64,000 bases of DNA from positions 1,211,501 through 1,275,500 of the forward strand of contig NZ_BLLN01000002.1 of NCBI RefSeq assembly GCF_011170125.1, read 5' to 3'. Of this stretch, positions 1 through 64,000 are shown piece by piece. The notes under the pieces were generated by a model, which worked only from the letters and a program-made list of their open reading frames with translations, searched no databases and had not been told where the DNA came from. Both the position numbers and the translations under genes were made by a program. Source of the stretch: Streptomyces diastaticus subsp. diastaticus. Lineage in GTDB: Bacteria; Actinomycetota; Actinomycetes; Streptomycetales; Streptomycetaceae. Position 1 is the stretch's first letter. Each line of letters starts with the position of its first letter.

Positions 1-3000
1 GGGCCCCCGGAGGCCGGGCGGTCCCCGGCGGAGGCGGCGTCGACCGCCTCCGCGAGCGTGGCCACGGTCGGGTGGTCGAAGAGGGTCCGCGGCGAGAGCC
101 CCGTGCCGAGCCGGGTCCGCAGCCGCGAGACCACCTTCAGCCCCGCGATGGAGTCCCCGCCCAGCGCGAAGAAGTCCTGGTGCGCGCCGACCCGTTCGAC
201 GCCGAGCACCTCCGCCCAGACCTGGGCCACCACCGTCTGCGTGCCCGGCAGGGGCGCCGTGTGTTCCGCGGCGCCCTCCTCGGGACCGCCGTCCCCGTCG
301 CCGGGCGCGGGCAGCGCCCGCCGGTCGACCTTGCCGTTGACGGTCAGCGGCAGCGCCGCCAGCTCGACCAGCTCCGAGGGCACCATGTACGCGGGCAGCC
401 GGTCCGCCAGGCCCTCGCGGAGCGCCGGCACGTCCAGCGTCGTGCCGCTCGCCGGGACCACGTACGCCACCAGCCGCTTGGCTCCCGAGCGGGTCTCGCG
501 GGCCGCCACCGCGACGCCGCCCACGTCGGGCCGGGCGCGCAGGGCCGCCTCGATCTCGCCCAGTTCGATGCGGTGGCCGCGGATCTTCACCTGGCCGTCG
601 CCACGGCCGAGGAAGGCGAGGCGCCCGTCGGGGCCGCGTCGCACCACGTCCCCCGAGCGGTACAGGCGCCGGCCCGAGCCGAACGGGTCCGCCACGAACC
701 GGGCCGAGGTCAGCGGCGCCTGCCCGTCGTAGCCGCGGGCCAGCCCGGGACCGCCGAGGTACAGCTCACCGGGGACGCCGACGCCGACCGGCCGCAGGGC
801 ACCGTCCAGCACGTAGGCGAGGGTGTCGTCCATGGGGCGGCCCAGCGGGACGGGGCCGGGGCCGGCGGTGTCGTCCGGGGTGACGGGGCCCGAGAGGGCG
901 AAGGTGGTCGCCTCGGTCGGACCGTAGACGTGGACGAGTTCGGTCGCCGGGCAGTGTGCGGCCATCCGTGCCATCGCGGGGGCGGAGGCGGCCTCGCCGC
1001 CGGTCCACACCTCGCTGAGCCCGGCGAAGCAGGCCGGGTCCTCCTCGGCGAGCGCACCGAAGAGCGCGGTGGTCAGGAAGACCGCCGCCACCCCGCGTCC
1101 GGCGGCGCGCCGCACCACCGCGGCCGACAGGTCCTCCTCGGCCACCTCCACACAGCCGCCGCCCAGCAGCGGCACCCACACCTCGTAGGTGGCGGCGTCG
1201 AAGGAGTGCGGCGAGTGGAACAGCACGTGCCGGTGGGCACGCGACCGCCACCGGCGGTCGGCCGCCAGGGCGACCACCGCCCGGTGGGTGACGGTCACCC
1301 CCTTCGGCGTACCGGTCGACCCGGAGGTGGACATGATGTATGCCGGTTCGTCGGCCGGCACCGACGGTGACGGGACCCCCGCCGGGGCCCACGCCCGCCG
1401 GGTGGCCTCGGAGAGCTGGAGCACACCGACCCCGGCGGGCAGGTGCGGGGCCGCGGCGTCGGCCACCAGGAGCTGGGCACCGGCGCCGCCGAGGATCTGC
1501 TCCATCCGCTCCACCGGATGGGCCGGGTGGAGCGGGACGTACGCCGCCCCCGTCTTCAGCACCGCCAGCATCGCCACCACCACGTCGGGCGAACGCCTCA
1601 GCAGCAGCCCCACCCGCGCCCCGGCGCCGACGCCGCGGGACCGCAGCGCCGCCGCGACCCGGTCGGAGCGGGCGTCCAGCTCGCGGTAGGTGAAGGAGAG
1701 GTCGCCGCAGCGGACGGCGGGGGCCTCCGGGGCCGCCGCCACCCGCCGGGCGAACGCCTCCGGCACGGAGGTGTGGAGCTCCGGCGCGCCCAGGCTCCCG
1801 CTCCACTCGCCCAGCACGCGCCCGCGCTCCGCCTCGCCGAGCATCGGCAGCGCCGCGAGCAGCCCGTCCCCGGTGTCCTCGGCGAGCACGGTGAGGGCCC
1901 GCAGGAAGCCGTCCGCCAGCCGCTCGACGGTGTCGGTGTCGAAGAGCGCCGGGTCGTGGCCGACGGTGACATCGAGGGTGTCGGAGGGCCGGACGGTGAG
2001 GGTCAGCGGGTAGTTGGTGGACTCGACGGCGTCCAGCTCGCGGACGCCCACCCCGTGGCCGGCCCCCTCGCCGGTCGTCACCGGGTAGTTCTCGATCACC
2101 AGCAGGCTGTCGAAGAGCGCGGCCCCCGTCGCCGGTCCGGCCGGGATCTCGTGCAGCGGTACATGGGCGTACTCGGTGGCCTCGGCCTGCGCCGCGCCGA
2201 GCGCGCGCAGCCACGGGCCGACGCGCTCCCCGGGGCCGGTGGTGACGCGTACCGGGACGGTGTTGATGAAGAGGCCCACCGTCGACTCGGCGCCCGGCAG
2301 GTCGGCGGGACGGCCCGAGACCGTCGTCCCGAAGACGACGTCCGTGGTACCGGCGTGCGCGGCCAGCGTCAGCGCCCAGGCGGCCTGCGCCAGCGTGCCG
2401 GGCGTCACCCGGTGGCGGCGGGCCGCCGCGGTGACGGCGGCCGAGGCGGCGCGGCCGAGCCGGGCGGTGTGCCGGCCGGTGGATCCGGAGCGGTGGGCGT
2501 CGCCCGGGGCGCGGTCGTAGGGAAGGGCGGTGGGCTCCGCGAAGCCCGCCAGCCGCTCCCGCCAGAACTCCAGCCCCGCCGCCCGGTCCCGGCCGGCCAG
2601 CCAGACCAGGTGGTCGCGGAAGGAACCCCGCGCGGGGAGTCCGGCCGGCTTCCCGGCCCGTGCCGCGGCGTACGCGGCCACCACGTCGGCGACGACGGCC
2701 GCGCTGCTCCACCCGTCGAGGAGCAGGTGGTGGAAGGTCCACACCACCCGTACCCGCTCACCGGGCAGCGCCGCCAGCGTCACACGGGTCAGCGGCCCGT
2801 CCCCGGAGAGCTCCATCCCCGTGGCCCGGTCCCCGGCGAGCAGCGCGGCCAGCGACGCCTCGCGCTCCGTCCCGGTCCGCGCCGTCCAGTCGAGCACCTC
2901 CACCGGCAGCAGGACCTCCCGGCGCACCACCTGCACCGGCTCGGGCAGTCCTTCCCAGCGGACCGAGACCCGCAGCGCGTCCGAGGCGCCGACCACCTGC

Positions 3001-6000
3001 CGCCAGGCCCCGGCCAGTACCGCCAGGTCGTCCACGCCGTCCAGGACGAAGGTGAACTGCTCCAGGTAGGCGCCCCGCCCGGGCTCGTTCAGCGCGTGGA
3101 AGAGCATCCCCGACTGGAGCGGCGTCAGCGGATACACGTCCACCACGTCACCCGGCCGCCGCTCGCCGCCCGACAGGGTGATCCGGTCCACCTCGTCCTG
3201 GGTGAGCCGCACCAGGGGGAAGTCGGAGGGGGTGCAGCGGCCCGCGCCGGGCCGGGCGCAGTGCGCGAGGAGCTCGCGCAGCTCGGCCGTGTACCGCTCG
3301 GCCAGCGCCGCCACCGTCGCCCGCGCGTGCAGGTTCTCCGAGTACGTCCAGGTGAAGGTCAGCCGTCCGTCCTGGACGGCGCCGACCACCTCCAGGACGT
3401 GGCCGCGCGCCTCACCCGGGTGGTGCTCGCCGCCGGGGTTCAGCACGAGGGAGCGGGCCCAGCCGGAGCCGTCGGCCGCGCCGAAGTGCCCGAGGTAGTT
3501 GAAGGCCAGCTCGGGAGCGGGGGCCTCGGTGAGGCCGAGGGCCCGGTCTCCGGCCGGGCCCGGGTGGGTGGCGCGCAGGTACCGCAGCGCGCCGTATCCC
3601 ACTCCCTGCCCGGGGACGGCCCGCAGCCGCTCCTTGACGGCCGGGAGCAGCTCGCTCCAGTCCCCGGCCGCCTCGCCGGGGAGGTCGAGGGCGACGGGGT
3701 GGAGGGAGGTGAACCAGCCGACGGTACGGGTCAGGTCGACCTCGTCGAAGAGTTCCGCGCGGCCGTGCCCCTCCAGGTGCACGGCCAGCCGTCCCGATCC
3801 GGCCCACGGCCCGAGCGTGCGGGCCAGGGCCGCCAGGAGCACGTCGTTGGGCTGGGTGCGGTAGACGGACGGGACGGCGCGCAGCAGCGCGTCGGTCTCC
3901 TCCGCGGAGAGCCCGGCCGAGACCGAGCGTTCGCTGCCCACGGTGTTCGCCCCGCCCGGCAGGTCCACCGGAAGCCGGGTGCCGGCGTCCGCCAAGACGT
4001 CCTGCCAGTAGGGGAGTTCCGCGTCGAAACCGCCGTTGGCGGTGTGCTGCGCCAGCCGCTCGGCCCACTGCCGGACCGAGGTCCCCTTCGGGTCGTACTC
4101 CGGCTCGGCGCCCCCGGCGATCCGCCGGTACGCCGACTCCAGGTCCTCCAGGAGCACCCGCCACGACACCCCGTCCATCACCAGGTGGTGCGCGGCGATC
4201 AGGACCCGCACCGGCGCCTCGGGGGCGCCCGTCCCCACCAGTACGCGCACCAGCGGGCCCGTGCCGAGATCCAGCCCCGCGTGCGTCCGGGCGGCCAGTT
4301 CCGCCCAGGCGGCGTCGCCCTCGTCGGGGACGGCGGTGAAGACCGCGTCCACATCGACGGCGGTGCTGATCCGGCCCTCCCACCGGCCGTCCGGGAGCCG
4401 GGTGAAGGCGGAACGCAGCGCGTCGTGCCGCGCCAGCAGGGCCGCCACGGCGGCCCGTAGAGCGGCCAGGTCCGTACCGGCCGGGAGGAGGAATCCGGCG
4501 CCCATGTTGAAGTGGTGGGGCGCGACGGGGTGCGTGGCGAAGAACCACTCGCGGATCGGTGTCGTGACGACCTCGCCGCTCACCGGGCCCTGTTCGGCGA
4601 GGGTCTCGGCCGCGTCCTCGGCGGGCTGGACGGCCTGTGCGAGGGCGGCGACGGTCGGGTGGAGGAAGACGTCGCGGGAGGTGAGGGCGAGTCCGGCGCG
4701 GCGGGCGCGGGAGACCACCTGGAGGCTGATGATCGAGTCGCCGCCGAGGTCGAAGAAGTTGTCCTCCACGCCCACCCGTTCGCGGCCCAGCACCGTGGCC
4801 CAGATCTCGGCGAGGAGCCGCTCCGTCCCGGTGCGGGGCGCGAGGTGGGTGGCGGGGGCGGTCTCGACCTGGGGCGCGGGCAGGGCGGCCCGGTCGAGCT
4901 TGCCGGCGGCGTTGAGCGGTAGCGCGTCGAGGGTGACGAAGGCCGCGGGGAGCATGTGGTCCGGGAGCGTGCGGGCGAGGTGCGCCCGCACCTCGGCCGG
5001 GTCGGCCGGCTCCGGGCCGGTGGTGACGAGGTAGGCCACCAGGTACTTGGTCCCCGGCTGGTCCTCGCGGGCGACGACGGCGGCCTGGCCGGTCCCGGGA
5101 AGGGCGAGCAGGGCCGTCTCGATCTCGCCCGTCTCGATGCGGTGGCCGCGGACCTTGATCTGGTGGTCGTTGCGGCCCGCGTACTCCAGGGTGCCGTCGA
5201 GGTGGCGGCGGACCAGGTCCCCGGTGCGGTAGAGGCGGGCCCCCTGGTCGTAGGGGTGGGCGACGAAGCGTTCCGAGGTCAGGTGCGGCCGGCCGATGTA
5301 GCCGCGGGCGAGGCTGCCCGCGAGGTACAGCTCGCCCCAGGAACCGGCCGGGACGGGGTTGAGGGTCGCGTCCAGGACGTAGGCGCTCTTGCCCGCCAGG
5401 GGACGGCCGATGGGGACCGTGGTGGCCTTCGGGTCCGGGTTCTCGTGGGAGAACCAGCCGGTGGCGTACACGGTGGCCTCGGTCGGGCCGTAGATGTTGG
5501 CGACGGTGGTGTGCGGCAGGGCGCGGCGCGCCTGGTCGAGGAGTGTGGTGGGGAAGGCCTCGCCGGCCAGGATCAGCAGCTTCGGGTCCAGTCGGGTGGT
5601 CGGCTCGGCCACCAGCGCCTGGAAGGCGGAGGGGACGGCGGAGACGAGTGTGCCGTCCCAGGCGGGGTGGTCGGTGAGGCTGAGGATGTTGTGGGCGATC
5701 TCCAGAGTGCCGCCGGTGGCGAGGGTGCCGAAGAGTTCGAAGACGGAGACGTCGAAGTTGAGGCTGGTGGAGAAGAAGGTGTGGGCGAAGGTGTCTTCGC
5801 CGAGGGTGGTGGCCCAGGCGACGAGGCGGGCCATGGCGTGGTGCGGGACGACGACGCCCTTCGGCTTGCCGGTGGAGCCCGAGGTGTAGATGACGTACGC
5901 CGCGTTCTGCGGGGAGACGGCGGGGTGTGGCACGGGGCTGTCGTCGGTGGTGCGGGCCGCCTCGACGAGGGCGGCGTCCACGGTGAGGTGGGTGCCGCTG

Positions 6001-9000
6001 TCGCCGCGCATGTGCTCCAGGCGGTCGGCGGGGTACTCGGGGTCGAGCGGGACGTAGGCGGCGCCGGTCTTGAGGACGGCGAGGGCGGCGACGACCAGGT
6101 CGGGGGTGCGGGGCAGGGAGATGCCCACGCGCTTCTCGGGTCCGGCGCCGAGGGCGAGCAGGTGGCGGGCGAGCTGGTCGGCACGCCGGCCCAGCTCCGC
6201 GTAGGTGACGGAGGTGTCGCCGTGGCGGAGCGCGACCGCGTCCGGCGCGGCCGCCGTCCGCTCGGCGACCAGCTCCACGACCGTGCGGAAGGCCGCCGGT
6301 TCCGGTACGGCCTCGGACGGGGGCAGGAGGGCGGCGCGTTCGGCCGGCCCCAGCATGTCGTGCCGGGCCAGCGGCAGCCCGGGTGCTCGTACGGCCTGCT
6401 CGGTGAGGTGCAGCCAGTGGTGGCAGAGCCGGTCCACGGTGGCCGCGTCGAACAGGTCGGAGTTGTACTCGACCTCGGCCGTGAGCCGCCCGTCGGGCTC
6501 CGCGAAGAACTCCCACATGAGGTCGAACCGCGAGGAGGACCGGGGCACGGGCTGCCGCCGGGCAGGACGGCCCGCGAAGTCGGGGGCGAGGCCCAGGGAG
6601 TTCTGGAGGACCAGCAGAGCCTGGACGAGGGGACTGCGGCTCGGGTCGCGGTCGGCGCCGACCGCCTCCACCACCCGGTCGAACGGGGCCTCCTGATGGG
6701 CGAACGCCTCCAGCACCGTGGCGCGGACCTGCCGCAGGAAGGCGTCGAACGACACCCGCTCCTCCACCCGCTGCCGCAGCACCAGGGTGTTGACGAAGAA
6801 GCCGACCAGGTCCTCCAGCTCGGGCCGCTCACGCCCGGAGACCACCGTGCCGAGGGCGATGTCCCGGCGGCCGGTGTACCGCGAGAGGACCAGTTGGGTG
6901 ACAGCGGTCAGCGCCATGAAGAGGCTGGCGCCGCCCTCCCGCGCCACCGCGGTGAGCCGGGCCGTCAGCTCCGCCGGGACCTCGAAGGTGTGCAGGGCGC
7001 CCGCCGAGGTGCGCACGGCCGGGCGGGGCCGGTCGGCCGGCAGCTCCAGGGGCTCGGTCCCGGCGAGCTTCTCCCGCCAGTAGGACAGCTGGCCGTCGAA
7101 GGCGTCACCGGCCACCCGGTCGCGCTGCCAGGCGGCGAAGTCCGCGTATCGCACGGGCAGCGGCGGGAGTTCGGCCCGCTCGCCGCGTACCGCCCCCGCG
7201 TACAGGGTGCTCAGCTCGCGGGTGATCACCCCCATCGACCAGCCGTCCGTGGCGATGTGGTGCATCGAGAGGACCAGCACGGTGGCGCCCTCCCACGCGA
7301 GCCGCACCACCAGGACGCGGGCGGGCGGGCCGGTGCGCAGGTCGAACGGGGTGGCCTGCTCCGCCGCCAGCACCCGCCGCAGCTCCTCCTCACCGTCGGC
7401 GTCGACGGCGCGCAGGGGCAGTGGGAGCGCGGTGTGCACGGTCTGCGCGCCCTCGGCGAAGGTGGTCCGGAGCGGCTCGTGCCGCGCGACGAGGGCGTCC
7501 AGCGCGGTGCGCAGCGCGGTCAGGTCCAGCCCGCCGGCGACCCGCAGCGCGAGACCGGTGTTGTACTCGACGCCGCCGGGCGTGAACTCGTCGAGGAACC
7601 ACAGGCGTTCCTGCCCGGGGGAGAGCGGCAGCCGCGCCCCGTCGCGGGGCACGGCCGGGATCACCCCGCCGGGCTCGACGGCCCCACCGGCGCCCTCCCG
7701 CGTCAGCACGGCCGCCAGCCGGGCCGGGGTCGGGTGGTCGAAGAGGGCCCGGGCGGGCAGGTCGGCGCCGAGCGTGCGCCGCAGCCGCGAGGTCGCCTTC
7801 AGGGCGGCGACGGAGTCCCCGCCCAGCGCGAAGAAGTCGTCCTCGGCGCCGGCCCGTTCGATCCCGAGGAGATCGGCCCACAGGTCGCACAGGGCGCGCT
7901 CGGTGCTGCCGCGTGGCGCCACGTACGCGGCCGCCGCGGTGGTGCCGGGGGCGGGCAGGGCCCGGTGGTCGATCTTTCCGTTGGGGGTGAGCGGCAGCGC
8001 GTCGAGGGTGACGAAGGCGGCCGGGACCATGTACTCCGGCAGCGTCCGGGCGAGCCGGGCGCGCAGGGCGGCCGGGTCCTGCGGGGTGGCGGCCACCAGG
8101 TAGGCGGTGAGCCGCTTCGCGCCGGGGAGGTCCGCCCGGGCGACGACGCAGGCGCGGGTGACGGCCGGGTCGGCGAGGAGGGCCGCCTCGATCTCGCCCG
8201 GCTCGATGCGGTGGCCGCGGATCTTGACCTGGCCGTCGGTGCGGCCGAGGAAGTCGATCCGGCCGTCGGGGCGCCGCCGCACGAGGTCACCGGTGCGGTA
8301 CAGGCGCCCGCCCGGCCGGTGCGGGTCCGCGACGAACCGGGTGGCGGTGAGGTCGGGCCGGCCGTCGTAGCCGCGCGCGAGGCCGGCGCCGCCCAGGTAC
8401 AACTCGCCCGGGGTGCCCTCCGGCACCGGCGCCAGGGCGGCGTCCAGGATGTGGGCGCCGGTGTCGTCCATGGGGACGCCGAGCGGGACGTGGCTGTCGC
8501 GGGTGTCGGCGGGCGAGAGGGGGCCGCAGACGGCGAAGGTGGTCGTCTCGGTAGGACCGTAGACGTGGACCAGGGTGAGCCGCGGGACGGCCTCCTGGAC
8601 CCGGGCCATCGCCGCGGGCGAGGCGGCCTCGCCGCCCGTCCAGACCTCGCTGAGGCCGGTGAAGCACTCCGGGTCCTCCTCCGCGAGGAGGTCGAAGAGG
8701 GCCTTCGTGAGGAAGACGGCCCGCACCCCGTCCGCCACGGCCCGGCGCAGCACCGGCCCGCTGATCCCCTCCTCGGCGACCGTGACGGTGCCGCCGTTCA
8801 GCAGCGGCACCCAGATCTCGTAGGTGGCGGCGTCGAAGGAGTGCGGCGAGTGGAAGAGCACGTGCGCGTGGGCCCCGCCGCGCCAGCGCGAGTCGGCGGC
8901 CAGCGCGGTGATGTCCTCGTGGGTGACGGCCACCCCCTTGGGCACGCCGGTCGAGCCCGAGGTGAACATGACGTACGCGAGCGACGCCGGGCGGGGGGCC

Positions 9001-9437
9001 GCGGCGGGCAGGGGGGAGCTGCCCGCCGCGGTGTCCGGGTCCACCGGCAGCGCCGGGAGCCCGGCCACGGTGGAGCGGTCCCGGTCGGTGAGGACGAGCG
9101 AGGAGCGGCTCCGGGTGAGCAGGGCGCGGGTGCGCTCCTCGGGGTCGTCCGGATGCAGCGGGACGTACGCCGCTCCCGCCTTCAGCACCGCGAGCATCGC
9201 GACGACCACGTCCGCCGAGCGCGCCAGCAGCAGTCCCACCCGGGACTCGGCGCCCACGCCCCGCGCGACCAGGCCTCGCGCCAGCCCCTCGGCGCGCCGG
9301 TCGAGTTCGCGGTAGGTCAGGGTGCGTCCGCCGCACACCACGGCCACCGCGTCCGGACGCGCCGCCACGCGGGCCGCGAACCCCTCCACGACCGTCGCGT
9401 GCTGGACCGCCGGCATCGACCGCTCACCCTGGGACAT
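1..9437 (-). CDS. Non-ribosomal peptide synthetase, A-T-C-A-T-E-C-A-T (3' end beyond window)
   Basis: Multimodular peptide synthetase, 3145 complete codons visible and still open at base 1. The start is ATG at 9437 with GGAGAG about 6 nt upstream. Domains in order, approximate residues: A1 15-500 (FTSGSTGVPKG, YGPTETT, NGKID); T1 with LGGDS near 540; C with HHIATDG near 727; A2 1035-1500; T2 with LGGDS near 1567; epimerisation domain with HHLVMDG near 1753; a second C domain of the type that follows E, with HHLLLDG near 2237; A3 2550-3045; T3 with LGGDS near 3094. There is no N-terminal C domain, so module 1 is a loading module. Read against GrsA, the ten specificity residues are DAYFWGVTFK for both A1 and A3 and DVFSIAIVYK for A2. 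The first resembles codes for branched aliphatic residues; I assign no substrate firmly. Module 2 makes a D-residue. No thioesterase is visible; the upstream PBP-type cyclase could supply it. Confidence 0.93.
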   Translation of the reverse strand, partial: MSQGERSMPAVQHATVVEGFAARVAARPDAVAVVCGGRTLTYRELDRRAEGLARGLVARGVGAESRVGLLLARSADVVVAMLAVLKAGAAYVPLHPDDPEERTRALLTRSRSSLVLTDRDRSTVAGLPALPVDPDTAAGSSPLPAAAPRPASLAYVMFTSGSTGVPKGVAVTHEDITALAADSRWRGGAHAHVLFHSPHSFDAATYEIWVPLLNGGTVTVAEEGISGPVLRRAVADGVRAVFLTKALFDLLAEEDPECFTGLSEVWTGGEAASPAAMARVQEAVPRLTLVHVYGPTETTTFAVCGPLSPADTRDSHVPLGVPMDDTGAHILDAALAPVPEGTPGELYLGGAGLARGYDGRPDLTATRFVADPHRPGGRLYRTGDLVRRRPDGRIDFLGRTDGQVKIRGHRIEPGEIEAALLADPAVTRACVVARADLPGAKRLTAYLVAATPQDPAALRARLARTLPEYMVPAAFVTLDALPLTPNGKIDHRALPAPGTTAAAAYVAPRGSTERALCDLWADLLGIERAGAEDDFFALGGDSVAALKATSRLRRTLGADLPARALFDHPTPARLAAVLTREGAGGAVEPGGVIPAVPRDGARLPLSPGQERLWFLDEFTPGGVEYNTGLALRVAGGLDLTALRTALDALVARHEPLRTTFAEGAQTVHTALPLPLRAVDADGEEELRRVLAAEQATPFDLRTGPPARVLVVRLAWEGATVLVLSMHHIATDGWSMGVITRELSTLYAGAVRGERAELPPLPVRYADFAAWQRDRVAGDAFDGQLSYWREKLAGTEPLELPADRPRPAVRTSAGALHTFEVPAELTARLTAVAREGGASLFMALTAVTQLVLSRYTGRRDIALGTVVSGRERPELEDLVGFFVNTLVLRQRVEERVSFDAFLRQVRATVLEAFAHQEAPFDRVVEAVGADRDPSRSPLVQALLVLQNSLGLAPDFAGRPARRQPVPRSSSRFDLMWEFFAEPDGRLTAEVEYNSDLFDAATVDRLCHHWLHLTEQAVRAPGLPLARHDMLGPAERAALLPPSEAVPEPAAFRTVVELVAERTAAAPDAVALRHGDTSVTYAELGRRADQLARHLLALGAGPEKRVGISLPRTPDLVVAALAVLKTGAAYVPLDPEYPADRLEHMRGDSGTHLTVDAALVEAARTTDDSPVPHPAVSPQNAAYVIYTSGSTGKPKGVVVPHHAMARLVAWATTLGEDTFAHTFFSTSLNFDVSVFELFGTLATGGTLEIAHNILSLTDHPAWDGTLVSAVPSAFQALVAEPTTRLDPKLLILAGEAFPTTLLDQARRALPHTTVANIYGPTEATVYATGWFSHENPDPKATTVPIGRPLAGKSAYVLDATLNPVPAGSWGELYLAGSLARGYIGRPHLTSERFVAHPYDQGARLYRTGDLVRRHLDGTLEYAGRNDHQIKVRGHRIETGEIETALLALPGTGQAAVVAREDQPGTKYLVAYLVTTGPEPADPAEVRAHLARTLPDHMLPAAFVTLDALPLNAAGKLDRAALPAPQVETAPATHLAPRTGTERLLAEIWATVLGRERVGVEDNFFDLGGDSIISLQVVSRARRAGLALTSRDVFLHPTVAALAQAVQPAEDAAETLAEQGPVSGEVVTTPIREWFFATHPVAPHHFNMGAGFLLPAGTDLAALRAAVAALLARHDALRSAFTRLPDGRWEGRISTAVDVDAVFTAVPDEGDAAWAELAARTHAGLDLGTGPLVRVLVGTGAPEAPVRVLIAAHHLVMDGVSWRVLLEDLESAYRRIAGGAEPEYDPKGTSVRQWAERLAQHTANGGFDAELPYWQDVLADAGTRLPVDLPGGANTVGSERSVSAGLSAEETDALLRAVPSVYRTQPNDVLLAALARTLGPWAGSGRLAVHLEGHGRAELFDEVDLTRTVGWFTSLHPVALDLPGEAAGDWSELLPAVKERLRAVPGQGVGYGALRYLRATHPGPAGDRALGLTEAPAPELAFNYLGHFGAADGSGWARSLVLNPGGEHHPGEARGHVLEVVGAVQDGRLTFTWTYSENLHARATVAALAERYTAELRELLAHCARPGAGRCTPSDFPLVRLTQDEVDRITLSGGERRPGDVVDVYPLTPLQSGMLFHALNEPGRGAYLEQFTFVLDGVDDLAVLAGAWRQVVGASDALRVSVRWEGLPEPVQVVRREVLLPVEVLDWTARTGTEREASLAALLAGDRATGMELSGDGPLTRVTLAALPGERVRVVWTFHHLLLDGWSSAAVVADVVAAYAAARAGKPAGLPARGSFRDHLVWLAGRDRAAGLEFWRERLAGFAEPTALPYDRAPGDAHRSGSTGRHTARLGRAASAAVTAAARRHRVTPGTLAQAAWALTLAAHAGTTDVVFGTTVSGRPADLPGAESTVGLFINTVPVRVTTGPGERVGPWLRALGAAQAEATEYAHVPLHEIPAGPATGAALFDSLLVIENYPVTTGEGAGHGVGVRELDAVESTNYPLTLTVRPSDTLDVTVGHDPALFDTDTVERLADGFLRALTVLAEDTGDGLLAALPMLGEAERGRVLGEWSGSLGAPELHTSVPEAFARRVAAAPEAPAVRCGDLSFTYRELDARSDRVAAALRSRGVGAGARVGLLLRRSPDVVVAMLAVLKTGAAYVPLHPAHPVERMEQILGGAGAQLLVADAAAPHLPAGVGVLQLSEATRRAWAPAGVPSPSVPADEPAYIMSTSGSTGTPKGVTVTHRAVVALAADRRWRSRAHRHVLFHSPHSFDAATYEVWVPLLGGGCVEVAEEDLSAAVVRRAAGRGVAAVFLTTALFGALAEEDPACFAGLSEVWTGGEAASAPAMARMAAHCPATELVHVYGPTEATTFALSGPVTPDDTAGPGPVPLGRPMDDTLAYVLDGALRPVGVGVPGELYLGGPGLARGYDGQAPLTSARFVADPFGSGRRLYRSGDVVRRGPDGRLAFLGRGDGQVKIRGHRIELGEIEAALRARPDVGGVAVAARETRSGAKRLVAYVVPASGTTLDVPALREGLADRLPAYMVPSELVELAALPLTVNGKVDRRALPAPGDGDGGPEEGAAEHTAPLPGTQTVVAQVWAEVLGVERVGAHQDFFALGGDSIAGLKVVSRLRTRLGTGLSPRTLFDHPTVATLAEAVDAASAGDRPASGG

Positions 9438-9551
9438 CGTGGACTCTCCGGATTTCTCGAAACTGATGGCGCACGGACACAACGGCTCTGGGAAGGGAAG
9501 GCCGGAGCGCGGGCGGCCGCACCGCGGCGGCGCCCGTCCGGCCCCGAGGGG

Positions 9552-10958
9552 TCAGAGCCGGTACATGGCCCGGCCGCCGTACTGGAGCAGGGTGACGGGG
9601 CCGTCGGCCCGCTCCCGGACGAAGCGGCCGGTGATCGGGAGCGCGCCGGGCTCGCCGCTGCGGGCCACGAAGAGGTCGTCCTCGTGCAGGGAGAGGCGGT
9701 AGTCGGTGTAGCTCTCGCGGGTCAGCAGGAGGTCGCCGGAGTCGTCGCGGACCACCATCAGCGCCAGGTCGCCGTTGGCGTACGTGCCGAGGTAGTCGGC
9801 GAGCGGGGCGCCCTGCGGGGAGTCGGGGACGGGCAGCGCGTAGTGGCCCACGTCCAGCCCGGCCTCGGGCAGCCGCGCGATCAGCGCCTCCCACAGCTTG
9901 GGGCCCGCGGTGGAGTTGGCGGTGAGCGCCAGCGCGATCGAACGGCCCGGGTGCAGCCGGAGGTTGCAGGAGGCGCCGCCCACCGCCCCGTCGTGGCCGT
10001 ACCAGGCGTCGTCGCCGTGGCCGTGGCGCATCAGGCCCAGCCCCCAGCCGTCGGCGAGGCCGAACGGTTCGGCGTCCGGCACGCAGGTGCGCATGGCGAG
10101 GACCGCGTCCTCGGGGAGCAGGTGCCGCTGGGGGAAGGTCTCCCGGTCGGCCAGGTGCGGGCGGGCCGCCGTGACCAGGTCGGTGGCGCTGCCGACCAGT
10201 CCGCCCGCGGCGGCCAGGGAGAGCGAGGTCATGTGGTCGACGCGCTCGGCCCGCTCACCGCCGGCCCGCAGCGCGTGGCCCTCGGCCACCGGCCGGGCGG
10301 CACCGTTCTGGCCGGGGCGCGGGTCGTGCAGGAAGGCCGGTTCGATGCCGAGCGGCCGCAGCAGGCAGCTGTCCATCGCCGTCCACCAGTCCATGCCGGA
10401 GGCCGCCTCGACCACCGCCCCGAGCAGGCAGTAGCCGGTGTTGGAGTAGGAGAAGGCACGGCCCGGCGGGAAGAGCGCCGGCTGCTGCGCGCACACCCCG
10501 GCGAACCGCCGGTACGACGGGCCGCGCATCTCCGGGTGCTCCAGGCTGTCCACCACCCCGGCGGTGTGGCTGAGGAGGTGACGGACGGTGGCCGTGCCGA
10601 GGGCCGGTACGGCGGCGCGCTTCAGGTCGGGCAGGAGCCCGGCGAGCGGCTCGTCGAGGTCCAGGTCGCCGTCGGAGACGAACTGCATCACCAGCTCGGC
10701 CGTGAGGAACTTGGTCACCGAGCCGAACGGGAAACCCGTCCGGCTCGTCACCGGCTCGCCGGTGCGGACCGAGGCGAGGCCGGTGGCGTACTCGCTCAGG
10801 GTGCCGTCGCGGTGGACGGCGAGCTGCGCGCCGGTCACCCCGTGCTCGCGGACCAGCTCCTCGAAGAGCGCGCCCACCGCCGCGTCACCGGCCGCCTCGC
10901 CGGCCCGTACCGCTTCCTCGGCACCCACTGCGCCCACTGCACCCACCGGACCCTTCAC
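9552..10958 (-). CDS. PBP-type thioesterase / peptide cyclase (beta-lactamase fold)
   Basis: Serine hydrolase of the penicillin-binding-protein/class C beta-lactamase fold, 468 aa. The nucleophile motif SVTK is at residues 80-83, YSN at 171-173 and HDG at 322-324. The last ~90 residues look like a small beta-barrel (lipocalin-like) domain, as in SurE-type stand-alone cyclases. That family releases NRPS-bound peptides by head-to-tail macrocyclisation, normally at a C-terminal D-residue. It lies 114 nt upstream of the NRPS on the same strand, the arrangement known for surE-surA. The start is uncertain: GTG 10958 was chosen, with further GTGs following closely in a GTG-rich stretch. A D-stereospecific aminopeptidase or esterase is the alternative, made less likely by the neighbour. 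Confidence 0.8.
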   Translation of the reverse strand: MKGPVGAVGAVGAEEAVRAGEAAGDAAVGALFEELVREHGVTGAQLAVHRDGTLSEYATGLASVRTGEPVTSRTGFPFGSVTKFLTAELVMQFVSDGDLDLDEPLAGLLPDLKRAAVPALGTATVRHLLSHTAGVVDSLEHPEMRGPSYRRFAGVCAQQPALFPPGRAFSYSNTGYCLLGAVVEAASGMDWWTAMDSCLLRPLGIEPAFLHDPRPGQNGAARPVAEGHALRAGGERAERVDHMTSLSLAAAGGLVGSATDLVTAARPHLADRETFPQRHLLPEDAVLAMRTCVPDAEPFGLADGWGLGLMRHGHGDDAWYGHDGAVGGASCNLRLHPGRSIALALTANSTAGPKLWEALIARLPEAGLDVGHYALPVPDSPQGAPLADYLGTYANGDLALMVVRDDSGDLLLTRESYTDYRLSLHEDDLFVARSGEPGALPITGRFVRERADGPVTLLQYGGRAMYRL

Positions 10959-11124
10959 GCGATCGTCGTGCCCCGGCGCGGACCACAGCGCGAACACGCC
11001 GCGGTGCGGCGTCGACTTCGGGGGCGGCGGGACATGCCTCGCCTGCCTCACCAGACTCCCGTGCGGCGGGTGCCACCGCAATCAGCTTCGACAGCAGCGG
11101 AAAGCCGCTGGTCAGAGAGGAGTT

Positions 11125-11159
11125 GACAGGAACCGGGCCAGGTCCGCCCGGTGCCTGTC
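11125..11159 (-). terminator. Hairpin terminator after the DUF1648/DUF5808 gene
   Basis: GACAGG-a-ACCGGGC pairs with GCCCGGT-g-CCTGTC across a 7-nt loop (6 + 7 bp with one mismatch). It begins one base after the stop codon of the leftward gene and separates it from the NRPS-cyclase unit. Confidence 0.6.
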
Positions 11160-11160
11160 G

Positions 11161-12273
11161 TCAGCCGAGCGCCAGCACCACGCCCGCCGCGGCGCCGAGC
11201 ACCAGCAGGACGGCGCACACGGCCAGGAAGCGGCGGTTGGCGAGGTTCACCGTCCAGCCCATGCCGACGCGCTTGGGGACCAGCACGGCCGGGTCGTCGG
11301 CGTTGAGGTAGACCGTGCCGGCGCCGCGCCAGAACCGGTCGTCGTCCCGTGTGACCAGCCCGGTGTCCTCCTCGCCGCCGGCGGTCGCCGCGCCCCGGGC
11401 CATCGGGAGGAAGGGGTAGGCCGCGCCGGCCAGCGCCAGCACCGTCGGCACCCCGACGACCACCGCGAGCAGCGCGCCCGAGCGGCTGCCCGTCCACATC
11501 ATCGCGGAGAGGCCGAGCAGCATCACGTTGATCAGCGCGCCCACGCCCAGCAGGGAGCGGGCGATCAGGGAGAGCCTGCGGCGGTACTCGGCGGCACTGG
11601 CGCGGGGCCGGGAGGCGTCCACGTCGGCGCGGGCACGCAGCACCGCGGCGACCGTGCCGACCATGGTGAGGGTGACCGCCAGCTGGACGAGGACCAGGCT
11701 GAAGGCCGACCAGAAGGTGGTGGCGAACTCGCGGTGGACGGTGCCCGACGGGGAGCGCTCCGGCAGCAACAGCGTGTCGGGCAGCTCAGGGTAGGCGAAC
11801 GCCCCGGCGGTGGCGCTGACGGCGAACACCAGCAGCGAGGGGACCACCCAGAGCCAGGGCATCCGCACCGGGTCGGTGCGCAGCGAGGTGTCCATGGCGG
11901 CGCCCTGCCGCAGCTCCCGGTACCAGTCGCCCTCCTCCTTGGCGCGGGTCAGCGCCTGGTGGGCGCGGAACCACAGCACGGCGGCGACCCCGCAGAGCGC
12001 CAGCGCCGCGACCGAGCCGACCAGGGCGCTGTCGGTGAGGGCGCCGAGACCGAGCGAGACCGCGGTGAGGACGGCGATGGCGGGCAGGAGCAGGGCGCGG
12101 TAGCGCCGGCGCTCCTGGTGGACCTCCGGCGCGTCCGCCCGGCCGGGGGGCACCCGGACGCCGAACGGCACCGAACGGGGGCTCAGTTGCGGGCTCGGCG
12201 CGGCGTAGAAGACGGCACCCAGGAGCAGGAGCACCGCGGAATTGACGAGGAGGCTGACGAGCACGGGGTTCAC
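11161..12273 (-). CDS. DUF1648/DUF5808 multi-pass membrane protein
   Basis: Integral membrane protein of 370 aa, start GTG 12273. The N-terminal helix is followed by a segment with PFGVRVP typical of DUF1648. Several hydrophobic helices follow, and near residues 310-350 there is a DUF5808 signature with FWRGAGTVYLNADDPAVLVP and conserved KRxGxGxxxNxANR spacing. The family commonly sits beside YtrA-type GntR regulators and ABC exporters in Gram-positives, exactly the context here, and is thought to serve envelope or antimicrobial-peptide responses (inference). It lies downstream of the GntR gene on the same strand, with a 201-nt gap holding a 15-bp tandem duplication. Its biochemical role is unknown. 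Confidence 0.75.
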   Translation of the reverse strand: MNPVLVSLLVNSAVLLLLGAVFYAAPSPQLSPRSVPFGVRVPPGRADAPEVHQERRRYRALLLPAIAVLTAVSLGLGALTDSALVGSVAALALCGVAAVLWFRAHQALTRAKEEGDWYRELRQGAAMDTSLRTDPVRMPWLWVVPSLLVFAVSATAGAFAYPELPDTLLLPERSPSGTVHREFATTFWSAFSLVLVQLAVTLTMVGTVAAVLRARADVDASRPRASAAEYRRRLSLIARSLLGVGALINVMLLGLSAMMWTGSRSGALLAVVVGVPTVLALAGAAYPFLPMARGAATAGGEEDTGLVTRDDDRFWRGAGTVYLNADDPAVLVPKRVGMGWTVNLANRRFLAVCAVLLVLGAAAGVVLALG

Positions 12274-12290
12274 CTGATCCGTCCGACGAA

Positions 12291-12320
12291 GTCATGGTCA
12301 TGGCAGTCATGGTCATGGGA
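12291..12320. repeat. 15-bp tandem duplication (GTCATGGTCATGG..)
   Basis: Two copies of a 15-mer (12291-12305 and 12306-12320) differing at one base, in the gap between the GntR gene and the DUF1648/DUF5808 gene. On the minus strand it presents four closely spaced ATG codons, out of frame with the downstream GTG start. Confidence 0.8.
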
Positions 12321-12474
12321 GCGGCCTCGCGGGAGCGGCGTCGCCCGGTGCGCGGCCGCGCGGACGCGCGCGCGACACCCTCCGGCAGCCTCCCGTACCG
12401 CCGTCCCGTCCGGCAACGGTCTTCGGCGAGCGCCGAATGCGCGTCGCCCGCCGGGCGGTTCTGCCACCATCCGG

Positions 12475-12888
12475 CTATCCACTTCCTTCCTCCTCTCCCG
12501 CCCGGCCGAGGGCGAACCCGTCGAGGGCCGACCGGACGTACGCCGCGACCTCCGCCTCGGGCACGCCCCTCACGACGGCCTCGGCGAGCAGGACGCGCAG
12601 CCGGGGCCGCCAGTCGTCGCCCGCCCGCAGTTCGGGCGTCGGCCGGCCGACGTCCGGGTGGACCACCGCGCCGCTCTTGCGGTTGATGCGGATGATCCCC
12701 TCCCGGCGCAGCAGGTCGTACGCCTTGTTCACGGTGTGGAAGTTGATCGCGAGATCGACGGCGCACTGCCTGGTGGAGGGCAGTGACTCGCCCGGTTTCA
12801 GCGTGCCGTCCGCGATGGCTTCCACCACCCGGTCCCGGATCTGCTGGTAGATCGGGACCTCGCTGTCGAGATCGAGTAGTAGCTGCAC
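12475..12888 (-). CDS. GntR-family regulator, YtrA-like
   Basis: Short (about 137 aa) GntR repressor. The winged helix fills the first 75 residues: PIYQQIRDRVVEAIADG, then LPSTRQCAVDLAINFHTVNK and the wing GxxxxxxxGAVV. A short helical tail replaces a ligand-binding domain, which is the YtrA type. The gene is divergent from the PH-like/ABC transporter operon at 12986 and upstream of the DUF1648/DUF5808 gene, so it probably represses both arms and itself (inference). GTG 12888 was chosen because it gives the conserved N-terminus; its GGAG is only 2 nt away. TTG at 12912 is an in-frame alternative but overlaps the probable operator. Confidence 0.8.
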   Translation of the reverse strand: MQLLLDLDSEVPIYQQIRDRVVEAIADGTLKPGESLPSTRQCAVDLAINFHTVNKAYDLLRREGIIRINRKSGAVVHPDVGRPTPELRAGDDWRPRLRVLLAEAVVRGVPEAEVAAYVRSALDGFALGRAGEEEGSG

Positions 12889-12897
12889 GGCTCCAAC

Positions 12898-12908
12898 ATA
12901 TCTGATAT
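12898..12908. promoter_or_regulatory. Palindrome ATATC-T-GATAT, probable GntR operator/promoter
   Basis: An 11-bp perfect inverted repeat in an AT-rich island within very GC-rich DNA, in the divergent gap between the GntR gene and the ABC transporter operon. Position and symmetry fit an autoregulatory operator overlapping a -10 region. Confidence 0.5.
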
Positions 12909-12985
12909 ACAACTACTAGAACAGATAGCCAGCGTAGAGAAGACGCACGGGACCCACGGGGTCCCCGAGGGAGGGGAAGTTCCCC

Positions 12986-13357
12986 ATGGCACTGATGAAG
13001 ATCTCCGGCACCGACCTCACCGTGACCTTCAGCGGCTGGGAGCGGATGTGGCTCAAGCGCGACAAGGTGACCGTCCCGCTGGCGGCGCTGCGGCGTGTGG
13101 AGCCCGTCCGTGACCCGCTCCGCGAGGCGCACGGCACCCGCAGCGGCATCCAGGTCTCCGGCTTCGCCAAGGTCGGCACCTGGGGCCTGGTCAAGGGTCC
13201 GCGCCAGCTCGTCGCCGCCTACCGGGGCTCACCCGGACTGCACGTCCGGCTGGACCGCGCGGCCGCCTCCGCGGACTTCGACGAGCTGGTGCTCTCGGCC
13301 GACGACGCCGACCGCCTCGCCGAGGAACTCTCGCACCACCTGGGGAAGAACCGATGA
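12986..13357 (+). CDS. Small PH-like conserved protein of the ABC transporter operon
   Basis: 123-aa soluble protein, no signal peptide or membrane segment. The pattern of short beta strands (KISGTDLTVTFSGWERMWL, VTVPLAALRRVEPV, GIQVSGFAKVGTWGL) ending in a helix with AxRLAEELSHHL resembles bacterial PH-like domains. It is the first gene of a three-gene + strand operon; its stop overlaps the ATG of the ATPase gene. The Shine-Dalgarno GAGGGG lies in a GGGGA-AGT-TCCCC palindrome directly before the ATG, so translation may be damped by local structure. Function unknown; likely an accessory to the transporter. Confidence 0.7.
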   Translation: MALMKISGTDLTVTFSGWERMWLKRDKVTVPLAALRRVEPVRDPLREAHGTRSGIQVSGFAKVGTWGLVKGPRQLVAAYRGSPGLHVRLDRAAASADFDELVLSADDADRLAEELSHHLGKNR

Positions 13358-14373
13358 ACGAGAACACGCTCCACGACCGCCCGGGCGCCGCCACCGAGGA
13401 GACCGGTACGCGGCCGGTGGCGGGCCCGGGCACCCGGATCGAGGTGACCGGTCTGACCAAGCGGTTCGGCGAGGTCACCGCCGTCGACGGACTGAGCTTC
13501 GCCGTGGAGCCGGGCGTCGTCACCGGCTTCCTCGGGCCGAACGGCGCCGGCAAGACCACCACCATGCGCATGATCCTCGGCCTGGTCACCCCCACCGAGG
13601 GCACCGCCACCGTCGGCGGCCGCCGCTACACGGAACTCGACCGGCCCTCCGACGTGGTCGGCGCCGTCCTCGACACCTCCGCCTTCCACCCCAACCACTC
13701 CGCCCGCGACCACCTGCGGATCTACTGCGCCATGGGCGGACACCCGGACAGCCGGGTGGACGAGCTGCTGACCCGCCTCGGCATCGCCGAGCACGCCCAC
13801 CGGCGCACCCGCACCTTCTCCACCGGCATGAAGCAGCGGCTCAGCCTCGCCACGGCGCTCCTCGGCGATCCGCGCGTCCTGCTGCTGGACGAGCCGAGCA
13901 ACGGCCTCGACCCCGAGGGCATCGCCTGGCTCCGCACCTTCCTGCGCGAGCTGGCGGCCGAGGGCCGCACCGTCCTCGTCTCCAGCCACGTGCTCAGCGA
14001 GGTCCAGCAGATCGTCGACGACATCGTGATGATCCGGCGCGGCAGGCTGGTCGCCGCCGGACCGCTGGCGGACATCGAGCGCTACCGGCCCGCCACGGTC
14101 CTGGTGCGCTCGCCCGACGCCGAGCGGCTGCGGACGCTGATCCTCGACGGCACCCGGGGTCCGGCCGCCGAAGTGGTCACGGCCGACGACGGTTCGCTGC
14201 GGGTCCGCGGGCTGACCGCCGCCGAGATCGCCGACCTCGCCTCGGCCGCCGGACTGCGGGTGCACGAGCTGAGCGCCGGCAGCACCAGCCTGGAGCAGCT
14301 CTTCCTCGACCTGACCCAGGACAGCACCGAACAGCCGGAGCAGAACCGGCGCGACGAGGGGGAAGCACGGTGA
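13354..14373 (+). CDS. ABC transporter ATP-binding protein
   Basis: 339-aa ATPase of the drug/peptide exporter (CcmA-like) class. Walker A is GPNGAGKTT near residue 62, the signature is FSTGMKQRL, Walker B is VLLLDEPSNGLDP and the H-loop is VLVSSHVLSE. A ~35-residue disordered N-terminus precedes the domain, and a C-terminal extension of about 100 residues is typical of bacitracin/lantibiotic-type exporters. ATGA overlap with the upstream gene and GTGA overlap with the permease show translational coupling. It could export or give immunity to the peptide made by the nearby clusters (inference). Confidence 0.92.
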   Translation: MNENTLHDRPGAATEETGTRPVAGPGTRIEVTGLTKRFGEVTAVDGLSFAVEPGVVTGFLGPNGAGKTTTMRMILGLVTPTEGTATVGGRRYTELDRPSDVVGAVLDTSAFHPNHSARDHLRIYCAMGGHPDSRVDELLTRLGIAEHAHRRTRTFSTGMKQRLSLATALLGDPRVLLLDEPSNGLDPEGIAWLRTFLRELAAEGRTVLVSSHVLSEVQQIVDDIVMIRRGRLVAAGPLADIERYRPATVLVRSPDAERLRTLILDGTRGPAAEVVTADDGSLRVRGLTAAEIADLASAAGLRVHELSAGSTSLEQLFLDLTQDSTEQPEQNRRDEGEAR

Positions 14374-15167
14374 ACGCGTTGATCAAGGCGGAGTTCCGCC
14401 GGCTGACGGCGACCAGGATGTGGCGGTGGGCGCTGCTCACGGCCGTCCTGCTCGGCGGCGGCCTGGTCGGCCTGATGGCGGCCGTGGGGCCGGAGAACTT
14501 CACGCCGCCCATGCCCGGGATGCACACCGAGGAGGGCGTGCTCTCCGTCCTCGGGATGCTCGGCTTCACCGTCTTCGTCCCGGCCGCGCTCGGCACGCTG
14601 GCGATGACCGCGGAGTACCGCCACCGCACCGCCACGTACACCTTCCTCTTCGCGCCCCGGCGCTGGCAGGTGCTCACCGCCAAGCTGGTCACCTTCGGCG
14701 GCGCCGGACTGGTCTACGGGCTGGTCCTGGCGGTGAGCGCGGGCGCCGGGTTGTACGGGGCGCTGGCCGCGCGCGGCGTCACGCCCGGTCTGGCGGCGGG
14801 CACCGTGTGGGCGCTGCTGCTGCGGCTGGCCCTGACGATGGCGGCCTACACCCTGCTCGGCGTCGCGATGGGGGCGCTCATCCGCAACATGACCGTCGCC
14901 CTCGCCGTGGTCATCGGCTACCTCTACATGGGCGAGCTGATCCTCATGATGATCCCGGGCGTCAACCTGGTCTACCCGCTGCTGCCCGGCGGTGCCACGG
15001 CTTCCCTCACCAGCTTCACCTACGTCGCCGACGCCGTCGCCGGCGAACTGGCCACCAGCCCCGTCTCGCTGCTCTCCCCGGTGGGCGGCGGATTCCTGCT
15101 GGCCGGTTACGCCCTGGTGGCCGCGGCGGTGGCGGTGCTGGTGCCGATGCGCCGCGACGTGCTCTGA
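14370..15167 (+). CDS. ABC transporter permease
   Basis: 265-aa membrane protein with six predicted helices and no ATPase domain. It starts at GTG 14370, inside the stop of the ATPase gene. The order is a short cytoplasmic start (MNALIKAEFRRLTATRMWRW), TM1, an extracytoplasmic loop with FTPPMPGMHTEEG, then five more helices including LGVAMGALIRNMTVALAVVI. It forms an ABC-2-like exporter with the preceding ATPase. Transcription ends at the hairpin 13 nt downstream. Confidence 0.9.
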   Translation: MNALIKAEFRRLTATRMWRWALLTAVLLGGGLVGLMAAVGPENFTPPMPGMHTEEGVLSVLGMLGFTVFVPAALGTLAMTAEYRHRTATYTFLFAPRRWQVLTAKLVTFGGAGLVYGLVLAVSAGAGLYGALAARGVTPGLAAGTVWALLLRLALTMAAYTLLGVAMGALIRNMTVALAVVIGYLYMGELILMMIPGVNLVYPLLPGGATASLTSFTYVADAVAGELATSPVSLLSPVGGGFLLAGYALVAAAVAVLVPMRRDVL

Positions 15168-15179
15168 ACAAGCGGGAGC

Positions 15180-15209
15180 GGGTGCCCCGGACTGCACTCC
15201 GGGACACCC
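15180..15209. terminator. Bidirectional terminator between permease and mbtH
   Basis: Inverted repeat GGGTGCCCCGGA / TCCGGGACACCC (12 bp, one mismatch) with a 6-nt loop, lying between two convergent genes. Confidence 0.75.
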
Positions 15210-15230
15210 GCGACGGAACTGGCCCGTGGA

Positions 15231-15485
15231 TCAGGCGGGTACGGCGGTCTGGGCCGCGCCCTGGGGCGCGGCCGGGACCCCGTCCATCTCGCGTATCAGG
15301 CTGGCGGGCCGCATGTCGGTCCAGTTCTTCTCGACGTAGTCGAGGCAGGACTGGCGGCTGTCCTCGCCGAAGACGACCGTCCAGCCGTCCGGCACCTTGG
15401 CGAACGTGGGCCACAGCGAGTGCTGGTTCTCGTCGTTGACCAGGACGTAGAAGACGCCGTTGTCGTCGTCGAACGGGTTCTCCAT
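15231..15485 (-). CDS. MbtH-like protein, NRPS adenylation chaperone
   Basis: 84-aa MbtH-like protein. It carries the whole family signature: [53 protein letters not shown]. These proteins bind A domains and are needed for their solubility or activity, so the natural partners are the A domains of the NRPS at 1-9437. The start at ATG 15485 has AGGAAAGGGAAA upstream. It stands alone between a terminator and a 175-nt gap rather than inside the NRPS operon, and so may be made separately. Confidence 0.95.
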
Positions 15486-15613
15486 GAGTTTCCCTTTCCT
15501 CATGTTGGGGTTCCGGTCAGATCCCGGTTCCCGCGGCATGGTCTCCCGGCCGTGTCGACCGGTTCAAAGTGTTTCGCCTGGGGTCGAACCGGCCCAGGCT
15601 GGTGCGGTCCGGT

Positions 15614-15651
15614 GGGGCCGGGGGACGCCGCTGGAGGCGTTCCCCGGCCCC
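15614..15651 (-). terminator. Terminator after the alpha/beta hydrolase gene
   Basis: 16-bp stem (GGGGCCGGGGGACGCC with GGCGTTCCCCGGCCCC, one G-U pair) and a 6-nt loop, 9 nt past the hydrolase stop codon. It separates that unit from mbtH. Confidence 0.75.
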
Positions 15652-15660
15652 CCTGCCGGA

Positions 15661-16470
15661 TCAGGCGCGCCGCGCGAAGAAGTCGAGCAGTGCGTTGTTG
15701 ACCTGGTCGGGGCGTTCCAGGTAGCCGTAGTGCCCCGCGTCCGCCACCTCCAGGTACCGGGCGCCGGGTATGGCGTCGGCGACCTCGCGGCCCAGGTGGG
15801 GCGGGAGGAGCACGTCGTCGGCGAAGCCGACGACCAGACAGGGCGTGGTGATCCGCCGGTAGGCGGCCAGCCGGTCGGTGGTCATGTCGATGCCGAGCTG
15901 GGCCCGGTGGCCCGGTGTCCGGGCGAGCGGGGCCATCTCGAAGATGTCCAGCCAGTCCCGGATCTCCTTGTCCGAGCGCAGGGTGGCGGGGGACAGGTTC
16001 TGGACGGCCCGCACCGTCGCGGAGTACAGCGGGGTCATCACCCCGCCCTGGTCGTGGAACTCCCGCTCGGCGCGGGCCTGCGCCCGGCGCATGGCGTCGT
16101 CCCGGCCCCGGGTGGCCAACAGCGCCACCTGGCTGACCAGTTCGGGCCGGGCCAGGCAGAGTTCCTGGGCGACGTGGGCGCCCAGCGAGGTGCCCACCAC
16201 GCGGCACGGCCCGAGTCCGAGGTGCTCGATGAGCCCCGCCGTGTCGGCGACCATGTCGTCGACGGTGAACCCGTCGGCGCAGACGTCGGTCGGCGGTATG
16301 CCCCGGTTGTCGAAGGTGACGACCCGGTACCCGGCCGCGCGCAGCGCCGGCACCTGGTGCAGGTGCCAGGAGCGGCCGCCGGCGCCGGAGCCCATCACCA
16401 TCACCACCGGCTCGCCGTCGCCGCTCTCCTGGTAGTGGAGACTGATTCCGTTGACGTGTGCGATCGGCAC
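15661..16470 (-). CDS. Alpha/beta hydrolase
   Basis: 269-aa single-domain alpha/beta hydrolase. The oxyanion region is VMGSGAGGRSW, the nucleophile elbow is GTSLG with Ser95, the acid is in VVGFADDVLLPP and the histidine is in DAGHYGYLERP, so the triad is complete. There is no signal peptide. The closest family type is the enol-lactone-hydrolase/peroxidase-like group; the substrate cannot be read from sequence. It is the second gene of a two-gene leftward unit behind the acylating aldehyde dehydrogenase (30-nt gap). An editing (type II) thioesterase for the NRPS is possible but not supported by specific motifs. Confidence 0.85.
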   Translation of the reverse strand: MPIAHVNGISLHYQESGDGEPVVMVMGSGAGGRSWHLHQVPALRAAGYRVVTFDNRGIPPTDVCADGFTVDDMVADTAGLIEHLGLGPCRVVGTSLGAHVAQELCLARPELVSQVALLATRGRDDAMRRAQARAEREFHDQGGVMTPLYSATVRAVQNLSPATLRSDKEIRDWLDIFEMAPLARTPGHRAQLGIDMTTDRLAAYRRITTPCLVVGFADDVLLPPHLGREVADAIPGARYLEVADAGHYGYLERPDQVNNALLDFFARRA

Positions 16471-16500
16471 AACTGCCCTTCTTTCGTCTTCCGTGGTCCG

Positions 16501-17919
16501 TCAGACACGCCCCAGGACCTGGGCGGGCCGCGGTGCCGGAGGGTCCGCGCGGTACGGGGCGAAGAGTGCCGCCTCGTCGGGGACCCGGGCGGGGATCGGC
16601 CGGGAGACCGTCGTGTGGTTGAGGAAGTGGCGCCAGGTGACGTTGCCCGCGACGCTGGAGCCGCCCCAGCTGCCGCTGGAGAGCGTGGTGGTGAAGGGGA
16701 CGCCGGCGCTGAGGCTGCCGGTGTTGGTCATCGTCGACTGGTTGACGACGACCCGGCAGTGGGTGACCGCCTCGGCCAGCCGCAGCACCCGGTCCTCGCG
16801 CGCGGTGTGCACCGCGCAGCTGTGGCCGAGGCCGCACCGCTCCGCGATGGCCTGCACCAGACGGACCGCCTCACCGAAGTCCCGGTAGGCGCAGAGGGTC
16901 AGCAACGGCGAGATCTTCTCCCGCAGCACCGGCTGGTCCTGGGACGGGTCGGCGCAGCGTACGGCGAGGACGGAGACGCGCCGACCGTGCAGGTCGATCC
17001 CGGCGGCCTCGGCCAGCTCGGCGGCCGGACGGCCGACCAGGGACCGGTCGAGGGTGGTGCCGTCCGGCCACAGGACCCGGGTCAGCCGCTCCGCCTCCGC
17101 CTCGTCGCAGAGGTGCGAGCCGGCCTCCACCAGGCCGCGCTCGAAGGCCGCCGCCACCGAGTGGTGGACCAGGACGTTGCTCTCCGAGGAGCACGAGGTG
17201 CCGTGGTTGAACCCGGCCCCGTGGTGCACCGCCGCCACCGCCGCCGCGAGGTCCGCCGTCTCGTCCACGACGACCGTCGGGTTGCCCACCCCGGCTCCGA
17301 TCGCGGGCGTACCACTGCGGTAGGCGCGGCGTACGGTGCCCGAGCCGCCGATGGCGACCACCGAGTCCGCCTCGGCCATCAGCAGCGACCCCGCCTCCCG
17401 GCCCGCCTCGGGCAGGCAGATCAGCAGGTCCGGGGGAGCGCCCACCGAGGCGAGGGCGGCCCGCATCACGTCGACCGTGGCCCGCGCGCTGCGGTGGGCC
17501 CGGGGGTTGGGGCTGAAGACGGCGGCGTTGCGGGTCTTCAGCATCGGCAGGGCGTTGCAGATGATGCCGGGGGCCGGAGCCGTCGCGGGGCTCGCCACCG
17601 CGATCACGCCGAGCGGCTTGGCGATCCTGAGCAGGCCCAGTGCCGGGTCCGACTCGACCACGCCGACGGTGCGGGCGCCGTGCAGGTCGTGCAGGATGCC
17701 CAGCACCCGCCTGCGCTGGAGGGCGTACAGGTCCTCGGCGTCCCCGAGGCGGGTCTCCCGGTGACTCAGCCGGGCCAGGCGGCCGGCCGTCTCCTCCTGG
17801 TAGCAGTGCCAGCCGACGGCCGCGACGGCCCGGTCGGTCTCCGCCTGCGACCACGAGGCGATCTCGGCCTGGGCGGCTCTGGCCCGGTGGACCACGTCCT
17901 CCACGGATTCCCTGATCAC
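16501..17919 (-). CDS. Acylating aldehyde dehydrogenase (EutE/SauS-like)
   Basis: 472-aa member of the aldehyde dehydrogenase superfamily, acylating branch, which oxidises an aldehyde to acyl-CoA with NAD(P). The catalytic Cys is about residue 243 in GTSCSSESNVLVH, preceded by GVGNPTVVVDE and the dinucleotide-fold segment PLGVIAVASPATAP. The C-terminal SWGGSSVAGNVTWRHFLNHT is characteristic of sulfoacetaldehyde dehydrogenase/EutE-type enzymes. No active-site Glu of the non-acylating type was seen. Start GTG 17919 has GGGGGAGAG just upstream. It is transcribed with the alpha/beta hydrolase. The substrate is unknown; supplying an acyl-CoA to the NRPS locus is speculation. Confidence 0.8.
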   Translation of the reverse strand: MIRESVEDVVHRARAAQAEIASWSQAETDRAVAAVGWHCYQEETAGRLARLSHRETRLGDAEDLYALQRRRVLGILHDLHGARTVGVVESDPALGLLRIAKPLGVIAVASPATAPAPGIICNALPMLKTRNAAVFSPNPRAHRSARATVDVMRAALASVGAPPDLLICLPEAGREAGSLLMAEADSVVAIGGSGTVRRAYRSGTPAIGAGVGNPTVVVDETADLAAAVAAVHHGAGFNHGTSCSSESNVLVHHSVAAAFERGLVEAGSHLCDEAEAERLTRVLWPDGTTLDRSLVGRPAAELAEAAGIDLHGRRVSVLAVRCADPSQDQPVLREKISPLLTLCAYRDFGEAVRLVQAIAERCGLGHSCAVHTAREDRVLRLAEAVTHCRVVVNQSTMTNTGSLSAGVPFTTTLSSGSWGGSSVAGNVTWRHFLNHTTVSRPIPARVPDEAALFAPYRADPPAPRPAQVLGRV

Positions 17920-18838
17920 GACTCTCCCCCAAGGGCGCTCGCTGGGAAGCGGTCTCCCTGGAGTGCACGGGGGACGCGCCTTCGTCTCGGGGCGCCGGGG
18001 GGCTCCCGGGGCTCCCGCAGAGAACTTCACGTTCCTGCCGGCGCAGCGTAGGTCCGCCGATTCACCCCCCGCCACAGTTTCGGTCCTCGGCAAACCCCGT
18101 CGGGAGCGGGGACGCGGCGGCCCGGCCGGTCCGCTGCCGACGGGGCCGGGACGGGGCCGCCGCCGGCCCCGACGGCGTGCGAGGCCACGCGTGCCGACCG
18201 CGTGGGCGGGGCGACGGAACGGTGAGAACCAGCCACGGGCAGCCTTCCGCAGCGACCGGAACGGCCCCGCCGGGCGCCGGGGCCCGACCGGTCCGGGACC
18301 GCCGCGATGGCCGGGACACGCCCCCCGGCAGCCCCCTCCGGGCGGGCCCGTGCCCGCCGAGTCCCTCTCCGGGCGAAGTGGGCGGAGGCTCCACCGAGAC
18401 CCCGGTCCACGCGCCCAACCTCGTCACACGTAGTGATGGCGCCACCACGCCACCGGGTGCCGGTGCCCCCGTCCCCGGCCGCGCCCGGCTGAAACGGAAA
18501 GCCGGGAACGAGGCTGGGATCTTTCCCGGTCCCTCACGAGGTCCGCACCTGAAGAATTCATGATCGGCGTGGTGAATCGGCCATGGCGCCTCAAGGAACG
18601 CGGCACTGTCCGCGCGCCACCCGCCGTGGCACCGTCTGGCATGAGTCTGGACAGGAGCGGCCGCACGCGGGCGCCCCTGGCACCAACACCGCGAGGTATC
18701 CGCGCGCACGGCACCTGCCCTCCCCCGGAGACCGTCCGGCCGGGCGGGCAGCGGTACGGCGCTCCACCGTGAACCGGTGGAGGCGGACCGGCCGCGCGCC
18801 TGGCGCTCGGGTCCACCACTCATCAACGGGGGAAACAC
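17920..18838. other. 919-nt divergent intergenic region, no gene recognised
   Basis: It lies between the leftward aldehyde dehydrogenase gene and the rightward ArsR-like gene. Open frames here are GC-driven and lack homology or ribosome binding sites. A lower-GC patch with GAATTCATGATC at about 18556-18567 could hold promoter elements. Nothing else was identified. Confidence 0.6.
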
Positions 18839-19786
18839 ATGCAGAGGATTCACTTCTCAGCGGCTGACCTGGCCCGCACGCGTCTACAGAGCACGCTCGG
18901 GCCGGTCGCCGAGGGGATCTTCGCGCTCGGCGCGCTGGCCCACTCACGTAACGCGGAGTACGCCCGATGGCGTGGTGAGACCCTGGCGAGGCTCCGCGAC
19001 ACCTACTCCCTCAACCGTCCTCTGCTGCCCCTGCTCCGCTCGCTGCGCGCCCCCGACGACCTGCTCTTCCTCCTGGACTCCTCGCCGCAGGCCGACACCT
19101 CGGCGCTCTCCGCGCTCCACCTGAGCCGGACTGAGGTGACCCGGCTGGCCGTGGACATGTGGCGGGCGGGCGGCGCCCCCTACTGGGACCGCGTCCTGGA
19201 GCACCTCGACCACGAGTGCGCCGAGCACGGCCGGATCGTGATGACCGGCGGTGTGGAGCGCTTCCTCGCCACCCTCCACCCGAGGATCGTGTGGAACCCG
19301 CCGGTGCTGGAGATCCACGACGGCCCGGAGCGCGACATCCACCTCAAGGGGCGCGGCCTGCTGCTGAGCCCCTCCGCCTTCCTGCCGGGTCTGGTGGGCC
19401 GCGCGCTGCACGCCGAACGCGACAGCGGTCAGCCCGCGCTGGTCTTCGCCGTCCCCTCCGACGTCTCCCGGCTGTTCGCCCCGACCGACGAGGTGGACGC
19501 GATCAGCGGGGAGGCCCTGCGGGCACTGGTCGGCCAGACCCGCGCCGCCGCCCTGCGCGCGCTGACCAGCACCTGCACCACCAGCCAGCTCGCCGCGCGG
19601 CTCGGTGTCTCGCCGGGCAGCGCCAGCCAGCACGCCTCGGTACTGCGGGAGTCGGGGCTCATCACCACTCGCCGGGTCCGCAACTGCGCGCTCCACTCGG
19701 TGACCCCGCTGGGCATGGCGCTCCTCGGCGGCCGGCTGCGCACACCCGCGCCGGCCCCGCTGCACGTCACGAGCCCGGCCGCCTGA
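18839..19786 (+). CDS. ArsR-like winged-helix regulator with N-terminal sensor region
   Basis: 315-aa regulator. The last ~80 residues form an ArsR/GntR-like helix-turn-helix: RAAALRALTSTCTTSQLAAR, then LGVSPGSASQHASVLRESGL and ITTRRVRNCALHSVTPLG. The preceding ~220 residues are a family-specific region of unknown fold, as in long ArsR-type regulators found near biosynthetic clusters. Start ATG 18839 has GGGGGAAA 4 nt upstream. It is read towards the RiPP precursor and cyclodehydratase genes, 242 nt away, and a 19-bp palindrome lies between. It probably regulates that locus (inference). No metal-binding cysteines of classical ArsR are visible. Confidence 0.75.
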   Translation: MQRIHFSAADLARTRLQSTLGPVAEGIFALGALAHSRNAEYARWRGETLARLRDTYSLNRPLLPLLRSLRAPDDLLFLLDSSPQADTSALSALHLSRTEVTRLAVDMWRAGGAPYWDRVLEHLDHECAEHGRIVMTGGVERFLATLHPRIVWNPPVLEIHDGPERDIHLKGRGLLLSPSAFLPGLVGRALHAERDSGQPALVFAVPSDVSRLFAPTDEVDAISGEALRALVGQTRAAALRALTSTCTTSQLAARLGVSPGSASQHASVLRESGLITTRRVRNCALHSVTPLGMALLGGRLRTPAPAPLHVTSPAA

Positions 19787-19872
19787 ACCACTCCGGCCGC
19801 CGTACGGGTACCCTCCAGGCCCGGTGCGCCACCGGCCAGTTGTTTCGGGCCCTGCCGAAAGCGGGTGACCGC

Positions 19873-19891
19873 GCCATGAGATTTTCATGGC
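19873..19891. promoter_or_regulatory. Palindrome GCCATGA-N5-TCATGGC upstream of the RiPP precursor
   Basis: Perfect 7+7 inverted repeat with the AT-rich spacer GATTT, 138 nt before the precursor ATG and 87 nt after the regulator gene. It is a candidate operator for the ArsR-like protein. Confidence 0.45.
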
Positions 19892-20028
19892 CCCTTGGTG
19901 ACCCGCGGGGCTGTCCGGCGTTCACCGGAGTCGCACAGAATCGCTGCAACGGAACCCCGATCCGGGGGTATCGGGGGAGGCGCCGCACACAACCGGCGCA
20001 CCCCACGGATGAAAGGGACACCACCACC

Positions 20029-20205
20029 ATGAGCTCTGCCACGCTCTCCGCCCCGCGCTCCGACGGCGCGGCCACCTCCTCGCGCACCCTGATCATCGAG
20101 GACCTGGAGACCCTGCCCGAGCACGGCACCGCCCTCTTCACCATCTGCATCGCCGCCTCCCCGGCCGCGCCGGGCCCGGCCACCCGCGAGCAGCACCAGG
20201 CATGA
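20029..20205 (+). CDS. Putative RiPP precursor peptide (azole/azoline type)
   Basis: 58-aa peptide starting at ATG 20029 with GAAAGGG 11 nt upstream. Its stop overlaps the start of the cyclodehydratase gene (ATGA), so the two are translationally coupled. A Ser/Thr/Ala-rich N-terminus leads into an acidic hydrophobic motif LIIEDLETLPEHG, a plausible recognition leader. The C-terminal half, ALFTICIAASPAAPGP then ATREQHQA, is the presumed core and contains only Thr35, Thr38, Cys40, Ser44 and a late Thr as cyclisable residues. No typical poly-Cys/Ser/Thr core is present, which is unusual for this class. No cleavage site can be read. Function is inferred from context only. Confidence 0.65.
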   Translation: MSSATLSAPRSDGAATSSRTLIIEDLETLPEHGTALFTICIAASPAAPGPATREQHQA

Positions 20206-22493
20206 CCGTCCTCGGGGGACGCGGCCGTGAGCCCGCCGGTGGCCGCGTCGGGCCGATCGGCCTGAAGAGTCATCTGCGGGCGACCGTGGTACCGGGCGAA
20301 GCGGCGTACCTGGTCTCCCAGCGCGGGGTCACCGCGCTGCGCGGGACCCCGGCCGAGGTGCTGGTCCCCCTGCTCGACGGGACCCGCGACCAGGCCGCGG
20401 TGATCAACGACGCCGGGCCCGAGCTGACCGCCGAGGAGGCGGCCGGCTCGCTGCGCGCACTCGACGCGGCGGGCCTGCTCCGCGTGCGTACCCCCGAGAC
20501 GGCCGACCCGGCCACCGAGGCCTACTGGGACCTCGCCGGACCCGGCGCCCCCGACGCCCTGGCCGCCCTGGCCGGGACGGCGGTGGCGCTCGTCCCGCTC
20601 GCCGGCACCGACCCCGCCGGGGTCGCCGAGGCGTGCCGCGCCTCGGGCCTGACGGTGGCCGGCACGGCCGAGGAGGCCGACCTCTCCCTCGTCCTGTGCG
20701 ACGACTACCTCGACCCGGAACTCGCCGGGGTCGACGCCCGGCAGCGCACCGCGGGCACCCCCTGGCTGCCGGTCCGGCTGGGGTCGGCCGCGCTCTGGCT
20801 CGGACCCGTGCTGCGTCCGCACGACGGCCCGTGCTGGCACTGCCTCGCCACCCGGCTGCGCGGCCACCGGCACGCCGAGTGGCCGCTCCAGCGCGCGCTG
20901 GGGCAGGACGGCCCCGTGCGCCGCCCGCACGCCACACTCCCGGCCGGCCGCGCCGTCGCCACCCACCTGGCCGTCCTGGAGGCGGCCAAGTGGCTGGCCG
21001 GTGCCCGCGGCGCGAGCCACGACGGGCTGACCACCCTGGACACGGTGACGCTGGCCACCACCACCCACCCCACCGCCCGGCTGCCGCAGTGCGCGGTCTG
21101 CGGCGACCCGAGGCTGACGGCCCGCCGGATCGAGGCGCCGTTCGTGCCCGCCTCCCGCCCCAAGGCCGCCGGAGACCTCAACGGCCACCGGGCGCTGACC
21201 CCCGCCCAGATGCTGGAGCGGTACGGCCACCTGGTCGGGCCCGTCACCGGCGTCGTCAAGGAGATCCGCCGGGCGCCGGGCAGCCCCGGCTTCATCAGCG
21301 CGTATCTCTCCGGGCAGAACCTCGCCATGCGCAGCGGCACCCTCGCCGGACTGCGGGCGGGGCTGCGTTCGCTCAGCGGTGGCAAGGGGCTCAGCGACAC
21401 CGAGGCGCGGACCAGCGCGCTCTGCGAGGCCGTCGAGCGGTACAGCGGGACCCGGCAGGGCGACGAGCCGGTGGTGCGGGAGACCTACCGCGCGCTCGGC
21501 GACGAGGCCGTCCACCCGAACGCGTGCCAGCTCTTCCACGAGCGGCAGTTCGCCGACCGCGACCGCTGGAACTCAGGCGGCTCACACCTCCACCACGTGC
21601 CGCGCCGGTTCGACGAGGAGAGCCCCACCGAGTGGACCCCGGTCTGGTCGCTGACCCACCGGCGCCGCCGGCTGCTGCCGACCTCGTTGCTCTTCTTCGG
21701 CGAGCACGAGGCGCCGGACGGGCTGTGGGCCGATTCCAACGGCAACGCCGCCGGCAGCAGCCCCGAGGACGCGCTGGTCCAGGGGTTCCTGGAACTGGTC
21801 GAGCGGGACGCCGTCGCCCTGTGGTGGTACAACCGCACCCGTCATCCCGCCGTGGACCTCGACGCGTTCGGCGAGTCGTACATCGAGCGGCTGCGCGCCG
21901 GGTACCGGTCGGTGGGCCGCGAGGTGTGGGCGCTGGACCTCACCAGCGACCTCGGCATCCCGGTGGTCGCCGCGCTCTCCCGGCGCACCGACAAACCGGC
22001 CGAGGACATCGTCTTCGGCTTCGGCGCCCACTTCGACCCCCGGGTGGCGCTGCGCCGGGCCCTGACCGAGATGGGCCAACTGCTGCCGCTGGTCGGCGAG
22101 GTGACCGCCGACGGAGGCGGCTACCGGGTCACCGACCCCGAACCCCTCGACTGGTGGCGCCACGCCACCGCCGCCAACCGCCCCTACGTACGACCGGACC
22201 GGGCGGCCCCTGCCCGCACCCCGGACCACTGGTCCTACACCCCCGCCGGTGATCTTCTCCAGGACGTCAGGTCCATTACGGAACTATTGCGATCACGCGG
22301 CCTGGAGCTGCTGGTCCTGGACCAGACCAGACCGGACCTGGAACTTCCGGTTGTCAAGGTCCTGGTACCCGGACTCCGTCACTTCTGGCCCCGGTACGCC
22401 CCCGGCAGGCTGTACGACACGCCGGTGGAGCTGGGGTTGCGGACCGAGCCGTGCAGGCTGGAGGAGCTGAACCCGACGCCCCTCTTCGTCTGA
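20202..22493 (+). CDS. Fused Ocin-ThiF-like / YcaO cyclodehydratase
   Basis: 763-aa fusion. Residues ~1-340 form an E1-like (Ocin-ThiF) leader-binding part with two CxxC zinc motifs, CWHC near 210 and CAVC near 296. Residues ~360-763 form the YcaO ATPase with ALCEAVERYSG near 406, QGFLELVERDAVALWWYNR near 526 and ALTEMGQLLPL. The C-terminus ends NPTPLFV, a variant of the proline-rich tail important in azoline cyclodehydratases. Such enzymes use ATP to turn Cys/Ser/Thr of a precursor into azolines. It is coupled to the precursor gene by ATGA, with kinase and response-regulator genes downstream. No complete dehydrogenase is present. Confidence 0.9.
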   Translation: MTVLGGRGREPAGGRVGPIGLKSHLRATVVPGEAAYLVSQRGVTALRGTPAEVLVPLLDGTRDQAAVINDAGPELTAEEAAGSLRALDAAGLLRVRTPETADPATEAYWDLAGPGAPDALAALAGTAVALVPLAGTDPAGVAEACRASGLTVAGTAEEADLSLVLCDDYLDPELAGVDARQRTAGTPWLPVRLGSAALWLGPVLRPHDGPCWHCLATRLRGHRHAEWPLQRALGQDGPVRRPHATLPAGRAVATHLAVLEAAKWLAGARGASHDGLTTLDTVTLATTTHPTARLPQCAVCGDPRLTARRIEAPFVPASRPKAAGDLNGHRALTPAQMLERYGHLVGPVTGVVKEIRRAPGSPGFISAYLSGQNLAMRSGTLAGLRAGLRSLSGGKGLSDTEARTSALCEAVERYSGTRQGDEPVVRETYRALGDEAVHPNACQLFHERQFADRDRWNSGGSHLHHVPRRFDEESPTEWTPVWSLTHRRRRLLPTSLLFFGEHEAPDGLWADSNGNAAGSSPEDALVQGFLELVERDAVALWWYNRTRHPAVDLDAFGESYIERLRAGYRSVGREVWALDLTSDLGIPVVAALSRRTDKPAEDIVFGFGAHFDPRVALRRALTEMGQLLPLVGEVTADGGGYRVTDPEPLDWWRHATAANRPYVRPDRAAPARTPDHWSYTPAGDLLQDVRSITELLRSRGLELLVLDQTRPDLELPVVKVLVPGLRHFWPRYAPGRLYDTPVELGLRTEPCRLEELNPTPLFV

Positions 22494-22640
22494 TTCCGGT
22501 TGGCCCGGAACGCGTGCCGCCTCACCGGCGCCCGGACACCGCGCGCCGACGCCTCGCCATGATCCCGGCACAGTCTCCCCGCAGATCACTTACGCTCCTT
22601 GCGTAGCACGGAGGTTCGACGGGGGAAAGGCTGCGTACGG

Positions 22641-23906
22641 ATGAGACGGGGCGATGACGAACCACTGGAGGATTCCGGGTCGACCGGGAAGGCGAGACCG
22701 GACACCGAGGAGGAAGCCGCCACACCGGGAGCACGGGCCGACCACCTGTACCTCCCGGCGCCGAGACTGGCCCGGATCATCCTGGTCGTGGTGCTGCTCG
22801 GCTACCTCAGCGTCACCGCGATCAACCTCGCCGCGGCTCCGCACACCCGGTTCTCGCTGGTGCTCTCCTTCGTCTGCCAGGCCGGGGTCTTCCTGCTCCA
22901 GATCCGCCATTCGGGCGCGGGTGCCCGGCACGCGCCGCTGTGGGGGCGGTGCGTCACCCTCGGCTGCCAGGCGGCGCTGACCTACGTACCGCTGATCTTC
23001 TTCCGGTCCCAGTGGGGCTCGATGGCCGGCTTCCTCGCCGGGTCGCTGCTGCTCCTGCTGCCGCCGCGGCGTGCCTGGCCCGCCTACGGCCTCGTCGGCT
23101 CGACCATGGCGATCCCGCCGCTGCTGGAGGGCCTGCCGCTGCGCGACGCGTTCTACCTGGCGCAGTCCAGCCTGCTGACCGGGCTGGTGGTCTACGGGCT
23201 CTCGCGCCTGGCGGAACTGGTCAAGGCGCTGCACGACACCCGGATCGAGCTGACCCGGATGGCGGTCACGCAGGAACGGCTGCGCTTCGCCCGAGACCTG
23301 CACGACCTGCTCGGCTACAGCCTCTCCGTGATCACTCTGAAGAGCGAGCTGATCCACCGCCTGGTGCCCAGCCACCCCGAGCGGGCCATGGAGGAGGTCG
23401 GCGAGGTCCTCGCCGTCTCCCGGAAATCCCTCGCCGACGTGCGTTCGGTCGCCGCCGGCCTGCGCGGGATGTCGCTGGAGCAGGAGCTGGCCTCGGCCGA
23501 GTCGCTGCTGCGGTCCGCGGATGTCACGGTCCACAGCGACATCCGGCTCGGCGAGATCGATCCGCAGGTTGACACGGTGCTGGCGGCGGTCGCCCGAGAG
23601 GCGATCACCAACCTGCTGCGCCACTCGCGGGCCTCGGTCTGCGCCATCACGTCCGTCCAGGACGACGGCGTGGTCCGGCTCCGTATCTCCAACGACGGGG
23701 TCGACCCCTCCTACCGCGACGTCTCGCCGCACAGCGGCAGCGGTCTGGGCAACCTGGAGACGCGGCTGGGGGCGGTCTCCGGCCGGCTCTCCGTCTCCCG
23801 GGCGGGGGACGAGACCTTCACCCTCATCGCGGAGGTACCCGCGCACCCGGCCCCCGGGGCCCCCGCCCGGAGGGCCGAGGCGTACGCCCAGGGCCCCACC
23901 GCCTGA
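22641..23906 (+). CDS. Sensor histidine kinase, NarL/DesK type
   Basis: 421-aa kinase. A 45-residue charged N-terminus is followed by about five membrane helices (residues ~48-190) with very short external loops, suggesting sensing within the membrane as in DesK. The HisKA_3 dimerisation segment has the phospho-accepting His in FARDLHDLLGYSLSVITLK. The ATP lid region has AREAITNLLRHS and GSGLGNLETRLGAVSG. ATG 22641 was chosen (GGAAAGG 10 nt upstream); TTG at 22599 is an in-frame alternative. It pairs with the regulator 41 nt downstream and sits right behind the YcaO gene, so it may control or respond to the RiPP product (inference). Confidence 0.88.
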   Translation: MRRGDDEPLEDSGSTGKARPDTEEEAATPGARADHLYLPAPRLARIILVVVLLGYLSVTAINLAAAPHTRFSLVLSFVCQAGVFLLQIRHSGAGARHAPLWGRCVTLGCQAALTYVPLIFFRSQWGSMAGFLAGSLLLLLPPRRAWPAYGLVGSTMAIPPLLEGLPLRDAFYLAQSSLLTGLVVYGLSRLAELVKALHDTRIELTRMAVTQERLRFARDLHDLLGYSLSVITLKSELIHRLVPSHPERAMEEVGEVLAVSRKSLADVRSVAAGLRGMSLEQELASAESLLRSADVTVHSDIRLGEIDPQVDTVLAAVAREAITNLLRHSRASVCAITSVQDDGVVRLRISNDGVDPSYRDVSPHSGSGLGNLETRLGAVSGRLSVSRAGDETFTLIAEVPAHPAPGAPARRAEAYAQGPTA

Positions 23907-23947
23907 CCGCACCAGCAACCCCCGAACGAACCTGAGGAGCGGCCTCC

Positions 23948-24559
23948 ATGGCGATACGCATCCTGCTGGCCGAGGACATGCACATGGTCCGCGGCGCCCT
24001 GGTCGCCCTGCTGAACCTGGAGAACGACCTGGAGGTCGTCTGCGAGGTCGGCCGCGGCGACGACATCGTGCCGAGTGCGCTGGAACACCGGCCGGACATC
24101 GCGATCATCGACATCGACCTGCCCGGGATCGACGGGCTCACCGCGGCGGCGCGGCTGCGCGAGTCGCTGCCCGAGTGCCGGACGTTGATCCTGACCAATC
24201 TCGGGCGTCCCGGCACCCTGCGCCGTGCCCTCTCGGCGCACGTCTCCGGCTACCTGCTCAAGGACGCCCCGCCGCACGAACTGGCCACCGCCGTACGGCG
24301 GGTGGTGGCCGGCCACCGGGTCATCGACCCCCAGCTCGCCCTCTCGGCGTGGGACGGCGCCGACAGCCCGCTCACCGAGCGGGAGACGGAAGTGCTGCGG
24401 CTGGTCGCGCAGGGCTGGGAGCCGGGCGAGATCGCCAAGGAGCTGCACCTTTCGGCCGGGACGGTCCGCAACTACCTGACCACGGTGGTCTCCAAGCTCA
24501 ACGCCCGCAACCGGGTGGACGCGATCAGGATCGCGCAGGCCTCCGACTGGTTGCTGTGA
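23948..24559 (+). CDS. Response regulator, NarL/FixJ (LuxR) family
   Basis: 203-aa regulator. In the receiver domain (1-120) the acidic pair is AEDMHMV, the phospho-acceptor Asp is in IAIIDIDLPGIDGL and the Lys is in LLKDAPPHE. The LuxR-type HTH (140-203) reads LTERETEVLRLVAQGWEPGE, IAKELHLSAGTVRNYLTTVV, SKLNARNRVDAI. It has GAGGAG 6 nt before ATG. It is the cognate partner of the preceding kinase and is DesR-like in size and HTH. A terminator hairpin begins directly after the stop. Confidence 0.92.
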   Translation: MAIRILLAEDMHMVRGALVALLNLENDLEVVCEVGRGDDIVPSALEHRPDIAIIDIDLPGIDGLTAAARLRESLPECRTLILTNLGRPGTLRRALSAHVSGYLLKDAPPHELATAVRRVVAGHRVIDPQLALSAWDGADSPLTERETEVLRLVAQGWEPGEIAKELHLSAGTVRNYLTTVVSKLNARNRVDAIRIAQASDWLL

Positions 24560-24577
24560 GGCCGCCCGGCGGCGGCC
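24560..24577. terminator. Short hairpin between the response regulator and the SagB-like gene
   Basis: GGCCGCC-cggc-GGCGGCC, a 7-bp perfect stem starting at the first base after the stop codon, between convergent genes. Confidence 0.5.
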
Positions 24578-24591
24578 GGGGGGCTTTGGGG

Positions 24592-25272
24592 TCAGGAGAC
24601 CGCCGGCGGCTCCCCCGCCGGGGCGGGGCGCGGCCCGTGGACCGGCGCGGCCATCCCGGCGGCGGTCAGATAGCCGATCACCCCCGTGGGCACCACGCCG
24701 GGTACCGGCAGCACGTCGGCGGCGGCCTCCGGGGTCACGGGCCAGCCCAGCAGCGAGGCGACCAACGCCGCCTCCGGCCGGTGCAGCAGGACACGGTGCG
24801 AGGCGGCCGCCGAACTCAGCGCGAAGCCGCCGCTCTCCGGGGTCAGTGAGACCTCGTCCATCAGCCGCATCGCCTGCCGGGGCGGCGGCCGGACCGGGAC
24901 GAACGGGGCGGGCCGGACCACGGGAACGGCCGAAAGCAGCGGTCCGCCCAGATCGTCGATGGCCAGGGTGCGCACCACGAGGTGGGAGATGCCGCCCAGA
25001 GCCCGGGCCAGCGCGGGGTCGTCGCTGCCGACCGGGAGCGCTCCCCGCGGCGCGGACGCTTCGCGGCGCCCCGGGGCGAGGTTGGCGAGCAGCACGGGCC
25101 CGAGCTGCATCCGCCGCAGCGCCTCCCGTACCAGCGGGGACGCCTCGGCCACCCGGTCGGTGCCGTTCGGCCCGGTCAGGACGATTCCGTCACCGGAGGC
25201 GTCGTCCTCGATGCCGATGTCCTCACCGAGGGACCAGAGGTGCATCGCGCTGTGCCCGTCCGCCTTTCTCAC
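24592..25272 (-). CDS. SagB/ThcOx N-terminal-domain-like protein lacking the flavin domain
   Basis: 226-aa protein, start GTG 25272 with GAGGGG 5 nt upstream; ATG 25245 is an alternative. It shows two related blocks as found before the nitroreductase domain of actinobacterial SagB-type dehydrogenases. Block 1 has LWSLGEDIGI, LVREALRRMQLGPVLLANLA and ISHLVVRTLAIDDLGGPLLS. Block 2 has SAAASHRVLLHRPEAALVAS, then LLGWPVTPEAAADVLPVP and VIGYLTAAGM. In complete enzymes an FMN-binding nitroreductase domain follows; here the gene stops shortly after AAGM, and the next sequence belongs to the convergent regulator gene. It is either a stand-alone accessory or binding domain or a decayed dehydrogenase. 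The family call rests on my memory of the domain pattern. Confidence 0.45.
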   Translation of the reverse strand: MRKADGHSAMHLWSLGEDIGIEDDASGDGIVLTGPNGTDRVAEASPLVREALRRMQLGPVLLANLAPGRREASAPRGALPVGSDDPALARALGGISHLVVRTLAIDDLGGPLLSAVPVVRPAPFVPVRPPPRQAMRLMDEVSLTPESGGFALSSAAASHRVLLHRPEAALVASLLGWPVTPEAAADVLPVPGVVPTGVIGYLTAAGMAAPVHGPRPAPAGEPPAVS

Positions 25273-25443
25273 GCTGCCCCTCGGTCCGTTGCGTGCAAGC
25301 TGTTTACTCGCCAGTATCCCGGGTCGCCCGCTGTGCCGGGCAGCGAGGGAATCACCAATCAGACATGCGGATTTCATGGCCGCGCCACCGCGCGCCGGAT
25401 TGATCGGAGCACGCGCACGGCATATGCCGCGCCGGCGGAGCCG

Positions 25444-26922
25444 TCACCCGGGAGACGGGACGGCGCCCGTCCCGCCGCCGTTCCCCTCTTCCGCTCCCGC
25501 TCCCGGACCCGTCATCCACCGGTCGGGGTGTGCCGTGCGGCGGCTGGTGCGGGAGCGGTCGGCCTGCTCGCGGAGGAGCGCGGCCGCCTCGGTGGCGTCG
25601 CGGAGGTGGGCGGTGACCGTCTTGGATGCGCCGGTGTCGACGTGCAGGTCGGCGACGCCCTGGTGGCGCTGCCACGGCCCCTGTTCCAGCCGGACACTCT
25701 GCACCTTGGCGTGCGGGACGAGAGCGACGGTGCGGTGGAACAGGCCGTGCCGGGCGGCGAAGAGGCGGTCGGTGACCGCGAGGCCGTACCCCCGCCACCA
25801 GGCCGGTACGCACCAGGCCGCGCGGCCCGGCGGCGGGAGGAACTCCTCGGGCACCTCGGCGCCCGCGAGAACCCGCGAGATGATCTCCCGCGCCGTCGCG
25901 CGGTCGGCCACCGGCAGCAGCACCCCGTTCTGCGAACCGGCGACGTCCAGCTCCACGCGTACCCAGCCGAGCCGCCGCCACAGCCACGGCTCGACGACCC
26001 GTACCGTCTGCACCCGGCCGGGCGGCACCGTCTCGTGCGAGCGGTCGAGCAGCCCGTGGTCCAGCCGCAGCCCGTCGGGGGACTCACCGAGCGTCCAGTC
26101 GTACTCGCGGACGAAGCGCCCCGCGCTGGTGGCCCCGGCGGCGCCCAGCAGCGGGAGGCCGGCGGCCAGTACCGTCCACAGGTTGTGGGTGGCGAACCAG
26201 AGGAACCCCGGCACGATCAACGCGCCGACCAGCGACAGCCAGGTGGTCGCCGTCAGCAGCAGGGAGACGGCGAGCATACGCGGCGCCACCCGGACCAGTC
26301 GCCGTACCGGCGCCTCTCCGACCTCGCCCGCCGTCTCCGGGGCGAACCCGGCCGCGCGCGCCAGCAGTTCGGCCCGCAGGGCGCGCGCGTCCGGCTCACC
26401 GAGGTAGGCCAGTTCGTCCTTGCTGCTGGTGCCGATGACGTCCATCTTCAGCTTGGCCACCCCGAGGAAGCGGGCGAGCAGCGGCTGCGTCACGTCGACC
26501 GCCTGCAGCCGGTCGAGCCGGATGTGCGCGGTACGCCGGAACAGCACTCCCGTCCGGATGCGCAACTCCGTGTCGGTCACCGAGAAGTGGGTCACCCACC
26601 AGGAGAGGAAGCCGTACAGCGCGGCGGCCGGCAACAACACGCCGAGCCCTAGCAGCAAGGTGCTGGTCGCCAGATCACTGACATGCCGGTACGCGCTGCC
26701 CGGATCGTGCAGTGCCCACCCCGCCAGGAGCGCCACCGGCGCCCAGGCCCGCCGCAACGGCGTGACGGGGTGCAGACGACGCTCGCCGGAACCGGGCCGG
26801 CCGGCGGAGACGGGTGCCTGGCCGGAGGCGTCGCCCACGGGCCCGGCGGCGCGGGCCGGCCCGGTGCGCCGGGGCCCGTCCTCGGCGGCCTCGTCGTGGG
26901 GCGGGCCCGACGCCTCGTTCAC
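25444..26922 (-). CDS. PH-domain membrane protein (YdbT-like)
   Basis: 492-aa membrane protein with repeated bacterial PH (DUF304) units. A disordered N-terminus (~60 aa) precedes two helices. PH unit 1 has HFSVTDTELRIRTGVLFRRT and HIRLDRLQAVDVTQPLLARF; unit 2 has EYDWTLGESPDGLRLDHGLL and VPPGRVQTVRVVEP; unit 3 has YGLAVTDRLFAARHGLF and VPHAKVQSVRLEQGPWQRHQ. A helix pair lies between units. This matches YdbT/YdbS-type partners. Start GTG 26922 overlaps the stop of the upstream small PH gene (GTGA), so they are coupled. Role unknown; homologues in Bacillus contribute to resistance against membrane-active peptides. Confidence 0.85.
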   Translation of the reverse strand: MNEASGPPHDEAAEDGPRRTGPARAAGPVGDASGQAPVSAGRPGSGERRLHPVTPLRRAWAPVALLAGWALHDPGSAYRHVSDLATSTLLLGLGVLLPAAALYGFLSWWVTHFSVTDTELRIRTGVLFRRTAHIRLDRLQAVDVTQPLLARFLGVAKLKMDVIGTSSKDELAYLGEPDARALRAELLARAAGFAPETAGEVGEAPVRRLVRVAPRMLAVSLLLTATTWLSLVGALIVPGFLWFATHNLWTVLAAGLPLLGAAGATSAGRFVREYDWTLGESPDGLRLDHGLLDRSHETVPPGRVQTVRVVEPWLWRRLGWVRVELDVAGSQNGVLLPVADRATAREIISRVLAGAEVPEEFLPPPGRAAWCVPAWWRGYGLAVTDRLFAARHGLFHRTVALVPHAKVQSVRLEQGPWQRHQGVADLHVDTGASKTVTAHLRDATEAAALLREQADRSRTSRRTAHPDRWMTGPGAGAEEGNGGGTGAVPSPG

Positions 26923-27452
26923 AGGCCCGCCGAGCGGGCCTCGCCCAGTTCGGTGAGGCGGTCGCGGAGGCGTTCCGCCTCGGACGGGTGCAGGCCGGGG
27001 ATGCGGGCGTCGGTCGCGGCGGCCGCCGTGTGCAGCTGCACCCCGGCCAGGCCGAACCGGCGTTCCAGCGGGCCGGAGGTCACCTCGACCAGTTGCATCC
27101 GGCCGTACGGCACCACCGTCTGTTCGTGCCAGAGCACGCCCCGGCTGATCAGCAGGTCGTCGGCGCGCTCGGCGTACCGCCACGAGCGCCAGTTCCGGGC
27201 CAGCAGGGGCCAGCCCCACGGCAGGACCGAGAGGGGAACCAGCGCGAACAGGGCCCAGCCGGGACCGGCCAGCAGGCCGAGCGCCACCCCGGCCACCAGG
27301 GCGAGCCCCACCGACCAGGCGACCAGCAGCAGCCGGCGCATCACCAGCAGTCCCGGCGGCAGCGCGGTCCACGCCGGGTCGCCGCAGGGGCCCTCCGGTG
27401 CTGTGCCGCCGGCCGCCGCTCCGCCCGCCGCAGTCCCGCTCCCCGTCTCCAT
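26919..27452 (-). CDS. PH-domain protein (YdbS-like)
   Basis: 177-aa protein with two helices (residues ~38-80) followed by one bacterial PH unit: RYAERADDLLISRGVLWHEQ, VVPYGRMQLVEVTSGPLERR, GLAGVQLHTAAA. This is the YdbS arrangement. It is translationally coupled to the larger YdbT-like gene. The ATG at 27452 is close to the divergent NuoD-like gene, leaving only 31 nt to share for promoters. Confidence 0.85.
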   Translation of the reverse strand: METGSGTAAGGAAAGGTAPEGPCGDPAWTALPPGLLVMRRLLLVAWSVGLALVAGVALGLLAGPGWALFALVPLSVLPWGWPLLARNWRSWRYAERADDLLISRGVLWHEQTVVPYGRMQLVEVTSGPLERRFGLAGVQLHTAAAATDARIPGLHPSEAERLRDRLTELGEARSAGL

Positions 27453-27483
27453 GGCCCCAGCCTAGATGCGAGAGACTGACTCC

Positions 27484-28626
27484 ATGACGGAGACGATGAT
27501 CGGCATCGGCGGCGGCGCGGAGAGCACCGACATGGTGCTCAACATCGGCCCCCAGCACCCCTCCACCCATGGTGTGCTCAGGCTGCGCATCGTGCTCGAC
27601 GGGGAACGGGTCGTCTCGGCCGAACCGGTCGTCGGCTACATGCACCGGGGTGCCGAGAAACTCTTCGAGGCGCGTGACTACCGGCAGATCGTCATGCTCG
27701 CCAACCGCCACGACTGGCTGTCGGCTTTCTGCAACGAGCTGGGTGTGGTCATCGCGGTCGAGCGGATGCTCGGCATGGAGGTGCCCGAGCGGGCCGTCTG
27801 GCTGCGGACGCTGCTGGCCGAGCTGAACCGGGTGCTGAACCACCTGATGTTCCTCGGCTCGTACCCCCTCGAACTCGGCGGCATCACGCCGATGTTCCAC
27901 GCCTTCACCGAGCGCGAGGAGCTCCAGGCCGTCATGGAGGAACTCTCCGGCGGCCGGATGCACTACATGTTCAACCGGGTCGGTGGCCTCAAGGAGGACC
28001 TGCCGGCGGGCTGGCCCGGGCGTGCCCGTGCCGCCGTCGCCGGCGTCCGGGCCCGCATGGACGTCTTCGACCGGCTCGTCCTCGGCAACGAGATCTTCCG
28101 CGGCCGTACCCGGGGCATCGGAGTCCTCAGCCAGGAGCACGTCCACGCCTACGGGGTCAGCGGCCCCATCGCCCGTGCCTCCGGCGTCGACTTCGACCTG
28201 CGCCGCGACGAGCCCTACCTCGCCTACGGGGAGCTCGCCGACGTCCTGGAGGTCGTCACCCGGGAGGAGGGCGACTGCCTGGCCCGCTTCGAGTGCCTGC
28301 TGGAGCAGACCTACAACTCCCTCGACCTCGCCGACGCCTGCCTCGACCGGTACGCCGAGCTGCCGCCCGGCCCCGTCAACCAGCGGCTGCCCAAGGTGCT
28401 GAAGGCCCCCGAGGGCCACACCTACGCCTGGACCGAGAACCCGCTCGGCATCAACGGCTACTACCTGGTCAGCAAGGGGGAGAAGACGCCCTACCGGCTC
28501 AAGCTCCGTTCCGCCTCGTACAACAACATCCAGGCGCTGGCCGTCCTGTTGCCGGGCACCCTCGTCGCCGACATGGTCTCCATCCTGGGCTCGCTCTTCT
28601 TCGTGGTCGGGGACATCGACAAGTAG
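27484..28626 (+). CDS. nuoD2: NADH-quinone oxidoreductase subunit D-like protein (orphan NuoD2)
   Basis: 380-aa homologue of the 49-kDa complex I subunit. It contains [61 protein letters not shown], and at the C-terminus [39 protein letters not shown]. Length fits NuoD. No other nuo gene is nearby, so this is a paralogue outside the main operon. It still carries the quinone-site His and the Arg following HGVL. Start ATG 27484 was chosen (conserved MTETxxGIGGxxES); ATG 27466 is possible. It faces a MidA/NDUFAF7-type methyltransferase, whose human relative modifies this very subunit. Confidence 0.9.
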
Positions 28627-28739
28627 GCGGGACAGGGCGCGCGGGAGACTCCGGGCCCGCCTCCACCACCGGACCGACGACCGCCGCGCGGCCCGTGCGG
28701 CCCGCCGTGCCCGGTCCAGCCACCGGGCCCGGAGCCGCC

Positions 28740-29831
28740 TCATCCGCCCCCGCCTCCCGGGTCGGTGCCGGGGGGCGGCGGTTCCGTGGTGCGCGGCGGC
28801 GGTTCCGAGCCGAGGGGCGGCAGTTCCGTGCCGACGGGACAGAGCAGCCAGCCGAAGTCGCCGAGGCCGCCGCGGGCCGTCAGCTCGGCCGCCTCACCGG
28901 CGCCGCTCAGCGCCCGGACGTACGCGGCCGGGTCGGTGGAGGCAAGCGAGAGCGGGGGGCGACCGCCGTGGACGCCGAGGCCCTGGAGGGCCTCGCGCTG
29001 GGTGAGCAGGGCGGGGCCGGGGCCGGCGGCGGCCCCGGGGGTGGCGGTGAACGCCGCCGCACAGGCGTCCAGGGCCACATGTGCGGTGAGGTCGCAGGAA
29101 CCGTCCGGCACCGGGCGGGTCTCGCGGCCCTCCCGGAAACCGGAGAGCGTCCCGAAGGGCGGCCGGGCCGCGCGCTCGTGGGCGTAGTCCACGGCCACGG
29201 CGACACCGCGGCGCACCGTCCCGGTGGCCGCGGCCCAGGCGGCGTCCCGAGGCGCGCCGATCTCCGCGCGCGTCCCGGGAGCGGCACCGGCCAGCGGCCA
29301 CCACCGCCGCAGCCAGTCCCGCTCCCCGGCCGACGGTTCGGGTCCCAGGCGCTCCGTGCCGTCCGGCGCGACCTCCACCAGGCGTACCCTCCCGTCGGGA
29401 GCGACCTCGGCGACCTCGGCGGGAACGTTGTCCAGCCACTCGTTGGCGAAGAGCAGCCCCGTCACGCCGTCGGGCGGGGCGGCCCGCCACTCGACCCGCG
29501 GGTCGAGGCCCCGCGGCCGGCCCACGGCCCGTTCCACCGCGACCACCCTGGTCCGGTCCGCCAGCTCCGGAGGCAACGCGCGAAGCACCCCGGCGCACAG
29601 CTCACCCCGGCCCGCGCCCATGTCGACGAAGGCCAGTTCCGGCGGTCCGCCGAGCGACCGGTCGACCGCGCCGAGCAGCCGGGTCACCGCCCGGGCGAAC
29701 AGCGCAGAGGCGTGCACCGACGTCCGGAAGTGCCCGGCCGGACCGGCCGCGCACCCGTAGAACCCGCCCGGCCCGTACAGCGCCTCTTCCGTCGCCGACC
29801 GCCACCCGCGCCACTCGTCCTCGCCCGTCAT
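28740..29831 (-). CDS. SAM-dependent methyltransferase, MidA/NDUFAF7 (DUF185) family
   Basis: 363-aa protein. Family landmarks: [20 protein letters not shown] near the N-terminus, the SAM-binding motif [38 protein letters not shown] and [20 protein letters not shown] then [17 protein letters not shown]7/MidA enzymes dimethylate an arginine of the NuoD/NDUFS2 subunit during complex I assembly. Here the gene is convergent with, and 113 nt from, a NuoD paralogue, which supports that role. The last ~25 residues are Pro/Gly-rich. A disordered tail is not part of the fold. Confidence 0.82.
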
Positions 29832-30007
29832 CCGGCCAAGGCTAGAGACTCCCGCGGCCCACCCCGCCCGCGGTTCCGCTCCGGGGGCGGAAGGCGGGGA
29901 CGTGCGGCGTGGCCAGGGGGTGTGTGCGGCGGGCATCCACCTAGGGGAGTACGCCCGGCGGACACGGATCGGACCTCCGGTTGACCCGGGCGCTTCGGCG
30001 ACCTGCC

Positions 30008-30013
30008 TACGCT
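30008..30013 (+). promoter_or_regulatory. -10 hexamer TACGCT; leaderless start predicted
   Basis: TACGCT lies 7 nt before the GTG start at 30021, so transcription would begin at or next to the start codon. A TTGACC at 29981-29986 is present but 21 nt away, longer than ideal for a -35. Confidence 0.5.
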
Positions 30014-30020
30014 GGGTCAC

Positions 30021-31226
30021 GTGCAGCGTCTCTACGATCTCATCCGCCGACACCCCACGTGGGTCGACTGCTTCTGGGCCGTCGTCCTGCTCGGTGTCAG
30101 CTCGATGGAGCTGCTGCCGGCCGACCCGGACCACCCGCGACGGATTCCCCTCGTCCCGCACGCCGTGATCGTCGGTGTCTTCTGCGTGACGCTCGCGCTG
30201 CGCCGGAAGGCGCCCGAGCGGACGCTGCTCCTCGCCGTCGCCGGAGGCGTGGCCCAACTCGTGCTGAACGTGCCGGTGATCCCGGCCGACTTCGCGATGC
30301 TGGTGGTCATCCACACCGCCGCGGCGCACGGCGCGAAGTGGTCCTCGCGGCTGGCGCTCGCCGGCGGGCTGCTCGCGGCGCCGCTCGCCCAGGCCCGCTG
30401 GCCGCTGGAGAGCGGGGGTACGGCGGCCCGGCTGTTCTGGGCGGCCGTGATGACGGTGCCGTTCGTCCTCGCGTGGGTGCTGGGCGACTCGCTGCGCACC
30501 CGCCGGGCCTACTTCGCGCAGCTGGAGGAGCGGGCCGACCGGCTGGAGCGGGAACGCGAGGCGCAGGCCAAGATCGTCGTCGCCGCCGAGCGGGCCCGCA
30601 TCGCCCGGGAGCTGCACGACGTGGTCGCCCACAACGTCTCCGTCATGGTGGTCCAGGCCGACGGTGCCGCGTACGTCATCGACGCCGCCCCCGACCAGGC
30701 CAAGACCGCCCTGGAGACCATCTCCACCACCGGCCGGCAGGCGCTCGCCGAGATGCGACGGCTGCTCGGCGTGCTGCGCAGCGACGGCCAGCCGGACACC
30801 GGCGAGTACGTACCGCAGCCCGACGCCGACCAGCTCGGCGAGCTGATCGAGCAGGTTCGCGCCTCCGGGCTCACCGTCGACTACCGCGTCGAGGGCTCGC
30901 CCCGCCCCCTGCCCAGCGGCGTCGGCCTCACCGCCTACCGCATCGTCCAGGAAGCCCTGACCAACACCCGCAAGCACGCCGGTCCCGACGTGGGCGCCAG
31001 CGTCCGGCTCGTCTACTTCGACGACGGCGTCGGTGTCCTGGTCGAGGACGACGGCGCCGGAGCCCCCCGCGAGCTGTACGGGGAGGGCGGCGCCGACGGT
31101 CAGGGCCAGGGGCTGATCGGGATGCGGGAACGCGTCGGCATGGTCGGCGGCACGCTGGACGCGGGCCCGCGCCCGGGCGGCGGCTTCCGCATCAGCGTCC
31201 TGCTCCCGCTGAAACCGGCGGGGTGA
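30021..31226 (+). CDS. Sensor histidine kinase (NarL family)
   Basis: 401-aa kinase, start GTG 30021 with no Shine-Dalgarno. Four to five membrane helices fill residues 10-160. The HisKA_3 segment is [20 protein letters not shown] with the His in RELHDVV, then [14 protein letters not shown]. The ATPase domain has [24 protein letters not shown] and [16 protein letters not shown]. It pairs with the regulator 166 nt downstream. The stimulus cannot be predicted. Confidence 0.92.
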
Positions 31227-31392
31227 CATCCTCGGCGGACCGCCCGGACGAGCGGCCCCCGCCCGCGAGGCCGCCCCTCGCCGGCACCGGGAAGGACCGG
31301 TCCCGGCCTGGCTCCGCCAGGCACCGTCCCGGAAGTACGGCGCGGGACAGCAGTACGACGCAGGACCCGAACAGGACAGGGAAGGGATTCGC

Positions 31393-32082
31393 ATGGCGCC
31401 GATCCGCGTGATGCTCGTGGACGACCAGACGCTTCTGCGCACCGGCTTCCGCATGGTGCTCACGGCCCAGCCGGACATGGAGGTGGTCGGGGAGGCGAGC
31501 GACGGCGCCGAGGCGATCGAGGTGCTGCGGTCCACCGCCGTCGACGTGGTGCTGATGGACGTGCGGATGCCGCGCCTGGACGGGGTGGAGGCCACCCGGC
31601 GGATCTGCGCCGCCGAGAACCCGCCGAAGGTGCTGATCCTGACCACCTTCGACCTGGACGAGTACGCCTTCACCGGCCTCCGGGCCGGTGCCAGCGGGTT
31701 CATGCTCAAGGACGTTCCTCCTTCCGAACTGCTCACCGCGATCCGTTCCGTGCACAGCGGTGACGCCGTGGTCGCGCCGTCGACCACGCGCCGCCTCCTC
31801 GACCGGTTCGCGCCGATGCTCCCCGACGCGGCCGCCGCCCCCCGGCACGCCGGACTGGACCGGCTCACCGGCCGGGAGCGCGAGGTGATGATCCTCGTCG
31901 CCCAGGGCCTCTCCAACGGCGAGATCGCCGCCCACCTCGTCCTCTCCGAGGCCACCGTCAAGACCCACGTCGGCCGCATCCTCACCAAGCTCGGTCTGCG
32001 CGACCGCGTCCAGGTCGTCGTCCTCGCCTACGAGACGGGCCTGGTCCGCGCCGGCTCCGGGGGGAGCGGACCCGCCCGCTGA
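31393..32082 (+). CDS. Response regulator (NarL/FixJ family)
   Basis: 229-aa regulator. The receiver has [11 protein letters not shown], phospho-acceptor Asp in [25 protein letters not shown] and Lys in [10 protein letters not shown]. The LuxR HTH at 160-220 reads [50 protein letters not shown]. It is the partner of the upstream kinase. Its end abuts a terminator shared with the convergent aldolase gene. Confidence 0.93.
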
Positions 32083-32111
32083 GGCGGCGGCCTGCTCACC
32101 CGGCCGCCGCC
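32083..32111. terminator. Shared terminator overlapping the aldolase 3' end
   Basis: GGCGGCGGCC / GGCCGCCGCC, 10-bp perfect stem with a 9-nt loop. One arm lies in the 13-nt gap and the other within the last codons of the convergent aldolase gene. Confidence 0.65.
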
Positions 32112-33334
32112 ACCCGCCGGGCGAACGTCTCGGCGGCCTCGGCGACCTCCGTGGGCGTCCACGCCAGTCCCGGCCCCGCCACCGTCACCTCGGCCACCGA
32201 GACGCCGGGCGCGTCCCCCGGCATCCAGCGGCGGAACAGAGCCGTGCCCGTCTCCTCGGCCAGCTCCGTGACGGCCGCGTCCAGCACCTGGGCCTCGTAG
32301 GGCAGCCAGACCTGGAACTGGTGCGTGTGGACCGGGCGCGGGTGGATCCGGAACCAGGGTGCCCCGGCCGCCGCGAACCCCTCGCCGATCGCCTCGGCGA
32401 CCTCTCGGGCCTTGGCCACGTACGAGGGGAGCAGCGGCAGGACCGTCTCCAGGCCGTGCAGGGCCGCGAGGGCGGTGGGGAACTGCTGGAAGAGCTGGCC
32501 CCCGTACCGGTGGCGCCAGACCCTGGCCTCGTCCACCAGGTCGGCCGGGCCCGCCAGGGCGGCGCCGCCGATGCCCTCCAGCGACTTGTAGAAGGAGACG
32601 TAGACACTGTCGGCGAGGGAGGCGATCTCCGGCAGGGCCCGGCCGAAGTGTGCGGCGCACTCCCAGAGCCGGGCGCCGTCCAGGTGCACCACGGCGTCCC
32701 GCTCGCGGGCGGCGGCCACCACCTCCGTCAGCTCCGCCCAGTCCGGCAGGACGAAACCGGCGTCCCGCAGCGGCAGCTCCAGCATGAGGGTGCCGAACGG
32801 CTCGGGGAACTCCGCGACCTCGGCGGCCGTGGGCAGCCGGCGCTCACGCGTCGGGTGGACCGTGCGCAGCCCGCTCACCGCGCCCAGCGCGCCGCCCTCG
32901 TGCACCTCGGGATGGGAGAGCGGGTGGAGCGCCACCGTGTGGTTGCCCGAGCGCCCTGCCCAGCAGCGCAGGGCGACCTGCTGCGCCATCGTCCCGGTGG
33001 GGAAGAAGGCGGCCGCCTCGGTGCCGAGCACGTCGGCCACCCGGTCCTCCAGGGCCTCGACCACGCCGTTGCCGTACACGTCCACCGGCTCCGCGAGGTC
33101 GTGGACGGAGGCGGCCTGCGTGGAGAGTGCGGCGAGGCGCTCCTGAAGGGTGGCGTCCGTGCTGTGGCGCGCGAGCACCCGCTCCGCACTCCGCAGGGCC
33201 GCCGCGCGGCGGGCGTGCGGGTCATCCCCGCCGGGTCCTTCGCCCCGTGGCCTCTCCTCCGGGGGCCGGGCCGTGTCCGCGGTCGGCTCCGCCGGGTCCG
33301 TCACCGTCTGTCGGTCCCGCTCGTTCTCGTTCAT
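32096..33334 (-). CDS. Threonine aldolase / beta-eliminating lyase family PLP enzyme
   Basis: 412-aa fold-type I PLP enzyme. The family pattern is visible: VDVYGNGVVEALEDRVADVL, AAFFPTGTMAQQVALRCWAG, VVHLDGARLWECAAHFGR, and the PLP lysine in VYVSFYKSLEGIGGAAL. A ~50-residue charged N-terminus precedes the catalytic domain and is not part of the family core. The likely reaction is retro-aldol cleavage of L-threonine or a 3-hydroxy amino acid. A substrate switch is possible because HLDGAR is kept but flanking residues differ from E. coli LtaE. Confidence 0.85.
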   Translation of the reverse strand: MNENERDRQTVTDPAEPTADTARPPEERPRGEGPGGDDPHARRAAALRSAERVLARHSTDATLQERLAALSTQAASVHDLAEPVDVYGNGVVEALEDRVADVLGTEAAAFFPTGTMAQQVALRCWAGRSGNHTVALHPLSHPEVHEGGALGAVSGLRTVHPTRERRLPTAAEVAEFPEPFGTLMLELPLRDAGFVLPDWAELTEVVAAARERDAVVHLDGARLWECAAHFGRALPEIASLADSVYVSFYKSLEGIGGAALAGPADLVDEARVWRHRYGGQLFQQFPTALAALHGLETVLPLLPSYVAKAREVAEAIGEGFAAAGAPWFRIHPRPVHTHQFQVWLPYEAQVLDAAVTELAEETGTALFRRWMPGDAPGVSVAEVTVAGPGLAWTPTEVAEAAETFARRVAAAG

Positions 33335-33535
33335 GCCCCGATGATGTCCCAGCCGTCCAGCAGCGTGGCCGGTGCTTCGGCTACGGCTGCGGAGGCGTCA
33401 ACTCCGGTTCTCTGCCGAGGTGCCCGCCACGCCGACGCGGCTTGCGGAAAGATCAAACGGAAGGACTCGGTCCGCCAGTCGTACGAATATGCACAGCCTG
33501 TGGACAACCCCGGGACCGGCCCGAACGGGCCGCGT

Positions 33536-33541
33536 TAGCAT
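33536..33541 (+). promoter_or_regulatory. -10 hexamer TAGCAT for the cofactor operon
   Basis: TAGCAT matches the vegetative -10 consensus and lies 52 nt before the GTG start at 33594. It overlaps an ATG at 33540, arguing against that ATG as the start. Confidence 0.4.
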
Positions 33542-33593
33542 GACGGAAATCGTCCGGTACCCCCAGCGGACTGGAACGGAAGGCCCCAGCCGA

Positions 33594-34613
33594 GTGAACA
33601 CACCCTCCCTGCCCGACCCGCACGCCCGCCCCGCCCGCCTCACCGTCGGTGTGGTCGGCGCGGGTCGCGTCGGCCCCGCTCTGGCCGCGGCGCTCCAGCT
33701 CGCCGGGCACCGCCCCGTCGCCGTCTCCGGGGTCTCCGACGCCTCCCGGCGCCGCGCCGACGCCCTGCTGCCCGGCGTCCCCCTGGTCACCCCCGCCGAG
33801 GTGCTGGCCGCCGCGGACCTCGTCCTGCTCACCGTCCCCGACGACGCCCTGCCCGAGCTGGTCGAGGGGCTCGCCGCCACCGGCGCCGTCCGCCCGGGCC
33901 AGTTGCTGGTGCACACCTCCGGCCGGTACGGCGTCGGCGTGCTCGGCCCCGCCCGCCGGGCGGGGGCGCTGCCGCTCGCCCTGCACCCCGCGATGACCTT
34001 CACCGGAACCGCCGTCGACGTGCAGCGCCTGGCCGGCTGCTCCTTCGGCGTCACCGCCCCCGAGGAACTGCGGCTGGCCGCCGAGGCCCTGGTCATCGAG
34101 ATGGGCGGCGAGCCGGAATGGATCGCCGAGGAGGCCCGCCCCCTCTACCACGCGGCCCTCGCGCTCGGCGCCAACCACCTGGTCACCCTGGTCGCCGAGG
34201 CCATGGAACTGCTGGGCGAGGCCGGTGTCGGCGCCCCCGACCGGATGCTCGGCCCGCTCCTCGGCGCCGCCCTGGACAACGCCCTGCGCTCCGGCGGCGC
34301 CGCCCTCACCGGCCCGGTCGCCCGCGGCGACGCCGGCACGGTCGCGGCCCACGTCGAGCAGTTGCGCGCGCACGCCCCGCGTACCGTCCCCGGGTACCTC
34401 GCGATGGCCCGCGCCACCGCCGACCGCGCCCTCGACCAGGGCCTGCTCAAGCCCGATCTCGCTGCTGCCCTCCTCGCGGTGCTCGCCGACCGTGCCGAGG
34501 ACTCCGTACCCGGCCGGGCATCCGGCACCCCCACCGACGACGACCACCCCGACGACGACCACCCCGACGACGAGCGCCCCGACGGCGAGGGCCAGGACGG
34601 AACGGACCGATGA
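33594..34613 (+). CDS. Rossmann-fold/DUF2520 oxidoreductase, ketopantoate-reductase-like
   Basis: 339-aa protein. The N-terminal Rossmann fold is [19 protein letters not shown], followed by [20 protein letters not shown] and HPAMTFTG. The helical DUF2520 domain has [34 protein letters not shown] and [20 protein letters not shown]. The last ~35 residues are an acidic Asp/His repeat ([12 protein letters not shown]). Its stop overlaps panC by ATGA. The fold resembles ketopantoate reductase, the pantothenate-pathway step before PanC, so it may be PanE-like (inference). Start GTG 33594 lacks a strong Shine-Dalgarno. Confidence 0.8.
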
Positions 34614-35647
34614 CCGACCCCACCCCGCCCGCGCCCACCGGCACCCCGGGCGTCACCCTCGTGCGCACCGCCGCCGAACTGCGCGCGGCGCCGCTCCCCG
34701 GACGGCGGGCCGTGGTCATGACGATGGGCGCGCTCCACGAGGGCCACGCCCAGCTCGTCCGCGCCGCCCGCGAGCTGGCGGGCCCGGACGGGCAGGTCGT
34801 CGTCACCGTCTTCGTCAACCCGCTCCAGTTCGGCGCGGGGGAGGACCTCGACCGCTATCCGCGCACCCTCGACGCCGACCTGGCGACCGCCCGCGCGGCC
34901 GGCGCCGACCTGGTCTTCGCCCCCTCCGTCGACGAGGTCTACCCGGGCGGCGAACCCCAGGTCAGGATCACCGCGGGCGCCATGGGCGGCCTGCTGGAGG
35001 GCGCCACCCGGCCCGGCCACTTCGACGGCATGCTCACCGTCGTCGCCAAGCTCCTCCACCTCACCCGGCCCGACCTCGCCCTCTACGGCCAGAAGGACGC
35101 CCAGCAGCTCGCGCTGATCCGCCGCATGGTCAAGGACCTCGACTTCGGCGTCGAGATCGTCGCCGTCCCCACCGTCCGCGAGGACGACGGCCTGGCCCGC
35201 TCCAGCCGGAACCGCTACCTGAGTCCGGCCGAGCGCCGCACCGCCCTCGCCCTCTCGCGCGCCCTGTTCGCCGGACGCGACCGGCTCGGTGCCCAGGAGG
35301 CCCTGCGCGAGCGCGCCGACGCCGCCGGCGGTGACGCCGCCCGCGCCGGGGCGCTCGACGCGCTCGGCGAGTCCCGGCTCGCCGCCGACGCCCATGCCCT
35401 GGCCCACGCCCGGCTGCCCGGCCCCGCCGCCGTCCGCGAGTCCGCCCGCGCGGTGCTGGAGGAGGCGGGCCGCGCCGAGCCGCCGCTCGTCCTCGACTAC
35501 CTCGCCCTCGTCGACCCGGCCACCTTCACCGAGATCACCGAGGACCACGAGGGGGAGGCCCTCCTCGCCGTCGCCGCCAAAGCCGGCGCCACCCGCCTCA
35601 TCGACAACATCCCCCTCCACTTCGCACCGCACGGAGCCGCCTCGTGA
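34610..35647 (+). CDS. panC: Pantothenate synthetase
   Basis: 345-aa enzyme that ligates pantoate and beta-alanine with ATP, the last step to pantothenate. Motifs: [20 protein letters not shown] (HIGH-type), [57 protein letters not shown], and [14 protein letters not shown] (KMSKS-like). Slightly longer than the E. coli enzyme, with extra length near residue 230-260. It is coupled by ATGA to the DUF2520 gene and by GTGA to nadB. Confidence 0.96.
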
Positions 35648-37392
35648 CCGGCCAGCCCCCCGAGCAGACCACTGCCCGCACGGCGATACGGCTGCCCGCG
35701 CCCGCCCCGGGCTGGGCCGAGCCCGCCGACGTCGTGGTGGTCGGCAGCGGCGTGGCCGGACTGACCGCCGCCCTGCGCTGCGCGGCGGCCGGACTGCGCG
35801 CGGTCGTCGTCACCAAGGCGCGGCTGGACGACGGGTCGACGCGGTGGGCGCAGGGCGGGATCGCCGCCGCGCTCGGTGAGGGCGACACCCCGGGGCAGCA
35901 CCTCGACGACACGCTCGTCGCCGGCGCCGGACTCTGCGACGAGGAGGCCGTACGCCTGCTGGTCACCGAGGGACCCGACGCCGTGCGCCGCCTCATCGGC
36001 GCGGGCGCCGTCTTCGACACCGCCGACACGGCCGGCACCCTCGCGCTCACCCGCGAGGGCGGCCACCACCGGCGCAGGATCGCCCACGCGGGCGGCGACG
36101 CGACCGGGGCGGAGATCTCCCGCGCGCTGGTCGCCGCCGTGCGCGCCGAGGGGATCCGCACCGTCGAGAACGCCCTCGTCCTCGACCTGCTCACCGACGC
36201 CGAGGGCCGCACGGCCGGTGTCACCCTGCACGTCATGGGCGAGGGGCGGCACGACGGCGTCGGCGCCGTGCACGCCCCCGCCGTGGTCCTCGCCACCGGC
36301 GGCATGGGCCAGGTCTTCTCCGCCACCACCAATCCGGCGGTCTCCACCGGCGACGGCGTGGCCCTCGCGCTGCGCGCCGGGGCGGAGGTCGCCGACCTGG
36401 AATTCGTCCAGTTCCACCCGACCGTCCTCTTCCTCGGCGCCGACGCCGAGGGACAGCAGCCGCTGGTCTCCGAGGCGGTCCGGGGCGAGGGGGCGCACCT
36501 GGTCGACGCCGACGGCACCCGGTTCATGGTGGGCCTGCACGAGCTGGCCGAGCTGGCCCCGCGCGACATCGTCGCCAAGGCGATCACCCGCCGGATGCAG
36601 GAGCGGGACACCGAGCACATGTACCTCGACGCCCGCCACTTCGGCGCCCGGATGTGGGCCGAGCGCTTCCCCACCATCCTCGCCGCCTGCCGCGCCCACT
36701 CCATCGACCCGGTCACCGAGCCGATCCCGGTCGCCCCCGCCGCCCACTACGCCTCCGGCGGCATCCGCACCGACCGCTGGGGCCGCACCACACTGCCCGG
36801 CCTCTACGCCTGCGGCGAGGCCGCCTGCACCGGCGTCCACGGCGCCAACCGCCTCGCCTCCAACTCCCTCCTGGAGGGCCTGGTCTACGCCGAGCGGATC
36901 GCGGACGCCGTCGTCGCGGCCCACCCGGCGGGCGGACCGGCGCCCGTACCGGCGGAGCCCGCCCGGGCCGAGACGGTCCCGCTGCTCGCCCCCGAGCAGC
37001 GGTTCGCGCTCCAGCGGACCATGACGCGCGGCGCCGGAGTGCTGCGTTCCGAAGCCTCGCTGGCCCAGGCGGCCGAGGCACTGTCGGCGCTCCGCGCGCA
37101 GTCCGGGGACCGGGCCGACGACGGCGCGCCCGTCGAGGCCAAGCCGGCCGAGCCGGGCGTCGAGAGCTGGGAGGCGACCAACCTCCTCTGCGTCGCCCGG
37201 GTCCTCGTCGACTCGGCCCGGCGCCGCACCGAGACCCGCGGTTGCCACTGGCGCGAGGACCACCCCGACCGCGACGACGCCCACTGGCGCCGCCATCTCG
37301 TCACGCGGCTGGCGCAGGACCGTACGCTCAGCGTGCACACCACCGCCGGGCCGGGCCTCCCGGCCACCGCCCCGCCCGGTGGGACACCCTGA
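35644..37392 (+). CDS. nadB: L-aspartate oxidase
   Basis: 582-aa flavoprotein that oxidises L-aspartate to iminoaspartate, the first step of NAD synthesis with NadA. The FAD-binding motif is [20 protein letters not shown], then [75 protein letters not shown], and [20 protein letters not shown]. The C-terminal succinate-dehydrogenase-like helical domain follows. It starts at GTG 35644 overlapping the panC stop. nadA is not in the window. Confidence 0.96.
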
Positions 37393-37498
37393 GCCGTACC
37401 GGCGGCCGCCTCCCGGCCGCCCACCGCCCCGCCGCCCGGCCCGACCGCGCGCACCACCTCCCACCACCCGGACCCCACCCTCCCCAGGAGCACCGACC

Positions 37499-38518
37499 GT
37501 GAGCAGCACCCCCGACCTCCCCCTCCACCGGATCGGCGCCCAGGACGAGGGCGGCGGCTGCGGTGACTCCTGCGGCTGCGGGCACTCGGCCGAGGAGACC
37601 GAGCTGACCATCGACCCGGCGCTGGCCGCCGGGTTCGCCGCCGCCGGGATCGACCCGTTCGACGTCGAGCAGGTCGCCCTGCTGGCGCTCGCCGAGGACC
37701 TCGCCGACGGCGAGGACGTCACCACCGTCGCCACCATCCCCGAGGCCGCGGTCGCCACCGCCGACTTCACCGCGCGGGAGAACGGCACGGTCGCCGGGCT
37801 CCGGATCGCGGAGGCGGTGTTGTCGATCGTGGCCACCGAGGAGTTCGAGGTGGAGCGGCACGCCGAGGACGGCGACCGGATCATCGCGGGCGAGCCGCTG
37901 CTGACCGTCACCGCCCGCACCCGCGACCTGCTGACCGCCGAGCGCAGCGCCCTCAACATCCTCTGCCGCCTCTCCGGCATCGCCACCGCCACCCGCGCCT
38001 GGGCCGACGCCCTGGAGGGGACGAAGGCGAAGGTGCGCGACACCCGCAAGACCACCCCGGGCCTGCGCGCCCTGGAGAAGTACGCGGTCCGCTGCGGCGG
38101 CGGCGTCAACCACCGCATGTCGCTCTCCGACGCCGCCCTCGTCAAGGACAACCACGTGGTGGCGGCCGGGGGCGTCGCCGCCGCCTTCCGCGCGGTGCGC
38201 GAGCGGTTCCCCGAGGTGCCCATCGAGGTGGAGGTGGACACCCTGCACCAGCTCCGCGAGGTGGTGGAGGCCGGCGCCGACCTGGTCCTGCTGGACAACT
38301 TCACCACCGTCGAGACCGAGGAGGCCGTCACCCTGGCCGACGGCCGCGCCCTGCTGGAGTCCTCCGGCCGCCTCACCCTGGACAACGCCCGCGCCTACGC
38401 GGAGACCGGCGTCGACTACCTCGCGGTGGGCGCCCTCACCCACTCGGCGCCCATCCTCGACATCGGCCTGGACCTGCGCGAGGCCCGCCTCGGCGCCGTC
38501 GAGGGAGCGGGCGCCTGA
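37499..38518 (+). CDS. nadC: Nicotinate-nucleotide pyrophosphorylase (quinolinate phosphoribosyltransferase)
   Basis: 339-aa enzyme converting quinolinate and PRPP to nicotinate mononucleotide. Core motifs: DVTTVATIPEAAVATADFTA, AERSALNILCRLSGIATATR, VRDTRKTTPGLRALEKYAVR, GGGVNHRMSLSDAALVKDNH, EVEVDTLHQLREVVEAGADL and LLDNFT. A ~35-residue N-terminal extension carries four cysteines (GGGCGDSCGCGH), a possible metal-binding element absent from the standard enzyme. Start GTG 37499 with AGGAG 8 nt upstream. Confidence 0.95.
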   Translation: MSSTPDLPLHRIGAQDEGGGCGDSCGCGHSAEETELTIDPALAAGFAAAGIDPFDVEQVALLALAEDLADGEDVTTVATIPEAAVATADFTARENGTVAGLRIAEAVLSIVATEEFEVERHAEDGDRIIAGEPLLTVTARTRDLLTAERSALNILCRLSGIATATRAWADALEGTKAKVRDTRKTTPGLRALEKYAVRCGGGVNHRMSLSDAALVKDNHVVAAGGVAAAFRAVRERFPEVPIEVEVDTLHQLREVVEAGADLVLLDNFTTVETEEAVTLADGRALLESSGRLTLDNARAYAETGVDYLAVGALTHSAPILDIGLDLREARLGAVEGAGA

Positions 38519-39315
38519 TGCTGCTCACCATCGACGTCGGCAACACCCACACCGTCCTCGGCCTCTTCGACGGCGACGAGATCGTCGAGCACTGGCGGAT
38601 CTCCACCGACCCGAGGCGCACCGCGGACGAGCTGGCCGTCCTGCTCCAGGGCCTGATGGGCACCCACCCGCTGCTCGGCGAGGAGCTGGGCGACGGCGTC
38701 GAGGGCATCGCCATCTGCTCGACGGTCCCCTCGGTCCTGCACGAGCTGCGCGAGGTGACCCGGCGGTACTACGGCGACGTGCCCGCCGTGCTGGTCGAGC
38801 CGGGCATCAAGACCGGCGTGCCGATCCTGATGGACCACCCGAAGGAGGTCGGCGCCGACCGCATCATCAACGCGGCCGCCGCCATCGAGCTGTTCGACGG
38901 CCCCGCGATCGTCGTCGACTTCGGCACCGCCACCACCTTCGACGCCGTCTCGGCCCGTGGTGAGTACGTGGGCGGCGTCATCGCCCCCGGTATCGAGATC
39001 TCGGTGGAGGCGCTGGGCGCGAAGGGCGCCCAGCTCCGCAAGTTCGAGGTGGCCAGGCCGCGCAGCGTGATCGGCAAGAACACCGTGGAGGCGATGCAGT
39101 CCGGCATCATCTACGGCTTCGCCGGCCAGGTCGACGGTGTGGTCGCCCGGATGTCCCGCGAGCTGGCCGACGACCCCGAGGACGTCACGGTCATCGCCAC
39201 CGGCGGCCTCGCCCCGCTGGTCCTCAAGGAAGCCACCGTCATCGACGAGCACGAGCCCTGGCTCACCCTCATCGGCCTCCGCCTGGTCTACGAGCGGAAC
39301 CGCCCGCGCCTCTGA
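38518..39315 (+). CDS. coaX: Type III pantothenate kinase
   Basis: 265-aa ASKHA-fold kinase that phosphorylates pantothenate, the first step of CoA synthesis. Motifs: LLTIDVGNTHTVLGLFDGDE (phosphate 1), VPILMDHPKEVGADRIINAA, VVDFGTATTFDAVSARGEYV (phosphate 2) and GGVIAPGIEISVEALGAKGA. Its ATG overlaps the nadC stop by one base. The operon therefore links pantothenate synthesis, its phosphorylation and NAD synthesis. Confidence 0.96.
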   Translation: MLLTIDVGNTHTVLGLFDGDEIVEHWRISTDPRRTADELAVLLQGLMGTHPLLGEELGDGVEGIAICSTVPSVLHELREVTRRYYGDVPAVLVEPGIKTGVPILMDHPKEVGADRIINAAAAIELFDGPAIVVDFGTATTFDAVSARGEYVGGVIAPGIEISVEALGAKGAQLRKFEVARPRSVIGKNTVEAMQSGIIYGFAGQVDGVVARMSRELADDPEDVTVIATGGLAPLVLKEATVIDEHEPWLTLIGLRLVYERNRPRL

Positions 39316-39346
39316 CCGCGCCGCCTCGTGGCCGCCCCGGGGCGCC

Positions 39347-39389
39347 CGGCCCCGTCCGCCCGCCCCTTCCGGCGCAGCGGGCGGGGCCG
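39347..39389 (+). terminator. Terminator of the panC-nadB-nadC-coaX operon
   Basis: CGGCCCCG-(tccg)-CCCGC pairs with GCGGGCGGGGCCG; 13 paired bases with a 4-nt bulge and a 13-nt loop, 31 nt after coaX. Confidence 0.55.
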
Positions 39390-39459
39390 TTCGGTGGGCC
39401 CTGACGTGCGGAACCACGCCACCCCATTTACGTTAAGCGGATTTTGTCTGGTTTGTGCG

Positions 39460-39465
39460 TATCGT
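39460..39465 (+). promoter_or_regulatory. -10 hexamer TATCGT; leaderless start predicted
   Basis: It lies 6 nt before the ATG at 39472, in an AT-rich patch (39425-39465) that stands out in the surrounding GC-rich DNA. Confidence 0.5.
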
Positions 39466-39471
39466 CGGCCC

Positions 39472-40110
39472 ATGCCCACGCCATACGGATTCCGCGGCGG
39501 CATGGCGTTCAGCGCAGACGAGCTGCGTGTGCTCCGACGCGCCCTCGCCATCGCCCTCCATCCCAGCACCGCCGACGACGCAGACGTCCCCGACTGCCTG
39601 CGCCTGGCCCACTCGGTCGACGAGGCGGTCCACGAGAGTGCCCGGCTCCGTGACTTCCTCCTCGCCGACCTCGCCCGCTACCGGGCGGCTCTGCCGGGCA
39701 CGGTCGCGGGGTACCTCCCCCTGCTGGAGGAAGCCCTCGGCGCCGGATACCAGCCGGTCCCCGACGATCTCGCCGCCCTCAGGGCGCTGCGCGGCAACGC
39801 CGTCGCCGCCGATCTGCTCGCCCGCTGCCGGGTCCTCGTCGAGCGCGCGGTCCGGGCGAAACTGGCCGGCCGCCCGGCTCCCGTCGAGGCCGCACGTGCC
39901 ACGGTGCCCGCCTCCCGCGCCCGCCTGCACGCGCTGCCCGGCGGCGGCGACACGGCCGAGCGGCCGGCGGCGCCCGGTCCCGGCCCCGACCGGCGGCCCG
40001 CCACGCCCGAGCCGGAGCGCGAGCGTCCGGTGCCGACCCCGGCCGAGGTGTTCCCGCCCAAGCGCAAACCGGCCCCGCCGGAGCCCCCGAGGAAACTCGC
40101 GGCAGGCTGA
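39472..40110 (+). CDS. Conserved actinobacterial protein of unknown function
   Basis: 212-aa soluble protein. The N-terminal ~125 residues are helical: FSADELRVLRRALAIALHPS, CLRLAHSVDEAVHESARLRD, then FLLADLARYRAALPGTVAGY and VPDDLAALRALRGNAVAADL, LARCRVLVERAVRAKLAG. The C-terminal ~80 residues are Pro/Glu-rich and probably disordered, ending PKRKPAPPEPPRKLAAG. No enzymatic motif or membrane segment is seen. It has its own promoter, no Shine-Dalgarno, and a terminator immediately after the stop. Confidence 0.8.
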   Translation: MPTPYGFRGGMAFSADELRVLRRALAIALHPSTADDADVPDCLRLAHSVDEAVHESARLRDFLLADLARYRAALPGTVAGYLPLLEEALGAGYQPVPDDLAALRALRGNAVAADLLARCRVLVERAVRAKLAGRPAPVEAARATVPASRARLHALPGGGDTAERPAAPGPGPDRRPATPEPERERPVPTPAEVFPPKRKPAPPEPPRKLAAG

Positions 40111-40141
40111 CCGGGACGCGAAGCGTCGCTTCGCGTCCCGG
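40111..40141 (+). terminator. Perfect 14-bp hairpin after the hypothetical gene
   Basis: CCGGGACGCGAAGC-gtc-GCTTCGCGTCCCGG starts at the first base after the TGA. Confidence 0.8.
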
Positions 40142-40306
40142 CCGGACAGCCCGGCGCCGGGCGGAGCCTCCTCCGCCCGGCGCCGACGCGTCCCCGGGCT
40201 CCGGCGCCACCCGCCGCCTCCCGGCCGCCCGCAGGCGGCCTCCACACGGCGGCGACACGGCCGGGGCCGGGCGCGGGCCGGGGAGGCCGGTGGCTACCCT
40301 GGTCCC

Positions 40307-40489
40307 ATGGACTACGTCTCCGCGCTTCTGCCTCCCACGGTGATGGCCATCTTCTTCGGTGCGCTCATCACGGTCATCGTGAAGACCCAGGGAGGTGCCA
40401 ACAAGGCCAAGGAGGACGCGGCCGTCGACGCCGCCCTCTCCCGCGCCGAGCACACCCGCCAGGCCGCCGCTCCGGCGAAGGAGGCCTGA
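40307..40489 (+). CDS. Small single-helix membrane protein
   Basis: 60-aa protein. One hydrophobic helix (ALLPPTVMAIFFGALITVIV) is followed by a charged Ala/Lys/Glu tail (GGANKAKEDAAVDAALSRAE). The -10 hexamer TACCCT at 40295-40300 is 6 nt before the ATG and there is no Shine-Dalgarno, so a leaderless transcript is likely. GC3 bias continues to the stop. Function unknown; the topology suggests an N-out anchor with a cytoplasmic coiled tail. Confidence 0.7.
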   Translation: MDYVSALLPPTVMAIFFGALITVIVKTQGGANKAKEDAAVDAALSRAEHTRQAAAPAKEA

Positions 40490-40743
40490 CCGGCCCCGGT
40501 CACGGCCCGCCGCACGCCCGCGCCCCTCGCCGTACGCCCGCCGTACGCCGTGCCGGGGCTGCTGGACCTGTCCGACGCGCACCCCGCCCGCCAGTGCTCC
40601 CGCACGGCCGGAGCGGGGTTTCCGCGTTTCCGGGGGCCTCCCGGGTCCCGGGGCGGTGGGCGGCGGGGCCGGGAACGATCCCCTTTCGGGCGCCGCGCCA
40701 TGTCCGCCGGGGAATGCGCCTGTTCCCGCACTAAGGTGCACCT

Positions 40744-41337
40744 GTGCCTCGGCCCTTGGGAGAACTCGAAGACGCCGTCATGACACGCGTGTGGAAGTGG
40801 AACCGCCCGGTGACCGTTCGGGAAGTGCTGGAGGATCTCCAGCAGGAGCGGTCGATCGCTTACACCACCGTGATGACGGTAATGGACAATCTCTATCAGA
40901 AGGGCTGGGTACGAAGGGAAGCGGAAGGGCGGGCCTATCGATATACGGCCGTCTCCACGCGGGCCGCGTACGCCGCCGCACTGATGAACGAGGCGTGGCA
41001 GCGCAGCGACAACCAGGCCGCCGCACTCGTCGCCTTCTTCGGCATGATGTCGCCCGAACAACGCGAAGCCCTCGGCGACGCGATGCGCGTCATCCAACTC
41101 CCCTCCGAGGCACCCCGAGAAGTCCCCGGGCCGTCAGAAGGCGCGGAAGGCGCGGAGGACACCGAAGGCGCGGAAGACACGGAAGACGCGGAACGGGCCG
41201 AAGCCCCGGAAGAAGCCGAAGACGCGCAAGACCCGCGAGAACCCGTACAAGGCCGCGGCGGACCCACCACGCCCGAGGCGGCGTCCGAACTCCCGGAATC
41301 GGAGGGCGGTGCCCCGGAGGCCGGTGCCGGGCGATAG
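40744..41337 (+). CDS. BlaI/MecI/CopY-family transcriptional regulator with acidic repeat tail
   Basis: 197-aa protein. The winged helix (1-80) matches BlaI: LGELEDAVMTRVWKWNRPVT, VREVLEDLQQERSIAYTTVM, TVMDNLYQKGWVRREAEGRA, YRYTAVSTRAAYAAALM. A dimerisation region follows to ~120. The last ~75 residues are a low-complexity Glu/Ala/Asp tail (EGAEGAEDTEGAEDTEDAER and on) absent from BlaI. No BlaR-type protease partner is adjacent. Start GTG 40744 is preceded by TAAGGT at 40732-40737 (6-nt gap), predicted leaderless. Confidence 0.88.
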   Translation: MPRPLGELEDAVMTRVWKWNRPVTVREVLEDLQQERSIAYTTVMTVMDNLYQKGWVRREAEGRAYRYTAVSTRAAYAAALMNEAWQRSDNQAAALVAFFGMMSPEQREALGDAMRVIQLPSEAPREVPGPSEGAEGAEDTEGAEDTEDAERAEAPEEAEDAQDPREPVQGRGGPTTPEAASELPESEGGAPEAGAGR

Positions 41338-41346
41338 CGTCGCGGT

Positions 41347-41994
41347 ATGTCCTCATCAGGGTCGGCGGACGACTCCGCAGAAGCAGCGTCAGAACACACG
41401 GCCGCCCCGGAGGCGTCCGTACCGGGCCGTACGGCGATGCCGGAAGGGGCCGCCGAGAACGCGGCCGACGCCAAAGGCGGACCCCCCGCGAAAGCCCTCA
41501 GTGTCCGCCGCGCCCGCACCAGCGACATCCCCGCGGTCCGCTCTCTGCTCGACTCCTACGTACGCAAGGGCATCCTGCTCGACAAAGCGACGGTGACCCT
41601 TTACGAGGACATCCAGGAGTTCTGGGTCGCCGAACGCGACGACAACGCCGAGGTCGTCGGTTGCGGCGCCCTTCACGTGATGTGGGAAGATCTCGCCGAA
41701 GTCCGTACTCTCGCGGTGAATCCCGAGGTCAGGGGAGCGGGAGTGGGCCATCAAGTGCTCGGCAAGCTCCTTCAGACCGCACGCTGGCTGGGAGTGCGGC
41801 GGGTTTTCTGCCTCACCTTCGAGGTCGACTTCTTCGCCCGCCACGGCTTCGTCGAGATCGGTGAGACGCCGGTGGACCACGACGTCTACAGCGAGCTGCT
41901 GCGTTCCTATGACGAGGGTGTCGCGGAGTTCCTCGGGCTCGAACGGGTGAAACCGAACACCCTCGGCAACAGCCGCATGCTTCTGCATCTCTAG
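41347..41994 (+). CDS. GNAT acetyltransferase, amino-acid N-acetyltransferase (ArgA/NAGS-like)
   Basis: 215-aa protein with a ~50-residue disordered N-terminus, then a GNAT fold: LSVRRARTSDIPAVRSLLDS, LYEDIQEFWVAERDD, EVVGCGALHVMWEDLAEVRT, the acetyl-CoA loop NPEVRGAGVGHQVLGKLL, and VFCLTFEVDFFARHGFVEIG. This resembles short NAGS-type enzymes that make N-acetylglutamate for arginine synthesis. TAGCGT at 41335-41340 overlaps the stop codon of the BlaI-like gene and lies 6 nt before the ATG, again leaderless. The start could be a later in-frame ATG. Confidence 0.85.
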   Translation: MSSSGSADDSAEAASEHTAAPEASVPGRTAMPEGAAENAADAKGGPPAKALSVRRARTSDIPAVRSLLDSYVRKGILLDKATVTLYEDIQEFWVAERDDNAEVVGCGALHVMWEDLAEVRTLAVNPEVRGAGVGHQVLGKLLQTARWLGVRRVFCLTFEVDFFARHGFVEIGETPVDHDVYSELLRSYDEGVAEFLGLERVKPNTLGNSRMLLHL

Positions 41995-42240
41995 GACGCG
42001 TGCCCGCGTGGTGATCGGCCGCCATTTCCGGAACACGGCCCAGCTGTGGTTCGCTATGTCCGAAACGCGCACGTTTCCGGACCTCTTCCCGGACTCTTGC
42101 GCACATCGGTCCGCCCCGGGGGTTTGTGTTTTCCGGTGAAAAGCGGTTTGCTTTCCGGCGTACTGCATATAACAGGGATGGCGAATCAGCGGGCTCCGCT
42201 GCGGCCTCGGCCCTGAAGTTATCGATGAAAGGAAATCACC

Positions 42241-42582
42241 GTGGCACAGAAGGTTCAGGTCCTTCTTGTCGATGACCTCGACGGCGGCGAGGCGGACGAG
42301 ACCGTGACGTTCGCGCTCGACGGCAAGTCCTACGAGATCGACCTCAAGGCCGAGCACGCCGAGGAGCTGCGCTCGCTCCTGGAGCGGTACGTGAAGGGCG
42401 GCCGGCGCACCGGCGGCCGCAGCTCCGGCGGCCGTGGCCGCGCGACCCGCGCCACCTCCGCCGGTTCCGGCCCGGAGACCGCGGTCATCCGCGCCTGGGC
42501 CAAGGAGAACGGCTACGACATCAACGACCGTGGCCGCGTCCCGGCCAACATCCGCGCCGAGTACGAGAAGGCCAACGGCTGA
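42241..42582 (+). CDS. lsr2: Lsr2-like nucleoid-associated protein
   Basis: 113-aa Lsr2. The N-terminal dimerisation domain is AQKVQVLLVDDLDGGEADET, VTFALDGKSYEIDLKAEHAE. The Arg/Gly linker is GGRRTGGRSSGGRGRATR. The C-terminal DNA-binding domain is VIRAWAKENGYDINDRGRVP and ANIRAEYEKANG with the AT-hook-like RGR. Lsr2 silences AT-rich, often horizontally acquired genes and many biosynthetic clusters in Streptomyces. Start GTG 42241 with GAAAGGAAA upstream. Its last 70 bp overlap the convergent gene. Confidence 0.95.
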   Translation: MAQKVQVLLVDDLDGGEADETVTFALDGKSYEIDLKAEHAEELRSLLERYVKGGRRTGGRSSGGRGRATRATSAGSGPETAVIRAWAKENGYDINDRGRVPANIRAEYEKANG

Positions 42583-43154
42583 TCTCCGCACCGCCCCAGC
42601 CCGAGCCGGTGGCAGGCCGTCGCCGCCGCGCTCACCAGCCGCACGAGGTCGGGGGCGCCGCCGTCGCCCAGCCGCGTCAGACCGGGCAGGACGGGTGCGC
42701 GCCCCGGCCCGCCGGCCAGCGGTGGCCGCACCCACCGCGCGGCCACACCCCGCGTCCGCAGCCCCGGTGGCGCGGGCGCCGCCAGCAGGCCGCCCTCCCC
42801 GACCCCGCGCAGCTCCGGCACGAGAGCGCCCCACTCCAGCCAGTCGAGCAGGCCCGGGAGCTCCTCCGCGGAGCCGGGCGCCACCAGCACGTGCATGGTC
42901 TGTCCGTCGACCGCCACGGGCGTCGCCGGGGACAACCGGTCCAGTACCTCCCGGCCCGCCGCCGCGGGGAGCGAGAGCGCGTCGAAGGCGGTCCCGGCCG
43001 GCAGCAGTGGCGGCACCCCGTCCGTCACCTGCCAGCCCGGCACCCGCGCGTACCAGTCGCGCCACGCCTCGTACCTCCCGTCCGCCGGGCGCGGTCGGCT
43101 CGGGCGCGGTACCGGTGCGGCGGGCGGGGTGCCGTGGTGGCCGGGAAGTGTCAT
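42513..43154 (-). CDS. Bifunctional DNA primase/polymerase N-terminal-like protein
   Basis: 213-aa protein recalling the Prim-Pol-like proteins next to lsr2/clpC in Streptomyces: DALSLPAAAGREVLDRLSPA, TPVAVDGQTMHVLVAPGSAE, ELPGLLDWLEWGALVPELRG, WVRPPLAGGPG. The catalytic acidic residues of true Prim-Pols are not evident, so activity is doubtful. The C-terminal ~23 codons run antisense into lsr2. Start ATG 43154 has no good Shine-Dalgarno; GGGAGGG lies ~22 nt upstream. Confidence 0.6.
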   Translation of the reverse strand: MTLPGHHGTPPAAPVPRPSRPRPADGRYEAWRDWYARVPGWQVTDGVPPLLPAGTAFDALSLPAAAGREVLDRLSPATPVAVDGQTMHVLVAPGSAEELPGLLDWLEWGALVPELRGVGEGGLLAAPAPPGLRTRGVAARWVRPPLAGGPGRAPVLPGLTRLGDGGAPDLVRLVSAAATACHRLGLGRCGDQPLAFSYSARMLAGTRPRSLMS

Positions 43155-43206
43155 GTGGGGGAGAACCCCGGGAACCCTCCCGAGGTCACGGAGCGTTCTG
43201 GAAGAT

Positions 43207-43223
43207 GTGCGAAGCGTTCGCAC
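43207..43223. promoter_or_regulatory. Perfect palindrome GTGCGAA-GCG-TTCGCAC
   Basis: A 7-3-7 inverted repeat, 53 bp from the start of the leftward Prim-Pol-like gene and 363 bp upstream of clpC. It contains TTCGC half-sites like those in ClgR boxes. Confidence 0.5.
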
Positions 43224-43366
43224 GGTACGGGGTCTGCGCGGCATTCGGCGGCGCAAGGCTGTTCGCCCGTAGCTGAGGGACAGGGGGGGATCGGCATGGA
43301 GTGCCGGTGGTCGCGGGTAAGAGATGCCTAGTGGGGAGGGGCGAGCGCCTCGTCCGGCCGTCCCGC

Positions 43367-43380
43367 GTTCGCCATCGGCG
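43367..43380 (+). promoter_or_regulatory. Putative ClgR box GTTCGC-N5-GCG upstream of clpC
   Basis: GTTCGC-CATCG-GCG fits the motif described for ClgR, the activator of clp and lon genes in Streptomyces. It lies 205 bp before the clpC start. Confidence 0.55.
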
Positions 43381-43585
43381 TAGTGGCAGTGCGGGTAACA
43401 GCTTGGCCTGCGGGAACATCGTCTCGCACCATCGGGTTGGAGCAGTTGTCGGCGTTCGGGGTCAGGAGGCCATCGACGGGTGTCGGCAGTTGGAATGAGC
43501 GGTCCCCGCTTGCGGGACTAAGCTGCGGAAGGACAGGGAGGGGACCGACCCCTTACTGCCTGACCGCTCTGAGGAGCGATTAACG

Positions 43586-46108
43586 ATGTTCGAGAGGTTC
43601 ACCGACCGCGCGCGGCGGGTTGTCGTCCTGGCTCAGGAAGAAGCCCGGATGCTCAACCACAACTACATCGGCACCGAGCACATTCTCCTGGGACTGATCC
43701 ACGAGGGTGAGGGTGTCGCCGCTAAGGCCCTGGAGAGCCTCGGGATTTCGCTCGAGGCGGTCCGCCAGCAGGTGGAGGAGATCATCGGCCAGGGCCAGCA
43801 GGCCCCGTCCGGCCACATCCCCTTCACCCCTCGCGCCAAGAAGGTCCTGGAGCTGTCGCTCCGCGAGGCCCTCCAGCTCGGCCACAACTACATCGGCACG
43901 GAGCACATCCTGCTCGGCCTGATCCGCGAGGGCGAGGGCGTCGCCGCCCAGGTCCTCGTGAAGCTGGGCGCCGATCTGAACCGGGTGCGGCAGCAGGTCA
44001 TCCAGCTGCTCTCCGGTTACTCGGGGGGCAAGGAGGCCGCCACGGCAGGCGGTCCGGCCGAGGGCACGCCCTCGACCTCCCTGGTCCTCGACCAGTTCGG
44101 CCGCAACCTCACGCAGGCCGCCCGCGAATCCAAGCTCGACCCGGTCATCGGGCGCGAGAAGGAGATCGAGCGGGTCATGCAGGTGCTCTCGCGCCGCACC
44201 AAGAACAACCCGGTCCTCATCGGCGAGCCCGGCGTCGGCAAGACCGCCGTCGTCGAGGGGCTGGCGCAGGCCATCGTCAAGGGCGAGGTGCCCGAGACCC
44301 TCAAGGACAAGCACCTCTACACCCTGGACCTCGGCGCGCTGGTCGCGGGCTCCCGGTACCGCGGTGACTTCGAGGAGCGCCTGAAGAAGGTCCTCAAGGA
44401 GATCCGCACCCGAGGCGACATCGTCCTGTTCATCGACGAGCTGCACACGCTCGTCGGCGCGGGTGCCGCCGAGGGCGCGATCGACGCCGCCTCGATCCTC
44501 AAGCCGATGCTCGCCCGCGGTGAGCTCCAGACGATCGGTGCGACCACCCTCGACGAGTACCGCAAGCACCTGGAGAAGGACGCCGCGCTGGAGCGCCGCT
44601 TCCAGCCGATCCAGGTCGCGGAGCCGTCGCTGCCGCACACCATCGAGATCCTGAAGGGTCTGCGGGACCGGTACGAGGCCCACCACCGGGTCTCCATCAC
44701 CGACTCCGCGCTGGTGGCCGCCGCGACCCTCGCCGACCGGTACATCTCGGACCGCTTCCTGCCGGACAAGGCGATCGACCTGATCGACGAGGCCGGCTCA
44801 CGCATGCGCATCCGCCGGATGACCGCGCCGCCGGACCTCCGCGAGTTCGACGAGAAGATCGCCGGCGTCCGCCGGGACAAGGAGTCCGCGATCGACTCGC
44901 AGGACTTCGAGAAGGCCGCCTCCCTCCGCGACAAGGAGAAGCAGCTCCTGGCCGCCAAGGCCAAGCGGGAGAAGGAGTGGAAGGCCGGCGACATGGACGT
45001 CGTCGCCGAGGTCGACGAGGACCTGATCGCCGAGGTCCTGGCCACGGCCACGGGCATCCCGGTCTTCAAGCTGACCGAGGAGGAGTCCTCGCGTCTGCTG
45101 CGCATGGAGGACGAGCTGCACAAGCGCGTCATCGGCCAGAAGGACGCCGTCAAGGCGCTCTCCCGGGCGATCCGGCGCACGCGGGCCGGGCTCAAGGACC
45201 CGAAGCGTCCCGGTGGCTCGTTCATCTTCGCCGGCCCGTCGGGTGTCGGTAAGACCGAGCTGTCCAAGGCGCTCGCCGAGTTCCTCTTCGGTGACGAGGA
45301 GGCGCTGATCTCCCTCGACATGTCGGAGTTCAGCGAGAAGCACACGGTCTCCCGCCTCTTCGGCTCGCCCCCCGGCTACGTGGGGTACGAGGAGGGTGGT
45401 CAGCTGACCGAGAAGGTGCGCCGCAAGCCGTTCTCCGTCGTCCTCTTCGACGAGGTGGAGAAGGCCCACCCGGACATCTTCAACTCGCTGCTCCAGATCC
45501 TGGAGGACGGTCGCCTGACCGACTCCCAGGGCCGGGTCGTCGACTTCAAGAACACGGTCATCATCATGACGACCAACCTCGGCACCCGGGACATCTCCAA
45601 GGGCTTCAACCTGGGCTTCGCCGCCCAGGGCGACACCAAGAGCAACTACGAGCGGATGAAGGCGAAGGTCAGCGACGAGCTGAAGCAGCACTTCCGCCCC
45701 GAGTTCCTCAACCGTGTCGACGACGTCATCGTCTTCCCGCAGCTCAGCCAGGACGACATCCTCCAGATCGTCGACCTCATGATCGGCCGCGTGGACGAGC
45801 GTCTGAAGGACCGGGACATGGGCCTGGAGCTCAGCCAGGAGGCCAAGGAACTGCTCGCCAAGAAGGGCTACGACCCGGTTCTGGGCGCGCGTCCCCTGCG
45901 TCGCACCATCCAGCGGGAGATCGAGGACACCCTGTCCGAGAAGATCCTGTTCGGCGACCTCCGCCCCGGCCACATCGTGGTCGTCGGCACCGAGGGCGAG
46001 GGCGACGACCGGACCTTCACCTTCCGGGGTGAGGAGAAGTCGGCGCTGCCCGACGCCCCGCCGGTCGAGTCGGCCGCCGGTGGCGGACCGAACCTGAGCA
46101 AGGAGTAA
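43586..46108 (+). CDS. clpC: ClpC AAA+ ATPase of the Clp protease
   Basis: 840-aa HSP100 unfoldase, full length. Two N-terminal Clp repeats ([60 protein letters not shown]). AAA-1 has [14 protein letters not shown] and [14 protein letters not shown]; a UVR/coiled middle region ([20 protein letters not shown]) follows; AAA-2 has [14 protein letters not shown] and [20 protein letters not shown]. It feeds substrates to ClpP1P2. Start ATG 43586 with GAGGAG 10 nt upstream. A strong terminator follows. Confidence 0.97.
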
Positions 46109-46142
46109 TGCCGGCGCGTCCCCTCGGGGCGCCGCCAGGCTG

Positions 46143-46190
46143 GGCCGCCTCCCCGGGCCCGTTCCACGGAACGGAGCCGGGGAGGCGGCC
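46143..46190. terminator. Strong intrinsic terminator after clpC
   Basis: GGCCGCCTCCCCGG pairs with CCGGGGAGGCGGCC (14 bp), with a nested CCGTTCC-ac-GGAACGG stem, followed by TTTT at 46191-46194. It is also placed to serve the convergent NlpC-like gene. Confidence 0.9.
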
Positions 46191-46200
46191 TTTTCGCGTC

Positions 46201-46653
46201 TCACGGCGGGGCGGGGCTGCCCGGCTCCCTCTCGGCCGTCCGTACCCGTTTGATCCCGACCAGCTCCCGGTAGCGGGCCCTGGCCGCGAAGTCGGCCCTG
46301 CTCCAGACGGCGGGCCTGCCCACCTCCCGGCAGAGGTGCAGGATCGTGTCCTCGGCCATCCAGAGGCCCACGTGCGCCCCGTACGCCGAGCCGTCGGGGC
46401 TGAAGAGGAGCAGGTCGAGCGGTTCCGGGTGCGGGACGGGGAACGTGGCGGTCCGGTCGGCCCACAGCTCGGCCGAGCGCAGCGGGGGCACCCGGCGGCC
46501 GAACCGGCGCAGCACCTCGTAGGCGTAGAGCTGGCAGTTGGCGCCGTGGGCGGCCGCGGGGCGGGCGGCCGTCGCGGGGGAGCCCGGGTGGCGGGCGCCC
46601 ACGTACGGGACCGTCCAAAGGTCGGCCGGGAGGTCGGCCAGGAGTCCGTCCAT
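46201..46653 (-). CDS. NlpC/P60-like cysteine peptidase-fold protein, cytoplasmic
   Basis: 150-aa protein with no signal peptide. Candidate catalytic Cys in HGANCQLYAYEVLRRFG, His in YGAHVGLWMAEDTILHL, third polar residue His in the same segment. The order Cys-His-His is that of NlpC/P60 papain-like peptidases, but the domain is short and not exported, so the substrate may be cytoplasmic. Start ATG 46653. A (CGTGGG)10 array lies 14 bp upstream of the start, in the expected promoter/leader. Confidence 0.65.
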   Translation of the reverse strand: MDGLLADLPADLWTVPYVGARHPGSPATAARPAAAHGANCQLYAYEVLRRFGRRVPPLRSAELWADRTATFPVPHPEPLDLLLFSPDGSAYGAHVGLWMAEDTILHLCREVGRPAVWSRADFAARARYRELVGIKRVRTAEREPGSPAPP

Positions 46654-46666
46654 GGGGCCATCCTGC

Positions 46667-46726
46667 CGTGGGCGTGGGCGTGGGCGTGGGCGTGGGCGTG
46701 GGCGTGGGCGTGGGCGTGGGCGTGGG
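46667..46726. repeat. Hexanucleotide tandem repeat (CGTGGG)10
   Basis: Ten perfect consecutive copies (60 bp). Each unit carries a G triplet on the + strand, so G-quadruplex formation is possible. Confidence 0.98.
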
Positions 46727-46925
46727 CGACGGCCGGGCGGGCGGGCGAGGACGCGGGCTCGACGGGAACCGGTTCCCGGTGTCGCGCGGGGCCGGAGGGC
46801 CCGTCCAGGGCCTGGTGGGGCCGGTGCCGTCTGCCGCACCGGGGTGAGGACGAACGGCGGACCACCGCTCCGCGCCCGGCGCTGTGGCCGGTCCGGGCAA
46901 TCGGCTGCCAGGACGGCGCCACGTG

Positions 46926-47052
46926 GGCGAGGCCGGTGCAGCGGGGGCAGACCGGCGCCGTCCGCGCTCTCGCCTGTGCTCCGAGGGCAGGCGAGGCCGG
47001 TGCAGCGGGGGCAGACCGGCGCCGTCCGCGCTCTCGCCTGTGCTCCGAGGGC
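46926..47052. repeat. 63-bp direct tandem duplication, period 64
   Basis: Copies at 46926-46988 and 46990-47052 are identical over 63 bp, separated by one base. They start GGCGAGGCCGGTGCAGCGGG. There is no flanking transposase or terminal inverted repeat. Confidence 0.97.
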
Positions 47053-47346
47053 CCCGGCCCCGCCTCCGTCCCCCCGTTGCGCTCAGGGAAAAGCTTGGAG
47101 GCCGCGGGCGAGCCTCCGGCCAAGCGGGGCGCCGGGTCTCGGGGTGGGAGCGGGGGCGGCCGGTCGGCGGGCGGCGGTTGCGGGGCGGCGATCGGCGAGG
47201 TTCCGGGCTCCCTCCTCGCACACGGCGGGCCCCGCTTCCCGGCTCTCCGAGGCTGCTCCAAAGACCCTTGCGGAAGCCTCAGACACGCCGGTGCGCACCC
47301 CGTGCCGCGGGTCGCCGGGCGTTTTCGGCCCGAGTACCCCCTCCAC

Positions 47347-47366
47347 GGAGTGGCCCGGGCCACTCC
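47347..47366. repeat. 20-bp perfect palindrome GGAGTGGCCCGGGCCACTCC
   Basis: Perfect self-complementary 20-mer in intergenic DNA. A related element GTGGCC-CA-GGCCAC occurs 50 bp further at 47417-47430. Confidence 0.95.
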
Positions 47367-47823
47367 GAAGGGCCTCGTCCTGCCGTCCGGAAGGGCGAGT
47401 CGGACGCCTCGACGGGGTGGCCCAGGCCACTTTCGAGGGGGCTTCGAGAGGGGTGCCGGGTGACAAGCGGCACAGGGGGTTTCGCCCCTACTACGCCCCC
47501 TAGGAGCATTCGCGTCCGGTTTGGATGTTTACGCGGCGGTTTGTCGACCAGGGCGGATCGTTCGTCGTGTGAACGGCTTCACTTCGACGGCGCGGTCACT
47601 TCCTTTCGGGCCCGATGTGGGGCCTCGGCCGCTCCGGTGGGGTGATTCGGCTGGTTTCGAGGGGGTTCGTTTGAACTGTCAAGGGTGTGGGTTACCCCCT
47701 TCCGATATACGAGATCCGGTAGTAGATGAGCCCTTTGTCCTGGGCTGGGGTGGCGGGTTACCAAGGTGAGGCACCGGCGAAACGTCGGGCTCCCTCGTTC
47801 CCCCTCACGGAGGTCCACCCCGT

Positions 47824-48528
47824 ATGTCGAAGCGCGCCATGAACCTCAACCTCGCCTCGCCCCAGCTCCGTACTCGGGTCGCCGTCCTGGCCGCCGGTGT
47901 CGGCGCCTCGGCGATGCTCGGGGTCGGGGTCGCGTCCGCCGCGACCGGTGCGGATGCCGCTCCTGGTGCTGCCGCCGGTGCGGTCGCCGCCCAGGCCGAC
48001 GCGCAGTCGAAGGCCGCCCAGGCCGTCGAGCAGTCGAAGAAGGAAGCCCCCGAGGCCAAGCAGGACAGCAAGAAGGCCGCGGAGAAGAAGGCCGAGAAGC
48101 CGGCGAAGAAGAAGTCCTCCTGGACCGTCCCGGTGAACGACGCCACCATCTCCGCCACCTACGGCACCGGCGGTGACCGCTGGACCAACAAGCACTCCGG
48201 CCAGGACTACGCGGTGTCGGTCGGCACCGACGTCCACGCCGCCCACAGCGGCACGGTCGTCAAGACCGGCGGCAACGGCGCCGGCGACGGCCCGGCCTAC
48301 GGCAACGCCGTCGTGGTCAAGCACGCCGACAAGACGTACACCCAGTACGCCCACCTGTCGCAGATCAACGTGAGCCCCGGCCAGACCGTCAAGGAGGGCC
48401 AGAAGATCGCCCTCTCCGGCAACACGGGTAACTCCAGCGGCCCCCACCTGCACTTCGAGGTCCGCACCGGCCCCAACTACGGTTCCGCCATCGACCCCGC
48501 CGCGTTCCTGCACAGCAAGGGTCTGTGA
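47824..48528 (+). CDS. Secreted M23 (LytM/lysostaphin-type) metallopeptidase
   Basis: 234-aa exported cell-wall hydrolase. The signal peptide has a positive start, hydrophobic VAVLAAGVGASAMLGVGVAS and an AxA site near residue 40. An Ala/Lys/Glu-rich linker (~50-100) follows. The M23 domain (105-234) has Zn ligands in NKHSGQDY (H, D) and GPHLHFEV (HxH), plus VDVHAAHSGTVVKTG-like and YAHLSQINVSPGQTVKEGQK segments. It cleaves peptide cross-links of peptidoglycan. It lies next to the SigE envelope-stress operon (convergent). The promoter region is upstream; no riboswitch was recognised. Confidence 0.93.
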   Translation: MSKRAMNLNLASPQLRTRVAVLAAGVGASAMLGVGVASAATGADAAPGAAAGAVAAQADAQSKAAQAVEQSKKEAPEAKQDSKKAAEKKAEKPAKKKSSWTVPVNDATISATYGTGGDRWTNKHSGQDYAVSVGTDVHAAHSGTVVKTGGNGAGDGPAYGNAVVVKHADKTYTQYAHLSQINVSPGQTVKEGQKIALSGNTGNSSGPHLHFEVRTGPNYGSAIDPAAFLHSKGL

Positions 48529-48572
48529 CCCGGTCACAGCACCGCGCGCCCCGGCGCGGACGGCACCCCTGG

Positions 48573-48605
48573 ACGGCGGTGCGGGCTCTCAGCCCGCACC
48601 GCCGT
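48573..48605. terminator. Bidirectional terminator, 15-bp perfect stem
   Basis: ACGGCGGTGCGGGCT-ctc-AGCCCGCACCGCCGT. It serves the M23 gene and cseC. The cseC stop codon (48589-48591) lies in the loop region. Confidence 0.93.
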
Positions 48606-50100
48606 TCGGCGTGCCGCGCCACCACGGGCCCGAGCGGCGGCCGCCCCCGGTGCCCCTCTTCTCGTCCGGGAGCCGCACCACGGGAAAGCTCCCCGTGCTG
48701 GTCGGCGCGTGGTCCGGCAGCCAGAGCACCGCGACCGCGCCCTCGGGCGGGGCCTCGGGCGCGGCGCCGGGCGTGCGGACGTTGCGGAAGGTGAGCCGCG
48801 CCCCCAGGACCCGCGCCTGGCCCGCCGCGATGGTCAGTCCCAGCCCGTGGCCCCGGCCCGCCCGGTCGGCGCTGCCGGTGCGGAACCGGCTCGGCCCGTC
48901 GGCCAGCAGCGTCTCCGGGAAACCGGGCCCGTGGTCCCGTACCCGGATGACCCGGCCCTCGACGGTGACCTCGACCGGGGGCCTGCCGTGCTTGGCGGCG
49001 TTGGCCAGCAGGTTGCCGAGGATCCGCTCCAGGCGGCGCGGGTCGGTCGACACGTCGGCGTCGTAGAGGACGCGTACCTCCACGTCCGGGCCGAGGGCAC
49101 CGACGCGGCGGGTGACGAACTCACCCAGCGCGATGTCCTGGAGCTCGGCGCGTTCGGCCGCCGTGTCCAGGCGGGAGACCTCCAGCACGTCCTCGACGAG
49201 GGTCCGCATGGCCTGGGCCCGGTCCCGCACCAGCTCGGTGGGGCGGCCGGGCGGCAGCAGCTCGGCGGCGGTCAGCAGGCCGGTGACCGGGGTGCGCAGT
49301 TCGTGGGCGATGTCGGCGGTGACCCGGCGCTCCGCCTCCAGCCGCTGCTTCAGCGCGTCGGCCATCGCGTCCACGGCCCGGGCCAGGTCGTCGGTCTCGT
49401 CGCGGACCACCCCGCCGATCGCCGAACGCACCCGGACGTCGGTGCGGCCCTCGGCCACCTGGCCCGCGGCGGTCGCCGCCTTGCGCAGCCGGTGCGAGAG
49501 CTGGCCGCCGATGAGCACGCCGAGCGCGCAGCCGCCCAGGATGACCGCGCCCGAGCCGGCCAGCAGGGCCCGGTCGAGGTCGCGCATGATCGTGGAGCTG
49601 CGGTCGTTGAACCGGGTGTGCACGGAGAGGATGCGGCCGTCACCGAGGGGCACGGCGCCCCAGATGTCGGGGACGCCCTCGCGGAACTCCTGGATGAAGG
49701 TGGCGCGGCGGCCCGCCTCGGCGCGCTCGCGCAACTCGTCGGGGATCTCCGGGTCGTCGATCTCGGCGCCGAACTGGAGCCGGCCGGTCCCCGCGTAGAT
49801 CCGCTGGGCGAACTGGACCCGCTCGTCCTGGAGGTCGCGGGCGTTGTCGAGCATCGAGATCCGGGCGGCGTTGTGCACCACGAGGCTGAGGGCGAGCGCG
49901 ACGAGCGCCCCGACCAGGGTGATGGCCGCGCTCAGCTTCCAGCGCAGCCCGGTGTGCAGATGCCCGCGCAGCCGGTCGCGCAGCCGCGTCCACCAGCCAC
50001 CCGGGTGGGCCCCGGCGGCTGGGGACGCGCCGCCGGGGCTGGTACGGGGGGCCGCCGCGGGCCCGTCGGGGGCCGGCCGGCGGCGCGAGGGCCCGAGCAC
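48589..50100 (-). CDS. cseC: Sensor histidine kinase CseC
   Basis: 503-aa envelope-stress sensor kinase that phosphorylates CseB. TM1 (KLSAAITLVGALVALALSLV) near residue 55, an extracytoplasmic sensor segment (~80-185), TM2 (LAGSGAVILGGCALGVLIGG), HAMP (RLRKAATAAGQVAEGRTDVR), HisKA with ADIAHELRTPVTGLLTAAEL, and HATPase with ILGNLLANAAKHG, VRDHGPGFPE, RGHGLGLTIA. Start GTG 50100, one base after the cseB stop. It belongs to the known sigE-cseA-cseB-cseC operon. Confidence 0.93.
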   Translation of the reverse strand: MLGPSRRRPAPDGPAAAPRTSPGGASPAAGAHPGGWWTRLRDRLRGHLHTGLRWKLSAAITLVGALVALALSLVVHNAARISMLDNARDLQDERVQFAQRIYAGTGRLQFGAEIDDPEIPDELRERAEAGRRATFIQEFREGVPDIWGAVPLGDGRILSVHTRFNDRSSTIMRDLDRALLAGSGAVILGGCALGVLIGGQLSHRLRKAATAAGQVAEGRTDVRVRSAIGGVVRDETDDLARAVDAMADALKQRLEAERRVTADIAHELRTPVTGLLTAAELLPPGRPTELVRDRAQAMRTLVEDVLEVSRLDTAAERAELQDIALGEFVTRRVGALGPDVEVRVLYDADVSTDPRRLERILGNLLANAAKHGRPPVEVTVEGRVIRVRDHGPGFPETLLADGPSRFRTGSADRAGRGHGLGLTIAAGQARVLGARLTFRNVRTPGAAPEAPPEGAVAVLWLPDHAPTSTGSFPVVRLPDEKRGTGGGRRSGPWWRGTPNGGAG

Positions 50101-50101
50101 G

Positions 50102-50830
50102 TCAGGCCCTCAGTTTGTAGCCGAAGCCGCGGACGGTCTCTATCCGCTCCTGGCCGATCTTGGCGCGCAGCCGCTGCACGTGCACGTCGACCACCCGGGT
50201 GTCGCCGCCCCAGCCGTAGTCCCAGACGCGTTCCAGCAGCTTGTCGCGGGAGAGGACGGTGCCCGGCGCGGCCGAGAACTCCAGCAGCAGCCGCATCTCG
50301 GTCGGCGTCAGCGCGACCGGGGTGCCGGCGCGCCGCACCACCATGCCCTCGGTGTCCAGGTCCAGGTCGCCGAAGCGGAGCAGCCCGTCGTCCGCCCCCG
50401 CCGGGCCGCCCGAGGGCTCCTCCTCTGCCCGGCCGGCCCCGGCTCCGGCGCCGGCCGCGTGGCCGAAGCGGCGCAGCACGGCGCGGATGCGGGCGACCAG
50501 GACCGCGCCGTCGAAGGGTTTGGTGACGTAGTCGTCGGCGCCCGCCTCCAGGCCGAGGACCACGTCGATGGAGTCGGCGCGCGCCGAGAGCATGATCACC
50601 GGCACGGTCGACTCGTCACGGATGCGGCGGCACAGGCTGACCCCGTCCATTCCGGGCACCATCACGTCGAGCAGGGCGATGTCCGGCTGGTCCGCGCGGA
50701 ACGCCTCCAGCCCCGAGAGCCCGTCCGGCATGGCGGTCACCCGGAAGCCGACCCGCTCCAGGGCGAGCTGGGTCGCCTCCCGGATCACGTCGTCGTCCTC
50801 CACGAACAGGACATGGGTGGGGTCGGCCAT
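50102..50830 (-). CDS. cseB: Response regulator CseB (OmpR family)
   Basis: 242-aa regulator. The receiver has FVEDDDVIREAT, phospho-acceptor Asp in IALLDVMVPGMDGV and Lys in DYVTKPFDGAVLVARIR. An Ala/Gly/Glu-rich linker (~125-145) is followed by the winged helix: LTPTEMRLLLEFSAAPGTVL, SRDKLLERVWDYGWGGDTRV, VDVHVQRLRAKIG, RGFGYKLRA. In Streptomyces it activates the sigE promoter when phosphorylated by CseC. Confidence 0.94.
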   Translation of the reverse strand: MADPTHVLFVEDDDVIREATQLALERVGFRVTAMPDGLSGLEAFRADQPDIALLDVMVPGMDGVSLCRRIRDESTVPVIMLSARADSIDVVLGLEAGADDYVTKPFDGAVLVARIRAVLRRFGHAAGAGAGAGRAEEEPSGGPAGADDGLLRFGDLDLDTEGMVVRRAGTPVALTPTEMRLLLEFSAAPGTVLSRDKLLERVWDYGWGGDTRVVDVHVQRLRAKIGQERIETVRGFGYKLRA

Positions 50831-50963
50831 CGGGCGGATCCTCTGTTCTCCAGTTCTCGGGGCTGCCGCGGGGGCGTCCGGGGCGCGGGGCTCCCGGCGG
50901 GCGGCTGCCCGGTCTGCGGGCGGTCACGGGGCGGGTGGCGCGGGCACCGCCCCGACGATGGTG

Positions 50964-51638
50964 TCAGGCGCCGGGGGCGGCTCCGCTCCCGGTCCCGTCC
51001 CCGACCGCCGCCGGGCTCCCGCCCAGCGCCTGCGGCGGCTCGGAGGTGACCGTGTTGCTGTAGTCGTTGTGCATCCGGTACAGCTCGGCGAAGGTGCCGT
51101 CCTTCCAGTGGTACGTGACGACCTCCTCGCCCGAGGGATAGGCGACCGCGTCGCCCTTGTCGTACATCTGCCGGGTCACGACGAGGTCGCCCCGGTCGAT
51201 CTCGGCGTAGACCGGGGGCGTCTCGTTGCGGAAGACGTTGACGTAGCCCTGGGTGGCCTGGCCGGCGTCCTTCTCCTGGGAGGCGGCGCGGTACACGTAG
51301 GCGCCGACCCCGACGGCGTCGCCGCAGGTCAGCACGTTGACCACGATGTCGGAGACCTTGGCGCCGGTCAGGTCGCCGTAGCTGACGTCGACCGGGTACT
51401 CGTCGCCCACGCAGGGCTTCAGGTCGCGCTTGACGCCCGGGTCGACCTCGGGGTCGGCCTTGAGCAGCTCGACCGCGTCGGCCCGCCGCACCCGGGGCGT
51501 GGGGCTGGCGGCGCCGGTGGGGGAGGAGGCGACCGGCTCGCTGCGGGCCGGCCCCTCGTCGCGGGTGCCGGTGCTGGTGGCGGTACAGGCCATGAGGGCG
51601 GCGACGAGGAGGAGCGAGACCACGGCGGCGCAGACCAC
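50964..51638 (-). CDS. cseA: Lipoprotein CseA, negative modulator of SigE expression
   Basis: 224-aa predicted lipoprotein: hydrophobic VVSLLLVAALMACTA with the lipid-modified Cys at about residue 18, then Ser/Thr-rich linker and a globular domain with LKPCVGDEYPVDVSYGDLTG and DIVVNVLTCGDAVGVGAYVY (two Cys). CseA sits between SigE and CseB genes as in S. coelicolor. The N-terminus is odd: from GTG 51638 the signal peptide has no basic residues, and the in-frame upstream sequence hits a TGA. A G7 run lies just before the start; a one-base shift there would join a basic N-region from the adjacent frame. So a frameshift or sequencing error is possible. Confidence 0.82.
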   Translation of the reverse strand: MVCAAVVSLLLVAALMACTATSTGTRDEGPARSEPVASSPTGAASPTPRVRRADAVELLKADPEVDPGVKRDLKPCVGDEYPVDVSYGDLTGAKVSDIVVNVLTCGDAVGVGAYVYRAASQEKDAGQATQGYVNVFRNETPPVYAEIDRGDLVVTRQMYDKGDAVAYPSGEEVVTYHWKDGTFAELYRMHNDYSNTVTSEPPQALGGSPAAVGDGTGSGAAPGA

Positions 51639-51674
51639 CGCCCCCCCGGGGCTGCCTCAGGAGCCCCTCACCTC

Positions 51675-52214
51675 TCAGGCCGCGCAACGCTCCTGCTCCT
51701 CATGCTCGGGCGCGCGGCTCTCCAGTTCACGGCTCTCCAGCTCCTGGCGGAGCCGGGCGAGCGCCCGGTGCAGCGTGCTCTTGACCGTACCGGCCGACAT
51801 GCCGAGGGCGGCGGCGGTCTCCTCAGTGGACATCTGCTCCCAGTGTCGCAGCACCACGACACTGCGCTGCTTGGGAGCCAGCATCTTCAGTACGTCGATG
51901 AGCAGGGCGCGGTCGGCGTGCTGCTCGGTGCCGTCGGTGACCGCGGGCTCGGGCAGCTCCTCGGTCGGGACCTCCTGGAGCTTGCGCGAGCGCCACCACT
52001 CCGTACGCGTGTTGATCATGACACGCCGCAGGTAGGCGTCGGCCAGCCGCTTGTCCGCTATCAGCTCCCACCGCCGGTACGTGCGCACCAGCGCCGTCTG
52101 GAGCAGGTCCTGCGCGTCGACGGGGTCGGGGACCAGCCGGCGCGCGCTGCGCAGGAGCGCGTCCTGCCGCGTGCGGACGTACTCCTCGAACTCCAGCACC
52201 TCGTTCTGCGCCAT
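51675..52214 (-). CDS. sigE: ECF sigma factor SigE, cell-envelope stress
   Basis: 179-aa ECF sigma factor. Region 2 has EFEEYVRTRQDALLRSARRL, DPVDAQDLLQTALVRTYRRW, YLRRVMINTRTEWWRSRKLQ. Region 4 has LAPKQRSVVVLRHWEQMSTE, ETAAALGMSAGTVKSTLHRA. Nearly the whole sequence follows S. coelicolor SigE, including the C-terminal ERCAA. There is no anti-sigma gene; control is by CseBC at the promoter. Start ATG 52214 with GGAGGCGG. It is the first gene of the sigE-cseABC operon. Confidence 0.96.
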   Translation of the reverse strand: MAQNEVLEFEEYVRTRQDALLRSARRLVPDPVDAQDLLQTALVRTYRRWELIADKRLADAYLRRVMINTRTEWWRSRKLQEVPTEELPEPAVTDGTEQHADRALLIDVLKMLAPKQRSVVVLRHWEQMSTEETAAALGMSAGTVKSTLHRALARLRQELESRELESRAPEHEEQERCAA

Positions 52215-52290
52215 GTCCGCCTCCGCTCGACCCCGTGAATCCCCTGCTCCGCCGCACACCGCCCGGGAGCGGCGGGGTGGTACGGACAGG

Positions 52291-52366
52291 AACCTACGGC
52301 GGGGGTGTAACGGCGTTCGGCGCGTGGGACGGCGGTGGGCGCACAGATGTACGTCGGTTGTGTAAC
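52291..52366 (-). promoter_or_regulatory. Probable sigE promoter with two GTGTAAC repeats
   Basis: On the minus strand a TAGGTT -10-like hexamer (52291-52296) lies ~77 nt before the sigE ATG. Direct repeats of GTTACAC (plus-strand GTGTAAC) at 52305-52311 and 52360-52366 flank the upstream region and could be CseB-binding half-sites. Confidence 0.4.
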
Positions 52367-52367
52367 A

Positions 52368-52403
52368 GCCCTCCGCGCGCCCTGAGCGGGGCGCGCGGAG
52401 GGC
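52368..52403 (-). terminator. Terminator after mutY, 15-bp perfect stem
   Basis: GCCCTCCGCGCGCCC pairs with GGGCGCGCGGAGGGC, 6-nt loop. It stands between mutY and the sigE promoter, insulating sigE from read-through. Confidence 0.85.
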
Positions 52404-52473
52404 TGACGTCCGGTTCCGTACGCGGGCTGCCGGGCTGCCGGGCTGCCGGGTGGCGGGGGCCGGCCGGTTTCGG

Positions 52474-53526
52474 TCAGGTCAGCGGCAGCCGGTACAGCCC
52501 GTCGGGCAGCGGTTCGACCAGGCCGTCGGCGACCAGGCCGTCCAGCGCGCGGGCCCGCTGCACGGCGTCGTCCCACTCGCGGTCGAGCACCGCCTGCGGA
52601 ACCGGCGCCACCGCTTCCCGCAGCACCGCGAGGAGTTTGCCGCGGACCTGGCGGTCGGTGCCCGCGTAGCTCTGGCCGCGGCGGGCCGGGCCGCTGTGCG
52701 GCGGCTTGCCCGCGGCCTTCCAGGCGCACCGGGCGGCGAGCGGGCAGCGGGCGCAGCTCTCGTTGCGCGCGGTGCAGACCAGCGCGCCCAGCTCCATCGA
52801 GGCGGCGGCCCACCGGGCGGCCGTCTCGTCCCGCTCCGGCAGCAGCTCCCGGGCGAGGCGGCGCTCGGCCGCGGTGGTCGCGTTCGGCGGGTACTGCACG
52901 CCGCTCACCGCCCGCGCCAGCACGCGGCGCACATTGGTGTCGAGCACCGCGTGACGCTGCCCGTAGGCGAACGAGGCGACGGCCGCCGCCGTGTACTCCC
53001 CGATGCCGGGCAGGGCGAGCAGTTGCGCGTGCTCGGCCGGGACGTCGCCGCCGTGGCGTTCCGCTATGGCGACGGCCGCGCCGTGCAGGCGCAGCGCGCG
53101 GCGCGGGTAACCGAGGCGGCCCCAGGCGCGGACCGCCTCGCCGGGGGCCTCGGCGGCCAGGTCGGCGGGGCGCGGCCAGCGGGCCATCCACTGCTCGTAG
53201 ACCGGCAGGACCCGGTTGACCGGGGTCTGCTGGAGCATGAACTCGCTGACCATCACGGCCCAGGCGCCCGCGTCCGGATCGCGCCAGGGCAGGTCGCGGG
53301 CGTGCTGCTCGAACCAGGCGATGACCGGGGTGTGCAGATCGGTCCCGGCCTGCGGCTCGCCGGCGGCCGGGCGCGGCACGGTGGCGCCGGGCGCGGGCTC
53401 GGCGGCCGGCTCGTGGTTCGTCCGCGGGGTGCGGGCCGGTGGGGTGGTGGGCGGAGTGGCGGTGCGGACGGCTTCCGGCCGGTCGGGGGCGGGCGTGTTC
53501 GGCATGGGCTTCATCGACGCAGTCAT
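52474..53526 (-). CDS. mutY: A/G-specific adenine DNA glycosylase
   Basis: 350-aa repair enzyme removing adenine mispaired with 8-oxoguanine. After a ~65-residue disordered Pro/Ala N-terminus: LPWRDPDAGAWAVMVSEFML with the catalytic Glu in SEFMLQQTP, helix-hairpin-helix ALPGIGEYTAAAVASFA, catalytic Asp in HAVLDTNVRRVLAR, and [4Fe-4S] ligands in CTARNESCARCPLAARC. The C-terminal part is short, lacking a full NUDIX-like domain. Start ATG 53526; ATG 53514 is possible. Confidence 0.95.
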   Translation of the reverse strand: MTASMKPMPNTPAPDRPEAVRTATPPTTPPARTPRTNHEPAAEPAPGATVPRPAAGEPQAGTDLHTPVIAWFEQHARDLPWRDPDAGAWAVMVSEFMLQQTPVNRVLPVYEQWMARWPRPADLAAEAPGEAVRAWGRLGYPRRALRLHGAAVAIAERHGGDVPAEHAQLLALPGIGEYTAAAVASFAYGQRHAVLDTNVRRVLARAVSGVQYPPNATTAAERRLARELLPERDETAARWAAASMELGALVCTARNESCARCPLAARCAWKAAGKPPHSGPARRGQSYAGTDRQVRGKLLAVLREAVAPVPQAVLDREWDDAVQRARALDGLVADGLVEPLPDGLYRLPLT

Positions 53527-53567
53527 GGCGTTCTCGATCCTGCCACGAGGACCCCGTGCGACACGCG

Positions 53568-53604
53568 CAGCGGTGCGGCGCCCCGCCGGGGCACCGCACC
53601 GCTG
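53568..53604 (-). terminator. Terminator after the PAP2 phosphatase gene
   Basis: CAGCGGTGCGG pairs with CCGCACCGCTG (11 bp), with a small nested GCCCC/GGGGC stem in the loop. Confidence 0.8.
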
Positions 53605-53624
53605 GAGTCGGGCCGGCCGGCCGG

Positions 53625-54377
53625 TCACCTCACCTGGTCGCCCCCGGCCGAGTGCCGGGGCGCGCCCGGTCCGGCCAGCCACACCACGGCCTCGGAGCCC
53701 GAACCGCGCATCGTCACCACCAGTCTGGTGAGCGGCTTGGTGCACAACCGGACCAGGCCCCAGGCGACCAGCCCGCCGAAGACCAGGCCGACCGCGACGT
53801 CGTGCGGGTAGTGCACGCCGACGAAGATCCGCGAGAACCCCATCAGGACCGCCATCGGTACCGTGAGCCGCCACAGGCGGCGCCAGGCCAGCGCCAGGCC
53901 GATCGCCGCGGCCCCGGCGATGGTCGAGTGGTTGCTGGGGAACGACCAGTCGCCGTACGGCGGGCAGGGCACCAGCGAGGCGGCGGCGTCGGCCACCGCG
54001 CGGCAGGGGCGCTCCTCCTGGATGAGCGACTTGAAGGACTCGCTCAGTACGTAGGCGACGCCGGTGACCAGCGGGGCGAGCACCGCCACGGCGGTCGCCT
54101 GCGGGCTGAACCGGCGCGAGCGCCACCAGCCGGCCAGGAACAGCGCCGCGAAGACCAGCAGGCCCAGCTCCGTCCACAGCTCGGCGACGTCCTTGGTCCA
54201 GGTCGGGGTGGAGTGGGCGAAGTCGAGGATGTCCCGGTAGAGACCGGAGGTCCCTCCCAGGTCGCCCGCTGCGGCGAGGGTCTCGCCCGTGGCCTCCCCC
54301 GAGCTCTCGCCGGGGAGCGGGGCGGCGTGCGCCGCCGCGGCGGCGGTCACGAGATCCGGTTCCAAGATGCTGTTCAT
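53625..54377 (-). CDS. PAP2-family membrane phosphatase
   Basis: 250-aa integral membrane phosphatase. The three family motifs are present: KSLIQEERPCR, SFPSNHSTIAG and SRIFVGVHYPHDVAVG. About five helices. The likely substrate is a lipid pyrophosphate or phosphatidate, possibly undecaprenyl pyrophosphate in wall precursor recycling (inference). Start ATG 54377 with a weak GGACGG; an upstream in-frame start is possible but would add a non-conserved basic tail. Confidence 0.9.
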   Translation of the reverse strand: MNSILEPDLVTAAAAAHAAPLPGESSGEATGETLAAAGDLGGTSGLYRDILDFAHSTPTWTKDVAELWTELGLLVFAALFLAGWWRSRRFSPQATAVAVLAPLVTGVAYVLSESFKSLIQEERPCRAVADAAASLVPCPPYGDWSFPSNHSTIAGAAAIGLALAWRRLWRLTVPMAVLMGFSRIFVGVHYPHDVAVGLVFGGLVAWGLVRLCTKPLTRLVVTMRGSGSEAVVWLAGPGAPRHSAGGDQVR

Positions 54378-54733
54378 GCCGTCCAAGCTGTCGAGCGGTC
54401 CAGGCCGTCCTGGGCGGTTGCGGTTGTCGGGAGGCGGTGCCCGGCCTGCCGGCGCCGCCCCGCGCAGATGATTCTCTCGCCGTACATACGGTTTACCGAC
54501 ACCGGTGGTTCCGCCGTAACCCGGCCGTCCGTGCGGCGTGCGTCTCATCCGCCGCACGGCGATCACGGAACTGACCGCGTGTCACCGTCGGGTGACGTTC
54601 CGTGGAGGTGGTGGGCGGGTGCGGGCAGCCGCCGGGGTCGATCAGGTGTCCGGTGGAATGATGATCCGGAAAAGATGTGCTCCGAGCGGCGGGTAGGGCC
54701 GGAGACGCGTCTGATCTCTCGTAAGGTTTGGGC
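54378..54733. promoter_or_regulatory. Divergent promoter region with palindrome AGACGCGTCT
   Basis: A 10-bp palindrome at 54703-54712 lies 10 bp before the -10 hexamer TAAGGT (54722-54727) of the rightward gene, i.e. over its spacer/-35. An inverted CCGTA-CA-TACGG lies near 54480 on the other side. Confidence 0.45.
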
Positions 54734-55528
54734 GTGGGATCTCTGCGCAATCCGATCGGGCCGCTTCCCTCCTCCATCTACTGGCGACGGAGGGTCGTCC
54801 TGCTGTCCGTCCTGGCGGTGCTCGCCCTCCTCGTCACCTGGGCGGTGGTGTCACTCGGCGGAGGCGGGGAGAAGAGCGGGGCCTCCGGTCCGGGTGGCCA
54901 CAGCCCCGCTCCCTCCATCACTCCCGGTGACTCCCCCTCCGGTCCCGCGATCAGCGAACACCCGGGCGGACGCGACGAGTCGGGCGAGGACGACGAGGGC
55001 GGTACGGGCGGCTCCGGCGGCGAGGACGACGGCTCCGACGAGGACGCGCCCGGCGGCGGAGGGGCGGGGCCCGGCTCCGGCCCGGGCGGCGGCGAGACCA
55101 CCGGCGAGCAGCTCCCGGCGGGGTCGGCACTTCCCAACTGCCCCGCGTCCGCCCTGGAGATGAGCCTGCGCTCCACCAGGAACACCTACGAGCCCGGCCA
55201 GCACCCCAAGCTCGTCCTGACGGCCGAGAACACCTCCAAGGCCGACTGCAAGGTCGATCTCGGGCCGGAGGCGGCCGTGCTGACGATCACTGCGACCGGT
55301 GACGACAAGCCCCTCTGGTCCTCCGAGCACTGCCCCGCCGCCGGGAGCCTGCTGCTGAAGCTGCCGGCCCAGGGCAGCGCCACCCACACCGTCACCTGGG
55401 ACCGCCGCGCCAGCGCCGACAAGTGCGCCACCCCGCCGGCCGGCAGCGCGGGCCCCGGCACCTACCTCGCCGAGGCCAAGGCCCCCGGCGCCACGGCCAA
55501 GACCTCCTTCGTCCTCGCCAAGGACTGA
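54734..55528 (+). CDS. Membrane-anchored extracytoplasmic protein (DUF4232-like)
   Basis: 264-aa protein. A short cytoplasmic start, YWRRRVVLLSVLAVLALLVT as single membrane helix (~residues 17-40), a 90-residue disordered acidic Gly/Ser/Asp/Glu linker, then an extracytoplasmic beta domain (from ~135) with two cysteine pairs: LPNCPASALEMSLRSTRNTY, ENTSKADCKVDLGPEAAVL, SSEHCPAAGSLLLKL, SADKCATPPAG. It resembles DUF4232-type domains. GTG 54734 is 6 nt after TAAGGT, so leaderless. Function unknown. Confidence 0.75.
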   Translation: MGSLRNPIGPLPSSIYWRRRVVLLSVLAVLALLVTWAVVSLGGGGEKSGASGPGGHSPAPSITPGDSPSGPAISEHPGGRDESGEDDEGGTGGSGGEDDGSDEDAPGGGGAGPGSGPGGGETTGEQLPAGSALPNCPASALEMSLRSTRNTYEPGQHPKLVLTAENTSKADCKVDLGPEAAVLTITATGDDKPLWSSEHCPAAGSLLLKLPAQGSATHTVTWDRRASADKCATPPAGSAGPGTYLAEAKAPGATAKTSFVLAKD

Positions 55529-55553
55529 CCCGCGCACCGGTACGAGGACGAGA

Positions 55554-55588
55554 GAGCGCCGCCGCACGGACCTTGTGCGGCGGCGCTC
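55554..55588. terminator. Terminator between convergent genes, 14-bp perfect stem
   Basis: GAGCGCCGCCGCAC-ggacctt-GTGCGGCGGCGCTC, between the membrane-anchored protein and disA. Confidence 0.9.
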
Positions 55589-55611
55589 CCCCTGTGCAGG
55601 GTGCTCCCGGG

Positions 55612-56733
55612 TCAGACGTAGCGCTCCAGGATCGAGGACTCGGCCAGCCGCGAGAGGCCCTCGCGGACGCTGCGCGCGCGGGCCTCGCCGACGCCGTCCA
55701 CCGTCTGGAGATCGTCCACGCTGGCCGCCAGCAGCTTCTGGAGGCCCCCGAAGTGCTCCACCAGCCGGTCGATGATGGCCCCGGGCAGCCTCGGCACCTT
55801 CGCGAGGAGCCGGAACCCGCGCGGCGACACCGCCGAGTCCAGCGCCTCCGGCGAGCCGGTGTAGCCGAGCGCCCGCGCCACCACGGGCAGTTCGAGCAAC
55901 TCGGTGTGGCTGAGCTTGCCCAGCTCCGCCAGCGCCTCGTCCACCGTGCGGGAACGCTTCGCCGTGGGCTCGGGCACGTAGTCCCGTACGACCAGCTCGC
56001 GTTCGGGCTCGACACCCGCGATCAGCTCGTCGAGCTGGAGTGCCAGCAGGCGTCCGTCGGTGCCCAGCTCCACCACGTACTCGGCGATCTCGGCGGCGAT
56101 CCGGCGGACCATCTCCAGCCGCTGCGAGACGGCCGTGACGTCGCGGACCGTCACCAGGTCCTCGATCTCCAGTGCCGACAGCGTGCCGGCCACCTCGTCC
56201 AGCCGGAGCTTGTACCGCTCCAGCGTGGCCAGGGCCTGGTTGGCGCGGGAGAGGATGGCCGCGGAGTCCTCCAGGACCCGCCGCTGCCCGTCCACGTAGA
56301 GCGCGATCAGCCGCATCGACTGGCTCACCGAGACCACGGGGAAGTTGACCTGCTTGGAGACCCGGTCGGCGGTGCGGTGCCGGGTGCCGGTCTCGTCGGT
56401 GGGGATGGTCGGGTCGGGGACGAGCTGGACTCCGGCGCGCAGGATCTTGGTGAGGTCCTTGTCGAGGACGATGCCGCCGTCGAGCTTGCACAGCTCCCGC
56501 AGGCGGGTCGCGGAGAACTCGACGTCCAGCACGAAACCGCCGGTGCACATCGACTCGACGGTCTTGTCCCAGCCGAGCACGATGAGCCCGCCGGTGTTCC
56601 CCCGCAGAATCCGCTCCAGCCCGTCCCGCAGCTGGGTGCCGGGGGCGACTGCGCTCAGCGAGGCACGCATCAGCCCGTCGGCACCGGGCCCGCCGGACTT
56701 GCCGGGGGCCGTTGCCCGGTCGTTGGCTGCCAC
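55612..56733 (-). CDS. disA: DNA integrity scanning diadenylate cyclase DisA
   Basis: 373-aa DisA, the c-di-AMP synthase. The DAC domain has [40 protein letters not shown], and the active-site DGA-like and RHR motifs ([23 protein letters not shown]). The helical linker and C-terminal HhH DNA-binding domain ([20 protein letters not shown]) follow. Start GTG 56733 with GGAGGAG. It lies downstream of radA, the usual partner in branch-migration and genome surveillance. Confidence 0.96.
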
Positions 56734-56902
56734 TGCACTCCTCCGGTCGCGGGTTTGCCTCTGCCGCACCGCCCTGGTCGCGGCCCGTCGGGCCGGGGGG
56801 CCACGGCCCCCGAGGCCGCGGCTCACCGGCGCGGCCGACCAGGTCACGGCGCGTCCGGACCGTACGACGACTCCTGCCGGACCGGCGAGACCTGGCAAAA
56901 GT

Positions 56903-58321
56903 CTACCGGCGCTCCTCCGCGTCCTGGGGGCTTGCCGGGCTCTGGGCCCGGCGGCGCCGCGGCAGAACACGCAACGCGTCCCCCATGTCCGCCACTTCGA
57001 CCACCTTCATCCCCGGCGGCACCTTCCCCGGATCGGCCGGTACCAGGGCGTGCGTGAAACCCAGCCGGGCCGCCTCCGAGAGCCGCCGCTGCACGCCCGT
57101 CACCCGCCGGACCTCGCCCGCCAGGCCCACCTCGCCGATCGCCACCAGGTTCTTCGGCAGCGGGGTGTCGCTCGCCGCGCTGGCCAGCGCCAACGCCACC
57201 GCCAGGTCGGCGGCGGGCTCGGAGAGCTTCACGCCGCCGACCGTCGCGGAGTAGATGTCCCGCTTGCCGAGGGCGGTGATGCGGCCTCGCTGCTCCAGCA
57301 CCGCCAGCATCATCGAGACCCGGGAGGTCTCCAGACCCGAGGTGGTCCGGCGCGGGGAGGGGATCTGAGAATCGACCGTGAGCGCCTGCACCTCGGCGAC
57401 CAGCGGGCGGCGGCCCTCCAGCGTCACCGTCAGGCAGGTGCCGGGGACCGGCTCGGCGCGGCGGGTCAGGAAGAGGCCGCTGGGGTCGGTGAGGCCGGTG
57501 ATGCCCTCGTCGTGCAGCTCGAAGCAGCCGACCTCGTCGGTGGTGCCGTAGCGGTTCTTGACGCCGCGGACCAGGCGGAGCCGGGCGTGCCGGTCGCCCT
57601 CGAAGTGGAGCACCACGTCGACCAGGTGCTCCAGCAGACGGGGGCCGGCGATCGCGCCGTCCTTGGTGACGTGGCCGACCAGGAGCGTGGACATGCCGCG
57701 CTCCTTGGAGGCCCGGATGAGCGCCCCGGCGACCTCCCTGACCTGCGCCATGCCGCCGGGCGCGCCGTCGATCTCGGGGGAGGCGACGGTCTGCACGGAG
57801 TCCAGGACCAGCAGCGAGGGCTTGACCGCGTCGAGATGGCCGAGGACGGCGGAGAGGTCCGTCTCGGCGGTGAGGTAGAGGTGGTCGCTGAGCGCGCCGA
57901 TCCGGTCCGCGCGCAGCCGGACCTGGCTGGCCGACTCCTCGCCCGTGACGTACAGCGTGCGGTGCTCGTCCGAGGCGGCCTTGGCGGCCACGTCGAGCAG
58001 CAGCGTGGACTTGCCGACGCCCGGCTCGCCCGCGACCAGCACCACGGCGCCGGGCACCAGGCCGCCGCCGAGCACCCGGTCCAGCTCGGGCACGCCGGTC
58101 GGGCGGGCCGTCGCCTGCCTGCCGTCGACCTGCGCGATGGGCAGCGCGGAGCTGGTCACCCGCCCCGGGGCGGTGGTACGGACGGCGGGCGCGCCGTACT
58201 CCTCGACCGTGCCCCACGCCTGGCACTCGGGGCAGCGGCCGAGCCACTTCGCCGTCTGCCAGCCGCACTCGGTGCACCGGTAGGACGGCCGTTCCTTGGC
58301 GGATTTCGTACGGGCAGCCAT
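56903..58321 (-). CDS. radA: DNA repair protein RadA
   Basis: 472-aa RecA-like helicase. N-terminal zinc finger [18 protein letters not shown], RecA core with Walker [10 protein letters not shown] near residue 100 and Walker [12 protein letters not shown], the RadA-specific [11 protein letters not shown], and the Lon-like C-terminal domain ([34 protein letters not shown]). It drives branch migration in recombination. It is upstream of disA (169-nt gap). Confidence 0.96.
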
Positions 58322-58364
58322 GGGCCCACCGTAGCGGCGCCCACCGACACTCCCCGCCCGGCCG

Positions 58365-58940
58365 CTACCGGCGGACCTGGAAGCGCAGGTGCGTCACGCC
58401 CGGCGACATCACCACCTGGAGCCGCTCCAGCTGGACGTGGACCCCCTCCAGGTTGTCGAAGAGGCGGGTCCCCGAACCGAGGATCACCGGGGTGAGGCTC
58501 ACGTACAGCTCGTCGACGAGGCCCGCGCGCAGCGCCTGCTGGACCGGGGAGGCGCCGTGCAGCACGACGTCCTTGCCGCCCGCCAGCTCCCCGGCCCGCT
58601 CCAGCGCCTCGGCGATGCCGCCGGTGACGAAGGTGAACAGCTCGGGCGCGCCGACCTCGTCGGGCTTGGGCGGGCTGTGGGTGAGGACGACGCAGGGGGT
58701 GGTGCCGAGCGGGCCCGCGGCCGTCCCCTCGTACGGGGCGTAGCCGTTGCGGCCCATGACGACGGCGCCGGTCCGGCCGCGCATCCCCGCGAGGTGGACG
58801 CGGTCGCTCGGCGCCATCGGCTCGTCCAGCCAGCGGTGCAGCACCTCCCCGCGCTCGCCGAGCGGGCGGTCGCGGGTGGGTCCGGGGCCGGTGACGAAGC
58901 CGTCGAGTGACATGGAGATGCCTGAGGCGATGTATCCCAT
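58365..58940 (-). CDS. Dihydrofolate reductase/RibD C-terminal family protein
   Basis: 191-aa NADPH-dependent reductase-fold protein: GYIASGISMSLDGFVTGPGP, RTGAVVMGRNGYAPYEGTA, TPCVVLTHSPP, FTFVTGGIAEALERAGELAG, VVLHGASPVQQALRAGLVDE, LYVSLTPVILGSGTRLF. It resembles the YwjB/RibD-C group whose physiological substrate is generally unknown. It is immediately upstream of radA on the same strand but with a gap and no overlap. Confidence 0.85.
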   Translation of the reverse strand: MGYIASGISMSLDGFVTGPGPTRDRPLGERGEVLHRWLDEPMAPSDRVHLAGMRGRTGAVVMGRNGYAPYEGTAAGPLGTTPCVVLTHSPPKPDEVGAPELFTFVTGGIAEALERAGELAGGKDVVLHGASPVQQALRAGLVDELYVSLTPVILGSGTRLFDNLEGVHVQLERLQVVMSPGVTHLRFQVRR

Positions 58941-59204
58941 GACTCTCCCGACCCGGGCGGGCCCCGAAGCTCATCGGCCCCGCCGGAACTTTCTCCCGGG
59001 CACCGGCCGGGGCCGTACGGATCCGGCCATGCCGAGGCGGCGGCGGAGTGTGCCCCGGGGGCGCGTTCGGGGGCGCCGGGAATGAGGCGTTCAGCGGGTC
59101 GAAACCTCATCTGCTGTCCCCTTATGAGGGATCTGTTCACCCGTAAGGATGAAAAGCGTTCAAGCTGGCGGAGGGTTTCGCCGAACGCGCCTACGGTCAT
59201 CCAG

Positions 59205-60944
59205 GTGATGAGCAGCAGGACCGATCGCCCCACCCACCCCGCCGGCGGGCCCAGGGCGCACCGCGCCCCCGCTTTCCGGAAGGCCGGAACGCAGGCCCCG
59301 GCCGCCGTCACCGCCGCCGAGGAGAAGGGCGACGCCGCCCATCTGGACGGCCTGTTCACCTACTGCCTCGCCATCCTCCACGACCACGACCTCGCCCACG
59401 CCGCCCTGGCGGAGGTGGTCGCCCTCGCCACCCGGCACGGCTCCCGCCCCGCCCGCGGCCCGGCCGGCCGCCGCGCCTGGCTCTACGCCCTGGCCCGCTG
59501 GGTGTGCCGTCGCGAACTGGCCGAGGCGGAGGCCGGCCGCGCCCCGGCGCACGCCGCCGGGCACACGACCCCGGCGGGGGGGCCCGACGCGGCGGGCCCG
59601 GGCGGGCACCACCGCGACCCCGACCGGCGGCGCGCCGCCGAACTGGCGCGGCTGGCCTGGCCCGAGGCCGCCGGGACCAGCCCCGAGCAGCGCGAGGCCC
59701 TGGAGCTCTCCGTCCGCCACGGCCTGACCACCGAGGAGATCGCCGCCGTGCTCGGCGCCGACCCGGGCGCCACCCGCGCCCTGCTCGCCGCCGCCTTCTG
59801 CGAGGTCGAGCGCACCAGGGCCGCGCTCAGCGTCGTCGAGCGCGGCACCTGCCCCAGTGTCGCCCGCCTCACCGGCGACCGCCGGGTCCTGCTCAGCGCG
59901 GCCCTGCGCACGGAACTGGTCCGCCACGTCGACGACTGCCCGCGGTGCCGCCGGGCCGCCGAGCGCGCCGAGGCCGCCGCCCCCTGGCCCGGCACCGCCC
60001 GGCCGGTGCCGGGGCCGCTCCCGTTGGTCGCCCCCGACCGGTCCGCGCTGGCCGCCGCGTTCCCCGCCGGTGCCCGGCCGTACCGCGTGGTGCGTACCTC
60101 TCCCCGCTTCAACCGCGCGGGCTTCCCGATGGATCCCAGGGACCGCGCCGCCCGCCGCGAGCGGATGCGGGCCCGAGCGGTCACCACCACCCTGGTCGCC
60201 ACGGTCGTCGCCGCGCCGGTGCTCGCCCTCTGGGCGGCCTACCGGGGTGCGCCGCTCACCGGCGAGGTGCAGGACGGGAGGCCGGTGGCTGCCAGTGAGA
60301 GCGGCGACCCGGACGTGACGCACGGCCCCGGTGCCGACGGCCACTACGAGAACACCGGCAGTACCCGTCCCACCGACCGCCCCGACGTCTCCGTCGAGGT
60401 CACCGTCCCCGGAGTACCGCCCGAAGGGCCGGACCAGGGGGCCCTGACCGTCGACGCCCGGCACACACGCGGCGGCACCCTCGTCACTCTCACCGCCACC
60501 GGCGGGACCTCCGTGGACTGGTCCGCACGGGCGGGCTCGGCCTGGCTCGGGCTGAGCCGGACCTCCGGCACCCTGGCTCCTGGCGAAACGGTCACTCTCC
60601 GGGTCTTCGTCCACGCCGAGCGCGAGCCCCGCGGCCACTGGAGCGCCCGTATCGCCATCGGCCCGCACGGAGCGGTGGTCACCGTCCGGGGCCACGGCGG
60701 CACCCCCGGCCGCCCCGGCCCGCCGGGTACCGCCCCACCGGGCACCGGCGCCCCCGGCCCGACCGACCCGGGCACCCCGAGGCCCACCGACCCCGGTCCC
60801 TCGGACCCGGGCCCGACCGACCCCGGCCCGACCGACCCCGAGCCCTCCGACCCGGGGCCGATCCCTTCCGCACCGGACCCGACCGAGCCCGACCCGCCGG
60901 ACCCGGGGCCGACCGACCCCGGGGACGGAGAGACGGGAGGGTAG
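59205..60944 (+). CDS. Sigma-like / membrane / BACON-like multidomain protein
   Basis: 579-aa protein. Residues ~40-220 look like an ECF-sigma pair: DGLFTYCLAILHDHDLAHAA (region 2-like) and EQREALELSVRHGLTTEEIA, AVLGADPGATRALLAAAFCE (region 4). Near 240 a zinc-finger-like HVDDCPRCRR recalls anti-sigma ZAS domains. One helix (~324-348, VTTTLVATVVAAPVLALW) leads to an extracytoplasmic domain with VTLTATGGTSVDWSARAGSA, WLGLSRTSGTLAPGETVTLR resembling BACON/Ig folds, then a Pro/Asp tail (DPGPTDPGPTDPEPSDPGP). GTG 59205 follows TACGGT by 7 nt. Whether the sigma-like part still works is unknown. Confidence 0.7.
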   Translation: MMSSRTDRPTHPAGGPRAHRAPAFRKAGTQAPAAVTAAEEKGDAAHLDGLFTYCLAILHDHDLAHAALAEVVALATRHGSRPARGPAGRRAWLYALARWVCRRELAEAEAGRAPAHAAGHTTPAGGPDAAGPGGHHRDPDRRRAAELARLAWPEAAGTSPEQREALELSVRHGLTTEEIAAVLGADPGATRALLAAAFCEVERTRAALSVVERGTCPSVARLTGDRRVLLSAALRTELVRHVDDCPRCRRAAERAEAAAPWPGTARPVPGPLPLVAPDRSALAAAFPAGARPYRVVRTSPRFNRAGFPMDPRDRAARRERMRARAVTTTLVATVVAAPVLALWAAYRGAPLTGEVQDGRPVAASESGDPDVTHGPGADGHYENTGSTRPTDRPDVSVEVTVPGVPPEGPDQGALTVDARHTRGGTLVTLTATGGTSVDWSARAGSAWLGLSRTSGTLAPGETVTLRVFVHAEREPRGHWSARIAIGPHGAVVTVRGHGGTPGRPGPPGTAPPGTGAPGPTDPGTPRPTDPGPSDPGPTDPGPTDPEPSDPGPIPSAPDPTEPDPPDPGPTDPGDGETGG

Positions 60945-61198
60945 GGGGCCTGTCCGCGAGCCTGACCGGGGCCGGTACGTCGGGCCGGAGTCCGTGTGCG
61001 GGTGGAAGGCGACGCCTTCGGCTCGTTGTTCTCGATGAGCGGGGCGGTGGGGGCGGGCACGAGCGCCTGGGTGGGCAGCCAACATGATGGTCGTCGGCCC
61101 CGAGAAGGAGGGGGCGGGCGTGAGCGCCCGGGCACCCGGGCGAGGAACGGGGATGAGCGCTCGGGGACGACGGCGGAGGCGCGAGTTCCGGCACGCCT

Positions 61199-61289
61199 CG
61201 GTGCCTGTCGGGCCGGGGACGGTCGCCCGGCGGTCGACCGGGCCGTAGCGGGCTCCCGGCCCCGACAGGCACCGGGAGCCCGCTACGGC
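61199..61289. terminator. Compound hairpin with mutually exclusive pairings
   Basis: Arm B GCCGTAGCGGGCTCCCGG (61242-61259) pairs perfectly with arm D (61272-61289), an 18-bp stem. Arm A CGGTGCCTGTCGGG (61199-61212) pairs perfectly with arm C CCCGACAGGCACCG (61261-61274). C and D overlap, so the two stems compete. It lies between convergent genes. Confidence 0.85.
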
Positions 61290-61291
61290 TG

Positions 61292-62155
61292 TTACGCCTC
61301 GGGGTCCGCCGGATGCGGCGCGACCATCGGCAACTGGGAGGCCAGGCGTGCCTCGCAGAGTTCGGCCAGGCGGTCGTAGCCGTCCTTGCCCATGAGTTCG
61401 CGCAGCTCCGGGGCGTAGCTCACGTAGACCGGGTCGCCGGCACCGTGGGCCGAGGTCGCGGAGGTGCACCACCAGTGCAGGTCGTGGCCGCCGGGGCCCC
61501 AGCCACGGCGGTCGTACTCGCCGATGGAGACCTGGAGGACGCGGGTGTCGTCGGGGCGGTCGATCCACTCGTAGGTCCGGCGGACCGGGAGCTGCCAGCA
61601 GACGTCCGGCTTGGTCTCCAGCGGCTCGCGGCCCTCGCGCAGCGCCAGGATGTGCAGCGAGCAGCCGGCGCCGCCGGCGAAGCCCGGGCGGTTCTGGAAG
61701 ATGCAGGAGCCCTGCCAACGGCGGGTCTGCCGGTCGCCGTCCTGGTCCTCCTGGGTCCAGCCGGAGTCGGTGCCCACGTCGTGGTGCTGCCAGATGTCGG
61801 GCGTGAGCCTCGCCACATGGCCGGCCACCCGCTCCTCGTCCTCCTCGTCGGAGAAGTGGGCGCCCAGGGTGCAGCAGCCGTCGTCGGCCCGGCCGGCCTG
61901 GATGCCCTGGCAGCCGCTGCCGAAGACACAGCTCCAGCGTGAGGTCAGCCAGGTCAGGTCGCAGCGGAAGACCTGTTCGTCGTCGGCCGGGTCGGGGAAC
62001 TCCACCCAGGCGCGGGCGAAGTCCAGTCCCTGCTCGTCCGGGACCCGCGCCTCCCGCGCACCCTTCGCCGGCTTCACCTTGCCCTTCTTCCCCCGGACCT
62101 GTGCTTCCGCCGCCTCGGCGGGGCGGCCGTCCTTCGCCTTCTTCGTCTTTGGCAC
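61292..62155 (-). CDS. Conserved Cys-rich protein of unknown function
   Basis: 287-aa protein, start ATG 62155. A basic ~35-residue start precedes a domain with many cysteines: [87 protein letters not shown]. The CxGxxCC-like spacing recalls Fe/Zn-chelating UPF0153/YkgJ proteins (inference). No signal peptide; divergent from the Ppx gene. Confidence 0.75.
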
Positions 62156-62213
62156 GTTTCCAGCCTAAGCGGGAGCCGGGCCGGCCGAGGACCGTGCGAC
62201 GTCGGGCGGGCAG

Positions 62214-62219
62214 TAGCGT
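62214..62219 (+). promoter_or_regulatory. -10 hexamer TAGCGT; leaderless start predicted
   Basis: It lies 7 nt before the ATG at 62227, in the 71-nt divergent gap with the Cys-rich gene. Confidence 0.5.
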
Positions 62220-62226
62220 TTCCCGT

Positions 62227-63159
62227 ATGAGACTCGGTGTCCTCGACGTGGGATCGAACACGGTGCATCTGCTGGTGGTCGACGCCCACCCCGGCGCGCG
62301 CCCGCTGCCCGCGCACTCCCACAAGGTCGATCTGCGCCTCGCCCAGCTCCTGGACGCGACCGGCGCGATCGCGCCGGAGGGGGTCGAGCGGCTGGTCGCC
62401 GGCGTCCGTGACGCCCTGGCCGCCGCCGAGGACAAGGGTGTCGAGGAACTGCTGCCGTTCGCCACCTCGGCGGTCCGGGAGGCGGCCAACGGCGAGGAGG
62501 TGCTGGCCCGCGTCCACGAGGAGACCGGCGTCGTGCTGCGGGTCATCTCCGGCGAGGACGAGGCCCGCCTCACCTTTCTCGCCGCCCGTCGCTGGTACGG
62601 CTGGTCGGCCGGGCGGCTGCTCGTCCTCGACATCGGCGGCGGCTCCCTGGAGATCGCCTACGGCACGGACGAGGAGCCGGACGTCTGCGCGTCCCTGCCG
62701 CTCGGCGCCGGGCGGCTCACGGCCGGACGGCTGCCCGGGGATCCGCCGCAGGCCGAGGACGTACGAGCGCTGCGCAAGGACATACGGACGCAGATCGCGC
62801 GGGTGGTCGGTGAGTTCAGCCGCTTCGGCACCCCTGACCACGTCGTCGCCACCTCGAAGACCTTCAAGCAACTGGCGCGGCTGGCCGGCGCGGCACGCTC
62901 CGCCGACGGGCTGTACGTCCAGCGCGAGCTGAAGCGGAAGTCGCTGGAGGAGTGGGTGCCCCGGCTGGTGGCCATGCCGGCCGCCGAGCGGGCGCTGCTG
63001 CCCGGCGTCTCGGAGGGCAGGGCGGCCCAGCTCCCCGCGGGCGCCCTGGTCGCCGAGGCGGCGATGGACCTCTTCGGCGTGGAGACGCTGGAGATCTGCC
63101 CGTGGGCACTCCGCGAGGGCGTCATCCTGCGGCATCTGGACCACCTGCCGGCGGAGTGA
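62227..63159 (+). CDS. Ppx/GppA-family phosphatase
   Basis: 310-aa ASKHA-fold enzyme acting on polyphosphate ends or pppGpp. Motifs: [20 protein letters not shown] (phosphate 1), [60 protein letters not shown] (phosphate 2). It lacks the C-terminal HD domain of E. coli Ppx, as is common in actinobacterial Ppx1-like proteins. Role likely in polyphosphate or (p)ppGpp turnover. Confidence 0.92.
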
Positions 63160-64000
63160 GGCCGAGGGCAGGAGGAGGAGAGGTCCTCCTCAAGTCCCGC
63201 ACGGCGCCCACGGCGCCCGGCACGCACGCTCGCCGCACCGGCGAAAGCCCGAGTACGTCCGGTACGAGAGCTTGTGCCAGGCGTGCCGAGAGCACGCAGC
63301 GGACACCGCAGACACCGCGGACACCGCCCAGGACCTTGAAGGCCCCCCCAGCCATGGCGGGGCTCCGGGCGGGCGCGGGCCCGGTCAGGGGCGAGGTGAG
63401 GGACGGAGCGGGCCCGGGGCGCTCCGGTCGCGGCAGCGGGCCGGCGTAACCGGCCCCGGCCCCGCGCGCCCCCGCCGGCCGCGTACCGCCCGTGCCCGGC
63501 CGACCACCCTCGTCGGCAGCCCAGCCACCAGCACCCCCCCATCCGTCACCCCCCCCATCCGTCACCCCCCATCCGTCACCCCCATCCGGTCACCCCCAGC
63601 CGTCACCCCAGACGTCCCCAGCACTCCCACCGCCACGCCGACCGCCACCACCGCCCCGCCCCCGTTCGTCCTCAGCCGGCCTCGCCCCGCCGGGTGTCGT
63701 CTGGCCCCGCCCGCCCTGATCAGGCGGTTCGAGGAGGTCATGCCCGGCCGCACCCGCCTCACCCAGGCGTACAGATGTGCGAATCATGAAGTGGTGTGCG
63801 CCCCCACGGGCCCCGTGAGCCCCGCGCGCCCCACACGCCCGTCCCGCCCGGGCGCCGAGTCGCCCCCGCCCGGCAAGGTTGGCGGGCCGCGCAACGGGAA
63901 CGCAGTAGAAGAGAACGGACATACGGGGCGCAACGCCAGGTCCGCCCCGCGGCCCACTCCTCGCCCGCACTGCCCTCCCCGCATCCCGGTCCGGCGCAGT
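63160..64000. other. Terminal 841 nt, no gene recognised
   Basis: It contains a hairpin GGGCCGG-cgtaa-CCGGCCC (63438-63456), a C-rich tandem repeat, and otherwise only composition-driven open frames. A gene starting beyond the right edge cannot be excluded. Confidence 0.6.
63534..63609. repeat. C-rich tandem repeat, ~5 units of C(5-8)ATCCGTCA
   Basis: Five degenerate copies of CCCCCC-ATCCGTCA; unit length varies with the C-run. The last two units vary (ATCCGGTCA, AGCCGTCA). Confidence 0.9.

Follow-up and report, generated by a model that had tools for sequence, protein, structure and literature searches.

Organization of the locus

We analyzed a stretch of 64,000 nucleotides of contig NZ_BLLN01000002.1 from Streptomyces diastaticus subsp. 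diastaticus, hereafter the window. The window contains a gene for a small precursor peptide, the gene of its cyclodehydratase, a two-component pair and several neighbouring genes and operator-like sites (Table 1). As the initial annotation had placed them, the 58-aa ORF overlaps the fused Ocin-ThiF/YcaO ORF by an ATGA, and the kinase and regulator genes come after the latter. In agreement with that annotation, none of the ten window proteins scanned by profile was a protease, an exporter or a complete dehydrogenase of this pathway.

Table 1. Genes and sites of the window; positions are counted from its first nucleotide
Feature	Position	Strand	Remarks
Multimodular NRPS, cut by the window edge; presumed regulated cluster	3..9482	-	Domain stretches
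MbtH-like gene of the NRPS cluster	15231..15539	-	Named by reading the sequence, not by profile search
Operator-like site, 275 bp before the gene of the ArsR-type regulator	18546..18564		Score 15.8; identical in L004
Possible output regulator, with an ArsR-type HTH at the C-terminus	18839..19786	+	PF01022
Palindromic operator GCCATGAGATTTTCATGGC of the precursor operon	19873..19891		PWM score 24.4
Precursor peptide, 58 aa	20029..20205	+	Motif LIIEDLE, residues 21-27; core about ALFTICIAAS, residues 35-44
Fused leader-binding/Ocin-ThiF/YcaO cyclodehydratase, 763 aa	20202..22493	+	TIGR03882, TIGR03604, PF02624; LynD/TruD homology
Sensor histidine kinase	22641..23906	+	HisKA_3; H-box RDLHD; strongly hydrophobic N-terminal stretches 35-68 and 70-89
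NarL/LuxR-type response regulator; presumed operator binder	23948..24559	+	Response_reg and GerE
sagBN, N-terminal part of a ThcOx/SagB-type dehydrogenase	24592..25245	-	Stand-alone, without nitroreductase domain
Operator-like site upstream of sagBN	25362..25380		Score 14.2; same in L004

The NRPS gene contains three condensation, three AMP-binding and three carrier stretches, and long same-strand ORFs continue this region outside the window. A gene similar to the MbtH-like one was found in seven of 100 loci, the window counted. The sagBN product had no Pfam or NCBIfam match at the E-values used. An orthologous locus was revealed in a strain (L004) of Streptomyces albidoflavus, a species in laboratory use.

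The precursor family and its cyclodehydratase

Conservation of the small ORF among relatives had been chosen beforehand as a test of the annotation, and the ORF proved to be conserved. An LVIEDLD-type motif occurs in ORFs upstream of the YcaO gene in 73 of 99 loci versus four of 99 in antisense. The motif expression was composed by eye once the first loci had been inspected, so the controls carry the weight of this result. Three shuffles of the upstream stretches gave 2/99, 0/99 and 0/99, and the stretches upstream of neighbouring genes gave 3/83 (HK), 4/84 (RR), 1/65 (SARP), 2/33 (KS) and 0/22 (ACCase). A precursor HMM reached E<0.01 in 95 of the 98 loci with a hit; as it was trained on the same set, the expression and its controls were used in its place. 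An artefactual ORF is ruled out by this conservation.

The precursors form a fast-diverging family, in which a short core is combined with a motif resembling a recognition sequence (LVIEDLD). Between the window precursor and that of L004, identity is 96% in residues 20-45, 74% in residues 1-19 and 54% in residues 46-58. In 20 chosen precursors, the Cys column is occupied by C or T in all cases and the preceding cyclisable column by T or S in 19, with C, S and T making up 19% of all residues. The core is typically T-x-C in the kin of the window, and on re-examination the likely core of the window precursor indeed has one Cys. Repeated cores were found in the precursor of locus L080 (repeat counts: FTFCA, three; QFTFCAQPD, two). 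The assignment of the peptide to the azol(in)e RiPP precursors, with a core exceptionally poor in Cys and the cyclodehydratase adjoining, is supported. Two marks of linear azol(in)e-containing peptides (TOMMs) were found, namely a conserved precursor ORF with a recognition motif and cyclisable core residues, and a YcaO cyclodehydratase with a leader-binding domain.

The cyclodehydratase is matched by TIGR03882 and TIGR03604 above their cut-offs, and by PF02624 as well. It aligns almost end to end with LynD (4v1t, E 1.1e-156) and TruD (4bs9, E 1e-154), i.e., it is a fused heterocyclase of the cyanobactin type. Because of this near full-length alignment, and because the own genome has no match to TfuA (PF07812), a stand-alone backbone-modifying YcaO, offered earlier as an option, is not favoured. 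The same two observations led us to reject a thioamidating YcaO; two of ten genomes do have a TfuA match, away from the YcaO gene, and no TfuA partner was found beside the YcaO. PatA/PatG-type subtilisin proteases were not found near the YcaO gene either: the own genome has eight PF00082 matches, none within 100 kb of it, and among the matches listed for ten module genomes none lies within this distance.

The kinase, the response regulator and the shared operator

Neighbouring genes were called from base composition, a procedure that misses or inverts some genes; therefore, the HK, RR and SARP genes were recounted by tblastn. Matches near the module were found for the sensor kinase in 95 of 100 loci, for the response regulator in 93 and for SARP in 72. 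A kinase of this type lies within 6 kb of 77 of 84 YcaO places, and 79 of the best 93 kinase matches adjoin a YcaO. The module adjoins clusters of unrelated biosynthetic types, namely type II PKS, sugar/GT and, in the window, NRPS. On the YcaO tree, 20 changes are required to explain the class labels of these clusters. The claim of a self-sufficient minimal locus is not supported, since the kinase, the regulator and a shared operator, and in many loci a SARP, belong to what is conserved, and other clusters adjoin this unit. A stand-alone LAP locus is ruled out by the linked HK, RR and operator.

It should be noted that tblastn revealed no SARP match near the window. The window belongs to a supported clade of 20 rows on the YcaO tree, and of the 19 remaining rows 15 are likewise without a match, so SARP control rests on other clades. 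Where SARP is absent, as in the window and its kin, the output is probably sagBN and, less surely, the ArsR-type regulator; these gene families are present in 18 and four of 100 loci, respectively.

The operator is a TGAAA-N-TTTCA palindrome, found upstream of the precursor gene in 94 of 98 loci at a PWM score of at least 11. This matrix, which took the place of a first pattern that had found only 34 of 98 loci, was trained on the same precursor promoters that it scores; at the same threshold shuffles gave 0.7% and YcaO-internal stretches 0/98. Both Amycolatopsis loci without the operator are also without HK and RR matches, while the precursor promoter scores 3.9 in L005, despite the retained HK and RR, and 9.1 in L127. 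In the 7.08 Mb own genome the strict operator pattern occurs at three places, including the precursor operator. A reversed-pattern control also gave three matches, so the other two places are at chance level.

Sites scoring at least 12 were found at 13 of 18 sagBN genes and 12 of 542 unlabelled genes; the 282 genes that carry the label of one of 14 biosynthetic or transport families had none. Among 18 SARP genes not sharing the precursor promoter, 11 had no such site. The NRPS region beyond the window edge, 19 kb in length, has no site. To break the linkage with YcaO, kinase loci without an adjacent YcaO, unused in training, were fetched. Nine of 18 carry a site of at least 12 (eight at SARP, one at sagBN), with 10 sites altogether against 0.8 expected in all 18 loci. 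These loci support the predicted wiring from the regulator to SARP. They also include HK-RR-SARP-operator units, which means that the kinase can do without the peptide. The third operator of the window, at the ArsR-type regulator, is a weak candidate, with a score of 15.8 and a distance of 275 bp from its gene. In locus L043 a site scoring 14.8 lies at a similar offset from this gene, and in the window the site is followed by a GCACTGTCCG box, with a spacing unlike that in the precursor promoter. Two properties of an autoinduction module are thus present, i.e., linkage of the signal gene to a kinase and a regulator, and an operator shared by the signal gene and output genes, to which the response regulator of the pair presumably binds.

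Variation of the precursor core was compared with that of the kinase; 64 of 100 loci entered these tests. Given the YcaO, kinase half, response regulator and leader, the core covaries with the sensor half of the kinase (partial r 0.32, p 0.002), while the leader versus the sensor half gave -0.06. The value was 0.29 (p 0.001) after thinning to 40 loci and dropped to 0.16 for distant pairs. For the core and the kinase given the YcaO it was smaller, 0.14, yet also had p 0.001, which indicates that such tests are liberal. The kinase half covarying with the core is the hydrophobic one, suggesting sensing at the membrane.

The proposed signalling module and known systems

The precursor family, the enzyme homology, the gene linkage, the operator with its positions and the core-sensor covariation, all read from sequence, lead us to favour, by a modest measure, a ribosomal azol(in)e pheromone that is sensed by the kinase, feeds back on its own operon and switches on a cluster activator. 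The RRE-like front of the cyclodehydratase would grip the LVIEDLD-type motif, and the enzyme would turn Thr/Ser and Cys of the short hydrophobic core into azolines; where a lineage has a complete ThcOx-type SagB, these may be oxidised further. After cleavage the peptide would exit the cell, and the neighbouring kinase would sense it with its hydrophobic sensor half. Once phosphorylated, the regulator would bind TGAAA-N-TTTCA, raise sagBN and, as positive feedback, the precursor operon, and switch on the cluster activator, SARP in many relatives. In the window the activator may be the ArsR-type regulator, whose target would in that case be the NRPS cluster beside it.

Alternatively, the modified peptide could be an antibiotic-type end product co-regulated with the cluster, the pair being its own nisin-like autoinduction circuit. 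Many bacteriocin loci contain a two-component pair, the operator drives the precursor operon, the cores diverge fast and are repeated in L080, and SARP is mostly missing in the clade of the window. However, no recurrent exporter or immunity gene was revealed among the labelled neighbours of the module loci, and the operator also marks SARP promoters, even at loci without an adjacent YcaO. Autoinduction predicts core-sensor covariation as well, so the covariation does not decide here. We regard this explanation as unlikely, though deserving attention.

The absence of a recurrent protease, besides that of an exporter, among the same labelled neighbours would also agree with a peptide that stays in the cell, its leader or modified core being bound by sagBN or another protein and tuning the kinase-regulator chain. 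Under this explanation it would be natural that sagBN has the same operator and is retained in L141, a kinase locus without an adjacent YcaO. But its family was found in only 18 of 100 loci, and the hydrophobic nature of the covarying kinase half points to the membrane, which makes the explanation improbable. Least probable is a hybrid RiPP, in which the small azol(in)e peptide would be incorporated into the polyketide or NRPS product of the neighbouring cluster: the module does lie inside or beside PKS and NRPS clusters, with a FAAL match in 34 of 100 loci, but the same module adjoins unrelated cluster types with no joining enzyme common to all, and the core covaries with the kinase sensor.

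The pheromone reading can be widened, tentatively and at slightly less than even odds, to a new class of bacterial hormones. Ribosomal azol(in)e peptides, produced by a heterocyclase of the cyanobactin type and occurring in roughly one in four of the genomes sampled in the genus, would co-evolve with their kinases, and one conserved operator would wire the kinase to the activators of unrelated antibiotic clusters. Strains such as that of L141, which keep the kinase, the operator and sagBN without an adjacent YcaO, would act as receivers, and SagB without its catalytic part would serve to bind the peptide and modulate the response.

A large number of Streptomyces biosynthetic clusters stay silent under laboratory conditions, and for most of their two-component systems no ligand is known. 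If the proposal is true, a short ORF beside the kinase encodes the ligand that induces the cluster, in dozens of cases, so that such ligands could be predicted from sequence, synthesised and applied to awaken their clusters. Cyanobactin-type chemistry would gain a regulatory role, and soil bacteria a new class of chemical signal controlling the activators of antibiotic-type gene clusters in many relatives.

In the literature we found no paper on YcaO together with type II polyketides and SARP (most subscription journals and bioRxiv lay outside the search), and the module was undescribed in the titles and abstract beginnings of the matches listed. Its closest counterparts are the cyanobactin systems (LynD, TruD and ThcOx, or CyaGox), with cyclodehydratase homology over nearly the full length. 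The alternating hydrophobic and Thr/Cys core resembles patellamide cores. The full SagB of locus L019 matches ThcOx over nearly its whole length (5lq4, E 2.6e-54), whereas in the kin of the window this oxidase is absent or cut to its N-terminal part. Unlike cyanobactin systems, the module combines a short Cys-poor precursor with a kinase, a regulator and a shared operator, and has no nearby subtilisin-type protease among the matches listed for the ten genomes.

The D proteins of cyanobactins and of nitrile hydratase-leader TOMM peptides (NHLP) group together according to the available text of PMC4603692, which describes no regulatory role for NHLP. In four relatives the leader of a long-leader precursor is matched by the NHLP profile TIGR04351 with E-values between 4.5e-9 and 1.8e-13, all under its curated cut-off of 65 bits, and those of the window and L080 have no match to it. 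NosP, the nosiheptide regulator, controls the precursor's own RiPP pathway as far as the available text describes, whereas the proposed target here is a separate cluster, reached via a two-component pair. The naphthocyclinone type II PKS cluster offers a setting like that of the module, since a SARP, the sensor kinase of a two-component system and a match to a response regulator are listed in its gene table, but the available part of the source has no mention of YcaO or ThiF (PMC10697411). In Pseudomonas sp. Os17, loss of Os1348, a nitrile-hydratase-like small precursor, lowers antibiotic activity; it is described in the available text as Gac-controlled, in a genome where its authors found no sagA, sagC or sagD homologue (PMC7726476). 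Finally, goadsporin, with six azoles and two dehydroalanines (PMC5303826, available part), differs in having its own dehydratase and dehydrogenase, but it shares with the module a fused TOMM cyclodehydratase in Streptomyces, and it is said to promote secondary metabolism at low concentration (PMC4603692, available part).

The precursor gene and its cyclodehydratase

The initial annotation described a 58-aa peptide coupled by ATGA to a fused Ocin-ThiF/YcaO protein, and this arrangement was confirmed. The enzyme aligns with the cyanobactin heterocyclases LynD (residues 21–761, E 1.1e-156) and TruD (residues 19–761, E 1e-154). Downstream of it we found a kinase, a NarL-type regulator and, on the opposite strand, a gene resembling the N-terminal part of a SagB-type dehydrogenase (sagBN). 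On the upstream side are located genes for an ArsR-type regulator, an aldehyde dehydrogenase, a hydrolase, an MbtH-like protein and a large NRPS that extends beyond the window edge; long same-strand ORFs there (>2600 and >3700 aa; stretch L152) read as NRPS-like.

Features of the locus and its surroundings in the window
Feature	Position	Strand	Remarks
Large NRPS	3–9482	minus	
Operator-like site at ArsR-type regulator	18546–18564		weaker; identical in S. albidoflavus locus L004
Operator of precursor operon	19873–19891		
Precursor ORF, 58 aa	20029–20205		coupled by ATGA to 763-aa fused Ocin-ThiF/YcaO protein
sagBN	24592–25245	minus	
Operator-like site at sagBN	25362–25380		weaker; identical in L004
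NuoD-like NADH dehydrogenase subunit gene	27466–28626		no other nuo gene among scanned neighbours
Further kinase-regulator pair	30021–32082		~5.5 kb downstream of first pair

Of 295 genomes sampled from the genus, 87 gave cyclodehydratase matches (E ≤ 1e-30), as did 41 named loci. The count of 87 covers the window's own genome (G000, 7.08 Mb) as well as a small number of YcaO proteins with ~30–36% identity. In total, 106 loci were oriented and 100 non-redundant ones retained. The window YcaO is 90% identical to that of the Streptomyces albidoflavus locus (L004). A second, distant YcaO of the own genome (L002, C5; 32% identity) lies near a 58-aa Ser/Thr/Cys-rich ORF resembling a conventional azole or thiopeptide precursor.

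Conservation of the small ORF among relatives with the same YcaO gene, on which its initial interpretation depended, was borne out: an LVIEDL-like motif is present in ORFs upstream of YcaO in 73 of 99 loci, versus 4/99 antisense stretches and 2, 0 and 0 of 99 shuffles. Upstream of neighbouring genes it occurs at 3/83 kinases, 4/84 regulators, 1/65 SARP, 2/33 KS and 0/22 ACCase genes. Judging from the sequences, the precursor ORF is real. Identity between the window and L004 precursors is 96% for residues 20–45, 74% for 1–19 and 54% for 46–58.

The core alignment (n = 20) included 18 of 21 precursors from loci with YcaO of at least 60% identity, plus L104 and L101; L008 (upstream sequence absent), L080 (repeated core, with FTFCA present three times) and L086 (weakly matching, with different spacing of T and C) were omitted. 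As aligned, one column is occupied by C (17) or T (3) in all 20 precursors, those without Cys having a different cyclisable residue in its place. The preceding cyclisable column is T or S in 19, the exception being L083, with a gap there and the sequence F-C-V-T. Together C, S and T constitute 19% of all residues. Other clades have CxC, GCYSG or other cores, and a stricter motif was unmatched in 21 of 98 loci.

A full SagB gene, in L019 homologous to the cyanobactin oxidase ThcOx, comes after YcaO in 15 loci. The N-terminal part alone forms a separate gene in 18, located beyond the regulator on the opposite strand in 14 (the window among them) and between YcaO and kinase in four.

A shared operator and its positions

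A TGAAA-N-TTTCA palindrome scoring at least 11 was found upstream of the precursor in 94 of 98 loci (the others being L127, L005 and both Amycolatopsis loci), versus 0.7% of shuffled sequences and 0/98 YcaO-internal stretches. It is followed at fixed distances by GTGA, GCACTGT and a CAGAAT-like box. Sites scoring at least 16 numbered 106 in 1.66 Mb. Of these, 89 belong to the precursor stretch; the remaining 17 comprise ten at sagBN, four at SARP activator genes and three at other places (2.3 expected from shuffling). Sites of at least 12 were present at 48/54 SARP genes sharing a promoter with the precursor and at 7/18 of those located elsewhere, at 13/18 sagBN genes and at 2/87 regulators, both divergent from a SARP. 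None were found at kinases away from the precursor (0/80), full SagB genes (0/15) or fourteen labelled biosynthetic or transport families (0/282); unlabelled genes away from the precursor had 12/542. A strict version of the pattern has three matches in the own genome, the same number as its reversed control.

Loci that have a related kinase and no adjacent YcaO were picked by eye from kinase matches (n = 18); absence of YcaO is not judgeable in L135 and L140 (short contigs), and the L151 genome has YcaO elsewhere on the same contig. Nine of the 18 carry sites of at least 12 (ten sites; 0.8 expected), at SARP in eight and at sagBN in one. SARP matches were revealed in 10/18; seven of the nine site-less loci also had none, while L138 and L147 have SARP without a site. 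Since sites recur in these loci, the proposed regulator-to-SARP wiring is independent of the promoters used for PWM training.

A strong operator accompanies the tandem kinase, regulator and sagBN of locus L141 (G051), whose fetched 18 kb gave no match to YcaO; this is possibly a receiver-only locus. In G177 the module is split within a single contig (L133 and L151): YcaO and precursor lie together, and ~57 kb away are the kinase, regulator, SARP and sagBN. The precursor and SARP have one operator each. The Amycolatopsis YcaO relatives (L029, L042) have Cys-containing repeats in upstream ORFs and no operator, kinase or regulator matches, and are perhaps the product-making form of this family.

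Linkage and covariation with the kinase

By tblastn over the fetched stretches, the kinase was detected in 95, the regulator in 93 and SARP in 72 of 100 loci. In the 82 genomes listed for the proximity count, a kinase of the module type lies within 6 kb of YcaO at 77/84 YcaO places; in reverse, 79 of 93 best kinase matches adjoin a YcaO. Other neighbours vary. Of the 100 loci, 34 contain a type II PKS ketosynthase, 13 a glycosyltransferase and 7 an MbtH-like gene, and 48 were without any class marker. On a quick YcaO tree (92 rows) four class labels require 20 changes (minimum 3, shuffled mean 40.1); thus, the module tends to descend with the cluster type but has switched partners. The conserved unit looks like a signalling unit. 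The absence of SARP in 16/20 rows of the window's supported clade, window included, counts against the signalling model.

Covariation was analyzed in 64 of the 100 loci, the others being without motif, kinase, regulator or intact frame as parsed. With YcaO, kinase half, regulator and leader distances removed, core distances correlated with those of the kinase sensor half (partial r 0.32, p 0.002), whereas the leader in the same test did not (−0.06, p 0.96), nor did core with YcaO given the remaining distances (0.04). The core-sensor value was 0.16 (p 0.002) for distant pairs and 0.29 (p 0.001) after thinning to 40 loci, with leader values of −0.08 and −0.09. Given YcaO alone, core-kinase half gave 0.13 and core-regulator −0.07. 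Because core-kinase in the first run (0.14) also gave p 0.001, the tests are to be read as liberal in their p values, and how the parts differ from one another carries more weight. Such covariation would be expected of a ligand and its receptor and supports this reading, short of proof.

Proposed mechanism and related systems

It can be hypothesized that the precursor core is cyclised, then cleaved and exported, and that the cyclised core is sensed by the module's kinase. The regulator would act on the palindrome, creating feedback, and would activate SARP, turning the cluster on; in the window an ArsR-type regulator is perhaps activated in place of SARP. In the window the model is at its weakest where it connects to the NRPS: SARP is absent, the third site is weak and 275 bp from its gene, and the 19 kb of further NRPS sequence beyond the window edge contains no operator site.

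The proposed chemistry is of the same type as in cyanobactins, but the module falls outside their definition, because no subtilisin was present within 100 kb of YcaO among the matches listed for 10 genomes. Likewise, the window precursor lies outside the TIGR04351 model of nitrile hydratase-leader TOMM precursors. A literature search found no paper on this module; the nearest precedents it revealed are goadsporin, NosP and Os1348. In its proposed function the module would resemble peptide autoinduction loci.
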